A stretch of 64,000 nucleotides of DNA from Limonium bicolor. Its lineage: Eukaryota > Streptophyta > Magnoliopsida > Caryophyllales > Plumbaginaceae. The notes under the pieces are model-generated. The model did not search any database and was not told the origin of the DNA. It was given only the letters and a program-made list of their open reading frames with translations. Shown here piece after piece: positions 1 to 64,000 of the stretch; within the stretch, counting starts at the first letter, position 1, and every line of letters starts with the position of its first letter. Location: the NCBI GenBank assembly GCA_023374045.1, contig CM041779.1, forward strand, positions 142,674,294 through 142,738,293, read 5' to 3'. The translations under genes were made by a program, and so were the position numbers.

Positions 1-539
1 CTACACCGACGGGAGCGAGTCCTTCATCAACAACATGGGGGCGATAAACTTGGACGATGAGTTTATCCCATGTCAGCTTACGATGCCACAGAGACTCCGA
101 CACCTACTTCTACCCCTACCGGGCCAGCTGCGTCGTCTCTTTTAGGAAAAAGGTCTTCTGAGTCTGATGATTCTTCTGGATGTAAGAAGCAGAAGAGGGT
201 TAGGAGAAGGACCGACATGCGATGCAGTTGGACATGATTGCAGAGCGCGGTTCTGGAGTGCAAGATGCGCTTCATAAATCAAATCAGTTGTTGGAGGCGT
301 TTACACAGAAAGCTATCAGTATTCAAGATGATCAGTGGACCGAAAATGAAGCCGCTCAAGTTCTGCACAGTATACCAGAGGTGAGGGATGATGAGGAGTT
401 GCTTGCAGATGCCGCAGTGGCCCTGGAGGTTCCGAGCCGTAGGAAAATGTTCAAGGGCATGATGGAACAGGGAGGAAAAAAATCTGCCCTAGCATACATC
501 AACTCCCTTGTGCGGAGTCAGCGCTCTTCTAGGTCTTAG
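1..539 (+). pseudogene. PIF/Harbinger ORF1 (Myb/SANT-like family) C-terminal remnant
   Basis: Translation in shifting frames gives a Ser/Thr/Pro-rich linker, a basic patch near 180-215 (KKQKRVRRR), and an open 105-codon tail at 222-539. The tail has a helical, acidic C-terminal region ending in SLVRSQRSSRS. This is the usual makeup of the C-terminal half of the DNA-binding ORF1 protein of plant PIF/Harbinger elements, which works with the transposase at the terminal repeats. The coding frame changes near 75-82 and again near 215-222, so this copy is broken. The N-terminal SANT-like domain lies outside the window. The assignment rests on position 5' of the transposase and general character, not on the SANT domain itself. 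Confidence 0.6.
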
Positions 540-855
540 TTTGTTTGTTAGTCTTATCTTCTGAGGGATGTACTTTGTTTATTTGTAGAACTATATCGGC
601 TTGTATTAAGTGTACTCTCGTGTGGATGTTGGACTTTGTTTTTCCTAGAACTAGATTTGCTTGTAGAACTACTAGTATTTTTTTTCCACAAATGCGCATC
701 ATTTTGGGAGCGTTGTATTATATAACTACATGTGTGTGTAGTTTTTGCGCATAACTGTTGTATGTTGATTGTTTTACATTCCTTAATGAATTTGATTATG
801 CATTATTATTGTTTTCATGTCATAGTAAATTATCGGAATTCTTTTAACAGATATC

Positions 856-2283
856 ATGGCCGACGAAGATTTCGCTACACGTATATTGAATGATCCACAA
901 GCATTTTTGCAATTTGTAACCGCGATGAGAGGTATTCACCAAGAGGCAGTTAACTTCATTGATGACACCACCTTAATACTTGCATCACACCGACACAACA
1001 TTCCCCTACCTATTCCCATGCATGACAATGAATTCACCGGGGAAATGTGGGTTAATGCTCTACTTAGGAGCAATCCCAAAAGGATTCACAATGCCTTAAG
1101 GATGGATAAGGATTCGTTCCTCCGTTTGTGCGAGATGATGGAAGTAAAGTATGGGCTGAAGCGCACACAACACGTCAGCATTCAAGTTGACATAGCACTG
1201 TTCTTGTACATACTAGCTCACAAAACATCGAACCGACAAGCTTGTGAGAGATTCAGCCTGAGTCCAGAGACTGTTAGCCACCACTTCAAGAGGGTATTGG
1301 GTTTGATGTGGGCATTCGGACACGACTACGTAAAGCCTAATACTGACGAATGGGCTACAATTCATCCAAAGCTTGCTGGGGACCCTCGTTACGACCCGTA
1401 CTTTAAGGTATCGGATTAATCACCTCATGAGACTATGTGTTTCATTCAAATTGGTAATTATCTGTTATATTTGACCTAATACTTTGCAGGATGCCATTGG
1501 AGCGTTGGATGGTACCCACATTAAAGTCATCATACCAGGACCGCTACAATTGGAGTACCGTGGTAGGAGCGGCCACCCAACGATGAACGTGCTCGGGGTG
1601 TGTGACTTCAACATGTTATTTACGTTTGTGCTTACAGGATGTGAGGGATCAATGCATGATGCACGTGTCCTTCACGAGGCACGATCTGACCTCAGCATGT
1701 GCTTCCCTGAACCACCCCCAGGTATGATAATCGTGACTTACCAAACTATGAATAGAATATGTTAGTGTTACTATTGGGTAACCAAAAAATGTGCTTTGCA
1801 GGAAAATACTACTTAGGTGATAAGGGATACGCAAATCGTAATGGTGTAATGGCCCCATACTTCAATAACGCTGCTCACCCCACCCAATTTAGAGGAGCTC
1901 CACCAACGACTGTAAAGGAGCACTTTAATAGATCGCATTCATCACTAAGAAGTGTCATTGAGAGATGTTATGGAGTGCTGAAGAAAAAATGGAAGATACT
2001 GGGCAACGTTCCACCGTACGATGTCAATGACCAGAGTCGGATTATTAGTGCGTGTTTCGCATTGCATAACTATATGTGATGTTGAACAAACCTGCCTCGG
2101 ACACCTCAGCCAGTGTTGACGGGGGAGGAGGAGAAGGAGGGGAGAAGGATCCGGTGTGATGATGATGATGATGAAGACGAAGAACACTTGCCCGATGATG
2201 ACCCGGATGAGCTTGCCGATCCTTTGAGCATGACTAATATGCGTAACCAGATAGCTGATGCTATATATGCTAATAGGCGTTGA
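856..2283 (+). CDS. PIF/Harbinger DDE transposase (HARBI1-like), three exons
   Basis: Exons 856-1407, 1490-1721 and 1802-2079 join at GT-AG sites in phases 0 and 1 to give 353 codons. The product is the cut-and-paste nuclease of the element. Catalytic residues can be placed: D191 (GALDGTHI), D241 (GSMHDARVL) and E315 (SVIERCYGVLK). The N-terminal third (residues 1-184) contains the helical region usual before the DDE fold. Translation stops at TGA 2,077-2,079 inside a conserved HNYM motif. An acidic tail (DDDDDEDEE...) continues in another frame to a stop at 2,281-2,283, as in full-length relatives, so a frameshift has truncated the C-terminus. The DDE core is otherwise intact. Confidence 0.88.
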
Positions 2284-3397
2284 ATTCTCAAAAAACAAAT
2301 TTTATGTGTATGAAGTTTTATTTTATTAAATTAATCGACGTTTGGGTAAGGAGAACACTACGACGGTAACGACTGTTGTTTAAGTTTGAGTTTATGTTTT
2401 TGAATTTCACTTAATAATATTTGCTTAGACTCAATTGTTGTATTACTAGAATGAATTGATTTTTCATTGATCAGTCGGATTATTAACAAAGAATAATATT
2501 TAATGGCTATAATTGAATATCTGTATATATTTAACTTATTTAACGACAGACTGTTTTTAAATGTAACAGAAAATATGTTTATCTGAATAGCATGTAGTTG
2601 TTTATTCTTTACAAATATATGTTAAAATTTAATTCATAGACTAATACGTATACGTATTATAAATTAATTGTGAATAAAAAATTAATAAAGAATAATAATA
2701 ATTAATGGCTATAATTGAATATCTGTTTATTTTAACTTATTTAACAACAGATTGTTTTTAAATCTAATATAAAATATGCTGAATAGCATGTAGTTGTATT
2801 CTTTACAAATATATGTTAAAATTTTATTCATAGATTAAATTAATACGTGTGCGTATTATAAATTAATTGTGAATAAAAAATTAATAAAGAATAATAATAA
2901 TTAATGGCTAAAATTGAATATCTGTATATATTTTAACTTATTTAACAACAGATTGTTTTTAAATGTAATATGAAATATGTTTATCTGAATAGCATGTAGT
3001 TGTTTATTCTTTACAAATATATGTTAAATTTATTCATAGATTAATACATACACGTATTATAAATAATTGTCAAATATAAAATTAAAAAAAAAATTATAAT
3101 ATTAACGGCTATAATTAATTTCAACATATATTTTAACTTCACTTACAATTTTTTTAACACTACTTTTAAAATTTTATTTGTAACACTGAAAACAGTAAAC
3201 GCACTGCACATAACTAACATAACTAACTTTATTCAAAACAGCCAGACGAAACCGCCATCTGCCTAACACTTTTTTCAAAACAACCATAAAACAACCAACA
3301 TAAAACACCAACAAAACTACCACACAAACAACCAACCAAAACAACCAGACCAAAACTACCACATTTCTACCATCAAAATTCCAACCGAACGCAGCCA
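2284..3397 (+). other. AT-rich non-coding 3' part of the Harbinger element
   Basis: No gene is visible. The stretch is very AT-rich and is made mainly of the roughly 200-bp direct repeats listed separately. It ends with a C/A-rich subterminal zone (about 3,190-3,380, runs of ACAACCAAAC type) leading into the terminal repeat. Confidence 0.6.
2480..3120. repeat. Direct tandem repeat, about 200-bp unit, just over three copies
   Basis: The block containing TTAATGGCTATAATTGAATA, a TTTAACTTATTTAACRACAG segment, an AGCATGTAGTTGT segment and a (T)ACGTATTATAAATTAATTGT segment recurs with starts near 2,497, 2,701, 2,901 and, more diverged, 3,103. Copies differ by substitutions and small indels. The array lies between the transposase stop and the 3' terminal repeat. 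Confidence 0.85.
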
Positions 3398-3911
3398 TAA
3401 CCTAGTCTACCACTGGATTTTTGTTCATTTTACTTCTGTTACATTCATGTAGAAAATGTTGAAATACTGGTTAAAATGTATATGCGTGTTTATTTAAAAT
3501 ACTCTACTGAACAAGCTCGTTTGTTCAAGGTGAGAAGAAGAGCTCAAAATATTTGTGCTTCTCCTTGACAAGCGTGCATTATTTTTAACGGAGAGAGTAA
3601 TAAAGCCTTCGAAAGTAAAGCAAAAAGGTAAGAAGAATAAGAGCTCAAATACTTCTTAAATGGTCAAACTAACTATATCCAGAACAAGTATTTCATCGGC
3701 AAGGATGCTTCTTGTCATTTGACAGTCAAGACACGTCATCATCGTCTATATATTGATTAGATTTATATATATATATATATACAAACCGCTAAACTTTTGA
3801 TAGTCATAAACACAAGCTGTTCTCGTGGATTCACTGTGAAAGATTTCCAAGACAGTGGGGTAGGATGACAGGAAACAACCTATTATAGTACAATACTGAT
3901 ATCCATCCACT
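3398..3911. other. Intergenic stretch downstream of the HAD gene
   Basis: No gene is seen. A short (AT)n run lies at about 3,765-3,781. This should contain the 3' UTR and polyadenylation region of the minus-strand HAD gene, but I cannot place a cleavage site. Confidence 0.4.
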
Positions 3912-6900
3912 CTATTGAAGCTTGCGCCTTAGCTTTGATACTGTCAGATCCACATCTCCAAAACCATCCAGGACAGCTTTTGCCGATGGGAACTTTGCCA
4001 TGGATATTGCGCTACGATCAATACGAGAAACAATTACAAGATTGATAACGCAAGGCAGACCGAGTGGATATGCTTATACAGGTAAAAACAGATTAAACGA
4101 CGGCAACCGTAGCTAACACATGACCAGGAACAAATAGCTATATTTGAACATGCTATGTAGCCATGCATGAATCTCATAAGGAATCACCAATTCCGCCATT
4201 CCCAGAATTGAGGAATTAAGCCATTACCATCCATTTCTATGGAGCCAAGTACTACCTATGACCAAGATTCAACGACTTTGAAGAAAAAAATTCCCACTAG
4301 TCACATTGGATACAGCGAACTTATAGTTTTCATTCTTTTATATCTTACCTGTTGCGAATTACAACGTAAGGGATGCCAATTTGCTGAGCAGCAGTTACTC
4401 CAGATTGAGTTCCAGCAACAAGAACACAGTTTCTAATTGGCATGTTCGCATGCTCTGCACCTGCTCTTAGTGCAGCAACATACCACTTCATGCTGGATTG
4501 AATTTCAACACATCAGTCCAAAGGCAGACTTTAAGAGACCATAGCAAGTACAGTACATGGGTATATAAAGAGAACATGACATCATCTTAGAGCAATCAGA
4601 ACAAGGACTACAAACACTAAACCTTTCAGTTGAGCTTAGATTCATATCAACTCGCAGCTTAAGCTTGGCAGCCACCTCCTCTGCTACTCTTTGCTTCTCA
4701 ATAGCAACTGGCGTTCGTACAAACTTATGGTTAGCAAAATTAGCAACTAAGCAGAAACTTCCGCCTAAACAAAAAGTAAGAGATATGCACCTGCTTTACT
4801 TGCTTCCTTGACAAGTTCTTCTTCCATCCCAGAAAACGCTCCAGGACCAAAAACAAGTCGACCATAAGAGCTATTCTTTACCTCCTCTTTCCCAATGATC
4901 TTTAGCTTCGCGACTCTTTCAAGTCCAAGCCTATCAACAATGGCCCTGTACAGTTTTGGCAGCAGACATCAGAGTGTGCATAATCAAGCAAGTATTATGT
5001 ACATACTATAGACGATCAAAAGGTAACACAAAAAGAAGAAGAAGGGATTTCAACACATTGTCACTATTTTAAACTCTAATTCAGAAATCTCAGTGTTGTA
5101 CGATAAGCAGTATTAGGACCAAATATCACCTAGATAAACAGATCAATCTAATATAGCATTCTGCCACAAACATTCTATATTAGATAGAAAAAAATATTCA
5201 AGCATGATGTAAGAGAAGCCCAAAAGACAGATAAAAATCATTTGAAAATATTTCAATGAAAGAGAAGAATATTGGAGGATATCGATCATAGGATAAAAGA
5301 AGGCAAGGCCAAGGTTCGTGGTACATGTTGAAGAAGCAATAAAAAGGAGAGACGATGATGTATAATCCAGCACAATAAGTCAACTATAGGCATTGCTCGT
5401 AATCAAGTACAACATGACCAGACAAAGCATATTGAGATTGACATAAATTTTATCAAGGAGAAACGGGATGGGGAACAATGTCAGAAAAGTTAAGGTCCGT
5501 CAGTAGATCAAATAGTGGATTTATTTACCAAACAATGCATGGCCCTGGATTTAATTCTCTTGTCTCTGATAGGTACAGCCCTAATCTTTCTCACTCGAAA
5601 CTTCTGAAGGTGGCCAATTCACTTGTGTGACTTACAATCCACTCTAGGAGCCAATATTCTCTACCAAATGCCCCTCTAAATGAAGGAGATTTAGAGCACA
5701 CAGATGTTACTGTGGGAGAGGACACTCAGGATATGCCTAACACCAGGACACATATACTGCATATGCAGTCGTCCTTGTACTCATCAACGCCGATGCTGCT
5801 GTGGAGAATAGTTATTCAAAGGGAATTTCAATCTTAATCAATAGTGCAGCCACTTGTAACATAATTTGACCTTTGTGGTCCCTTTATACTAAGTTTAAAA
5901 TTATTCAGATAGTCAGTACCCACTGAATAAAACAGCATGTTGGAACCTTAGTTTTGCTGATAATGGCAGTCTCAGAGTAAGTCTGGATCAGAGACGAAGT
6001 CATCCTGAAAGAAGAAGTCTGGTTGTAAGATGATATCAAGATGCTGCGAGTCACACAGAGACTTGCTGCATTAAGGAGTCCCACTGAATGATCAAGTAAA
6101 GATAAAAGGAGCGTGCCTGGCAGGAGAACAAGGAGAGAAATTCGGAGGTAGTTGACGACCGTGTCTACAGAACAACAACACCGAAATATTAGGAACCTGA
6201 AGAATAGTTGGATGACTGCATGGTAGTTGAGAAAATTCCATCCCAAGCTTAGCAAGAAGATGTGGCACATTGACTTGAAGATTATGGCGGCAAATCAGGA
6301 GCTGTTACATCAGTTTTCTTTCAGTAATTTAACCAGTTAGGAGTTATTACATTTTTATGCTTTCCAATTTACGATTTCTAGAGATAGAAGAGATTACATT
6401 GAAAGAGATTACTTTGAAGCTAGTTTTACCGTGCTTAGCAAGTTAGAATCAGCTGAGAGAGTGTTATGCCCTCTGGTGTGAATAACCGTAACAGATTCGG
6501 TAAAGTTTATACACTTAGGGGCTAGTTAGTAATTGTGTTCTATTATGAAGTTGTAAGTGTTCTGTTTGTGTGGTGGTTAGTACTTAAGCAACTGTATTAG
6601 CTGTTGGTGGGGCATCCTGGAAATAATAATTCGTACCTTTCTAAGGTTTCGGGAGTTTGATACACTCGAACGTATCATTTTGGTATCAGAGCTACTTCTC
6701 TCCTTTCTTGCGAGAGTTACTTTCATGGTAGTAACCAGAGGTGGAAAGGAAAATCCGATGGAGATGTTGGAGAAAGAACAGTCGTTGATCAAGGGAAGGA
6801 TTGACGACCTCAGCGGCAAATTCGACAATCTGTCGACTTTGGTGGTTCATTCACAGAGAGACATGGACGGGAAGATTGAAGGTCTTTCGGCTGCGATCAT

Positions 6901-9900
6901 CCAAATGCAGAAAGATTTACAATCTTTCTTGAGACGTTCGCCTCACGAGGCTGAAAATAGTCAGCCGCATAATTCCCACAGGATTCAGGGGAATTCGATA
7001 TGGAAGAGTAACCAACGGGAGTATAAGACAAGGAAGTTAGAATTGACTGTATTCACCGATGAAGATCCGCGGGAATGGTTGAGTAAAGCAGAGCGTTACT
7101 TCGCTTTGTGTGGAATTGGTGAGGAAGATAAAGTGCAGACTGCCGGCATCTATATGGAAGGCGCCGCCCTCCATTGGTTCGAATGGAATGGAAACTACGT
7201 CGGCTTACCATCTTGGTTGGAATTTAAAGAGATCTTGACTAATCGGTTTAGTCTGATGGCACAAGGAGATTGGTTGGATGTGCTGTGCGATCTCCGCCAA
7301 GATTCTGGAGTTGAAGAATTTCGAAGGAAGTTCGAATTCTATTCAGCGCATCTATCCGATGTTCCAGACGCTGTACTTAAAGGAATTTTCAGGAGCGGTC
7401 TTAAAGAAGAAATTAAGAAGGATTTGGTGTTGTTTGAAATCAGCGATCTGGAGAGTTTGATGCGGGCAGCGAAGAAGATGGAGGAGAGGAATAATTACGG
7501 TACTGATTCTGGCGGTGTTAAAAAGGGGGGAATTGTTTCGCCTCTGGCGCGCGCAACCGACGTTGGGTCCAAGAAGTCGTCATGGAGTGCTGCGTCCATT
7601 CCACGTGTCGACCAGGTTAGAGAACAACTTCCAATCCCTAATTCCTCTTCGCAGTCGTCATCTGCTTCCAATTCAAACTCCTCTGCCGTGTCCCGATTCA
7701 AGAGAATTTTGGAAGAAGAAATGCACCGCCGGAGATTGCTAGGGTTGTGCTATCGATGCGGCGAAAAGTGGAACGCCGCCCATCGTTGTAAGATAGCGGG
7801 ATTGCAGCTACTCTTGACTGAAGGAGACGACGGCACCGAAAATGCTTTTGAAATCAGCCCGATTTTAGAAGAAGCCGTCGAAGCCGATACTGGAGTGACG
7901 GCTGAGCTGTCTCAATTATCTTCTGTTGGATTCCCATCGCAGAAGACAATGAAGTTGGCGGGGGAATTGTCAGGCAAGTCCATTATTATTTTGGTTGACA
8001 GCGGAGCTTCTCATAACTTCATTAACGAAAATTTAATGAAAAAGTTGAATTTAGAAGTGGATGAGTCCGTCAAATTTGGCGTGACAATTAGTAATGGTGA
8101 GACAATTTCTAAAAATGGAATTTGTCGAGCTTTGAATCTGTCGGTGCAAGGGGTGTGTTTTACAGTTGACAGTTTACCCTTCGAATTGGTGGGGATAGAT
8201 ATGATTCTTGGGTATAGCTGGCTGGCATCACTTGGGGATACTCGCACCAACTGGAACAAGCTGATCATTCAGTTCAACTGGGGAGATAAAGAAGTTCAGT
8301 TGTGTGGAGATCCTGCCCTTTCCATTGCTGGAAGAGGACTTAAATCCACCTTGAAGGCGTTGAATGATGGTGGGATGGGTTGGTTATGTTAACTGGATAG
8401 CAAACATCAGTGGGCTGTTTCGGGTGATGGAAGTTGTGACCTACATAAGGAACTACTTCAGTCAGTGCTCGATGACTATCCAGAAGTATTCTTACCTCTT
8501 GAATCCTTACCTCCGAAAAGGTTCCATGACCACCACACCCCCTCAAACCAAACTCTGTACCTCCCAACATCAGACCCTACCGATACCCCCCTATTACCTA
8601 AAGAACCAAATCTAGAAAATCTGTCAAGAGTTGCTATCTGCTGGATTCATTCAACCCAGCAATAGTCCATTTTCTAGTCTCATGTTGCTGGTAAAAAAGA
8701 AGACGGGTGATTGGAGATTTTGTGTGGATTATCGGGCTTTGAATGATATCACGATTCCGGACAAGTTTCCACTACCAACGATTGATGAGCTGCTGGATGA
8801 ATTATTTGGGGCATGTGTGTTTTCTAAACTGGATCTGAAATCTGGTTATCATCAGATCCGAGTTAGAGAGGAGGATGTTCCCAAAACTGCCTTTCGAATT
8901 CATGAGGGCCACTATGAGTTTTTAGTCATGCCCTTCGGACTCAAGAATGCACCCGCGTCATTTCAGTCACTAATGAATCACATATTCAGACCTCTCCTGC
9001 GTCATTCGGTTCTGGTGTTCTTTGATGACATTTTAGTTTACAGCAAGAATGTGCAAGAGCATTTTGATCATTTGAGGGCAGTCCTCGCCATTCTTATTGA
9101 AAACCAGCTGCGAGTTAATCTGAAGAAGTGCAGCTTCATGAAGGAGAAGGTGGATTACCTTGGCCACGTTATTTCTGGAAGCGGAGTAGAAGTTGATCCA
9201 GAAAAAGTCAAGTGTATGATGTCCTGGCCTCCACCGCAGTCAATAAAGGATTTGAGAGCCTTCCTTGGGATGACGGGTTATTATAGGCGTTTTGTCAAAG
9301 ACTACGGGCTTATTGCAGCACCACTTACTGCACCACTTAAGAAAGACTCGTTTTCCTGGAACGAATCTGCACAAGCTGCATTTGAACAGCTTAAGGTAGC
9401 TCTGTCCTCTGTACCAATTCTCAAGCCTCCCAACTTTGAAGATCAGTTTGTGGTGGAAACTGACGCTTCAGGTAAAGGGATTGGTGCAGTACTTATGCAA
9501 CAAGGTCGACCAATAGCATTCTTAAGTCAGCCCTTTTCCTTACGTGCTCAGTCCAAATCTGTTTACGAAAAGGAACTCATGGCGGTAGTATTTGCTGTTC
9601 AGAAATGGAGGCACTACCTTTTGGGAAGACGTTTTCTGATTCGAACTGACCAGAAAAGTTTTAAGTACCTATGGGAACAGAGGTTACTCTCGGAGGATCA
9701 GTATAAATGGGTAACCAAGCTACTCGGATTCAATTTTGAGATTTCTTATAGACCCGGGAAAGAGAATGCAGCGGCTGATGCTCTTTCCCGTGTTGACAGT
9801 GGCAACCCCACTCTATTTCCTATGTCAACAGTTTTATTTGAAGGTTGGAAAGCTGTTGATGGTGAACTAGAAAGAGACCCTGCTCTGCGCAAGGTAATCC

Positions 9901-12900
9901 AGGAGTTGATCGTGTCTGTAGATAGCCACCCGGGGTATTGTCTGAAACAGGGCCATCTTTTTTATAAAGATAAGCTCGTCTTGTCTAAAACTTCTTCTCT
10001 GGTTCCGCAGATCCTAAAGGAATTCCATGAATCTCCTTCTGGTGATCACTCTGGATATCTTAGAACATTTAAGAGAGTAGCTGCTGTGGTATATTGGCAA
10101 GGGATGCACTCCTGCATCAAGCGGTTTGTGGCAGCCTGTGACACTTGTCAAAGGGTGAAATATAGTGCCCTCTCTCCTGCAGGTTTGTTACAGCCGTTAC
10201 CTATTCTTGATCGCATTTGGGAAGATATTTCCATGGATTTTATTACTGCCTTGCCTAAAATCAGAACAGTGGACACTGTTTTAGTGGTGGTCGACCGGCT
10301 GTCCAAATATGTTCATTTTCTGCCTTTGAGTCATCCTTATTCAGCCAAGGATGTTGCTACAGTATTTGCCAAAGAAGTAGTTCGACTACATGGGTTTCCT
10401 AGATCTATTGTCTCCGATAGAGACCCGATCTTTCTCAGCAATTTTTGGAAGGAGTTGTTCCGTTTAGCTGGCACCAAGCTTTGCTTAAGCTCAGCTTACC
10501 ACCCTCAATCTAATGGGCAGACGGAGGTGGTGAATAGGTGTTTGGAAGATTATTTGAGATGTTTCTCTTATCAAAAACCCAAGTTGTGGTTGCAAGCCTT
10601 ACCTTGGGCTGAATATTGGTTCAATACTTCTTTCCATCAAAGTTTGGGAACGACCCCTTTCAAGGCAGTTTGAGGTAAAGATCCTCCTGTCCTTCTTCGA
10701 TACAGCCCCTTGGGTTCTCTTATTAATGAAGTTGATATCCAATTGGCTGTAAGGGATTCACTCCTCGATGAACTGAAAGCTAACTTGCTGAAAGCTCAGC
10801 AAAGAATAAAATTCCAAGCTGACAAACACCGGAGACCACTTCAGTTTACAACTGGAGATTGGGTTTTTTGAGGATTCATCCATATAAGTACAGATCCCTT
10901 ACCAAGAAACGCAATGCTAAATTGAGTCCTCGTTACTACGGCCCCTTTAAAATTGAGACTCGGGTTGGAGAAGTGGCCTACAAACTGCGGTTACCTCCCA
11001 ATGCAAAGATCCACCCTACAGTTCATGTTTCCCAGTTGTGGAAGGCATTACCACCATCTTCTCATCATTCTCCTCAATTACCTACTGGATTGACTGATGA
11101 ACTGGAACTACAGTTGCAGCCTGCTGAAGTATTGAGTTACAAGCAGCGCGATAATGGACAGCTTGAAGCTTTGATTCGCTGGAATAATTCACTAGAGTTT
11201 GATGCTTCTTGTGAGTCAGTTTCTGTTCTTAAGGAACAGTTTCCTAATCTACACCTTGAGGACAAGGTGTTTAGTCCAGGAAGGGGGTGATGTTATGCCC
11301 TCTGGTGTGAATAACCGTAACAGATTCGGTCAAGTTTATACACGTAGGGGCTAGTTAGTAATTGTGTTCTATTATGAAGTTGTAAGTGTTCTGTTTGTGT
11401 GGTGGTTAGTACTTAAGCAACTGTATTAGCTGTTGGTGGGGCATCCTGGAAATAATAATTCGTACCTTTCTAAGGTTTTGGGAGTTTGATACACTCGAAT
11501 GTATCAGAGAGCAAGTGCATTCAACTCTAAGTTGTATTGATCTAATTCTAAAGAGTTGAATGTGGGTGTTAGACGGGGTCCTTCTGTCTAACCCAAGCGT
11601 AGAAGACTGAGTTGTAAACCCCAAGCGTAGAAGACTGAGTTGTAGTTCACACTAAATTATCAATAAAGGTTTACTATTCTTGGCAACTTTGTCTAAGGCA
11701 TTTACTCATTCAGTCCTAAGGGAGTTTGGCTGTGTCTAACAACTCAAACTGACTCGGTCAACACTCCGATCCAATACTTGATATTAGAGCAAGGTTAGGT
11801 GACAATCACTCAAGATGGCAGAAATCAGTCACAACAACAAAAACAACAAGATGCATTTTGCGAATCCTAAGCTGACTTCTACTAACTACAATATGTGGAA
11901 AAATAAAATGGATCCTTTTCTGAAATCTCTCGACGCTCAGTATTTGATGGTCTAATCGAAGGAAGTTTCACACTACCGATGGACAAAGACGAAGCCGACT
12001 ACACTTCTGAAGAGCATCGATGCGTCAAGCTTAATGAACAAGCTGTTCGTGCATTTACACCAGCCTGTCTTCGTGCACCAGATGATGGTAGCCAAAGATA
12101 TCTAGAACCATCTTTGTGTTGTTCATGAAGGTAACACTGAATTGAAGAAGAGTAAAGTTCAAAGACTAAAGATGGATTATGAGAACTTTGTCGGAGATCC
12201 CGGTGAGACTCTGGATGTCATGCTCTACGAGAACATCAACAACAAGTTCTTGGACAGCCTCGGTAAAGAATGGTCGGAAAGCGTTATCTCCGCCGGACAT
12301 CTAAAAGTCTGAACAAGTGGACTCTTATTGATCTGGGATCATACCTGCAATCCATCAGCAAGTATAAAAGCAATGTAAAAAAGAGAGATAACAACTCTGC
12401 AATTGGTCAATTAGTTCTTTACTCTAATGTGAATCAAGCCCTGCATGTACAATCCCAAATCATTTTCAACTTATACTAGAATGAATCTCACTATCTCGGC
12501 ACTCATCCAATGATCACATTCAACATTCGTGACTCGCTCCTTGATGGCATTATAGAAGAATGGTCGGACTCCATATTCGAGGACATAACCATGATTGTTA
12601 AGAATTTCAAGAAGTTCATGCACGACAGACCAGACTGAAACTCCCATAACTCAAACAGACCCTATCAAGGACAAAATCACTCCCACTAAACACCAAACCG
12701 CTCCTACCAAGGAAATTGTCTATCTAATGAGTGAGTCTGCTTTAAGTGTCTCACACCAAAACACTTTACAAACAACTATCCACTCAAGAGAAGGGATGAT
12801 CACGGTCAAAATTCACAGCAATCCTTACTATCAAATTTAGCATGGAGAGATTTTGACTTAGAAGAACCAGATCAGGCACTACCAGCCTCATCTGTTGATG

Positions 12901-15900
12901 GCATATAACACTAAGATACCCATCCATGATAAGGTAAGCACATCTCATCCTTCATCTGAAACATTTATTCCATCATTAGATCTTGCTACCTATTTCACAG
13001 ACTCTAACCACCCTATAGTAGAATTCACTGAGGAACAAGAGCAGATCGCCTTACTCTATGAGAAAATCCATGTTTTGAAAAGTCATATAGCATCACACCG
13101 GCTGAAACTTCAAGAGTATGCTTTCACCATCAAAGATATATAGGAGTTACGAGATTTTAAGACCATCATTGAGATGCTTGATTCTCAAGCAGTAAAAGAA
13201 ACCTGATTACCTCCATTTAAACCAATTACCTTTGTTCAGGAAGTTTCAGTAGTTGAAATGCTTGAGTGGTCAAAGAAAAAAAAATGCTTGAATCCAAAGC
13301 TTTGAAAATGAGATAGAATCCCTCAACTCTACTCTACTCTTAAACAGAGAGGGACTCTCTTAGTTCTATGTCCACTCCCTCTTGGTTACACAGCTAAACA
13401 AAGTCAATCTCTTTGAAATTTCCTCTAAGCCCAATAATCTTTCATGTCGTAAACTTCAACGATAATTTTTTTTTACGAATGAGTTTAGATGACAAAAGAA
13501 ATATGTTCATTTGCCCCCATGAAAATCTGTGGTTACTATGGATATGACGGTCACACTAACTACTCTTGCAGCAAACTAAGCCGTGACTTGTCATTAAATA
13601 TTCCCGCATTTAAGCTATTGTTAAAACTCATAATCTTTTTCATTCTTCATCTTCATAAAAAAGGGACCCAAGTATATATGGGTTCCTAAAACTAACTAGT
13701 AATTCTCTTGCAGACAAAGAGGTTTACGAACAATGACTCTTAGTTCCTAGATAGCAGAAGTTCACGACACATGACAGGCAATCCGGATAAGTGCACGACT
13801 CTCTCTGTGCATCAAGGGGGAAGGTCACCTTTGGAGACAATGAACATGGTGGAATAATCGGAATAGGATTCGTCAGTAATCCTTCTCTTTTTAAGATTGA
13901 TAATGTTAATTTAGTTATGGGAGTTTCGGTATGGTTTGTCTCGCATGAACTTCTAAAAATTCTTAACAATCATGGCCATATCCTCGAATATGAAGAATGA
14001 GCTTTCTTCTATAATGCCATCAAGGAGTGAGTCACGAAGCTGTTGAATGTGATCATTGGCTGAGTGCCGAGATATTGAGGTTCATTCTGGATCAGTTGAA
14101 AATTATTTTGGGATTGTACTGGCAGGGCTTGATACACATTAGAGTAAAGAACTAATTGACCAACGTTAGAGTTGTCATTTCTCTTTTAGACATTGCTTTT
14201 ATACTTGCTGATGGATAGCAGGTATGATCCTAGATCAGTCAGAGTCCACTTGTCTAGGCTTTTAATGCTTTGGTGGAGATAACGCTTTCTGACTATTCTT
14301 CACTGAGGTTGTCCAGGAACTTGTTGCATATATTCTCATAAAATTATCCAATGTGAAGTTCCTCCATAATAGAGGTAAGTTCTATGAACCTTATGAGCAT
14401 GTATCTAGAGTCTCATCGGGTTTTCCGACAAAGTTCTCATAATCCATCTTTTGTTCTTGAACTTTGCTCTTCTCAATTCAGTGTTTCCTTCATGGACAAC
14501 ATGAAGATGGTTCCAGATATCTTTGACAACTTTCATCTGGTACACTTGTCTTGTGGCGAAGATAGACTGGTGTAAATTGCGCGAACAACTTTGAATTCTA
14601 GAAATAGAAGAAATTAGTTTGAAGTTAGTTTTACCGTGTTTAGAAAGTTAGAATCAGCTGAGAGAGCAAGTGCATTTAGTTCTTCACAGGTTGAATTGAT
14701 ATAATTCTAAAGAGTTAGGTGTAGGAGTTAGACGGAGTCATTCTGTCTAACCCCAAGCGTAAGAGACTGGGTTATAATTTACAATGGATTATCAATAAAG
14801 GTTTTCTATTCTTGTAAACTTTGTCGTAAGGCTTCCACATTTACTCATTCACTCCAAAGCAAGTACGTTTGTCTCTAACAACTCAGACTAACACGATCAA
14901 CACTTTGATCCATTATAGTATCATTGGTTTTCTGGGCATTGTACCCACGGAGAACACCAATTACCGAAAGAATTGAACTTATTGCATGTCACAACCTGAT
15001 AGTTGCCATTCATATATACATATACTTATATATTCTTCATAAGATTCTCCTCCAATATATATACATATAAGTTATTCAGTTAACTAAATTTTATTTAAGT
15101 TCACTTTTTAGGTTTTAAAAAATAACTCGGTTAACTGAAAAACCGATATTTTATTCGGTTAACTGAAAAACCGATATTTTTCAAAAAAGTTAAATTTGAA
15201 ATTTTAAAAAATAAAAAATTCCAAAATTTCCTAAACAAACTTTGGTTAACAAAAATATTCGGTTCGCTTATTTGGTAAAAAAAATTCAGTTTTTGGCTAT
15301 TAGGTGAAAACATTAAAAATCGACTTTTATGTAGAAATTGAAACTTCTATTACTTGACAAATCACAAAACATGGAGACATACCAGAGCTTGAGTTTTTCT
15401 AATGCACAAGTCACATTCTAATTTCCAATGGCAGATGTCAGGATAATTAGTGATGGAAAACATACCTAGCTATCTCTTCTCCAAGAAAGCTGGATGCTGC
15501 CAAAATCACCAAGGGCATTCCTTCATCCAGTGCGTCATCAATAAATCTGGGCATGATAGTATCATGGTTTGTTTACATAAATACCAAGAAAAACAAAACT
15601 TGCAGCAGCCATCATAGCCAGACAATTTGAATTACAATTTCAAGCCAACAACTACAAAAACATCGAATGATTCAATGTACCTAGTCCCTTCCCTGAACTA
15701 AATCCTATAAATTAGGTTCCAAGATGTTACTTACTTTTCAACTCCATATCTCAAAGGTAGATCCTTTGACAACAGAATCTCATCCATAGCCTTTTTCTGC
15801 AACATGAATTAGGTTAGTAAGTCACGATAACAGGTTGCATCAAATCATTGAATTACCTAGTTTCATGTAATACAAAGTACACAAACCATAATAATCCATT

Positions 15901-18900
15901 TAAATCTGAAACAGAAGTACAAAGCAACAAGGGAAACAGTAGTTCCTCACACAAGACTTGAGGGAAACAATAATCTAATCAAATTGGCCACAAGAAGAAG
16001 AACCCAGCAAGCAGCTGCCAACTTTTGGTCAAAAACCCTAGTTGACAAAAACCCTTCTGTAAACAGGATGAATGTACAGAAGCTAGTCGTCCTAAAATTC
16101 TGAAGATCCCAGAACAGGAAAGAAATCATTCTACAAATTCAAATTTCTGCACGGGAATATTTATCCAACCCCATAATCCAAGTACACTGGCTCATAATTA
16201 AATCAAATCATAACCAAAAATATCATTGAGGACAAATGGTTGTAATCAAGATAATTAAATACAAAGAGCTTACAATAAAAATAACTTAAAATACTTGATG
16301 GCCTGAGCACCTATAAAGTCCACATAATAGTTGCATGATCCCTTAGACATGTCCATCCATCTGTCTGTTACTTCCCTTTTCTTCTGAGTGCTCAGAAGCA
16401 AACGGAAACTTTTGTACCAGTGTTAATTGAGTAAGGTCTGGCCCTCTCAGAATGTCACCTCAAAAACTCGCAATAGTCAGCATGGATATCATGACGATGA
16501 TGAGTATCCCCACTTCCTCCCCTTGACTGAGCATCATTCAGAACATTGTTCTACAAGTCAACGCAAAACAGGCTGAGAATGACAGTAGCCCATCAGTTGG
16601 AAATAATCCTTAGGAAGAGGAGCTTGCAAGAAATCATAATGATAAATTCAAAATTTTTCATTGGGTTGAAAAGATTCTCAAGCAGCTTATGATTGGTTGA
16701 TAGAGATTGAAGATCTGCTAGAGAGTTGAGATGCTCAGACTACTTACTTTCATGCACAGGGAACAAGCCAAAAGATGGTGGAAGGTGTCACACAGTAATT
16801 GATCGCTATGACATAGCTCAACCTTAGCCAAGGTAGATCAACCCTCCAACTCTCCAATTCACTCACCACAAGAACACCAAACAATCCGAACAAACAAGAG
16901 GGACTCAAATGCAATACCGCCCACAGTTTGACTAGCCAACCATCCACGAGAACCCTTTCAACCACTCAACTTCAAGAGTAGGTCCGGAGCTAGACAACTC
17001 GTGCGACTTGGGCCTTGATAGATCTTTGGAGCCCTACACCCTTTCGCCAATAAACAAGGAACAACGAGGGAATCGGAACTATTCTTGTCTTGTCCTCGGA
17101 CTCTAGCAAATGTGGAGTTTTTAACCTCGAACTCTCTCTTATTTCGAACTCACTTATGGGTTTAGAGATCAGGAACGCAATGTTCTACCTTTCTCCTAAC
17201 ACTCAAGTAAGATCAAGGAGTAAAAGAGGGACCTTTGATCTTTGTCTTTGTGTGGGAACGGAAGTATTCTCTCTGTGGTTTGTGTAGGAGTTCATTGGAC
17301 GGTTTGTTCATTCCCTTCCTGACCTCTCTCGTCTCTTATTTATAAGGGGAGGGATTCAATCAGAATCATAATAACCAAGGAGATAATCGGCAGCCTCATA
17401 TCCTTAAAGCTAAAGGCACTTTTATCTTTTTCCTTGATAAGTACGGCTCTAATCTTGGGAGACTATGGCTGCTTATCTCTTAACCAACTTCCTACAATTG
17501 TTTCGCCTCCATCCCTTTTCACCTAGGGGTAATTCGGCCACAATATTTTACCGACACAATACTCCTCTTTTATCTTTAAGGGCACATAAAATCATAACCG
17601 TATTTGGTTTTAGAATTCACCCTTTATCCATATTGGTATTCACCACAAAAAGGAGATAATAACTCAACTTTCTAGTATTATCGTCACTTAATAACCCAAA
17701 CCCACCGTTATCTCTACGCTGGCGAGATCATTAGGTGATAAAGTGTCTAGGTTCACTTTAACCGATTTCCTAAAAACAAGGAAAGGAATTTAACATTCCT
17801 CCTTTTAATTCTTCGCCACGCACCAGATAACCGGCAGTTTAGATTACTCCCATAATGTCCCGAAATCATCCCTTAAAGGTATTGGTCTCAAGGTATTTGC
17901 AAAGTTTCCCGCAGTAACTTTCACATACAATAACAAACCCCGGTAAAAACCCTAATTTTTACCAAAGCCATAACCAACGTGCAACCGCCAAAATAACCAT
18001 CAAAGGACATTCTATTATCTTTAAGAGATAATCATGGAAGAGATTAGAATCAAAATCGGCACAAGAATCAAACTCAAATGCATTTCCGAGCAATCCCTAG
18101 AAATTAGGGTTTTGGGTGCCACTGCACCTGCGCCCGTGTCCCATGCCTTGTCACTACCTAGGTGCCCGACGCCCGCAACGTGCCCTAGTGCGCCCAACGC
18201 ACTTGTCATGCCCGCACCTTTGTCATCGTGACAACCAGCAGTGTGACCTTGACAACACCCTTAACAAGCTCGCAGACCATGTCGAGGCTCAACATGGCAT
18301 CACCCAGCGCGCCCTCAACATGTTCCAGTCATGTCAAACCCCAGTCTAATAAGACCAGTTTCACCCACTTGCATTTAAGGTGAGCCTAGCTCACAACCAA
18401 GTCACTAAGACTCGCGCACTTAACCTCGTCAGGTTACCTCTACGCTATTGACAACATGCCAGGGACTCTAACCCATCACTTGTTGTTAGAAATATTGTGG
18501 GGGGAGGAATAGACCCAACAGAGGGAATTATATAAAATACCCATATAGATTAGCAAGACCCAATAACCCATGAGGTTTCATCCTAAAACCAATTGGCATT
18601 AGGTGGAGTAGCCCATAGACTATATGAACTACTTACTAGTTATATGAGTATTTTATATAATTCCCTTCGTGAGACCGGCAAAAGTGGATGATGCAGGCCA
18701 GCTACTTCACCCATGGATCCCAATCATAAGCTAGGAGATGCTCAAGATGAACCCAAAATTGATGCAGGAATGTATCAACGTCTCTGCGGGAAACTGATAT
18801 ACCTTTCTCATACTCGACCTGACATTGCGTATGCTGTAAGTGTTCTTAGTCAGTTTATGCACGACCCTAGGAAAACTCACCTTGAAGCCGCATATAGGGT

Positions 18901-21900
18901 TTTGCACTATCTTAAAGGAGCACCAGGACAAGGAATACTTTTTTAAAAAGGGGAACCCATTGACAGTCCAATGTTTCACTGATGCTGACTATGGTGGTTC
19001 CCTTGTTGATCGGCGATCCACTACTGGATATTGTGTGTTTCTAGGCGGTAATCTAGTGACATGGAGGAGCAAAAAGCAGAACGTGGTTGCAAGGTCATCT
19101 GCTGAATCGGAATTGAGAGCACTTGCTCATGGTCTATGCGAACTCTTATGGGTCCGTACCATTCTCACAGATTTGCGAATCAAATGGACATGCCCTTTGG
19201 AGTTGAGATGTGACAACAAATCTGCAATAAGCATAACTCACAATCCAGTTCAACATGATAAGACCAAGCACATTGAGATTGATCGGTTCTTCATCAAAGA
19301 AAAGGTGGAGGGAGGTCTGATCAACCTAAACTACATTCCTTCTGAAGACCAAGTTGCTGATGTGTTCACAAAACCTCTACATAGTCCTAGGTTCCATAGA
19401 CTTATCTCCAGGTTGGGAATGCAAGATATCTACAAACCCAACTTGAGGGGGGTGTTGTTAGACCTACTTAACTATGTAATGGGCCTTGGGCCTTATTCTT
19501 TTATCCTTTTTCCTGTACATACTTAATAAGGATATACTTGTAAATTAGGCTAGTTAGCTTATTCTTTAAGCCACCTGTGAGACGTGGTTCATCCCATCAT
19601 CCCACATCGTGAGTGAGCAAACAAAGGGGCACTTCCTTTGTTATAAAAGGAAGTGCTCACCTCACTTCTAATCTCATCCCAACAATTAGTAATTCTTCTG
19701 AATGCTAAATTGTAATCTCTTCTCTCTATATCTCTTAAAGTATAAATAAGAGAGTTCTGGTAGTGTCCGAGGAAGTAGGCAATATTGGCTGAACCTCGTA
19801 AAATTCCGGTGTCCCTTTTATAGCTTTATTTAGCAGCTTTTGGTGGGTAATTTTGTAGTGCTTTATTGTGCTAAGAAATTACAGTCAGGAAGTTCTGTCT
19901 AAGGAAGTGGTTCTTAAGCGGGACCATTGTGACCCTACCACGACCTGGGAATTTTCCTGTACGAAGTGATTTTCTAGTACAATAATTTACTCTCTTACCC
20001 AGTCGCTTCCGCAACAAGTGGTATCAGAGCCAAGGTTCTGTCTTAGTATGCTCTGTGGTTGCAGCTAGGCTGATCTTCCACATCAGAAAAGTGTTCCTTT
20101 GTTCAGTTGATACGTTGTAGCGCTGCTAGATGAAAATTGGAGAAAAAATGGAGGATGCCAAATTAAAGACCCCGGAGACAACGTCATCAACTTCCTCGTC
20201 ATCGATTTGGACAAGAAGGGTGATGACTAATGCTAAGTTTTCGGTGGAGACATTTGATGGTACGGGCCATTTTGGCATGTGGCAATGCGAAGTCCAAGAC
20301 GCTCTCTTTCAGCAAGGTCTTGACATCGCCATTGAAGAGACAAGACCGGAAGACATTCAAGAGAAGGAATGGGAGGCCATGAATCGAGCAGCTTGTGGTA
20401 CAATTCGCTCCTGCCTGTCGAGAGAACAAAAATATGCGTTCTCTAAAGAAAAATCTGCATGGAAATTGTGGAGGGCATTGGAGGAAAAATTCATGAAGAA
20501 GAGCAGTCAGAATAAGCTTTTTATGAAGAAAAGGTTATTCCGCTTTTCGTATGTTTCGGGGACCACAATGAATAACCACATCACCAGTTTCAATCAACTA
20601 GTAGCTGATTTGGTAAACCTGGATGTGACATTCAAGGATGAAGACTTGGCCTTAATGTTGCTGGGATCTCTTCCTGATGAGTATGAGTTTCTGGAAACAA
20701 CTCTACTTCATGGGAAGGACGATATCTCTTTGAAGGATGTCACTGCAGCACTGTACAGCCATGAATTGAGAAGAAAAGAAAAGAGGGCTGGTACTGATGA
20801 AGCAGCAGAAGCATTAGTGATGAGAGATCATTCTTCTGCTCAGAGAAAGGGGAAGAAAGGATGGTCAAAACCGAAAGCCAAGCTTGGCAAAGATGAATGC
20901 GCCCTTTGTCGAGAAAAGGGACATTGGAAGAAGGATTGTCCAAAACAGAAGAAAGGCAAGGCTGTTCAAGACGCATGTGTAGCTGAATACGACAGTGAAG
21001 GATCAGGACTATCATTGGTGGCATCGACTTCAAAAATTAACCAAGATGAGTGGATTTTGGATTCAGGAGCAACCTACCATATGTCACCCATTCGAGATTG
21101 GTTCTTTGATTACAAAGAACTAAAGGGTGGAACCGTTTTGATGGGAGACAATAGCCCATGCAAAACAATTGGTATAGGCTCAATCAAGTTGAAGAACCAT
21201 GAAGGATCAACCAGAGTTTTAAGAGAAGTTCGGCATGTTCCAAGCTTAACCAAAAATCTTATTTCTCTGGGACAATTGGAGTCGAAAGGATTCTCATGGG
21301 CCGCTAAAGATGGGGTTCTAAAGGTCGTTTCTGGACCACTGACGGTGATAAAAGGCACCAGAAGGAGCAATCTGTATTACTATGAGGGGAGTATAGTAGT
21401 AGGAACAGCAGCAGTTGTGTTGGCTCCCAAGGAGAACGGTGACTCTCAGTTGTGGCACATGAGACTGGGGCATGCCGGAGAGAAATCCTTACAGATTCTT
21501 GCAAAGCAGGGATTGCTGAAAGGCATGAAGGCTTGCAAGTTAAACTTTTGTGAGCATTGCGTTCTCGGGAAGCAAAAGAGGTTGAAGTTTGGCACTGCCA
21601 TCCATAATACGAAGGGTATTTTGGATTATGTCCATTCTGACGTTTGGGGACCCGCCAAGACACCTTCCTTGGGTGGGAACCGCTACTATGTGACCTTCGT
21701 GGATGATTTTTCTCGAAGAGTTTGGGTGTATGCCATGAAGACTAAGGATGAAGTGATGGGGATCTTCCTAACATGGAAGAAGACAGTCGAGACGCAAACA
21801 GATCGAAGGATCAAGTATCTCCGGACAGATAATGGGGGAGAGTACAAGAGTGATCCATTCTTGAAGGTTTGCAAAGACGCGGGAATTGTCCGACACTTCA

Positions 21901-24900
21901 CAGTCAGGGAAACACCGCAGCAGAATGGAGTGGCAGAGCGAATGAACCGAACATTGCTGGAGAAGGTTCGGTGCATGTTGTCAAATGCTGGGTTGGGCAG
22001 ACAATTTTGGGCTGAGACGGTAACATATTGCAGCCATATTGTGAACCGGTTACCGTCATCGGCTATTGGTGGAAAGACACCGCTTGAGGTATGGTCTGGA
22101 AAATCAGCTACTGATTATAGTTCTTTGCGAGTGTTTGGTTATGTGGCTTACTACCATGTGAAGGAATCAAAACTAGACCCAAGGGCAAAGAAGGCTCTAT
22201 TTATGGGGATTGCGTCTGGGGTAAAGGGATACCGGTTGTGGTGTCTAGAAGCAAAGAAGACAATCATTAGAAGAGATGTTACCTTTGATGAATCTGCGTT
22301 GTGGCAGAAGGTGACAGTAGACTCCATCCAGACAGAAAGAACTCAGAAGCAGCTGGAGAAAGCACCAAAGCAGGTGGAGTTCGAGAAGGAGATATTTGTA
22401 AACCCATTGGTTGGAGATGATAGTGACTCTCAAGGAATAGATGAGTCAAATGAGGAAGCTCCAACAGCAGAATCAGATCCGATTGCAGAAGGAAGACCTA
22501 GAAGAGAGATCCGCAAACCTGCTCGTTATGCGGATATGGTGGCTTATGCACTTCCAGTTGTAGATGAAGGGGTACCACCTACTTTCCGAGAAGCAAATCA
22601 AAACTCGGAAAGTAAGGAGTGGAAAGGTGCCATGGAAGAAGAAATGAATTCTCTTCACAAGAACAACACGTGGAAGTTGGCACAACTACCAAAGGGCAAG
22701 AAGGCAATTGGTTGCAAGTGGGTGTTTGCAAAGAAAGAAGGAACTTCAGGTGAAAACAGTGTCCGCTACAAGGCCAGGTTGGTGGCCAAATGGTACGCAC
22801 AGAAGGAGGGAATTGATTACCATGAGGTATTTTCTCCAGTAGTGAAACATTCCTCCATCAGAATTCTGTTGGCGTTAGTAGCTGAGCTGAATTTGGAATT
22901 AGCCCAACTTGATGTGAAGACCGCGTTCTTACATGGCGATCTGGAGGAAGAGATCTATATGACTCAACCAGAAGGATTTAAGGTTCGTGGTAAAGAAGAT
23001 TGGGTTTGTAGGTTGAACAAATCATTGTACGGGCTGAAGCAGTCTCCAAGGCAATGGTACAAACGATTTGATTTGTTTATGAAAGGGCAGAGGTACACAA
23101 GGAGCAAATATGACCATTGTGTATATTTGCGCAAGCTACATGATGGGTCTTACATCTACCTACTCTTGTACGTTGATGACATGCTAATTGCTTCAAAGAA
23201 TCAGTCAGAGATTGATAGATTGAAGGCTCAGTTAGCTCAAGAGTTTGAGATGAAAGACTTGGGAGAAGCCAAGAAGATTCTCGGGATGGAGATCAATAGG
23301 GACAGGAAGAATGGCAAGCTTTGTTTGTCTCAGAAGCAATATCTGAAGAAGGTGCTACAACGTTTTGGTATTAACGACAATACAAAACCTGTGAGTACCC
23401 CGCTTGCTCCTCATTTGAAGCTTAGTGCCCAATTATCTCCAAAGACTAAAGAAGATAGAGACCATATGGCTAGAGTCCCATATGCAGAAGCAGTTGGTAG
23501 CTTAATGTATGCCATGGTGTGTACAAGGCCCGACATTTCACAAGCAGTTGGAGTTGTGAGCAGATATATGCATGATCCTGGCAGAGATCATTGGCAAGCT
23601 GTGAAATGGATTTTACGATATATTCAAGGTACTGTGGATATTGGTCTGCTATTTGAGAAGGATGTTACAGGTGGTCCAAATGTGGTTGGATATTGTGATT
23701 CCGACTATGCTGGTGATATGGATAAGCGACGATCAACTACTGGTTACTTGTTTACTTTAGCCAAGGCACCAGTAAGTTGGAAATCTACCTTGCAGTCTAC
23801 AGTTGCTTTGTCTACGACTGAGGCGGAGTACATGGCTCTGACAGAGGCTGTGAAAGAAGGTATTTGGCTTCATGGGTTGCTTAAAGACTTGGGAGTTGGT
23901 CAGAGGCACATCACGGTGCACTGTGACAGTCAGAGTGCTATTCATTTAGCAAAGAATCAAGTCTATCATGCAAGGACGAAGCATATTGATGTTCGCTATC
24001 ACTTTGTGCGGGAGATACTCGAAGAAGGGGATATTCTTGTTCAGAAAATCCGGACGACTGAGAATCCTGCAGACATGATGACCAAGGTGGTGACCGCAGT
24101 CAAGTTCAAACATTGCTTGGACTTGACCAACATCCTACATATTAAAGTTGGCGCCTAAAGGCGCAATTGTAGACACTACCAAGTAGGTTTGTAAGAGAGT
24201 TTATTTTGGTTAGTGGGATAAACCAAGGTGGAGAATTGTGAGATGTGGTTCATCCCACCATCCCACATCGTGAGTGAGCAAACAAAGGGGCACTTCCTTT
24301 GTTATAAAAGGAAGTGCTCACCTCACTTCTAATCTCATCCCAACAATTAGTAATTCTTCTGAATGCTAAATTGTAATCTCTTCTCTCTATATCTCTTAAA
24401 GTATAAATAAGAGAGTTCTGGTAGTGTCCGAGGAAGTAGGCAATATTGGCTGAACCTCGTAAAATTCCGGTCCCTTTTATAGCTTTATTTAGCAGCTTTT
24501 GGTGGGTAATTTTGTAGTGCTTTATTGTGCTAAGAAATTACAGTCAGGAAGTTCTGTCTAAGGAAGTGGTTCTTAAGCGGGACCATTGTGACCCTACCAC
24601 GACCTGGGAATTTTCCTGTACGAAGTGATTTTCTAGTACAATAATTTACTCTCTTACCCAGTCGCTTCCGCAACACCACCTTTCCTTATAAATAAGGTTG
24701 TAATTCTTCTTGTTAATACACATCAATAAGAAGTATCTTCTAACTAACATGGTATCAGAGCCCAGGTTCAATCTTGGGTAATGCACCACTGTCTAATGGA
24801 TACCCGAATACAAACAGACTGTGTCACGATAAACCAAGAGATAGGATCGAGCCAGTACCGTAAAAATTGGACTGTGTCACGGAGAAGAGACCGGACCAGT

Positions 24901-27900
24901 ACCAAGTGGAGTCCAAACAGGGTGCAATGTGGGAGGCCTCGGAGGTGAAAGACTCACACTTGAGGGGGATGTTGAAGATCAAGTGTGAGTCCCACATTGA
25001 AAAATTATATAGCTAGTAAGTAGTTCATATAGCCTATGGCCGGGCTACTCCACATAATGCCAATTAGTTTTAGGATGGAACCTCATGGGTTATTGGGCCT
25101 TACTAAGTCTACATGAGTATTTTATATAATTCCCTTCGTTGGGTTTATTCCTCTCCCCACAATATTTCTAACACTTGTCTCACGCGTGTCATGTTCAGCT
25201 CTCAATGACACAGCCCACACCTTAGTGTGCGTAGCTCCAAGACACCCACATGCTCTCCTTGGCGAGCCTAGCTCCCCAACCCCTTAGCATTGAGTAACAC
25301 TTGGCGATCTCAGTACCCATGAGTTCCAATGGTTAGTTGGGTTAGGGTTCAAGCGTTAATCACCCCTGAAGTTAAGGATTATAACAGAAGGTACTTCAAA
25401 CCCGACTGATTGAGCAAGTGACTAGGAGTGATTCAAGGACCTATGCAATGAGTATTTCTATCTCAGTGTCTTAGAGAAGAGAAAGATCGTAATATAATCA
25501 AGATAGTGACATAATTGTTTCAACCCCTTCATCAGTTTGAGTTTTGAAATTTTGAAGACAGTTCGCAATGTGATGATCTAGGGAGCCTTACTTGAACAAA
25601 CCTCTGTCTTCTCATAAAACTCTCCCTGAATAGACTCTATTAGACAGTGCACAATTCAGTGTTGAAGCAAAGCTTGTGCTCACCAAAAATTGACTTTTTT
25701 GAGATTATAGTATAGTTCTTCCTAGAGTCATCAAGTCTGTTCTTACTCTTCAGTTCCATAATTCAATGTGTCTCCATCTCTTTCCAGAAGAGTAAAATAT
25801 CCAGTGCACCATTGAAGGTATAAAGTCGAAGAGGCACCAGTGTTCTCTTAAATTATAAGCGTCTAGCAAACTTCCTAGCTCAAGCAGTCTTGTCAGCTAC
25901 TATCTCTTGTAAATATTGGTATAATACTTCTGTAGTTGTCGCTAAGGTGTTGGCTGGTTGTTTCTGTGAGCAGTGCTCATGAATGAAGAACAATAACCAG
26001 ATGATGAATGCTGATTATAGAATGGCCAGTCTTTATTGGCTATAAAATAACATTTTGAAGCTTGGATTTTTTAGGAATGCTCTCTAGCATGGTGAGGGTA
26101 CTAGTGGGGTCTGTATGGTTTGCGAGCAGGTTTTTGAGCTTCACAACATGGTAAGGTTATTTGGCCAGACTTTATTACTAACTCTAGTAGTAGTATGAGG
26201 TCAAAGAAATCAGTGAACCAAATCAAATACTCCTCAACAGACATATTCCCTTGCCTTGGATCGGAAAACACCACAATATTTCTCACCTTGAAGACATCGA
26301 CATGGAAGTGCTCATTGTAAAGCTCCTTGAATTGATCCCATGCTGTGTTGCACAGAAATGACATATAAGTGCTTTAATGCATTTTGGAAACGTTCCTATA
26401 AGGAAAGGCGAGGAAATGTGGGGAATGGCGTCCCTGGCTTTACACGATATGTCTGTTCAAAAGTAACATAAACATTCCTACACCCTGTTCAATCTAACAA
26501 TGGGCACACAAATTCTTAGATCTTCATATCACACGGAAGAGAAGGGGAAAACAAAACACTTAAGTAATGAATAGACGCTGAAAATTTCCAGAAGGATCTA
26601 GAACCTTGCTCTGAAACTATTTGTCATACCCCATAAAGATCACTCCTAAGCCAGCTGGGCCTCAAATCTAGCGCTTTCGCCTACTTAAGTCTAAAAGTGG
26701 AATGTCTTGTTGTAGTCAGCCTATATGTTTCCTTACAAAAACCACACTACTCCCCATCTTTCGATGTGAGACTTGAGCATTATAATACCCATTTGCCTAG
26801 TAAATTAGACAGTTAGTAGCAGTGTATAATGTCCCAATCAACAAAACAGAAAAGAAACAAAAACATAAATGTAAAGCCAACATTCCAATTCCTTGGTAAG
26901 ATGTACATATAAAAGGGATATGAAAAGAATAAAAAAAATGTCAAAACATGTTAACTTTCCCATGGATACAATGACAGCAAGGGTGAAAAGAACTATCAAT
27001 AATAAATGTCGCTACAAGATTGACAATTTGATTTTAAGTAATAATAGCATCAAATGACTAGTAACATGGCTGTATATCTAAATACGTGAATCATAAAAAA
27101 AAACTCTTACCAAACATATGCATTTTATCTTCGTCATTTGTGACTGAGAAGAGGAAAAATACAGCAGGAAATATTACTAAAAATGAAACAATACCTTTTC
27201 CCGGAAGATGCTTTGGATAAATGCATCATGCTCGGTTGTAGGCAATGACGTTGGCCAACCTATCTGTCATACAACACAATGGAATGTTACTTACACAGAC
27301 CAAGGTGATAAAAGAAGGGAAAAAAAAAAAGCTCATTTGAGTGTTAAATATTGATGAATTTGATCTGGAACAATGAAATTTCTGTAATATGTGTTTTTTT
27401 AGGGTTATCACAGGATTGCTCTACATTGAAAGATAGATAGCTAACTCCATGCCTTCCTATTCAACAGAAATGTATTTTTATCTTCATAACTCGTATACTT
27501 AGTTATTGATTTAGGAAATATGAAAACTTATGCCTACTTGTTTATACCAGACCTGATAATTATTTATGATCATGTTAATTCTGATAGATTAATGAAAATA
27601 AGGATTTAGCAAAAGAAAATTTATTTAGTTTAGCAAAAGAGCCACATCTTGACTCGAAATATTTGTTGCTTACACTTAATCCTTCTCTGCTTGAAGCTAC
27701 ACTCAATATCAATTTCGTTACGCAAGCGTTTTCAAGCAATGAAGAAATTCAAATATGTCAGACTGAAATTAGTCAGGATGCATAATAAAAATGAAAACAT
27801 CTTCCAATTTGCCTCGAATGAAATTTTACTTATAGGAGTTAAATAAGGCTTCTAGAAATGATATGCAAGTAAGTAGAGAGTTAATTTCCACAAAGAGTTC

Positions 27901-29511
27901 GTTTAAGAAACCTTAGAATTTAGAGGCATAAATAGAACTGTTTCTTTTGTTTTACTCAGTCATGTTTATAGTAAGCACATTATATCTCTGCTCTCAAATT
28001 CTCTCTATAAAGTTTGTAGCAAATGGGATATACTAACCCGGTCAAAGAACCAAATGACCATCCGTCGCTCATCACCAGCAGCCTTCCTGATACCCAGCAT
28101 GTATAAAGATCGAATGAGTTGGCAGCAAACAAGAGGAGACAGAAAACGGAAAAATAGTTCAGAACTAAGTTACTTTTAGCACTGCATGTATCTGTACATT
28201 ACACTTTGATCTCACCCAAAGGGTCAAACTAAGTTTCAATAAGGAGTTGACATATACTATGAAGCTTGCACATAACCACCACATTATAAAAAAGGATAAA
28301 AATCAAAGGAATGGTCCCAAAAGGAAATGAGTTAATTTTGCGAAACTGGACAATTGTAATATAGAAAAAATAAATGGCTCGATGTAAGAGATCTATGTAA
28401 AAAGAATCGCATAATCAAGGATCATAGTTCTACTCAGTTGAAACTTGAAGACGTAGATACACCATGAACATTTTAATCTGCATAGTAAATAAACATATAA
28501 ACGTGACATCACTACATCATCAGTAGTGTTGCTAAACAATAAACCAACCTAATCAGGTCTGAATAAACAGGCTGCGTCCACTTGGCACAGTCCAGCCCAA
28601 GCTTCTGAAATGCTGAAAACAATTGTAGTATGGTAAGTACTCATACAGAAAAACATCTGAGCAAATTGTAAATATTTCCATTAAAAAAGATGCACGGAGC
28701 ATCATCGTTGATTTAACCGCACCTACATTGAATGCTTGGCGGTTTCCTGAGTGAAACGCATCAATAAGGACCCTGAAAATTTGCAATAAATGTGAGCCAA
28801 AAAAACAAAACAAGGAACGCCAAGTGATATACACAGATGCTTCCATAAGAGAAGAGAAGTGGAACTATAGCCTCAAAGTTGTCCAACCAGTTAGCCTAAA
28901 ACCTTTATATTTGATATGAGGTTAAGTCACCCCGATAACTCGTTCTAATAGCAGGAACATAAAGAAATAAGAGATTGAGGCTCACTATTTCAAGTAGCTA
29001 AATATAAGCACTCTATAATGCAGTTGATATTCATAAGGCCACATAATTCCATGGAGATGGCAACTTTCAAGGATATTCAGCAGACTAAACCTTTTTCATA
29101 CAGATTCAGTTCCGTTGAGAGACTTAGAGTGACTCTGAATTGAATTGATAAGACTAGAGGAGAATGCATCGTGGCAAGGAATTGCACAATATAATAAACA
29201 AAATACGAATATTTGTCAGCTACACAGAAAACAGATAAGAATATGTTTTACCCGTCAATTTCAAGAAGAATGGCAATTTGTTGATCCGGGAAACGATATG
29301 AATCATTGGAGCAACTAACTGCAAAGCGATCAAATAGTGGAATTCCTGAATGAGAGTAGAGGTTACTTTTCAGCGAATAAGATGGAGTGCCCAACGGCCG
29401 ACAGAAGTGGCTTTTCGGACTACAGTGAAAGATTTTTTTGTCATTTTTAAGATGAAACGAGGAACTGCAACCGAAGGCTGAACAGTAAGCAGAGGCGGCG
29501 GTAGAGTTCAT
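3912..29511 (-). CDS. HAD-like hydrolase superfamily protein (CbbY-type), 11 exons, probably plastidial
   Basis: Exons on the minus strand are 29,511-29,252, 28,772-28,723, 28,612-28,549, 28,086-28,038, 27,263-27,195, 15,796-15,735, 15,546-15,466, 4,945-4,791, 4,707-4,623, 4,492-4,349 and 4,011-3,912. All junctions are GT-AG and every phase fits, giving 372 codons and a TAG stop. Residues 1 to about 70 are Ser-rich and basic, like a plastid transit peptide. Residues 84-91 (EIDGVLID) align with HAD motif [14 protein letters not shown] follows in the cap region, and [10 protein letters not shown] (314-323) aligns with motif IV. Plants have a conserved family of this type; I recall Arabidopsis At5g45170 as a likely match, from memory only. 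The motif I nucleophile Asp is Glu84, motif II has Ala201, and motif IV has Gly319 where Asp is usual, so phosphatase activity is doubtful. Introns 5 and 7 are swollen by transposons. Confidence 0.88.
5385..5600 (+). pseudogene. Copia RNase H C-terminal remnant
   Basis: Translation gives the sequence type that ends a copia polyprotein: [20 protein letters not shown] followed, after a stop and frame change, by a degenerate version of the DQ(V/I)AD(L/V)FTK motif. It is probably the 3' end of the element whose LTR begins near 6,303. It is short and broken. Confidence 0.7.
5601..6302. other. Unassigned intron sequence between copia pol remnant and LTR
   Basis: I see no gene here. By position it may be the region between pol and the 3' LTR of the old copia element. 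Reading frames are short in all directions. Confidence 0.35.
6462..6677 (+). repeat. 5' LTR of the chromovirus
   Basis: It begins TGTTATGCCCTC and ends CGTATCA. It differs from the 3' LTR at four single bases. Confidence 0.93.
6681..6692 (+). promoter_or_regulatory. Primer-binding site, tRNA-iMet type
   Basis: TGGTATCAGAGC lies three bases after the 5' LTR. It is complementary to the 3' end of initiator methionine tRNA, the usual primer for plant Ty3/gypsy and copia elements. Confidence 0.85.
6725..8395 (+). pseudogene. Chromovirus gag and protease region
   Basis: The reading frame is open from an ATG at 6,725 (start [11 protein letters not shown]) to a stop near 8,392. It contains a retrotransposon gag core (residues about 107-260, [12 protein letters not shown]), a Ser/Asn-rich linker, a zinc knuckle near residue 341 ([14 protein letters not shown]), and an aspartic protease with VDSGASHNF near residue 424. 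In intact relatives this frame continues into RT. Here it stops just after the protease, and the linker to RT is spread over several frames, so the polyprotein is interrupted. Confidence 0.85.
8396..11290 (+). pseudogene. Chromovirus pol: RT, RNase H, integrase and C-terminal tail, with lesions
   Basis: From 8,396 to 8,631 the pre-RT region is in shifted frames. From 8,631 a long open frame runs to TGA 10,671-10,673. It contains RT ([20 protein letters not shown], and [10 protein letters not shown] as the YxDD box), RNase H ([12 protein letters not shown]), the integrase HHCC finger (CDTCQRVK) and the DDE core ([28 protein letters not shown]). The same frame continues after the TGA to about 10,865, where a frame change in a T run leads to a 143-codon tail. 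That tail contains [11 protein letters not shown] and a region ending [11 protein letters not shown], the position and form of a degenerate chromodomain. The polypurine tract AGGAAGGGGG precedes the 3' LTR. Confidence 0.87.
11291..11506 (+). repeat. 3' LTR of the chromovirus
   Basis: It is the same length as the 5' LTR (216 bp) and follows the polypurine tract at about 11,276-11,287. Confidence 0.93.
11815..13150 (+). pseudogene. Copia-type gag remnant, plus-strand copy
   Basis: After a PBS-like site, translation starts [18 protein letters not shown] and continues with a degenerate copia gag ([16 protein letters not shown], then [20 protein letters not shown]). It is broken by several stops and frame changes. 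Zinc-knuckle-like Cys/His pieces occur further on, and 13,489-13,570 has [14 protein letters not shown]. Copia family is inferred from the gag type. It lies between two direct copies of an old LTR. Confidence 0.65.
13725..14580 (-). pseudogene. Copia gag fragment, inverted copy of the neighbouring gag
   Basis: The reverse complement of about 13,925-14,580 matches about 12,050-12,640 on the plus strand over most of its length. Shared landmarks are ATGGATTATGAGAACTTTGT, TTAGTTCTTTACTCTAATGT and TGATGGCATTATAGAAGAA. The result is a long imperfect palindrome with arms of at least 500 bases. At about 13,750-13,920 on the plus strand there is a trace of a copia protease region (ACATGACAGGCAATCC, then GTCACCTTTGGAGACAATGA), so the breakpoint lies near there. 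Confidence 0.65.
14589..14905 (+). repeat. Second copy of the old copia LTR, 5'-truncated
   Basis: It matches the split LTR at 6,370-6,461 plus 11,512-11,772: TTTACCGTGTTTAGAAAGTT, CAGCTGAGAGAGCAAGTGCA, TAGACGGAGTCATTCTGTCT and ATTATCAATAAAGGTTTTCT. The first part of the LTR seen near 6,303-6,365 is missing here. Confidence 0.65.
14906..15465. other. AT-rich intron DNA with a short tandem duplication
   Basis: No gene is visible. At 15,126-15,182 a unit of about 29 bases containing CGGTTAACTGAAAAACCGAT occurs twice in tandem, and a diverged third copy may follow near 15,240. CGGTTAACTG is itself partly palindromic. Confidence 0.5.
16560..16776 (+). pseudogene. Ty3/gypsy gag fragment
   Basis: A short degenerate translation ends [15 protein letters not shown], which resembles the A..ML.G.A..WW motif of plant Ty3/gypsy gag proteins. 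Several stops precede it. Similarity ends abruptly at 16,777 (GTGTCACACAG), which may be the edge of another insertion. Confidence 0.4.
16777..18483. other. Unassigned repeat-like intron DNA
   Basis: No coding region can be supported. The sequence contains an LTR-like leader around 17,330 (TATA-like box, then A/T-rich sequence) and C-rich stretches near 18,120-18,230. I cannot assign it to a family. Confidence 0.35.
18484..18670 (-). repeat. Inverted partial LTR ending in a strand-switch point
   Basis: From TGTTAGAAATATTGTGGGG to about 18,640 the sequence is the reverse complement of the LTR at 24,970-25,173, at roughly 90% identity by eye. Near 18,643 it changes to the plus-strand version of the same LTR (GAGTATTTTATATAATTCCC), so 18,521-18,545 and 18,646-18,668 form an inverted repeat around a loop of about 100 bases. 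Confidence 0.7.
18713..19452 (+). pseudogene. Copia pol 3' fragment (RT tail and RNase H)
   Basis: Translation covers the end of copia RT ([20 protein letters not shown]) and RNase H ([44 protein letters not shown]). It runs through the C-terminal [11 protein letters not shown] motif. One frameshift lies in a T/A run near 18,940-18,950. The rest of gag-pol is absent. A polypurine tract (TTGAGGGGGG, about 19,443-19,452) and an LTR start follow directly. Confidence 0.85.
19576..20016 (+). repeat. 5' LTR of the young copia element
   Basis: Contains a TTATAAAAGG TATA-like box at about 19,642, which is probably the core promoter, and ends CTTCCGCAACA. Confidence 0.93.
20018..20031 (+). promoter_or_regulatory. 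Primer-binding site, tRNA-iMet type
   Basis: GTGGTATCAGAGCC lies directly after the 5' LTR and matches the complement of the initiator methionine tRNA 3' end. Confidence 0.85.
20130..24158 (+). CDS. Copia gag-pol polyprotein, open reading frame of 1,342 residues
   Basis: A single frame encodes gag (about residues 35-230, UBN2-type), a zinc knuckle (about 256-269, [14 protein letters not shown]), aspartic protease ([11 protein letters not shown], about 310), the integrase HHCC finger and DDE core, RT with [13 protein letters not shown] (about 1,014), and RNase H ([16 protein letters not shown], about 1,190). Integrase residues sit in [15 protein letters not shown] and NGVAERMNR. The domain order and the intact single frame are those of Tnt1/Tork-like plant copia elements. 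The polyprotein is cut by its own protease to give the capsid and enzymes that copy the RNA and insert the DNA. An unusual Trp replaces the common Gly in the AK(G)YAQ motif of RT, which might affect activity. Confidence 0.95.
24237..24675 (+). repeat. 3' LTR of the young copia element
   Basis: It is preceded by a purine-rich AAACCAAGGTGGAGA tract. It lacks two bases (GT) present in the 5' LTR at CCGGTGTCCC. Confidence 0.93.
24750..24969 (+). other. PBS-to-polypurine-tract leader with no genes
   Basis: It starts with TGGTATCAGAGCCCAGGTTC and ends with CTTGAGGGGGA, so it has both replication signals with only about 220 bases between them. This is the design of a miniature (TRIM-like) internal domain. 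GACTGTGTCACG occurs twice within it. No open frame of interest is present. Confidence 0.6.
24970..25173 (+). repeat. 204-bp LTR ending the chimeric element
   Basis: Begins TGTTGAAGATCAAG after a polypurine tract and ends CAATATTTCTAACA next to the CTTGT target duplication. Its reverse complement opens the element at 18,484. Confidence 0.75.
26101..26380 (-). pseudogene. Ty3/gypsy gag fragment, minus strand
   Basis: Translation gives [18 protein letters not shown] followed by [12 protein letters not shown]. This resembles the W..F...F...Y and QG.MSVEEY motifs of plant Ty3/gypsy gag. No protease or pol follows. It may share an origin with the plus-strand gag piece at 16,560-16,776. Confidence 0.6.
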
Positions 29512-29983
29512 GGAGGAGCAGTTCTAATCGAAAACTGGCCAAGCCGCAATCCTTGTTCTCCTGTTCGGCAACTATCTTAGCAGCATAAAAAAATCGGGTC
29601 CGTCGAAATAAATAGTAGTCAATTTTTCGGGCATTTTAAAAATCTTACTACCCGATTATCTACATTCATCCAACTTATAGTTATATAAACAATTAACAAT
29701 GTGAAACTAAATATTCCTTACTCCCCACATATCATTTGGTGGTTGGAGTACCAGAATTAAGCAGTACAAAATGGATCATTTTATTTATATTCTTATCTTG
29801 TATATTGGAGTAAATAGTAAAGCAGAGTTACGAGTGCGAAGAAGATCGAGTAAATTTGAAAAATAAAGGATAAAAAAAAATCAAAAAACATCTAATATTT
29901 TTAAAATATTATAAATAACAAAAATGCATCTATTAAAAAAGGGAAATTATTTTATTTTCTCTACCGAGTGACCGTCTAATAAA
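29512..29983. promoter_or_regulatory. 5' flank and probable promoter of the HAD gene
   Basis: This is the stretch between the HAD start codon and the next transposon, so the minus-strand promoter should lie here. I see no clear TATA box or operator-like site, and no other gene. Confidence 0.4.
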
Positions 29984-31447
29984 TGGGCTGTCTTCGGTGC
30001 ACATTTTACAGATAGTTTTGTGGTTGTTTTGGTCTGGTTGTTTAGGCTAACTGTTTTGTGGTAGTTTAGTTGGTTGTTTTGTGCTGGTTGTATTGTGGCT
30101 AATTTGAAAACTAGTGTTCGGCAGGTGGCGGTTTCGTGTGTAGATATTCAATTATAGCCTTTAATAATTAATATTATATATTAATATTTTAGTGACAATT
30201 AATTTATAATATGTATACCTATTAATTATAAATAAATTTTTAACATATATTTTAAAAAATAAAGAAATAAACCATTGTATTTAGAGCAAATATATTATAT
30301 GTTATATATAAAAATATAATTTATGGATTATATATTAGTATTTAATATAACATTTTAAATGTATTAATACTTAAGATTATTTTAATTTTTAATGAAATAA
30401 ATAATATCATTAAATGAAAAAACAATTCTTTCTAATAATCAAATAATTGAATGTAAGCGCAGATATCACTTATTATTTTATTATTATATATTATTTAATT
30501 GTTGATAAAATATTTATTTTAAACATATATTTGTAGTTAAAATAATATATTATATTTAATTAAATATTACTTAATGAAATTCAAAAACATAAATTTAAAT
30601 TTAATACTGGATATGTCAAGAAATGAAAAATAACGTATATTAGCATATAAAATTATTCTTTAATTATTAAGCACGGTATAAAACATATAATAACTTTGAT
30701 ATACATACAAACCATAATAGTTTGTACAAACAGTTTTGTAATTAATCATCACTTAGCAAGTTGAATACTTATAATTGATATTTCTGAAATATACTACAAA
30801 TATTTTGTACTCTAATAATTTTGATATAATTGAAAGTTTACATCTTAATTTTTGTAAGTTTGCTTTTTTCCTTGTAGAATATTTTATTAAAATTGATAGA
30901 TAGTAATAGTTTTAAGAGACTATTTATCCATATCTGAATAAACAATTTAGAAAAACACTACTAGTTTAAAACTATTGTTCTATATTATTTTTATTAATTT
31001 ATAGTTTAGTATACTAATCTTTATAAAAAAACTAAAAATAAAAAAGGGAAAATAAACTAATTTATAATATATTAATCTATATATTTCAATTTTAATTTAA
31101 TTTTGTGTCAAATTTAATATATAATATCATTTTTAAAATATAATTATAAATATTAAAAATTTAAATTAACTTATTAAAAATTAATTTTTAAATATTAATT
31201 TATATTATTAAAATATTCTCGCCCTTACTTATAGTTTTCTGGCTCCGCCTCTGTTTACGGTATTCATTATATTTGCAGTATAAATTGTTGGTTTTTTATG
31301 GTTGTTTGTGGTTGTTTTGTGCTGGTATATTTGTGGCTGTTTTGAAAATTGTTGTTCGAAGGTGGCGGTTTTATATTTTTTGACAAAAATGCCAAACTCA
31401 AAAATACCACATTTATACCACAAACATGCTAGGTCCGAACGCAGCCA
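29984..31447. mobile_element. Non-autonomous PIF/Harbinger-family element, about 1.46 kb
   Basis: The left end TGGGCTGTCTTCGG and the right end CCGAACGCAGCCA are inverted relatives, and TAA follows the right end. The last 50 bases match the right end of the autonomous-type element at 3,350-3,397 (ACCACATTTmTACCA, then CCGAACGCAGCCATAA). Subterminal regions carry GGTTGTTTTGTGCTGG-type repeats at both 30,020-30,110 and 31,285-31,370. The interior is AT-rich and has no coding capacity. A related but autonomous element would have to supply transposase. Confidence 0.65.
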
Positions 31448-32599
31448 TAATCTACCATCTTCTTGACTTTAATCATGACCAACGGATTTCATAATTCCTA
31501 TAAATTGCAAAAACCAAGTTTCCGGATACTATTTTAGGACATACAAAGTTGTACAGACTACAAACCTTATTCTTCTCACCAGTCTTGCCGTTCCAAAATT
31601 TCATGACTTGTATTTAAAAGCAAAAATCACACCTAATCAACAATATTCTTTCCCAATGGGTTGTCAACAATCTTCGCAATTTATTTGTCTAGTGTAGACC
31701 TGACAATTTGGGTCGCTGGGTCAGGTTGATATCAACCCTAACCCAACCCATTTAAAATACCATCAACCCAACCCAGCCCAAAAATCGATGGGTTAGAAAA
31801 TCATGACCCTAACCCAACTCGTTTAAAATCCTTCAACCTTAACCCAACCCACCCAACCCATTTTTTAAGCATACAATAATTTAGATGGATTAGGAGTAGA
31901 AATTAATAAAAAAATTCAAAAATATCCAGTGCTAGTTGGCACACTAATTAGGATGAAACAAAAATAAGAGAAATAATCTTGCTTGATCGACCCAACTTTA
32001 AACGAATTCCATGTTATGCAAAAAATGTAAAACTACTGCACCAATTTCCCATGAATAGAATAACACGTACTTTTTCCATAAGTTTACATTTATCAATCTG
32101 AGCCTAAAGCTCTACCACTGTTGGGGAGAAATCCTATCTAGATATGCACATGATCCTAGTGCCCTTAATAAGAGGAACGAAAATGAAAATCTTCATTATG
32201 CATTAGAGAAATATACTAAAGACAGATCTTCTAAAGTTAGAAATAATTTATAAACTGAGAGCTCAAAGCCTCAAACTATGACTGATAGTTTTAAAATAAT
32301 TACACCTGTTTAAATTGAGTGCGCATGCCTGAGAAAAGTACAATCACAATCACTTAATTGTTACCAACAGTTGAGGAACTTTTATGCAGCACGCTATCCG
32401 CATTGTTGGCTTCAGAATTCACTAAGAGGTCTATAATCAAGATCCTACTTACAAAAAATACATATCACCTACTTTTGTTCACTCTTATAGATAATATAAA
32501 CATACATATGTTATCAAGAACAACTATGGCAGTGAGAATAAAAAAACAAACCTTGAGCAGAGATGAAGAGCGACATAGACATGAACAACAACATAGAGA
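31448..32599. other. Intergenic DNA with a CAACCC-rich patch
   Basis: No gene is seen. At 31,735-31,862 there is a low-complexity run of AACCCAACCC-type units, resembling the simple-sequence parts of plant LTRs. It is not a telomere array. The right edge is the assembly gap. Confidence 0.5.
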
Positions 32600-33099
32600 N
32601 NNNNNNNNNNNNNNNNNNNNNNNNNNNNNNNNNNNNNNNNNNNNNNNNNNNNNNNNNNNNNNNNNNNNNNNNNNNNNNNNNNNNNNNNNNNNNNNNNNNN
32701 NNNNNNNNNNNNNNNNNNNNNNNNNNNNNNNNNNNNNNNNNNNNNNNNNNNNNNNNNNNNNNNNNNNNNNNNNNNNNNNNNNNNNNNNNNNNNNNNNNNN
32801 NNNNNNNNNNNNNNNNNNNNNNNNNNNNNNNNNNNNNNNNNNNNNNNNNNNNNNNNNNNNNNNNNNNNNNNNNNNNNNNNNNNNNNNNNNNNNNNNNNNN
32901 NNNNNNNNNNNNNNNNNNNNNNNNNNNNNNNNNNNNNNNNNNNNNNNNNNNNNNNNNNNNNNNNNNNNNNNNNNNNNNNNNNNNNNNNNNNNNNNNNNNN
33001 NNNNNNNNNNNNNNNNNNNNNNNNNNNNNNNNNNNNNNNNNNNNNNNNNNNNNNNNNNNNNNNNNNNNNNNNNNNNNNNNNNNNNNNNNNNNNNNNNNN
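32600..33099. other. Assembly gap (500 N)
   Basis: Exactly 500 N, which usually means a gap of unknown length. Reading frames that cross it are artefacts. Confidence 0.99.
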
Positions 33100-36075
33100 C
33101 CTTATTCTTCTACATAATTTCGACAGCTTGATGGTCAAATAAGACCTACATACTTTGACATTAAGTAATACAACACATGGGAAGGTGAGTCACCATGTAT
33201 TAAGCCTTTTATAAACTTTAAAGGCAATTTTTATACTAGTTTTTGCTCTCAAAATCGGCCCCTATAGTGAGCCTTGTTTACTAGTCTCTCCAACTGATTT
33301 AGAAGGTCATTTTAACCCTATTTAATATTACCAATTCGTGGCATGCCAAAAACTACAAGGCAATTGCGTAAAACGCGTTTTCGTGACACCCGAAGGTGTG
33401 TTTTTGTGCTCTAAGGAAATTTTGGGAAACAAATTGTTTTTATAAGTTCCAAGTGTTTTTAAACACTTATTATAGTAAATAAACATGTATTAAGATATTA
33501 CATTGGGTTATATTGGGTTATATCAACCCGTGACATAATTTACGGGCCATCGGGACACACCCGGGCAAAAAGGAGCGCTAAGAAATACTCCTGAGGTTTT
33601 TGTTGAATTTTGAGAAACTACTTCGTGGGTTCTCTTTAGAATGATTAATAATGATGTTAGGAACTCTAAGAATTAATTTTATAGGAGTTCGTGCCACCTC
33701 GGCACTCCTCCGACTTTTCGTGCTTTAAGGAGCGGGCGTGAGCACTCCCGAGCATTTTGCGTATTTGACTGAATATAGCCTAGGGAATGTTTATATATTC
33801 ATATAATGAGTGTATGACCATTTGGTTTAAGTTTTAGAAGGTTATACAAGGTCATGCTTGATCACATGTTTCTAAGGCGTTTTAGCATTTATGGAGAAAC
33901 GACTATTTTTACGTAACGTTCTCATGCATGGGTTTGCATGCGTACGTGAGATGATTTATATTTGAATTATTTTCCATTAAATAATGGTTTAATAATATTA
34001 ATTAGATTTGGGGTATTTCAAATGGAGTTGCCAAACTCCATTCCCAACATCCAAGGAACACAAAAAGGATATAATTAAAATCCTAAACCCTTGGAATGCA
34101 CTAATTCATTGAAAGGCTTGAAACACCATAGTTAGGGTTTACCTTGTGGAGTTTTTAAGAGTGGTTTTAACCCTTGAATCAAGAAGGGGGTTCCACCACC
34201 ATTGTAGGGTAGAAAAAAAGCTCCAAAACAAGAAGAAAACAAGGTATCAAGGAGGGGCAAAATCGGCCAGCACAAAGGAGTGGAGAAAAAAATGAGTTTT
34301 TCTTTGAAATTTTTACCTTAATGGAAAGAGGGGACTCCAAGCTTCAAGAAAATGCCATCTTCTTCACAAATGGGGGTATACCCATGGAGGTCAACTATCT
34401 TCATTTGAGATTTTGAAAAGAGAGGATGCTAGAGCTTGGTGAGAGGATGAAGAATATGTATTTATTTTTGTGATTTAAGCTTTAATGAAGCTTGGGCAAG
34501 GCAAAGAAGCTTGAGTAGCCATGGAAGAATGGAGGCTGGCGCAAGGAAGAAGAAAGGGGGAAAGAAATCGGCTGGGAGGAGGAGGCCACCGTGAGAGAGG
34601 GAATGAAATGGGAAAGTGAGAGGAGAGAGAAAGCAAAAAGGGGGTATAAGTTGCTTTTTGACTTATTTTAATAGTTAGCTAGTTATGTGAGAGGGCTGAT
34701 TACTCTTATAAAACCGGCCCCATTAATAATACCAGCTGGGAGCGTTTTTCATCTTTTACAGAAAACGCTCGTTAATTTATCCGGTTTTAGCACTATTCAC
34801 TAACCGGACCCGTTTTTCTGATTTTTCTCGTTTCTATAATTTTAATGTTTCTTAAGCTTCCATTAATGCTTAATAATAGTTATTTGATGAACTATAATTT
34901 TTACAGGTTCGTTTGACCACTCAAAGTCACGTTTTCGGGTTTTCTCAAAAAATGTGTGTTAAAGCTTTATTAGCGTTTGTAATTCATTTTATGGATCTGT
35001 TTTCTTCGGGAATTGTTCCCGTATATTAATTAGGCATTATTAAGCCTTTGAAATTCATCTAAGTCCCTTGTCGAGGTCGTATTCCTCATGTGGCCACATA
35101 ACGCTCAATTTAGCGTTTTTTGCTTTTTAGGCGTTTTCTCATTTCTTTTGGATTTATTTTCTTTACCAAAATTCTTTAGACACTAATAGGCCCTCAAATA
35201 TCATGTTAGAGTAATTTAATCACCCTAATTAAGTTTGGGGTATTTCATCTATAGTGATTTTCCCCACTACTAATGTATTGTGGGTAAGGTACTATGATCT
35301 AATCTATGGGTAACTGACCTATATGGGGTGCACACACTTAAAGACATAGGGTGAGGTGGTATGGTTTATAGCGGACCTTTATTAGGTGTCCGGTTGCATG
35401 ATGGTTTACAGTGGCCTCTTATTGAGTGTCCGGTTTGCTTTGGTGAGCTTGCTTTGTAGCGGCCTCTTCTTGAGTGTCTGGTTTGCATTGGAGAACTTGG
35501 TTTGCAATGGCTCCTAGGTGGGTGTCCGATTTGCATAGGAAACAAGGTTTGGATGTGATTTGTTTAATTTGATTTGTTTATTCATAAGTATGTGGGAGTT
35601 GGTTATATGTCTTATCTAAATTGCTTTGTTCTAGCATGCCATGTGTTGCTTATTGTTATGCTTATCAAAGTGTTTTCCTAAGTTAAATGAGTTTTACAGG
35701 ATGAAGTAAGAATTACTCAGCTTTGCTGATGTTTTCTGGCATGTGCCATGTGACCCTTTTATGTGTTGTTTGAAATGACCACAAGTACAGGTGAAGATGA
35801 AGTTTCCCCTTGGTTTGGTGAAATGCATGAGTATGGGACACGATTTGAGACGACCACCTAGTACTTAGGAGTTTGGTATCTTGTGCAATGTTTTAGATTT
35901 TGTATAAACAGCGTTTGGTTTGTAATAATATGTGGCTGAGTTATAGTAAACCTTAGCATCCACAATGAATGTGGGTGTGACGGTAACACCCGACTTGCCG
36001 TGTATATTCCGCTGTGTAAGAGGTTTAATTAAAGAAATAGAAATAAAAAAATAAAGCTAAAAAGTGGGGTTTTAC
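33100..36075. other. LTR-derived non-coding DNA
   Basis: No coding frame is supported. The part at about 34,018-35,249 is a diverged direct copy of 39,515-40,753 in the solo LTR. Shared landmarks are TTTCAAATGGAG, ATACCCATGGAGGT, TTTTGGATTTATTTT and GGGGTATTTCA. The right edge GGGGTTTTACA at 36,065-36,075 abuts a MULE gene fragment and is the reverse complement of a TGTAAAACCCC LTR start, so a second LTR insertion probably ends here. The left edge may lie in the assembly gap. Confidence 0.55.
35365..35545. repeat. Short tandem repeat, about 55-bp unit, four copies
   Basis: The unit has the form GGTTTRYAGYGGMCTCTTATTGAGTGTCCGGTTTGC. Copies begin near 35,365, 35,402, 35,450 and 35,502 and become less alike towards the right. 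Confidence 0.65.
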
Positions 36076-36516
36076 ACCCTTCGTACACCTTTCTCATGCG
36101 TGCATACTCCTCCATGAAATGCACCTCTGTTTGACTCTTGACTACCTTGGACTAATACTTGATAGCCTTAACTACTTAGCCCGTCGTATGGATGAACCTC
36201 TTCACATTCAATTCAACATTGGTGTTGATGTGTCAGTGATAGAGAAGATGAGGCATGCGGGGAAAAACATCACGAAGAGCTTTTATAAGACCAAGCTCTT
36301 TGTCAGTCACAAACAATGACGACTCATGTCCTTCAGTCAACAATTCCCTCAAGTTCTTCTAGCTTAAGTGTACCATGCATCGTCTTCACTACATACAAAT
36401 GCATATGCAATGTTGAAATTCTTCCCAACAGAAGTCATTCAAACTATCTCCACAAGTGACATCTTATACACATTTGTCTTGTACATAGCATCAACATTGG
36501 CAACATATGGGAACAC

Positions 36517-39500
36517 TGTAACACCCCTACCGTTAATACTGTCATTACCGTCTAATCTCTTCGTACTTCCAGATTCACGCAGCGGTACATACTTACATAC
36601 GGTGGGTGATACAATGCCGTTAGTCACCCACGTGACTAACAAAGCTACTACTACTACATACAGCATCGGTCTGATGGACCGGAATTCCGAGTACTACACA
36701 TCACAATACATCCATTTACCAAGGAAATACTACAATGCTTCATTCAACACTTTACTCCTTTACATTACCATACAATACAATATACATAACCGAGTTTACT
36801 AAGTTCTTCATACTAATACAATACCTCTTTCAAATCCATTCATACTCATTCAGAGTCTACATCTACCCATTCCTCACGTCTACATACTTACAATGCACAA
36901 GGTGTACCCCCTTGGTACACTACTACTTCAAGACTACAAGTTCGATACTATTCTCTACAATCTACATTGTCACCGGTCTCTCATTGCGACCATGTCTGCT
37001 TCGGTACCTGCACACTAAAAACGTTCCCCCTAGGGGGTCAGCTTTCGCTGCATATGATAACCGCATACCCCGCGTACTAGTGAGGGTACGCCGACCACTT
37101 GGTCGAATACATGCGATTCATTTTATTCATACATACATGCATACATGCTTTCATACATAATACTACAATACTTTACGCAAGGAATACATACATACATTTC
37201 AATACATACAAGTAGTCCATACAAGCCAATTGATACTTACTTATCTTTCCTGAAATGCGCATACATAATACATACCCAATACATACACCATACATATTTC
37301 ATACATACACAATACATGTTAGCTCCTTTTTGTCCACCCGGGTTAATCGGGTGAAGATTACTCTTTTACTCGTTACACAATACTTACGCATACATACTCA
37401 TACTTACTTACTTACTTACTCAAGTCAAGTCGTCGGGACCTCCGGCCCGGGGACTACTCTGTCCCACCACCGGGATTTACTTGGTTCACCAATCCAGGAT
37501 GCTACCCATTTAAGGGGTTTGGGCCGTGGACCAGTTTAAGAACCAGGAATCGGATCCAACCTCTGTGTCTCCTCATCCTCACGCGTGGCCGAAACTATAT
37601 CGGACTTCTACTCATTCCAATTTATCCAATACTTACGTTAGGAGTTAGGTAGTTAAGAATTAGTAGAAGTCATTCATTCAAGCCACATACACAAATGCAT
37701 TACTCATATACACATCCATACAAAAATACAATACAATATGCAAGTGCACTACGAGATACAAATACACCTCATCATTATTCATACATTTCATGAATTATAC
37801 AAACTAGTGTTCAAGACAAATATCAGGAACAATGTGAACAAGCACAAGTAAGTGCAATATAGTCCGATTCATGCATTTATCTTATTAGGTGATCAAATAA
37901 GCACACAAATCGGGGTAACCAGATTAGGATACAGGGCATGAAGAAATCATACCTTTCACCGTTGATTACTCTATCGGGCGTTCCCTTGTTCCTTTGATTC
38001 ACTCTCGTTCCTCGAGTCTTATTCGAACCTCCGGCTACATGCCAAATGGTTCCATTAATCTAAGCATTACACTACACACATAGTTACTATTCCCATACTT
38101 ACCCCGTTATCCCGTTAATTCGGTTCAACTTAATATTCCTAGATTCACAATTTTCTCAAACTTGTTTTCTTACTCTTGTGCATACTTTCTTACCATTTCT
38201 ACTACCTATTAGATGTACTACTATATATACATATACATATGGGTATAGATATATACTTATACCTATGATTGCTATAATCATTTTTTTTTTGTTTACTCGA
38301 CCGACCTTACCCAGGGTCGGACCCAAGGTCGGTCGAAGTCAGTAAGTTTCGTTAAGGCAAAATTCCAGGCTCGACCGACCTGCAAGTCCGGTCCCAAGGT
38401 CGGTCCGTTCCAATGAGTTACTTACATGAAAATTTCAGGCCTGACTGACCTTGCAAGTCCGGTCCCAAGGTCGGTCCGTTCCAGTATTTCTGGGTTCGAG
38501 TTTTCTGGACTCGACCGACCTTGCCCAAGTTCGGTCCCAAGGTCGTCCATTCTAGTAGACCTCTGGCCTTCACAATTTATGACTCGACCGACCTTGTAAG
38601 TTCGGTCCCCAAGGTCGGTCGAAGTCAGAAACTTCCCTCTGTGTATTTTAAGGCGCGACCGACCTTGCGGGTTCGGTCCCGGTCGGTCCGGCCCAGTACT
38701 TCAGTTTTAGAATCTGTTTTCAGTTCTATAATTTGCCCATTGTTTCCCCATTGTTCCTACATTTATTCCCACATGTTTTAACATTAATTAAGCCTCCTAA
38801 TACACCTTAGTTCATCCATTAATCCCTTACCCATTCCTACTAATTTACACAATTTTTCCTCCTTTCCATTCCATACCCATAGCAGTTTTGGTTCCTTCTT
38901 GCTACAGATTTTGCTCTAACCTTTACCATTCAATACTCCTACCAATGCTACTCCGAGCATCCTCAATGCATTACTTTACCACTCTAGTTCTTCCCATTAC
39001 CTAAATCCTCTTCAATCTGTTTCCAACATGATTAATTACTCACAACAACTACCAGAACACCTAGTTATTGTCTAGGTTATTCCCTTCTTCCACATCTAAG
39101 TCCTATAATTTCCATATAAATTGGGCAGAGGTTCCCCTAAATTCTCACTTTGCTCACATACCATTTCAACTCACATTCAATCCCAATCTCCATATCCATT
39201 CACACATCATTACTCACACTACAACACACAAATTTCCTGCACACATACATACATTACCCATGGTTTTCCCAAGCTTTTAAGCAACATTTACAAGTTTCAA
39301 AACAGCTACATTACCTTACTCATCATACTTCAACATACTTACTACTCATAACCTCATTCATTACTCATTTTAAGCATTTAAAATCTGTTACAATACCACA
39401 CAAAACTAGCTAAAGATAAGAACATTTACCTTGTTATTTCTAGTTTTCCTTTCTTTCTTCTCCCTTTCTCTTTCCTTCTTCTTTCTTCTCCTTTCTTTCC

Positions 39501-40753
39501 TTCTTGTTCTCGATTTCAAATGGAGTCCACACTCCAATGCTAAGCCCCATATCAATACACACCACTACTTAGAAACCATATTTACTAACCTAGGGTTTGT
39601 ACATGTTTAAGGTTTTAAAAGAGTATTACCTTCCAATGAGTAGATGGAGTTCTTGGTTAGCAAGAGAGCAAGATTCCAGCACCAATGGGGGGCCAAAATC
39701 AGCTGGACAACAAAGCACAAGGCAAGGCTAAGTTTTGAATTTTTGTTTTGCCAAAAGGGGCTAGAAGAAGTGGAGTTTCAAGACTATTTTTACCTCAAAA
39801 AATGATAAGGAGATGAAGGTGCTTCCAATGGTGGTCTCAAACCTTCAAATGGAGAATACCCATGGAGGTGAAAGCAGTGGTTTTCACTTTTTGAAAAAAG
39901 GGGAATACTCTCCTCGACAAGAGGAATCCAATGGTGTAATTTTTATTGTGTTTGGAGTTGATTTGGCCCTTCAAAAATATGAGAGAAGGAGGGTGTTGGT
40001 GGTGGCTTCACAAATCGCCATTAATGGCTGAGAGAGGAGGAAAGAAAATCAGAAGAGAGGAGGGGGGGGGGGGTGCATTACGGTGGGGATAAGGAAAATA
40101 GAGGAGAGACAGAGTCAAGGTAGCTTATTTGCTTTTTGACTTTGTCTTTTAGCATAATAGGAAAGGGATATAGAGAGTGAGAGAGGGAGCTGGCCGGCCC
40201 ACTCACACACACCCAATCAGCTTTTGCTTTTTATTTGCAAAAGTGGACACATTTATTTACTTATTTACATTCTCACCCACACCTTCCCGGTTGTTACAGT
40301 TTTTACTAACCGGAACCCGTTTTCCGGAATTTTCTCGTTCAATTAATTTTATTGGTCCTAAACCTTCATTAATGTTTATTAATGGCTATTTGGTTGACCA
40401 AAATTATTACGAGTCTATTTGACCCGCTTAAAGTCGTGTTTTCCCGGTTTCCTCGACAAACGCGCTTTAAGGTTCGTTTATGCTTTTAATCCATTTTAAG
40501 GATCCGTTTCTTCGGGAATCATTCCCATTTATTATTTGGGCCTTATTAAGCCTTTAGAATTCATATAATTCGCTAACCGAGGTCTCATACCTCCTATGGT
40601 TATTTAACGCTTATTTAGCGTTTCTCGCTTTTTAAGTGTTTCTTTAATTCTTTTGGATTTATTTTTCCTTACCAATATTAATTAGGCGCCGTTAGGCCCT
40701 TAAATACGGATTAGACTAATCTTAATCACTATATTTAAGTTCGGGGTATTTCA
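36517..40753. mobile_element. Solo LTR of 4.24 kb, target duplication AACAC
   Basis: It begins TGTAACACCCC and ends GGGGTATTTCA, flanked by AACAC at 36,512-36,516 and 40,754-40,758. Removing it rejoins the MULE reading frame region NIHETFQC to FPYVANVD. There is no gag or pol. A large LTR with no internal domain is what LTR-LTR recombination leaves. The interior has CATACA-rich simple sequence (about 36,880-37,420), the palindromic tandem array at 38.3-38.7 kb, and a section (39,515-40,753) duplicated at 34,018-35,249. Orientation is uncertain because both ends fit TG...CA. Confidence 0.75.
38296..38690. repeat. Tandem array of palindromic CGACCGACCTTG...CAAGGTCGGTCG units
   Basis: Six units of about 65-90 bases each carry CGACCGACCTTG, then a short GCAAGTCCGGTCC-like spacer, then CCAAGGTCGGTC. 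Each unit can fold into a stem of about 10-12 pairs. Starts are near 38,298, 38,371, 38,442, 38,511, 38,582 and 38,655. Unit length varies, but the palindrome core is kept. Confidence 0.85.
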
Positions 40754-41174
40754 AACACATTGAAAAGTTTCATGAATGTTGAGATAGCAAACATCACATA
40801 CCGATGACATCCCCATTGCTTGTACAAAATGATTAAAATGCTTTAACATCGAAACATTGAAAAAACATTAAGGACACATGGAAAAGACAAAAGATACAAG
40901 AAAAAACCTCTACGATTATCATAAAATCCTAGCTACTTGCGCTTCTCAAGGTCATCAACAAGCACTTGCATAACTGAGAATCTTCCTTTATGCTCCTTTG
41001 TCAACTACTTGTTCAAATTTTAAATGAACTTGAAACCAATGAATAAATCTGGATTCTTCTTCTTCTCGTAGTCACTGCTCACGTGGGCCAGTATCTACCC
41101 TGTGAAAGTGACGAACCACTTTCAACTCATCATTTGTCAAGGGATGTCTTGCGAAATGTCCATCGAGCTTCTTA

Positions 41175-41511
41175 GGGCATCCACAATGGTGTGGATTCCA
41201 CCCTCTTATGTTAGTAAGAAGATAAAAATGTTGCTGTAGTGGTGTGAAATCCACTTCTTTCTCTCTCATCATTGCTTAATTAAGCAACACTATGAAAACA
41301 AATATCACAGGTTGCAGCTATGTAACAATAGTAAAAAAATAAAAAAGTCCTAATTGAATGCTATGGTAAAAATAGCGGATAGGAGGAGTGAGAATGTTAA
41401 GATACTTCACCATGTAAACATTGATAGATCATTATAGTGTCTTACATAATATAATATTATTACATGACACCTAGAAATGTGTTAAGGAACTCAACACCAT
41501 TGTGGATGCCC
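41175..41511. mobile_element. Tourist-like (PIF/Harbinger) MITE, 337 bp, target duplication TTA
   Basis: GGGCATCCACAATGGTGT at the left end is repeated inverted at the right end (perfect over 18 bases). The element is flanked by TTA at 41,172-41,174 and 41,512-41,514. The interior is AT-rich and non-coding. Its terminal repeat differs from the CCGAACGCAGCCA family, so it belongs to another Harbinger lineage. It lies in the MULE pseudogene. Confidence 0.9.
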
Positions 41512-41890
41512 TTAGGTAAATAATGGTTATGTCGCGTCCATCCTTCACAACCAATTTTCATCCTTTATAAGTGAGCTTGCTGCGTATACAGAAAAGACAC
41601 GAGCACTTCTTCGAAGACGTACGTCTTAGCTAGACAAATTTGTCCTCAATTGTGACTTTTCGGGTATATGCCAGTACCGTACATATGTAAGTACATCTAT
41701 GTCATCTGTACTTCATCTGGATAATGGTCACCACCATCCACCCACGACTTTTTTGCCGTCCCATAGTATCCACCCATACCACAATAGTGTTCTTTGTGGG
41801 GAAAAACTGATTTGTTTGAAACAAATATGTAGTATCAACCCACTCTTCTTCAGGAAGCTTAAGTGGTGATATCATGTGGTGGAGAATCAT

Positions 41891-42983
41891 GAGATTTAGT
41901 TGAAGGCTGCAAAAAAAAGTATAAAATACAAGTTACAAACAAGGAAATTTCTAAAGTTAACAACATGGTCCGTAATGAACGAATGAAAGCTTTGTTCTTT
42001 TCAGATCCTCTAACACAACGTCCGCAACATACGTGCTAAGAATAAGTCCACAATGGGCATGTACCGTCTGTTACAGACAACCTAAAAGGCGAACGATGTA
42101 CACAACCGTCCGTTACAGACCAATTCTTATGGATGAGAAGCTTGTGTCCGTTTTGTCAATCCAAAAAATGGATGTTAAGCTTATTGGTTCACAAAATGGA
42201 TAAAAAAACAGACCAAAACGTGAAAAACATGTTTATATTATGAACTTTTGTTTAAAATCACCTATGGATAGTCCGGAAAAACAGTTACTTCAATCGGAGA
42301 TTCGTTCAAATCAAATTCCATGTCATTGTTCAATTTCTCATACCGTTTTCCTTTTGTTATTTTGAATTAACTGTATTTTATCTTCTAAATTTTGCTCTCT
42401 CTTCTCCCTTTGTCTAATTTCCTTTATCCTTCATTGTAATGTTGAAATGAATAACACCTAACTCCCACCTACTCTATATATAGTTTATATAACCCATCAA
42501 AACTTCTGTGCTCATAAAACTTCTATGTTAATAAAAAACTCATATTTTCATCAAAACTTCTATTTTCATTATCTGAAAAAGTCTCGTCCTCCCGGCTACT
42601 TATAAAACTTTCTTAACATACGATAAATTTCTACTTTTATTCTATTTTTAATATTATTTTATTTTTAAATAATTAATTAAATATATCTAATAATTTTAGG
42701 ATGAAAATAGCTATTAATTAAATCTATCACTGCCAATTCTAAAACACTCACCGTAAAATTGAATCCAAAATTGAACTCCCTTTCCATATCCGCTTCTTTC
42801 AAGCTAACCGTCTTATTGTTTTGCTGCAGAGATCAACTCGTTGATCCGCCTAAGCTCGGGTAGCATTCTCTCACCAGTCATCACCTCCTATACATCTCTT
42901 ACGTCTCTCTCCCAGTGCTTCTATTCATTTCTCGATCTCTTTCTCCCCCTATCTACGTTACTGTACCGGTACATTCTTGGATT
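41891..42983. promoter_or_regulatory. Intergenic region and probable promoter of the MBL gene
   Basis: No gene is seen. TATA-like motifs (CTCTATATATAG) lie near 42,472-42,483, about 500 bases before the start codon. A C/T-rich stretch typical of plant 5' leaders runs from about 42,860 to 42,960. A short direct duplication with CCGTCYGTTACAGAC occurs at about 42,064 and 42,107. Confidence 0.45.
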
Positions 42984-45900
42984 ATGGAGAACGGAAATGG
43001 CGCAAGGGATGAAGGCAAGTCGGCCTTGATCTTTCTTGGGACCGGGTGTTCGAGCGCTGTACCAAATGCTAGGTGCTTGATCCATCCATCCGATCCTCCG
43101 TGCTATGTCTGCAATCAGTCTCTCTCCATTCCACCTGATCAGAACCCTATAAACAGGTTTTCACGTAATTTACCTCTGGTGCCGCATTTTACCTCACCAT
43201 AGTTAATTGAAAACCGATCTTAATTCTAGATTGATCAAGGAGGCTCTGGTTCTCTACTTACTATGGATTTGGATAAATTTGATCGTTCCTGCTAATGGAT
43301 ATCTTTTAGCTTCTATTCGGTACTTTTTTTAAAAGAATGTTGCTGCCGCCGCTGGTCTCCTGTTGTTGTACATGCATTCTGTTGAGATAGATGAAGTGCA
43401 TGAAACATTAAATGTCTTTCCGTGATTTCATTGAACTCATATAGAGCTAGAATATCACTGTAATCCGTTTAACTGTTCTTATTATAGTATGCAAATCAGA
43501 GTTGTAGGCTAACCTTCGTTCATGCCTAGGCTTCTTGATGTGGCATTTTTCTTCACCAGTTTCATTCAGATCATGGAAATGTAAGGTTAATGCAAATCGT
43601 CTCAGGTAGTTTTCCTTTTCGTATTTCAGATGCAATACTTCTCTGCTTGTAGAGTATCGTCAGGATATTGCCGGTGATTGCAGCTATATACTGATTGATG
43701 TTGGAAAGAATTTCCGAGAACAAGTGCTTCGCTGGTTTACATTGCACAAGATTCCTCGAATTGATTCTGTAAGTCTATTACATTAGAACAGCTATTGATT
43801 TGATCTCATCCTATGAAATTGATCAAACTACCATCTGAGACTTGGTTAAACATAATTTTCATGTACGGATTTATTGAATAATATGCTATAAATCCAAATA
43901 GAGATTAGAGGTTGAACATAATAAATTTTTGGTAGGCCATGTTGAATCCAATGAGCATCACTTTCATGTGATGAGGTTAGCCAATGCCAATTCTCTTTAG
44001 CTGATGATTGTCTTCATGGAATTTCAGATGCCTCACTATGGTCAACTACTATTAGTTTGGTCGTGCTTGCAAATTCATTGTGAGATGCATGCTGCATCCT
44101 TTTCTAGATTAATTTTCTGGTATGATTTAAGAGATTATCGAGAAAGACACATTTTCAGCTTGATCTGTCATTTTTACCCCAGCTTTGAATTTTAAATTTG
44201 TCTAATTAGTGGAGCATTATTACCGCTTTGCAATTTTTCAAGTTGTGATGTGCTGCTGTGACATTGCATGTGAAGATACTAGTGACAAATAGTTGACTGG
44301 TACTCTTGATCATATATGTGATTGCTTAACTGGATTCACATGCTGAATATATGTATTATGGATCTCTGCTTGTATGTGTTATATCTGAAATGAAATGGGA
44401 TGACCTTGAATTGAGCTATAAGGAGCGCTTGGCTGATTTTGATACGGATGATATTTTAGTTTTCAACTGAACCTGTAGCTGGCCTATTTTGTTTAATTGG
44501 CTACCTAGACAATGCAAATGAAGGTGAATAGTTGTTGAGATCGCCAGATTCATAGAAATAGTTGTATTTTAAGATCATTTGATTGTATTATCTGTACATC
44601 CAGCAAGTCTCCAGTTAGTTAGTTTAAATATGAAGTATCATACTTAATATGCATGAAGATAGCATCTCTGGCATTCTTTCTTTAAAATTACCTGTTTATA
44701 TTAACATATCTTAACGTGGAAACTGTAATTATAAAATTTACTACTTCGTATGGTTGTTGTCCCCTGATTGATGTATTTATAGGTTTTATGCATATGAAGT
44801 ATTGACCATTTGAGTTTTGAAGACCAGATGATATTAACATTGCATCTGTTTGCGCTAAGTTCGAATATAATCATGAATATTACAAGCTGCTCATCTTGTT
44901 TTTTGTCCCCTTTTCTTTCCTTTTCCACATTTCTACGTTGGTATTGAATAAGTTTGTATAGACTTTTCCTTTTTGTGGTTAGAATTATTTGTACTTGACT
45001 ATACACTAATACTGAGTACATGCCAGATAATATTGACTCATGAGCATGCAGATGCTGTTCTTGGTCTGGATGATGTCCGCTCTGTACAACCATTTAGCCC
45101 TACAAATGATATTGCTCCAACTCCTGTTTACCTCAGTCAACATTCCATGGACAGGTATCATCATTTTATGTCAGTTCTGTAAGCATAGAAGAGGAACATA
45201 TGAACCTGTATTGAAATGTAGAACGGCTGTCTTGCTAACATCAAAGTAACACTTTAAATTAAAGATACACCATGTGCAGTTTCATAGAACTTACTATAAC
45301 TAGTTTTTGAAACCATGCAATTTAAGTAAAAATCTGTACACAGTATCTTGTAAAATAACAAAAGCTTAAAAAAATTTAGGTACAAACTAATATATCTAAA
45401 ACACTATCTTACGTTTTGACTCCACTTTTTGGCCTTTTCTTTGCTGAAACATAATCATGTCTTGTGAAATTGAACGAAAATTTTACCTTTCCCCCCTTGT
45501 CCACCACCCCGAAACTATTGTTAGGGAACTTATGGTTTGTTTTCATATCTCTGCTGCATGATCATTCAAGTCATTTTTTGTGTTTTTCTTGTACGCTTGG
45601 TGCCTTATGCCTTGTATTGTAGAACTTATACTTTCATGTTCTCATTTCTTTATCCCCATACAGTATTGCAGTGAAATTTCCTTACCTAGTTCAAAAGAAA
45701 CTCAAAGAAGGGCAAGAAATAAGAAGAGTAGCCCAGCTTGATTGGACCATAATTGAGAGAAGTTGTGCGAGTCCATTTGTTGCATCAGGCCTAAGATTTG
45801 TTCCTTTACCAGTAATTTTTTTCTCTTGATTGCACTCTTTGAATAATCTCATCTTGTCTCATCATTTATGCTTGAATTTGATTGATTTTTTTTATTTCAC

Positions 45901-48900
45901 AGGTCATGCATGGTGAGGATTATATATGTTTGGGGTTTCTGTTTGGGGAGAGGAGCAGAGTAGCTTATATATCTGATGTGTCAAGGTTTCCTTCTGACAC
46001 CGAGTTTGGTGTGTATTTCTTCTGCTCAACTAGAATTATTTGATGACTGTAATATTTCTTGACATTGACATTATGCTGGTTATTATATCCGTCTCTGTCT
46101 CTCTCTCTGGCAAAACATGCTTGACACTTCCACACACAGAGAGATACAGTAGATTGATAGGTTGATAATCACCTCCATGAGAAAAGTCTCTATATTTCGC
46201 TTCTCACTCACTCTGTTGTTTATAATATCTTCTTTTGGTATCGGGAGATGAGTGGTCATCTACTGGTCCTTATTATCTGGTAAAGTTTGAAAAAATGTAA
46301 TAGCTTCAGTTTTATATAAAAAAATTATTGATTTGTACCTGAACATTGACTATTTTTGCAGAAACTCGATCCCTATGTCAAAAAATGCTCACCAGAAACC
46401 ATAAGTACTGTTGTCAGTTAGTTTCTGGAATTTCGCCAGACTGATGCTTCTCTGATTGTAATACTGTGAATGCTGTATTTTGCAGTTATCTCAAAATATG
46501 GTGGTGGACAACTCGACCTTCTTATCCTAGACACTCTTTACAAGGTTAGTCCGTTCAAAATCATCTCAACACGCTTTCCATATTTGTTGAATGCAAACAT
46601 TCCTGGTTTTTTTTCTTGGTTATTTAAATATAAAGATTGCACCTCTGAAAACTTTTTGAGTGATGTCAGTATGTTTAGCTAGTTGATGAGGCTATTTATT
46701 TTGAGTGATAATATTATTGTCCTCTTTGTCGATTGTTTTCTGCTAATAGCAGGAAAGTACAAATGAATATAGCTCACATCTTTTTCTTATGGAGCTGGGT
46801 CTCTGAGATTTCATGCCATCTTGCTATTGTTTAGAGTAAAAATGTTGTCAATTATTAGTAAGCACTATTTCAGGAAGAAACTTGAGTAAGTAGTTGTTGG
46901 TGTAAAAGTTGTTGGACAACATGACGAAGAAGTTTTGTAGAAAACTGAATGACCATTCTAAAAACTTCTTTCAGAGGGATTTTTGCCAAAAGTTTAGGAA
47001 TAGCGACCTAAAGGAAACATAATTCTTATGCTGAAAGAAAGAACAAGGTAAAAAAGAACCATATGTATGCTGCCGGATGGCAATCTTTGATATCCAGCAT
47101 CATAGATGGAAATGGGGTTCTGACCTGGAAAGACTGATATAAGCCGCCAAACTTTTCTTCTGCACTAATAGTGTCTCAACTTTGTTCCCTGAGGCATCAC
47201 ATTCAATGATGAAAGGCTGTGAGAAATCAGGTAGACTCAATACAAGGGATGTCATGAGGGCAATGCTTCATGAATGCATCTTGGGATGTGAGGTTCTATT
47301 ATAAGGGCTTCTTGAAAAGGTGGTGAGTTGGATGGCCTATCTTGCGATAAGCCTGGAGGATTGACTGGCAGTGTTTATGAGGTTGAGGAAACCACAAGTC
47401 CTTTGGAAATTTTAGGTGTTAGGCCAGCTGTGGGCGTTAACCACTTCAGGAGACATGACATGCCCGAAGTACTCTATTGGTTGCTGGCTGGAGGTGCCAA
47501 CATAGCCTCCATGAATCTAAGCTCTCATTATGATCTCTCATTGAGTACTTTTTCAACCTCCATTGTAGCTTCCATGCTTGTGGTGTGCATGTGCAGTTGT
47601 TGCAAAGCCGGGGTTGTGACTGGGATCCAGCTGATCCAGAAAAAACGATCCAGGTAATATAGGCAAAGACAGTACTTTTGGACTGAAAGGGTGGGGTCAG
47701 GGAAGGTTTCTTATATTTAGCTTAGCACGGGGAAGAGAAGAGCTGTGGCCCGGGAAAATGTTCCACTCCTCTAAGCAGTTGATACTCCCAAAAAAGAAGA
47801 TTATAACACCAGATCACTCCGTATCCCATACTACTGTCCTGTAAATTATATATTGACTGCAAAGGGAAATGGAGTATTTAAAGCAGTTTCTCAGACCCAA
47901 TTCAAGTCTAACAGCTGGCTGGCTGTTGCTAAACTGCTAGCAGTTTGCATGAGTCTCCTTTTCCTGCCTTCCTCTGCACATGTTGGCATGTAAAATAGGA
48001 GATTCTTGTTCATGTGCAGTAGTTCCTGTAGTCATTTTCCTCTTTCATCTGATGCTATTTTGTCTTGTATCATATTGCTATATACTGCTTAGTAATTGTT
48101 GATAAATCTACAAACCTACTGTTTGACTGGATGAATCTTAAATTTGTTTTTTCAACTATATTGTAGGTTTCAAATTATTTTTAGCCCCTTCTCTACTATT
48201 AACTGTACCGAATCCCTTTATATTTTAGTGAACTTCCGAATTTGTACAGCATGTTGTGCTTGTTGTGTAAGCTATTTTTGATGGATGATCTTTGTTGCGA
48301 AAGCATTGAGGAGTTGAAATCTTCTCTCATTGTATGGATTGATATGGGTAGTTGGCTTGTTGTAAGCTCACAATTATGTGGCTGAAGTTGTGGCATGTGT
48401 GATATATCCATATATTTATGTAAGTTGGAGTGGATGTATAAATTTGGCATGCCAAAAAAGTAACCTGCTATTTACCTCCCTTATTTCAGTATAATGCTCA
48501 CAATACCCATCTCTGCTTTGATCAGGTGAGTCTTTCTTTTTATTTTTTTCAGAATAAAAACTATTGTCTATGGAAATGAATTTATTAAATTTTGGTTTTC
48601 TGATGGGTATCTCTGCTTCTGGAAGACTCTAGATGCGGTTAAGCGGATAAGTCCAAAACGCGCTCTTTTAGTTGGAATGACCCATGAGTTTGATCACGTA
48701 AAAGATAATGAGTTCCTTAGTGAATGGTCTGCAAGGTACTATACTGTTTCTTTTTTTTTTGCTTCTGCTTTCGCTCTATTATTGTTATTATTTAGTAACA
48801 GTTCGTGTAAACAATTATTCTAATTCTGCAATAATAAGAGTGCCGAACATGGCACAATGAAGTTGCCTTACTTTATTATCCATAGAAAGTCCTTGTCTCG

Positions 48901-49507
48901 TATTAGGTGCTTTGCTTGTATTTGTTATTCTGTTTGAACGCTGCTTGTTGTCTATGTTGCTTGGTGTTAAACTAATGAGAATAGGCATGGATTAATCTCC
49001 ATTACCAACGTCTGAAACTATATACTCCAGCATTCGGGTAGGGCTGAAAGTTAAAGATAAGTAGATCTAGTATAGGTTCTCGTGTTTCGTTTGTTTTTCT
49101 TTTCATTCTCAATTATGCATAACAGGGTAGTCTACTTATTGTTAGTTTCCAGGTGAGCAATGGGGAGGTTGGAGTTAGTTTTTGAATTTAGGTTTTTCAA
49201 ACGAGCCCCAGCATTTGTTTGCTAAATCAGGTTAAGGAAATTTTAGAAGGGCAGTAAATTTCTTGTTGATATTAATTCTGTGGTTGATTTTAGTGTTTTA
49301 TCACTCACGAACTTGATCATAAAGTAGGGAGATAAATGTTAGTCATTTGAAATTTTGGTTATATTTTTTGTATTTTGCTAATGTATATAATTCGTTGTCT
49401 GAGCAAAGTTTACTTGCTCCAAGAGTGACCCCCCCTTAAATTGTCTACAGGAAAATATTGAGGTGCAGCTAGCTCATGATGGGTTAAGAGTCCCTATTGA
49501 TCTCTGA
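42984..49507 (+). CDS. Metallo-beta-lactamase-fold hydrolase, nine exons, last exon out of frame
   Basis: Exons are 42,984-43,156, 43,630-43,768, 45,027-45,154, 45,664-45,811, 45,903-46,008, 46,486-46,544, 48,490-48,525, 48,626-48,735 and 49,451-49,507. Phases fit through exon 8 and all sites are GT-AG. The protein starts MENGNGARDEGKSALIFLGT and has the zinc-site motif THEHADAVLGLDD (residues 108-120), His199 (VMHGED), Asp221 (ISDVSRF) and His283/His287 (THEFDH). It resembles the PhnP-like MBL hydrolases of plants and yeasts, probably phosphodiesterase-like. I recall Arabidopsis At1g30300 as a likely match, from memory. The Ala in HADA instead of His is, as I recall, normal for this family. 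Exon 8 ends in phase 2, but the expected C-terminus AHDGLRVPIDL requires phase 0. Canonical splicing would instead end the protein after SARKILRCS. Confidence 0.82.
46545..48489 (+). other. Intron 6 of the MBL gene with an unassigned insert-like segment
   Basis: This 1.9-kb intron is the largest in the gene. At 47,328-47,657 there is a 109-codon open frame (MDGLSCDKPGGLTG...) with no family I recognise. Its surroundings (about 46,860-47,830) are less AT-rich than the rest of the intron, so it could be a piece of captured or transposon DNA. No terminal repeats were found. Confidence 0.4.
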
Positions 49508-50338
49508 TGAGGCGAGATCGTCCCTGGTGAACCTTCTATTAATTTTGTCTGTTGAGCATTCATCGTTAAGTTTACTAAATGCACCAACACTCTTGACTAA
49601 ACCTTCTCTGATCCTAATTTATCTTTATTACAGATTGCACTTTCATACAACATACATGTATCAAGGAAAAGAATATGTTTCTATGGCCGTTCGGCAATAT
49701 TGTAACGGCTCTGAATCCCCTATCCACATGGAAAGCTGCTGTTTATGAAATCTTTTGCACTGGGGCTTCTTGATCTGATATATCTTTTAGGCCTTTTTTC
49801 TTGAGAGGATAATCTTTTTGGCTCTATACCTTCTAAAGGCAAGTTAATTTTAGACCTCCGTAGTACTTTTACTTGATCTTCATCAATCGGCGTGAGTATA
49901 GAATACAGATACTTCGGGGCTTAATAGTGTTAGCCAAAGATTTCTGGCACCCTGAGTGAAAAAACTAGTGCCACATCAGTGATAATGGCCTGATTTGTTG
50001 ATAGCAATTGTATGATTTTTTCTTATTACATTGACAATATGGCCAGGTTGCCAGTTCTCGCACAAGATAAACTCATATACATTGCCTGATGTGTCTGGTT
50101 GATGTACATTTACACATGTCTTATCATTAGCGCCTGTTTAGCTAGGTTTTGAAAAAGTTTGACGTACTCGACGTAATTTATTCTCTATGTATCCATGAAC
50201 GTCTAATAGTTTATTTAGTATGTCATCTAAAAGAAGTAAACAACTTTAATTTAACTATAAGCTAATTAGAATGATACTGAACCGCTTTGATTCGGCTATT
50301 AAATGGGTCCATCCGGTCTGAGCTTATTATTAATCATA
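49508..50338. other. 3' flank of the MBL gene
   Basis: No further gene is seen. It includes the probable 3' UTR. I cannot place a polyadenylation site. Confidence 0.4.
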
Positions 50339-51406
50339 TGGCCTTGTTCGTCGAAGCATAAATGAGTTTGATAAAATGTCACATTTTGACATTTTTTTGT
50401 CCATTTGTTTAGAACATATTTATATGTCACTATTTGTGTTTTTTTTTTCTGTCCTATCATAAATATTTTTTAAAATCTATAAGTTGTTTTCAAGATTACC
50501 AATACTATATTATAATACTAATATTTCATTATATAAAAAATATAATATAAAATCTCCATATTTAATTTTACTAACATACATTAAAATTTAAGTCATATTT
50601 TTACTATTATTTAGTTTATTGATTTATATGTTGTAAACAATAATAAAGTTAACTAATTTATTATCGTATTTTAATTTTATAATTTTTACTCATATTTTTT
50701 TATAAACTATAAACTATTTACCTTCAGCTAAAGAAAATGGAAACATATTAACATACATTACATGTTGAATTATGATCAAATAGTCGTTTATGATATATAC
50801 TATAATAAAGTTAACTAATTAATTATTATATTTTTATTTTATAATTTCTTACATATTTTTTCATATAAACTATTAACTAATTAAATTTAGCTAAAAATAT
50901 AACAACGCCCTTGAAAATGAAAACATATTAATATGAATTACATGTTAAATTATGATCAAACATTAGTTATGATGTATACAGTAATAAAGTTAACTAATTA
51001 ATTTTCATATTTTTATTTTATAATTTCTTACTTATATTTTATATATAAACTATTAACTAATTAACTTTGTCGTACTGAGTTTATCAAACTTTGAGTGTGG
51101 ACAGACCTTTGATAACAACAAACTACTTATCTTATAAATTTGTTACTAGTTACTTTATTTATTTTTTAATGAAATAGAATTTAAACAGTAATTTAATATT
51201 AATAGTTGTAGTACAGAAAACAGTAAACGTACTGCACATAACTAACATGCCATATTTATGTTGCGAATCTGTCACACTGCCAAATAACAGTTTTCAAAAC
51301 AACTACAAATATGTCAGCATAAATTGCCAGCAAATATGTTGCAAATATGCCAGCGTAAAACAGCTACCCAATTATGCTGCAAAATAGCCATGGCGAAATA
51401 GAACCA
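50339..51406. mobile_element. Diverged non-autonomous Harbinger-family element, about 1.07 kb
   Basis: The left end TGGCCTTGTTCG and the right end CGAAATAGAACCA are degenerate inverted partners of the TGGCTGCGTTCGG terminus. The block AAACAGTAAACGTACTGCAC near 51,223 is nearly identical to AAACAGTAAACGCACTGCAC near 3,191 in the autonomous-type element. The interior contains an AT-rich direct repeat of about 180-190 bases with GTTAACTAATTAATTATTAT-like cores near 50,815 and 50,995. No coding sequence is present. Confidence 0.55.
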
Positions 51407-53159
51407 TAGTCTTGTCCTCGTCTAGAAATATAGAGAAAACCTTAAAGTTTGACCCATTATAAAATTAATTTGGTCAGGGGACCTGTCTAGGGTCCACTCC
51501 ACATTTATGGAATTGTTTGGCCTGACTGCAACCAGGGCCTTCTTGATGATTTTCGGGCTTTGTGCTAAAGTCCACTTATAAAATTAAATTAATTTAAAAT
51601 AAAAATTGCTAAATTAAAATATATAAAATGAGACCACTTATAACATTCTATTTAAATTAAATTTAGACATTATATAATTTTTTCATGACAAACTCTAAAG
51701 AGAGTAAATAAAAATTGGGCCCCCAAATATAGGGAGCCCTGTTCCATCAGGCTGTTTGCACAACCAAGTAGCCGGCCCTCACTACAACCTATTCAATTTT
51801 TAGTCTATTATCTTCGCAGCCAATAGCGGACTCAAAAATTTTGTTAGGGGGGGACAATTTTTTTTACACTATTGTTCTTTAAAACATTATGTTATTTTGT
51901 ATTTTTCAAAAATTTATAAGAGTATTTTACAAATTTTCAAAAGTTTCAAGGGAGCGGTGACCCCGACCCGCCCCTGTTTCCAGCATTGGACAATTTTGGT
52001 TTTAATTGTATCTGAGTTCATTTTTAGAGATTGCTTGCATGAGTTAGCGTTTTTGTTTGAGATTTCATGGAGGGGATGAAGAGGATGCAACAGGAATGAT
52101 GCAACTTGCAACAGTAACTCATAAAGCCTTTGATACAATCAGATTGAATAGGAGTGTGTGAAATAACAAAAAAAAAAGTGACTAATAAGGATTTTAGTGT
52201 GAGTCTTTTAATTTTAGTTGGGTTAAACTTAAGCTTCGGGTCGAAGCTTTCATTTAAGGGGGAGAGATTGAAATACCATAAATAAGTATAATATTAGTTT
52301 AGTATTTTGTTTAGGTTGGTTGCCTACGTATTACTAAATTTCATCAAATTCAAAATCTATCATTTATTTTTATTTTATATTTTAGAGATGGTCTATATTA
52401 GATATTTTCCACAAAGGGATTTTATGCAGGTTTAATTAATCACCAATTGGTTTTAAACTCTTTATATTTTTGTTTTTGTTGTATTTTTCCTATCAAATTG
52501 GTATAAAACATGATTATACTAAGGGAGTTTTAGTGATATTTTATAATTTCTAAATCTTTGTATATAATCAGATTTTATCTTTTATTATTATTTATTTTGT
52601 ACAAAATCATCTCTAACAATTTTTATTTTCGAGTTACCCAACCCTAATTATTTTCCTACATATACCCCTTTCTTCTTATTGATTACGACGCCAACTTCAG
52701 CTTCCTAAAACTCAACCCTTACTCTGAAGTATTGTCTGCCGCCGCCGCACCAAATTCCTTTTTTCTTTACTTTCGTCACTTTGTTCTTAGCCTCATACGA
52801 CTACTACCCTCTTGTGTGGTATCCTTCCCTGTTAAATCAACAAACAGTTCCAGTCTTTTTTTTGTACGTACTGTACGGTTTCTCTTTTTATTCTCTCGTG
52901 AACATAAATGGCGATGATATCTTCATACTTCTACTTTCGTATTTTGACTTCTTTTCCATCCTTTGAAAGTGGTATAGTGATTCACTTTATCAGTAGCCAA
53001 ATCATACTGTACAAACGATTCATAATTGTTGTACTTTCTATATTATCTATTTATCTTTTATCTCACATATAATATTTTATTGTTTTTTTCTACCTTATAA
53101 GACGTGGTTATGGAATTGTTAGTATGAGAAAGATAAATTCAAATATATGTGTTGGAAAC
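51407..53159. other. AT-rich intergenic DNA
   Basis: No gene is supported. At 51,825-51,975 a piece with GCGGACTCAAAAATTTTG and GACCCCGACCCGCCCCTG looks like an old transposon remnant. The reading frames near 52,730-52,970 are short, T-rich and unconvincing. Confidence 0.45.
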
Positions 53160-53204
53160 TGAACTCGTTCGTTCAGTCGAGTTTTCACTTCGCTCAGTCG
53201 GAAA
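53160..53204 (+). repeat. Left terminal inverted repeat of the MULE
   Basis: Contains GTTCAGTCGAGTTTTCACTT followed by CGCTCAGTCGGAAA. It pairs with the reverse complement of 61,866-61,911. Confidence 0.8.
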
Positions 53205-53509
53205 TTTAAAAAACTTTACCATTTTGTTGCCCTTACTCTTAAATTCTCCTATATATACACCTTTACCCTCGATTATCCTCCACAAAATTTCAAAATCTCA
53301 AAACTCTCTATCTCTCTAGAATTCTCTCTGACTTCTCTCTAGAAGCGGTAACCGGAGCGGGAGCGGGGAGCAGGAGGAAAGCCGGTGCTGAAGTCATCAT
53401 TTCTGCTAGTTTGATCTGCAAAATCAGGTTCTTTTTTGTCATAATTTACAGTTTTTTAGCGTAGGAAAGTAGCAAATTTAGCAAGAAAAACAAGACGAAA
53501 TCGGAATCG

Positions 53510-53700
53510 GGGGAGGGGGGCGCGCGCTGGCGCGGGACGACGGAGGGCGCGCGGGACGCACGACGGCGCGCGGGCGTCGGGGACCAAGACGGCGCGCAGG
53601 CGCCGGGAGAAAGAGAGGACGCGGCCCGGGGAGGAAGAGAGGGCGCGGGCGCCGGGGAGGAAGAGGGGCGCGGGCGCCAGCTGCGGGAACGCTCGGGGCT
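53510..53700 (+). promoter_or_regulatory. GC-rich block upstream of the mobile-domain gene
   Basis: Dense GGCGCGCGGGCG and GGGCGCGGGCGCC units occur in an otherwise AT-rich region, about 200 bases before the start codon. A related block lies inverted at 61,215-61,430 before the transposase. It may be a promoter, 5' leader or intron element. Confidence 0.5.
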
Positions 53701-53901
53701 CGTTTTTTGCTGTTGTTATATAATTGGTCGTTTTTTACATTGTATACCTCTATTATGCGTGTTTTAATCAGTTCCAGGATTTGTATGAATTTATTTTTGA
53801 CGTTGAACTACTGAGATGCATGTATGACCGGTATTGAGTAACCTCGACCGGTCTTGACTAACTGTAAAAATAGTATGACTAAATTCTACGGTAAACAACA
53901 G

Positions 53902-56635
53902 ATGGCGGGAGGAAAGGGCAAGGGTTTGCTTGGTAGGTTCGGTCTGGGTAAGGGTAAGTCGATTTCTGACCGAGGCGAGAGCTCATCACACCCTCGTGTG
54001 ACCGGGCCTGATGCTGCTGCTACAGAGAGGAGGCGTACGCAGTACGCTACAGCTTCGTCGAGGAAGCGTAGGGAGCTTGAGTTTCTGCGAGCCCGTGAGG
54101 AGAGGTTGCGGGCGGAGTATGAGCTGGATCAGGGGGGGGGAGGAGGAGGAGGAGGATGCGGAGGAGGAGGAGCAGAGGGAGGAGCAGGAGGTGGACCAGC
54201 TACATGGTGTGGATCTGGACTCATTGATCGGCGATGGGACGCTGGTCGTGAGGTCTGATAGTCCTGCTTGGCCTACTCCTCCACAGAGGAGAACCGGAGA
54301 CGCACGTCATGGCGAGGCTGACGCTGATGACGAGGATATGGATGAGCCGGGTGCTGAGCATGAGGGCACACAGGTGCGCCGTCGTCGCCGGTCCCCAGTA
54401 CATGGTCCGGCAGAGGGGCTGGCGCAGATGCCGGCTGCTGATGCTTGGCTGCTTGGGCAGACTCCAGTGCCCGGAGGCCCTCAGGATACGAGTTTGATCC
54501 CGAGTTTCGGTGGTCACGTCGCGCTAGACGTGTGGCGAGGAGTGGTATGTTTCCCGTCTGGTAATAGATTCCATAAAATTTTAGATTGTTTAGGAAATGG
54601 TTAACATAGTGTGAACTCAATTATAAATATTCAACAGGAGAAGGGATGTCTTAGCTTCAAGCCTAAGACGAAGTATTTGGAGGCGTGGACTCTGAGTACA
54701 TTGAGGCACCCAGAGTCTCTAGCAGCGGTCGAGGATAGCGGACTTGCGCATCTTGTCGACATAGCGCATGGTTGTTTTGACCTCGCGCTCCTCTCAGCGT
54801 TCGTGGAGAGATGGCAGCCTGACACGAACTCCTTTCACATGCCATTCGGAGAGATGATTACTCTCCATGACGTCTACCACATTTTGGGTATCCCCATCAC
54901 CGGCATGGCGATTTCGTACCAGCACGAGGATGGCGCCCGCCTCGGTTTAGCGGCCCCACCGTTACAGGTTCTCATCCCCCACTTCGTACGGCTCTTTGGC
55001 GCGGCGGACCAGCAGGAGCTGATAAACTGTAGGTTCCTGGAGAAGAGTCAGGTACGTTACCGAGCTCTTCATGATACTTGTGGCGGTCCATACTCTACCC
55101 CCTTCAGGAGACGACGGCCTTCCTCTGGTGGCTGGTGTCCCACTCATTGATCATCGACAAGGGCGGGGATCGTGTTATGCCCTCGTCCTACTGGCCCATC
55201 CGTGACCCTAGTAGGGTCCACTTGTATGCGTGGGGGACCGGGACACTGGCATACCTGTACCGACAGCTCGGCATCGCTTCCCGGGCGGATACACGTCAGC
55301 TGGCTGGTTGCCTGACGTTGTTTCAGGTGAGAACTTGATTGCGAGCTCACGACTTAAGTATTGTAAAGTTACACCTTGACTATCTTGGCTAATGTTTTCG
55401 GATGATCACCGCAGTGCTGGATCTACGAGTACTTCCCCATGTTCAGACCGGAGCCCCTTTCAGACTGGGATGGTTGCTCCCCGACGGCGGCGAGGTGGCC
55501 TCGTTACACGAGGAATTTGATGGATGATGAGAGGCTACGTTTCGTGAGGGGACGGCTGGACACGATGTCCTCTACTGAGGTACGAGTTGCTTAGCGATTG
55601 TAGTAATAAAAAGTTGACGTTTAACGTATCGTCAAACATTGTTTCTCATTTAATTTGTTAATTGTTTTCCATTAAATGAAACATAGGTTACTTGGGTGCC
55701 ATTTGAGGCAGAGGGTGCCCTCGTATCACAGGCGCGCTCCCGGTACTATGGCACCATACAGTTCTTGGATATTGCTGAGCCGTATATGCCGGAGCGGTGT
55801 CTGCGCCAGTTTGGATACGTGCAGACTATCCCCCCTCAGCCTATCAGACCCGACAGCCATTATCGTCCCAGACATGGGAAGACGTACCTTGCTACGTACG
55901 ACTACGGGACAGCCGTGTGGGACAACACGACAGGGCCCAGCAGGTGGAGGTTTCCTCTGACGCGTGCGCCGATGGCATGGGCCGTGGCCCCGGATTACAT
56001 CCGGTGGTTCCAGCGCCTTTCTCATGTTCAGGTGCGTCCACTAGGAGCGGACGGTGGGCCCAGTACACGACGAGAGGATCAGCTCCAGGTAAATAATTTG
56101 TCTTGTTAAATTTTTTTTGTTGTTTGTAATTGTTTTTAAATACTAACTTCACATTTATACCTTACTGCAGTATTGGGATGAGACAGCGCCGCTTATCATG
56201 AGTCTCGCACCGGAGAACAACCCGGGCTGGCCCACGGGTTTCCCCCCCTGGGCGGCTGATACGCTGGAGATGGCCTTTGAGTACTGCCGGCTTAATGTCC
56301 CGACCACCCCTGATTCGCCCACACGTCACAGGAACCCTAACCAGCCTCGTGCTGGCATGGAGTGGTACATCGCGGGGCGTCGCACCAGAGGCCTTAGGCC
56401 TAGAGGGGAGGGTATGCACCGTAGGCACATGGAGCAGGCGCGTCGTTATGGGGGTGATGGTGGGCGCGGTGATGATGGGAGGGGACCGGGTGATGGGAGG
56501 GGAGGGCGTGGTGATGGCAGGGGAGGACATGCTGGTGGTGGTTCTGGGGCTGGGGCGGGTGAGTATGGTGGGGGTGGGTATGGTGGTGGTGGGTATGGTA
56601 GGGGTGGGTATAGTGGTGGTGGGTTTGGATATTAG
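53902..56635 (+). CDS. Plant mobile domain (PMD) protein, six exons, one frameshift in a G run
   Basis: Exons are 53,902-54,544, 54,638-55,051, 55,108-55,326, 55,415-55,579, 55,687-56,088 and 56,171-56,635. All later exons are multiples of three in phase 0. Exon 1 has a basic N-terminus (MAGGKGKGLLGRFGLGKGK), a coiled Arg/Glu-rich stretch and a Glu-rich stretch. The PMD core follows: SLIPSFGGHVALDVWRG, HPESLAAVEDSGLAHL, MPFGEMITLHDVYHILGIP, LIIDKGGDRV and WRFPLTRAPMAWA. The C-terminus is Gly/Arg-rich (GGGYGGGGYGRGG), suggesting RNA binding. PMD proteins such as Arabidopsis MAIN/MAIL1 act in silencing and genome stability, and PMD genes often ride on transposons. One extra base in the nine-G run at 54,132-54,140 breaks the frame, and eight Gs would keep it open. 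Confidence 0.85.
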
Positions 56636-56759
56636 TAGACTTATTAGTTTATGTTGTTTTTAAACATTCTGTATTGATGTTTAAACTTGTGGTGTTGTTG
56701 TAATTTTAATTTATGTTTATTTGGTTTTTAAATAATTCATTCTTGTTTATGTCATTAGG

Positions 56760-57212
56760 ATGTCAATTCCCTTTGCAATTCACGTGAACCATTACACCGC
56801 ACTCAATGAATACGGGGCACGGTTCCAACGTGCTCCGGGATGGGCAGTGATCAATACAGAAATTAGAACTCCGAGAAGTGTTAACAACCTAACAGCTTCA
56901 TTAAATCAAATTGTCAGATCACATTTTGATAATCAGCAACTCAACGTCTTTTCCATTGTCTACCTTAGGATGGACCAAGATCTGTACAACGACTCTATCG
57001 TCGATATACTGACCGATGCGGACGTACGCATGATGTTGCAGAACTACTTAGACCTTGGAGAAATAATGGAAAGAGTTAGGATTCTTGTGAAGTATGAAGA
57101 TGATTCAGATTTCGAAGACCCAGATGTAATACGAAGCAGGGCTGAGGCGGACCGTAGGGAACACAATTCACGCTGCAGGGCTAGTACGAGGGGACGACCG
57201 CCTCCTGCTTGA
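56760..57212 (+). CDS. Unrecognised 150-residue protein in the MULE
   Basis: An open frame from ATG 56,760 begins MSIPFAIHVNHYTALNEYGA and ends TRGRPPPA. It is 125 bases downstream of the PMD stop on the same strand, with a possible splice acceptor (CATTAG) just before the start. It has a compact N-terminal region, predicted helix-strand character in the middle (LNVFSIVYLRMDQD), an acidic patch (KYEDDSDFEDPD) and an Arg-rich tail. I do not recognise the family. Its position suggests an accessory transposon protein, perhaps equivalent to small N-terminal or second ORFs seen in other MULEs, but this is a guess. Confidence 0.6.
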   Translation: MSIPFAIHVNHYTALNEYGARFQRAPGWAVINTEIRTPRSVNNLTASLNQIVRSHFDNQQLNVFSIVYLRMDQDLYNDSIVDILTDADVRMMLQNYLDLGEIMERVRILVKYEDDSDFEDPDVIRSRAEADRREHNSRCRASTRGRPPPA

Positions 57213-58103
57213 TCAGTGCAACCACATTTGGCTTTCATGTACTGGTAGTCATCAGAATTGTTATTTGTTTTAAGATTTAAAATGATGTGTGTGTGGAATA
57301 AGTTGTAACATTATGAGAAATGACGTGTGAACAATGTTGATTGGAAATGAAACTCTAAAATAGAATCGCTTTTGAAGTCTTGAAAATATGTTTCAAATAT
57401 GTGTGCAATTACATTTAATTAGAAAAAAAACATTTTTTGAGCAATCTCCGACGACAAACCAATCTTGCTTTTGAAGTGCTGAAACGTAATCTCACTGATT
57501 TTGGCTGCTAAAAGTCCTTTCTTTGACAAGGTGTTAACGAACTCCCAAATTCTAGTATTAGCTGTGTGACAAGAAACCAATCTTAATTCCTTAACTTTAG
57601 TTGTTCACTAATGGGATAAAAGCATCCACTCAACATGAAGTCACTATACGTATTCACTATCAGTATGGTATTCAACATGATGTTATGAACGAATGTATAC
57701 TTGAAAAGTTACCCTTGGTAGACCAAGTAAGGATCAGCATCTTGTCCAGTGGTTAGAAACACAGATGGGCCAAAATTCGATCGTTAGTGACGGATGAAAT
57801 ATTCTACAACTCTTTTTTTGGTAAATTAGGTGTCAAATGTGCTTCTTAAGATCAATGCCATCTTTGGTGGTCTAAATTCTTTGTTGGCCGTTGAGTCGCT
57901 AACAGCAGTAGTATTAGAACGCATTGTATCTACGATGAGTTTGCTTTTATTAGATAAAGTATAATCCACTGTATCAACATGAGACACTACAATATTCAAA
58001 AAATTAAGTGTCCTTTTTTAATACTTTCATCTTGCAAAACATTACAACAACCTTCTTGAATATATTAATGGCATACAAGAATTCAACAAAATTTTTATAA
58101 ACT
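57213..58103. other. Convergent 3' region in the centre of the MULE
   Basis: No gene is seen. The rightward and leftward transcription units end facing each other here, so both 3' UTRs should lie in this AT-rich stretch. Confidence 0.5.
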
Positions 58104-59149
58104 CTAATCTTCTATAATCAACTGTCCTGATCCATCAGTTGGGGGAAACAATTTGTACCACTCTGCATTGCGCGGTAAGAACGGCTCAATATAAGCTGTA
58201 ATTGAGGGCTCATGCCAACGTCGCCACATCGGATTCAAGATTGGGACTGGGACAATTTTCGACTGTTTGGAGTCTAATGAAATGACACTGCCCAGCGACA
58301 CATGCAATAGTGACCTCTGCTGGACGACATAGCCCCCGCCCGATCACGTAGCAGCGTGAGCGACCAACCCACTAGCCCTACCATCGTGTGCTTTTGAAAA
58401 ACTGATAAGCGTAATGTGGTATACAGTGCACAAGATGACACCAAGATCTAGAATTTCAATCCAGTGTGGCGTTGGTGCGAAAGAGTCTCCAAACCAATTC
58501 AGTCGAAAGCACTGTCTATCGTACCAAATTCGCTCAACTTTACTTAACCACCAGTCTCTTCTATCCACCAGCTCATCCAAGCATGCACGTCTAACCTGTT
58601 TCCATTGGCTTTCATCGTTGTACACGGCATCAGCAATAGCTCGAAACCCACAGTTTCCATCACCCACTATCTCCCTGTAACCTATAATAAAATTCGCTAA
58701 TTGCGGATCGAGGTCACTCCAATATTGCGAGAATTTCCAGGGGCTCCAGTATGTCGGATATGGTGCATGTTGTTGAGGTGGATTGTGTTGCATTGTCGGT
58801 CCTTCTCCAGTTTGACTCATTCCCTCAGATGGCCAACGCTGTGATTGACTGTGTTGCATTGACGGCCCACGATCACTTGTACTTTCGGGGGCTGTCGGGC
58901 GTCGCTGAGACTGCGAACGTCGTAGGCCCGGGCCACGGTTTCCAAGACCTAAATGCTCGTGCTCGGACTTGTCCCTAGTGTTTGGCCTCTTCTTTTTTTT
59001 GGTAGTGGGCCTACCCTTAGGCACCTTCACCTCTGGTGGCTGTAAACCAGTGTGATCATCCTCGGGCTCCCATATTGGCTTCCACGCGTTGAACGCTTGT
59101 TCGATCGTCCTAGGATCATACCGCTGAGACAGATCATCATACCATAAAC
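58104..59149 (-). pseudogene. OTU-like cysteine protease domain, frame-shifted continuation of the transposase
   Basis: Directly after the transposase stop, the minus-strand sequence stays open in another frame: CVGLWYDDLSQRYDPRTIEQ, then KKKKRP and a Ser/Gln-rich linker, then an OTU domain. The OTU signature is VGDGNCGFRAIADAVYNDES, where Asp-Gly-Asn-Cys supplies the catalytic cysteine. WWLSKVERIWYDRQ and VILCTVYHITLISFSKAHDG follow. A TGA at 58,344-58,346 interrupts the frame, which then continues to a natural stop at 58,104 (RNAEWYKLFPPTDGSGQLII). OTU proteases usually cleave ubiquitin chains. There is no convincing ATG, so this was probably the C-terminal part of the transposase protein before the lesions. 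Confidence 0.78.
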
Positions 59150-61672
59150 CTACACATGAGAGTTGTTCCTCTGTGCTATACGACTCATCGTATGTTTGGC
59201 GTTGTGCTTCAAATTCTTGTGTGCGTCATATCTGAGTGTTCGCCAGAAGATATGCACTTCTTCAACTGGTATATTCCCGACTTGAATGTACTGAAACATA
59301 CGAAACGCGCACGGTAATCCCATGGTCGAAGTAAACGCACAAACATCTTCGCACGATGTTGTGTGGTCAATATCGCAACTCCCGCTTCTCAGCTGATCCT
59401 GGAGTATTTCCAAACATTTGAGGCTCACTTGATTGACCAGAAATAAAAATGGGACTTGCTGGTCTTCCGAAACCCTTCTGTCAATGGAGAACTCGAAGTC
59501 TTGTTTAATGTGGAAATGTTGCCCTTCGACGAATCTATGTATGCTGTCGAAGCATGTGTCTAGAGATCCGGTGGATGTATGAAGCCAACACTTTAGAGCT
59601 GAGTGGGCGCTCTCCGCCCTATAGATTGGAAGTCAATTAATAGCAGATAAATGGGAAACATACCAATACAAACAACAGAACATGTTGACAATTGAAGATA
59701 AGCTAACCTGTTGGTAGATGTGTTGCCGAAATGCATGAATCTCTTAACCCATGCCTCACAAAATTTCTCACGCTGACATAGCCATGTGTTGTTCAAGTAC
59801 ACAACGAAAGGATTCTTGGCGCCGTAAGAGTGTACTAATTTTCCGTACTGTTCATCGTACTTCGCAATAGTTGAGGCGTAAACTAGTCGCTTCCACCGGT
59901 GCACTACTGAATCGACTCTCTCACGCTCAACATGCATTATCTTGAGCGCATTGGCAGCCACGTTCTTGCATATATGCCAACGACATAGAAGATGTGGTAC
60001 AGAAGGATATACCACTGAAAGTGCTTTCACTAGCGCCTTTTCATTGTCAGTGACAAACACATTTGGAGGATAGATCAACACCTTCTTCAGCTGATTAAGC
60101 ATCCATGTGTATGCAGACTCATCCTCTCTGACCGCAAAACAGAACGCTATACAGAAGTTCTTGCCGCACGACGTGACTCCGATGAACTCCACTAGAGGCA
60201 CCTTGTACATGTTCGTCTTGTAAGTGCTATCAATGAGCACTACATAAGGAAACATCTTAACGAGCGTCAGCGAAAAAGGGTGCGCAAACAAGACAAGACC
60301 CAGCCTAGATGGATTCCCTGCAAAATGGACATTTAATTAGAACTAACATTTAAAGTGATTAGCATACAAATAAACCAACACTAAACAGATGTGCCGACAC
60401 TTACTTGCATCTTTCTCGGACCACCAACTATAATTACGTTCATCTAGCGAGTGCATGAAGGACGCTACATCTGTACGTCCGCCACGATCTTCTTTTCTGA
60501 ATTTCGAAACTAGGTTATGAATCGATGTCTTGTCTGCAGTACTTTCAGGGTTCTTGTCATGCAAATGGGCCCACATCTGCCTAGGCGCAACACCACTCCT
60601 GTACAAACTTTTCATGCTTGCCCTTTCGTCGACACTAAAGCGAGGCCGGACGAAGTGAGATTGTGGGTTACTGGCTAATGCGTGGTTGTGCGTCGGGACC
60701 ATCACCAAGATAGACCAGCCCGTCTGCCCCCCACCCCTGATGCTTAGGCGGAAGGGGCAGTTGCATTTCTTCGTGGCACGCCGTGGCCTTTGACTCGACG
60801 ATGATGATTCTCCTGTGCTAACCCGTGGCCTATGCTTGCCGTACCTCTCACACGTTAGTATTACTTCACCGTCGTCTCGCTTAGTCTGTCTGATTAGATA
60901 AATATTATTAGCCTCTCCGGTGCGAAACGCATAACTAACCGCCTCCTCCTGATCGCCAAAGATTTGGCTAGTATTAAATACATGACTTGTGTCTACGTTC
61001 GCATCCTCGAATTCATCATCGTTATCACCCTAAGCAGAAAAACGTCGTTATTCATGAAGTGCTACTCGTAAACCCTAATACTACGTACTTTAGAATAAAT
61101 CACACATAAGCCATCAAAATAATCAACAAAGTATATCATCGTAAAGTACACGAAAAGACAAACGCAACGGCGCAAACGGATCGAAAAACGGAGCAATAAC
61201 GAAGAAGATACAGCGATTTGAAAAACGGGCACCGGCGCAGGCGCCGACCTAAAGACGCCGGCGCCGGCGTCCGCAGCAAGGGAGGCGCGCAGGCGCGCGT
61301 TTGTAGGGGTGGGCGCGGGCGCGCGGGTGGAGAGGCGCGGGCGCGCGTAAGGGGTGGGCGCGGGCGCCCGGTGGCCTGGGACGGCGCTGGCGCGCGCTTA
61401 AAGAGGTGGGCGCGGGCGCCCAGTAGTCTGCTATTCCCGATGTCTTTTTTTGCTTTTTTCGTTCAGTTTTGTATATATTCTAGCTACATTTGTACATAAA
61501 TTACTAAAATAACAACAAAAAGTACCTCAGATTGAGCTCCTCGTGAATACTCCTCGCTCCTAACATCATCTGCATTCTCGTCTTGTGTTTCTGGAACACC
61601 ACCTTCAGCATTTCCTCCATCTTTTTTACTCTTACCGAACAGTTTTTTCTTCAAACTTCCGAAAGAAACCAT
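59150..61672 (-). CDS. FAR1-type/MULE transposase, four exons, 616 residues
   Basis: Exons are 61,672-61,526, 61,029-60,405, 60,317-59,708 and 59,618-59,150. The junctions are GT-AG and phases 0, 1 and 2 fit, ending in TAG. The N-terminus (MVSFGSLKKKLFGKSKKDGG) is basic and possibly nuclear. A FAR1-like zinc region has Cys109, Cys138/Cys140 and His163/His165 (KKCNCPFRL...THNHAL). The transposase core has Asp287 (VVLIDSTYKTNM), Asp348 (VFVTDNEKALVKAL), a CRWHICKN motif and Glu463 (STNRAESAHSALK). A SWIM-like region (CEDVCAFTSTMGLPCAF) follows, with Phe where the last His is usual. The 616-residue product may act alone. In the intact ancestor it probably continued into the OTU domain. Confidence 0.87.
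61215..61430 (-). promoter_or_regulatory. GC-rich block in intron 1 of the transposase gene
   Basis: GGGCGCGGGCGCGCGGG and GCGCGGGCGCCC units recur, mirroring the block at 53,510-53,700 near the other end. It lies between transposase exons 1 and 2. Confidence 0.5.
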
Positions 61673-61865
61673 TTCCTCTCTTTATCTCTCTAACTTTATC
61701 TCTCTAACTTCTCTCTAACTTTAGGATTTCTGAATTTGAATATGATTTCATATCATATTCAATTCCTTTATATAATGAAATTTGGGGTCACCTTGTAATA
61801 TATCATAAATTGTGGGTAAATATAGAAATATTTGAAAATTATTATAGTAGGGGCAAAATAGTCTT

Positions 61866-61911
61866 TTTCTGACTGAGCGAAGTGAAAACCCGACTGAGCG
61901 TAGTGAACTCA
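61866..61911 (-). repeat. Right terminal inverted repeat of the MULE
   Basis: CTGACTGAGCGAAGTGAAAA and CGACTGAGCG are the reverse complement of the left-end motifs. Confidence 0.8.
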
Positions 61912-63257
61912 CACGACTTCCGTGTACTCTTACTTTTATAATAATATATGATATACGGATAGTTTAATAAATTACTTTATTTTTTTCCGTTTTATCTAAA
62001 GTCGGTAGTAAGCGAATCTTTACCATAAGCCGTGATCGATTGTGTATATTGATAAGCCAAACTTAATTTATTGCGCCAGTTTTTTTTCTAGTAGATTACA
62101 CAGGTAATAGATTATTATGTTTATATATATAATATATATATTTACGGGTAACTTGTCCTTAATTAGCTTAATAAGAATATAGTTTATCCTATAAGCGGGT
62201 GTTACAGATTTCTTAGGGAAAAATAATAAGAATTATAATGTGTGCTAACAAATGTGTTATTAAACTATAGATTCTGAGTATTTCGGCAAGGCGTGCTAGC
62301 TGACTGATTGTGGTTGATCATTGTTAATTGTCTCCTTTGGCACAGATCCCAGGTAAACTTTGTGTTCACCTATTTTACTTTGTGATTGTGTGAGGTATTA
62401 TGACGTTGGTTATGTTGGTTGTGATTGTAAAATTATGCTTACGCGATATTGATGGCATGGAATATTTGGAATGGTTTGAGAACTTTGATATTACATATAT
62501 GGCTATTTTATTCTGGAATTGATGGGAGACTTTGGAATTGGAAAAAGGAATTTGGCTCATATATATATATATATATATTGGCGCTGTTGAGTCTCAGACC
62601 GCAGCTAAGCTCTATGATCTACTCCATTAGTTAGAAAAACTTTTGGGGGTGTGCACACTTAAGGACTTAGAGTGAGGGTGAACTGGATCGGTCCCAACTA
62701 TGTTGTGGTACCAATTATTGGAACTTATGAATTGTGGAACTTTGGTGACTCTCATCATCCCAGAATTGGACTGTGATATTGTTGGTTGGTGATTGAAATT
62801 ATTTTGGTACTAACGTTTGGTGAATTATATGCCTACTAATGTTTGTTATACTCAAATGGGTTTTCAAAATGTATTTGACGAGGTGTTACAGGGTTTACCC
62901 AGTTTCTCTGATTTGCGCGGTCCTTTCTTGTGTGTTGTTATGTTTTCTGACTGCAGGTATGGATGATTGAGTTGCTAGGATTAGAGGGCGCGTAACGACT
63001 AGCATTTTAATCATTTGGTTCAAGAACATTTGAGGAGATTTTAACGTTTTAACTTACACTTGGGATTTTTATTAATTTTGTTGACGTTAAGTTTATATCG
63101 TAAGCTATAGTTTTCTAAGCCTTAGCACTCATAGGATGAGTGTGGCGATAGCACCCTGGTTAGGTTTTAATTATTTATTTATGTTTCCGCTACGAACTAC
63201 TAGTCATATTGCTAATAAATCGCGTTTATATTAGTTGTTAGAAACCGGGGTGTTACA
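61912..63257. other. LTR-like non-coding DNA
   Basis: No coding frame is supported. GGTGTTACA occurs at 62,202-62,210 and at 63,249-63,257; the latter is part of CCGGGGTGTTACA, a typical end of large plant gypsy LTRs. GTGTGCACACTTAAGGAC near 62,650 parallels GGTGCACACACTTAAAGAC near 35,328, so this DNA is related to the tract at 35.25-36.07 kb. An (AT)n run lies at 62,560-62,578. Confidence 0.5.
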
Positions 63258-63259
63258 GT

Positions 63260-63800
63260 GTGCTTGGTTGCCAGACAACAATCACGATCAAATGGATGGC
63301 GTCTGTTGAACTGTGGCTGAAATTCAATTTAGATGGGGCAAGAAAGAATAATAGGGGTATGGCTGCAGCTGGTGGAGTAATGAGTGATAGCTCCAACACA
63401 TGGATACTTGGATGGTGTGTTAATTTGAGAAATGTTCGGTGCTAGAAGCAGAACTTAGGGGTATCACAACCTCAATGCAGATTGCATTGGAAAGAAGATG
63501 TAGATATGTCATTTTTGAAATTGACTGAAAGATCAGTAGATATGATTTTGAATGGGGTTGATCCGATCACCCTTTTGGCGCCTATATTCATGCTTGTTAG
63601 GATTTATTTTTACAGGATTGGAATATTAGGTTGATACGTAGTTATAAAGAGTCAAATACAATAGTTGATAGTTTAGCTAACAAGGCTTTGAACATGTGCC
63701 ACAGGATCTTGCTTTTTGACAGAGTTCCCGATTTTGCCAATGATGCTTACTTGAAGGATTGTAATTGTTTTACTAACTATAGGGATGTAAATACAGACTA
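63260..63800 (+). pseudogene. RNase H-like domain fragment of a non-LTR (LINE) element
   Basis: Translation in shifting frames gives FNLDGARKNNRGMAAAGGV, then CSVLEAELRGITTSMQIALE, a YVIFEID motif and SNTIVDSLANKALNM. These four pieces match, in order, the acidic catalytic motifs (D, E, D, D) of the RNase H domain found at the end of plant LINE reverse transcriptases. At least two frameshifts are present. Its left edge abuts the CCGGGGTGTTACA LTR end, so the LTR probably inserted into this LINE. Confidence 0.7.
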
Positions 63801-64000
63801 ACTATTGGATTTTTCTGAGCCTTTAGCCCCTTTTATTAGAAAAAAAGTATTCCTTTGTTTATCAAAGGGTGGGACCAATACTGTATTAGGTTTTATAAAA
63901 ATGTTTGATTTACTATATTAGAAAGGATACTGGATTGAGTCATTTTCTTTTTATTGAAGATTGGTTTTTATATAAAAAGGAAAATGATGTATTTTTAGAC
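63801..64000. other. Terminal stretch
   Basis: AT-rich sequence downstream of the RNase H fragment, perhaps the 3' tail of the LINE. No gene is seen. Confidence 0.4.

What the first reader, a model, noticed from the sequence alone, without database searches (positions are those of the whole stretch)
53160..61911. A multi-gene MULE combining transposase, OTU protease and plant mobile domain
One pair of terminal inverted repeats encloses a FAR1-type/MULE transposase with an OTU cysteine protease domain behind it, a six-exon plant mobile domain gene, and an unknown 150-residue protein. Kaonashi-type MULEs that carry ULP1 (SUMO) proteases are known. A deubiquitinase-like module joined to the transposase, together with a mobile-domain gene, suggests an anti-silencing kit: the OTU domain could remove ubiquitin marks and the PMD protein could interfere with host MAIN/MAIL1-type silencing. 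The functional part is inference. I do not recall this exact combination as a named system.
Basis: partly seen in the sequence, partly recalled or inferred. Interest (0 to 1): 0.88.

Follow-up and report, generated by a model that had tools for sequence, protein, structure and literature searches.

The report
Plant jumping gene with accessory kit
This is one slightly broken copy of a many-copy plant DNA transposon (a Mutator-like element) that carries, besides its cutting enzyme fused to a ubiquitin-protease-like domain, a plant-mobile-domain gene and a small protein, and relatives of the last two also sit beside a quite different transposon enzyme in the same genome, so they look like a reusable accessory kit rather than chance passengers.

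Summary
Window 53159-61910 is a Mutator-like element (MULE): a PMD gene and a 150-residue ORF (p150) on one strand, a convergent FAR1-MULE transposase with an OTU-like C-terminal domain on the other. Of 20 fetched copies, 9 are complete with the same order; 16 of 24 end pairs show an 8-bp (not 9-bp) target duplication. The window copy shows none and is frameshifted in PMD and transposase-OTU. Another copy reads transposase through the OTU Cys box in one frame. FAR1-MULE-OTU fusions are common in plants (22 of 41 relatives); PMD antisense to MULE transposases, and the anti-silencing idea, are in print. New here: p150 is related to the N-terminal domain of MuDR-type transposases and to stand-alone ORFs at two other PMD-bearing loci of this genome, one of them (L050) a TIR-bounded MULE with the same layout but a MuDR-like transposase. 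Between such loci p150-like genes (dN/dS 0.17) and PMD genes (0.08) show purifying selection; within the window's own family the test was inconclusive. So PMD+p150 looks like a selected accessory pair that accompanies different transposases. Anti-silencing and deubiquitinase activity remain inference. New variant of a known kind.

The parts
53159..53204 (+). left terminal inverted repeat (border set by other copies)
61866..61910 (-). right terminal inverted repeat; ends ..TAGTGAACTC here, ..TAGTGACCCTC in most other copies examined
53902..54544 (+). PMD gene exon 1, frameshifted in this copy
54638..56635 (+). PMD gene exons 2-6 (54638-55051, 55108-55326, 55415-55579, 55687-56088, 56171-56635), open, AG/GT borders
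56760..57212 (+). p150: 150-residue ORF related to MuDR-type transposase N-terminal domains and to stand-alone ORFs in L049 and L050
57678..58039 (.). spacer between the convergent genes; multiplied to different extents in other copies
58104..58790 (-). OTU-like domain, C-terminal part out of frame in this copy
58791..59210 (-). linker between transposase and OTU
59215..61670 (-). FAR1-MULE transposase, exons about 61527-61670, 60406-61029, 59713-60318, 59215-59631
61235..61419 (.). G+C-rich repeats, 26-base spacing, near the right end; one related copy near the left end at 53560-53595

Best explanation
A damaged copy of a recently amplified MULE family that codes for its own transposase. Shown: one mobile unit with inverted repeats, 8-bp target duplications in other copies, PMD and p150 on one strand and a convergent FAR1-MULE-OTU gene on the other. 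Inferred mechanism: the FAR1 domain binds element DNA and the MULE domain cuts and pastes it; the OTU domain, carried by the transposase, removes ubiquitin either from the transposase itself (sparing it from degradation) or from chromatin at the element; PMD and p150 are trans-acting helpers kept by selection for the element's own spread, PMD most likely by competing with or joining host MAIN/MAIL-type PMD complexes, p150 by binding transposase-type N-terminal domains. Relatives of PMD and p150 accompany a MuDR-like transposase in the same genome, so they act as an accessory pair that is not tied to one transposase type.
For: Same order in 9 complete copies of 20 fetched; 17 of 40 listed left ends, the window's included, have a listed right end within 24 kb in the same orientation; 8-bp duplications in 16 of 24 pairs, 15 by script and one by eye. 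One frame of 342 residues from the transposase's last exon through the OTU Cys box in L015. OTU. p150 relatives: L049 (tblastn 1.1e-15, z 28.8) and L050 (z 21.1); N-terminal domains L048 (z 4.0 and 7.6 for two pieces) and L051 (z 6.0). Layout of L050: PMD(+), p150-like(+), MULE+SWIM transposase(-) between ~200-bp inverted repeats. Selection: dN/dS 0.170 (bootstrap 0.079-0.320) for p150-like L049/L050 and 0.082 (0.029-0.131) for PMD L050/L051.
Against: Within the window's family no clear purifying selection: shared-variant N:S over expectation is PMD 1.49, p150 0.42 (6 to 6), transposase 0.73, linker 1.91, OTU 1.12 with two shared stops. The selection results come from other MULE loci, not from this family. 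The element's PMD is nearer to PMDs of other eudicots (40%) than to those of L047/L048 (28-33%), so PMD and p150 need not have moved together. L047 and L051 show no stand-alone p150. p150 gives no tblastn hit to L050 at E 0.01. No activity was measured; the OTU is subthreshold in Pfam and broken in the window copy.
Confidence: 0.55

Rival explanations
1. PMD and p150 are transposition helpers in the manner of maize mudrB, with no role in silencing; the OTU domain only stabilises the transposase.
For: p150 is related to transposase N-terminal domains, which points to transposition rather than silencing; PMC6446971 (passages) describes mudrB as an unknown protein apparently needed for integration.
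Against: Host PMD proteins MAIN and MAIL1 act in silencing (PMC5418596, passages), which is why a silencing role for PMD is expected; no direct test either way.
Confidence: 0.35
2. PMD and p150 are captured cargo without function, amplified by hitch-hiking, as in gene fragments carried by Pack-MULEs.
For: Within-family selection test inconclusive and, for PMD, even above expectation; each of the copies inspected has frameshifts somewhere in the transposase-OTU last exon region or elsewhere.
Against: dN/dS far below 1 for p150-like and PMD genes between other MULE loci; full-length multi-exon gene with consistent splice borders and phase; same pair beside another transposase (L050).
Confidence: 0.09
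3. Chance neighbours: genes that happen to lie between two unrelated inverted repeats.
For: The window copy itself has no target duplication and an odd right end.
Against: Nine complete copies elsewhere share the whole unit, about 92-98% identical over the main pieces, several with 8-bp duplications.
Confidence: 0.01

Closest known systems
Plant MULE groups with PMD, often antisense (Dupeyron 2019, PMC6446971 Table 1, groups 42 and 45-50; group 42 MULE-Solanaceae_1: 'unknown ORF and PMD (antisens)')
   Same: MULE transposase with a PMD gene on the other strand, in group 42 also an unknown ORF
   Different: listed with SWIM/CCHC and 9-10 bp duplications, no FAR1 N-terminus (apart from a Phytophthora subgroup) and no OTU; here FAR1, OTU and 8 bp
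Jittery group, dicot/monocot subgroup (same table, group 36)
   Same: FAR1 in the N-terminus; 8-bp duplication listed
   Different: one ORF and no PMD listed; no OTU listed
FAR1-MULE-OTU proteins of eudicots (for example P0121 Perilla, P0123 Mercurialis, P0127 Lotus)
   Same: same domain order over 84-95% of the query, Cys box
   Different: 26-28% identity; genomic context not available here
PMD genes captured by MULEs in grasses and Amborella (Ikeda 2017, PMC5418596)
   Same: PMD in a MULE; anti-silencing already proposed
   Different: there described as fusion proteins with the transposase; here a separate convergent gene
Kaonashi/KIU (ULP1) MULEs and VANDAL/VANC (PMC13317346, passages)
   Same: MULE with a ubiquitin-like-protein protease domain or an anti-silencing protein as extra gene
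   Different: ULP1, not OTU; non-TIR elements; VANC unrelated by any test made here
MuDR-6_HM of Hydra (PMC6446971 Table 1, group 14)
   Same: MULE listed with an ovarian tumour domain
   Different: animal; no PMD listed

Membership tests
Mutator/MULE superfamily | MULE transposase domain | tested here: met
   PF10551 4e-24
Mutator/MULE superfamily | inverted repeats and 8-11 bp target duplication | tested here: met
   in other copies 8 bp; not in the window copy
Jittery-type group 36 | FAR1 N-terminus | tested here: met
   PF03101 7.8e-7
Jittery-type group 36 | 8-bp duplication | tested here: met
Jittery-type group 36 | SWIM or CCHC in the C-terminus | tested here: inconclusive
   no Pfam SWIM or CCHC in the exon pieces scanned
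Jittery-type group 36 | one ORF | tested here: not met
   three genes
Jittery-type group 36 | place in a transposase tree | not tested
   no Jittery or MuDR reference sequences at hand
MULEs with antisense PMD | PMD gene convergent with transposase in one TIR unit | tested here: met
OTU cysteine protease | Cys box and His motif in one open frame | tested here: met
   in L021 and L022, not in the window copy
OTU cysteine protease | Pfam OTU/C65 above cut-off | tested here: not met
   E 0.025-0.22, below cut-off; PDB matches at 1.4e-4 and 2.4e-6
OTU cysteine protease | cleaves ubiquitin | not testable with these tools
   needs an enzyme assay
Kaonashi/KIU MULE | ULP1 domain | tested here: not met
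   no ULP1 (Peptidase_C48) in the Pfam tables
Pack-MULE | gene fragments without transposase | tested here: not met
   transposase in the same unit
PMD-C clade (MAIN/MAIL-like) | groups with genic MAIN/MAIL in a tree | tested here: inconclusive
   quick tree without Arabidopsis references; element on a long branch in an open fork

The most novel reading that the evidence does not exclude
PMD+p150 is an old, portable counter-defence pair that has been combined with two distinct MULE transposase types (MuDR-like and FAR1-OTU). p150 supplies in trans, or blocks in rival elements, the N-terminal domain of MuDR-type transposases; PMD jams the host MAIN/MAIL silencing complex; and the OTU domain carried by the transposase strips ubiquitin from chromatin at the element.
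Probability: 0.2. Interest if true: 0.82.

Novelty: new variant of a known kind. Interest (0 to 1): 0.55.

Why it matters
What PMD proteins do for MULEs is an open question, with anti-silencing as a published guess. Here PMD genes of MULE-type loci in one genome show strong purifying selection and recur with a second small protein whose relationship (transposase N-terminal domain) is now visible, beside two transposase types. That makes the question testable: two defined accessory proteins and a transposase with a predicted deubiquitinase can be assayed singly and together. It may also explain the 'unknown ORF' listed beside PMD in another MULE group.

Tried and rejected
Chance neighbours: rejected. 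9-bp duplication: 8 bp fits. p150 by database search: 15 candidates, none at E 0.01; nothing convincing among the 161 proteins held; Pfam only a sub-threshold HincII match; single-sequence AlphaFold model poor, pLDDT 49, so no fold search was run. A PB1-like (beta-grasp) fold for p150 is my reading of its pattern from recall, not a result. p150 against the N-terminal pieces of L047: no similarity (z -0.8 and -0.3). Selection within the family: inconclusive or contrary. Idea that FAR1 sites mark the ends: the motif CACGCGC (recalled) is absent from the element and from the rest of the window. PMD tree: quick tree of 98 rows; element in an open fork with multi-copy eudicot PMDs, apart from L047/L048, long branch, so its clade is not settled. 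PDB search with a PMD: no PMD structure. Papers: nothing on these terms in PMC8599713 or PMC7156037. Library searches for a MULE with PMD and OTU; the listings show none, but subscription papers and Repbase are not held, so absence from print is not shown. For the OTU alignment ten stretches were cut and seven were used with one from L022; P0123, P0127 and P0136 were left out, and P0123 and P0136 show no clear His motif as annotated.
Full report
What is there. The window lies in a 2.92-Gb genome held as G000. Between inverted repeats at 53159 and 61910 lie a PMD gene and a 150-residue ORF on the + strand and a transposase gene on the - strand. PMD exons 2-6 have AG/GT borders and whole-codon lengths; exon 1 is frameshifted in this copy. 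The transposase has FAR1 and MULE domains. Its last exon runs on into an OTU-like domain: in the window copy a 1-bp deletion separates the two and a further frameshift takes the His part out of frame, but in L015 one frame of 342 residues runs from the last transposase exon through the OTU Cys box, and in L021 and L022 the OTU frame includes the SHFIRLQT motif.

A mobile unit. Searches (left end; right end) each list 40 places, the window's own and others at 94-98% identity, out of 1015 and 1884 candidates, so counts are lower bounds. I fetched 20 copies, those with the best left ends after the window's own. Nine are complete with both ends and all three genes in the same order: L011, L015, L016, L017, L018, L019, L022, L023, L027 (L027 with a small deletion; L017 and L023 share flanks). 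L009, L021, L025 and L028 have the three genes and run off the 10-kb stretch before the right end. L010 has both ends but lacks the last p150 codons, the spacer and the OTU C-terminal part. L012 (with an insertion) has PMD and p150 and runs off within spacer repeats; L024 has PMD and p150 and then other sequence. L014 and L020 lack most of PMD, p150 and the OTU. L013 and L026 show only the left end. 17 of the 40 listed left ends, the window's included, have a listed right end within 24 kb in the same orientation.

Target duplications. In 24 end pairs, window included, an 8-bp duplication matches 8 of 8 in ten and 7 of 8 in five by script (shifts of one base allowed), and 8 of 8 in C3:164.7M by eye. 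The rest: L020 6, C878 5, L011, L019 and L027 4, L022 3, window 2 of 8; C2021 could not be scored. L023 repeats L017, L020 repeats L014, and L018 and L024 may share flanks. The window copy has lost its duplication or recombined at its right end.

OTU. Pfam models stay below cut-off. phmmer against the PDB with the L021 stretch gives OTUD5 at 1.4e-4; a profile of eight stretches gives OTUD5 2.4e-6, OTUD3 8.5e-5 and VCPIP1 2.2e-4. D31, C34 and H152 are invariant in that alignment, for which three of ten cut stretches were left out. Among 41 relatives of the whole protein, all with the MULE domain, 22 carry the Cys box by a broad pattern, and several of the rest end before or inside it. So the fusion is common in plants; one relative is filed under an arbuscular mycorrhizal fungus (P0160).

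PMD. 300 relatives reach E 0.001 among 7993 scored candidates, 120 listed; the top ones are 40-41% identical over about three quarters of the query, from Mercurialis, Euphorbia, Linum, Chenopodium and others. The own genome has many other PMD loci (165 matches among 117 scored of 9466 candidates). PMD in MULEs, often antisense, is tabulated in Dupeyron 2019 (PMC6446971; passages, section 6 part 1). Ikeda 2017 (PMC5418596, passages) reports PMD-C captured twice by MULEs and already speculates about anti-silencing; a 2021 review repeats it (PMC8616336, passages).

p150. Searches by sequence alone found nothing. Two PMD loci of other types were read and three more, all chosen. L047 has a transposase with MULE and SWIM domains (DBD_Tnp_Mut below cut-off) and a PMD on the same strand; its N-terminus does not match p150. 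In L048 p150 matches two pieces of an N-terminal region convergent with PMD (z 4.0 and 7.6). The relative L051 carries that N-terminus in reading pieces just before DBD_Tnp_Mut, MULE and SWIM domains, so this is a transposase N-terminal domain. L049 has a stand-alone p150-like ORF (tblastn 1.1e-15, z 28.8) among four p150-superfamily ORFs in a row; L050 has one (z 21.1, 300 shuffles each), although tblastn with p150 itself missed it at E 0.01; L049 and L050 ORFs are 75% identical. L050 has ~200-bp inverted repeats, 95.5% identical, around PMD(+), p150-like(+) and a convergent transposase with MULE and SWIM domains similar to that of L047: the layout of the window element with another transposase. 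No duplication is evident at its borders, while L051 shows a 10-base one by eye. L047 and L051 show no stand-alone p150. In L049 the p150-like ORF and PMD are on opposite strands. None of the element's transposase or OTU pieces matched L047-L051 at E 0.01, while p150 and PMD pieces did.

Selection. p150-like L049/L050: dN/dS 0.170, bootstrap 0.079-0.320, 114 codons; PMD L050/L051: 0.082, bootstrap 0.029-0.131, 234 codons, with dS near saturation. In one search the recent pair L049/L048 gave 1.52 for PMD and two further pairs were saturated. Within the window's family (18 copies after dropping L020 and L023 as duplicates, plus the window; 13-16 sequences per stretch) there is no clear constraint: shared-variant N:S over expectation PMD 1.49, p150 0.42, transposase 0.73, linker 1.91, OTU 1.12. 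The recent burst thus says nothing for function; the older comparisons, in other MULE loci, do.

Function. Shown: structure, past mobility, fusion, homologies, selection on PMD and p150-like genes in other MULE-type loci. Inferred: that the OTU cleaves ubiquitin and where; that PMD acts on MAIN/MAIL-type silencing; what p150 binds. My odds: about 0.95 for the structural statement, 0.8 for an accessory function of PMD and p150, 0.35 for anti-silencing by PMD, 0.5 for an active OTU in intact copies.

Novelty. MULE with antisense PMD: known. FAR1-MULE-OTU: common among database proteins. The combination, with p150 placed and the same accessory pair beside a MuDR-like transposase, was not found in the searches of open papers that I made. 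I call it a new variant of a known kind.

Noticed in passing
L049 790-4058: Four p150-superfamily ORFs in a row beside a PMD gene, with the tandem repeats at 4243-6338 between them and PMD: accessory genes multiplied within one locus?
   Followed up: partly
window 36065-36528: Relic of another FAR1-type MULE transposase (TP3 piece 54 and 36% identical, E 1.5e-20; also matched by FAR1-MULE-OTU proteins), no PMD, p150 or OTU match near it.
   Followed up: partly
window 6581-11287: Ty3/gypsy-type retrotransposon pieces: capsid-like, protease, RT, RNase H, integrase.
   Followed up: no
window 20130-24155: Single 1342-residue Ty1/copia-type polyprotein frame.
   Followed up: no
G000:C4:142601526-142611102 (about 126 kb upstream of the window copy): A further copy of the same family with both ends and a 7 of 8 duplication on the same chromosome.
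   Followed up: partly
P0160: A FAR1-MULE-OTU protein filed under the mycorrhizal fungus Ambispora gerdemannii: transfer or contamination.
   Followed up: no
window 53560-53595 and 61235-61419: G+C-rich repeats near both ends of the element, inside or upstream of the first exons of the two convergent genes.
   Followed up: partly
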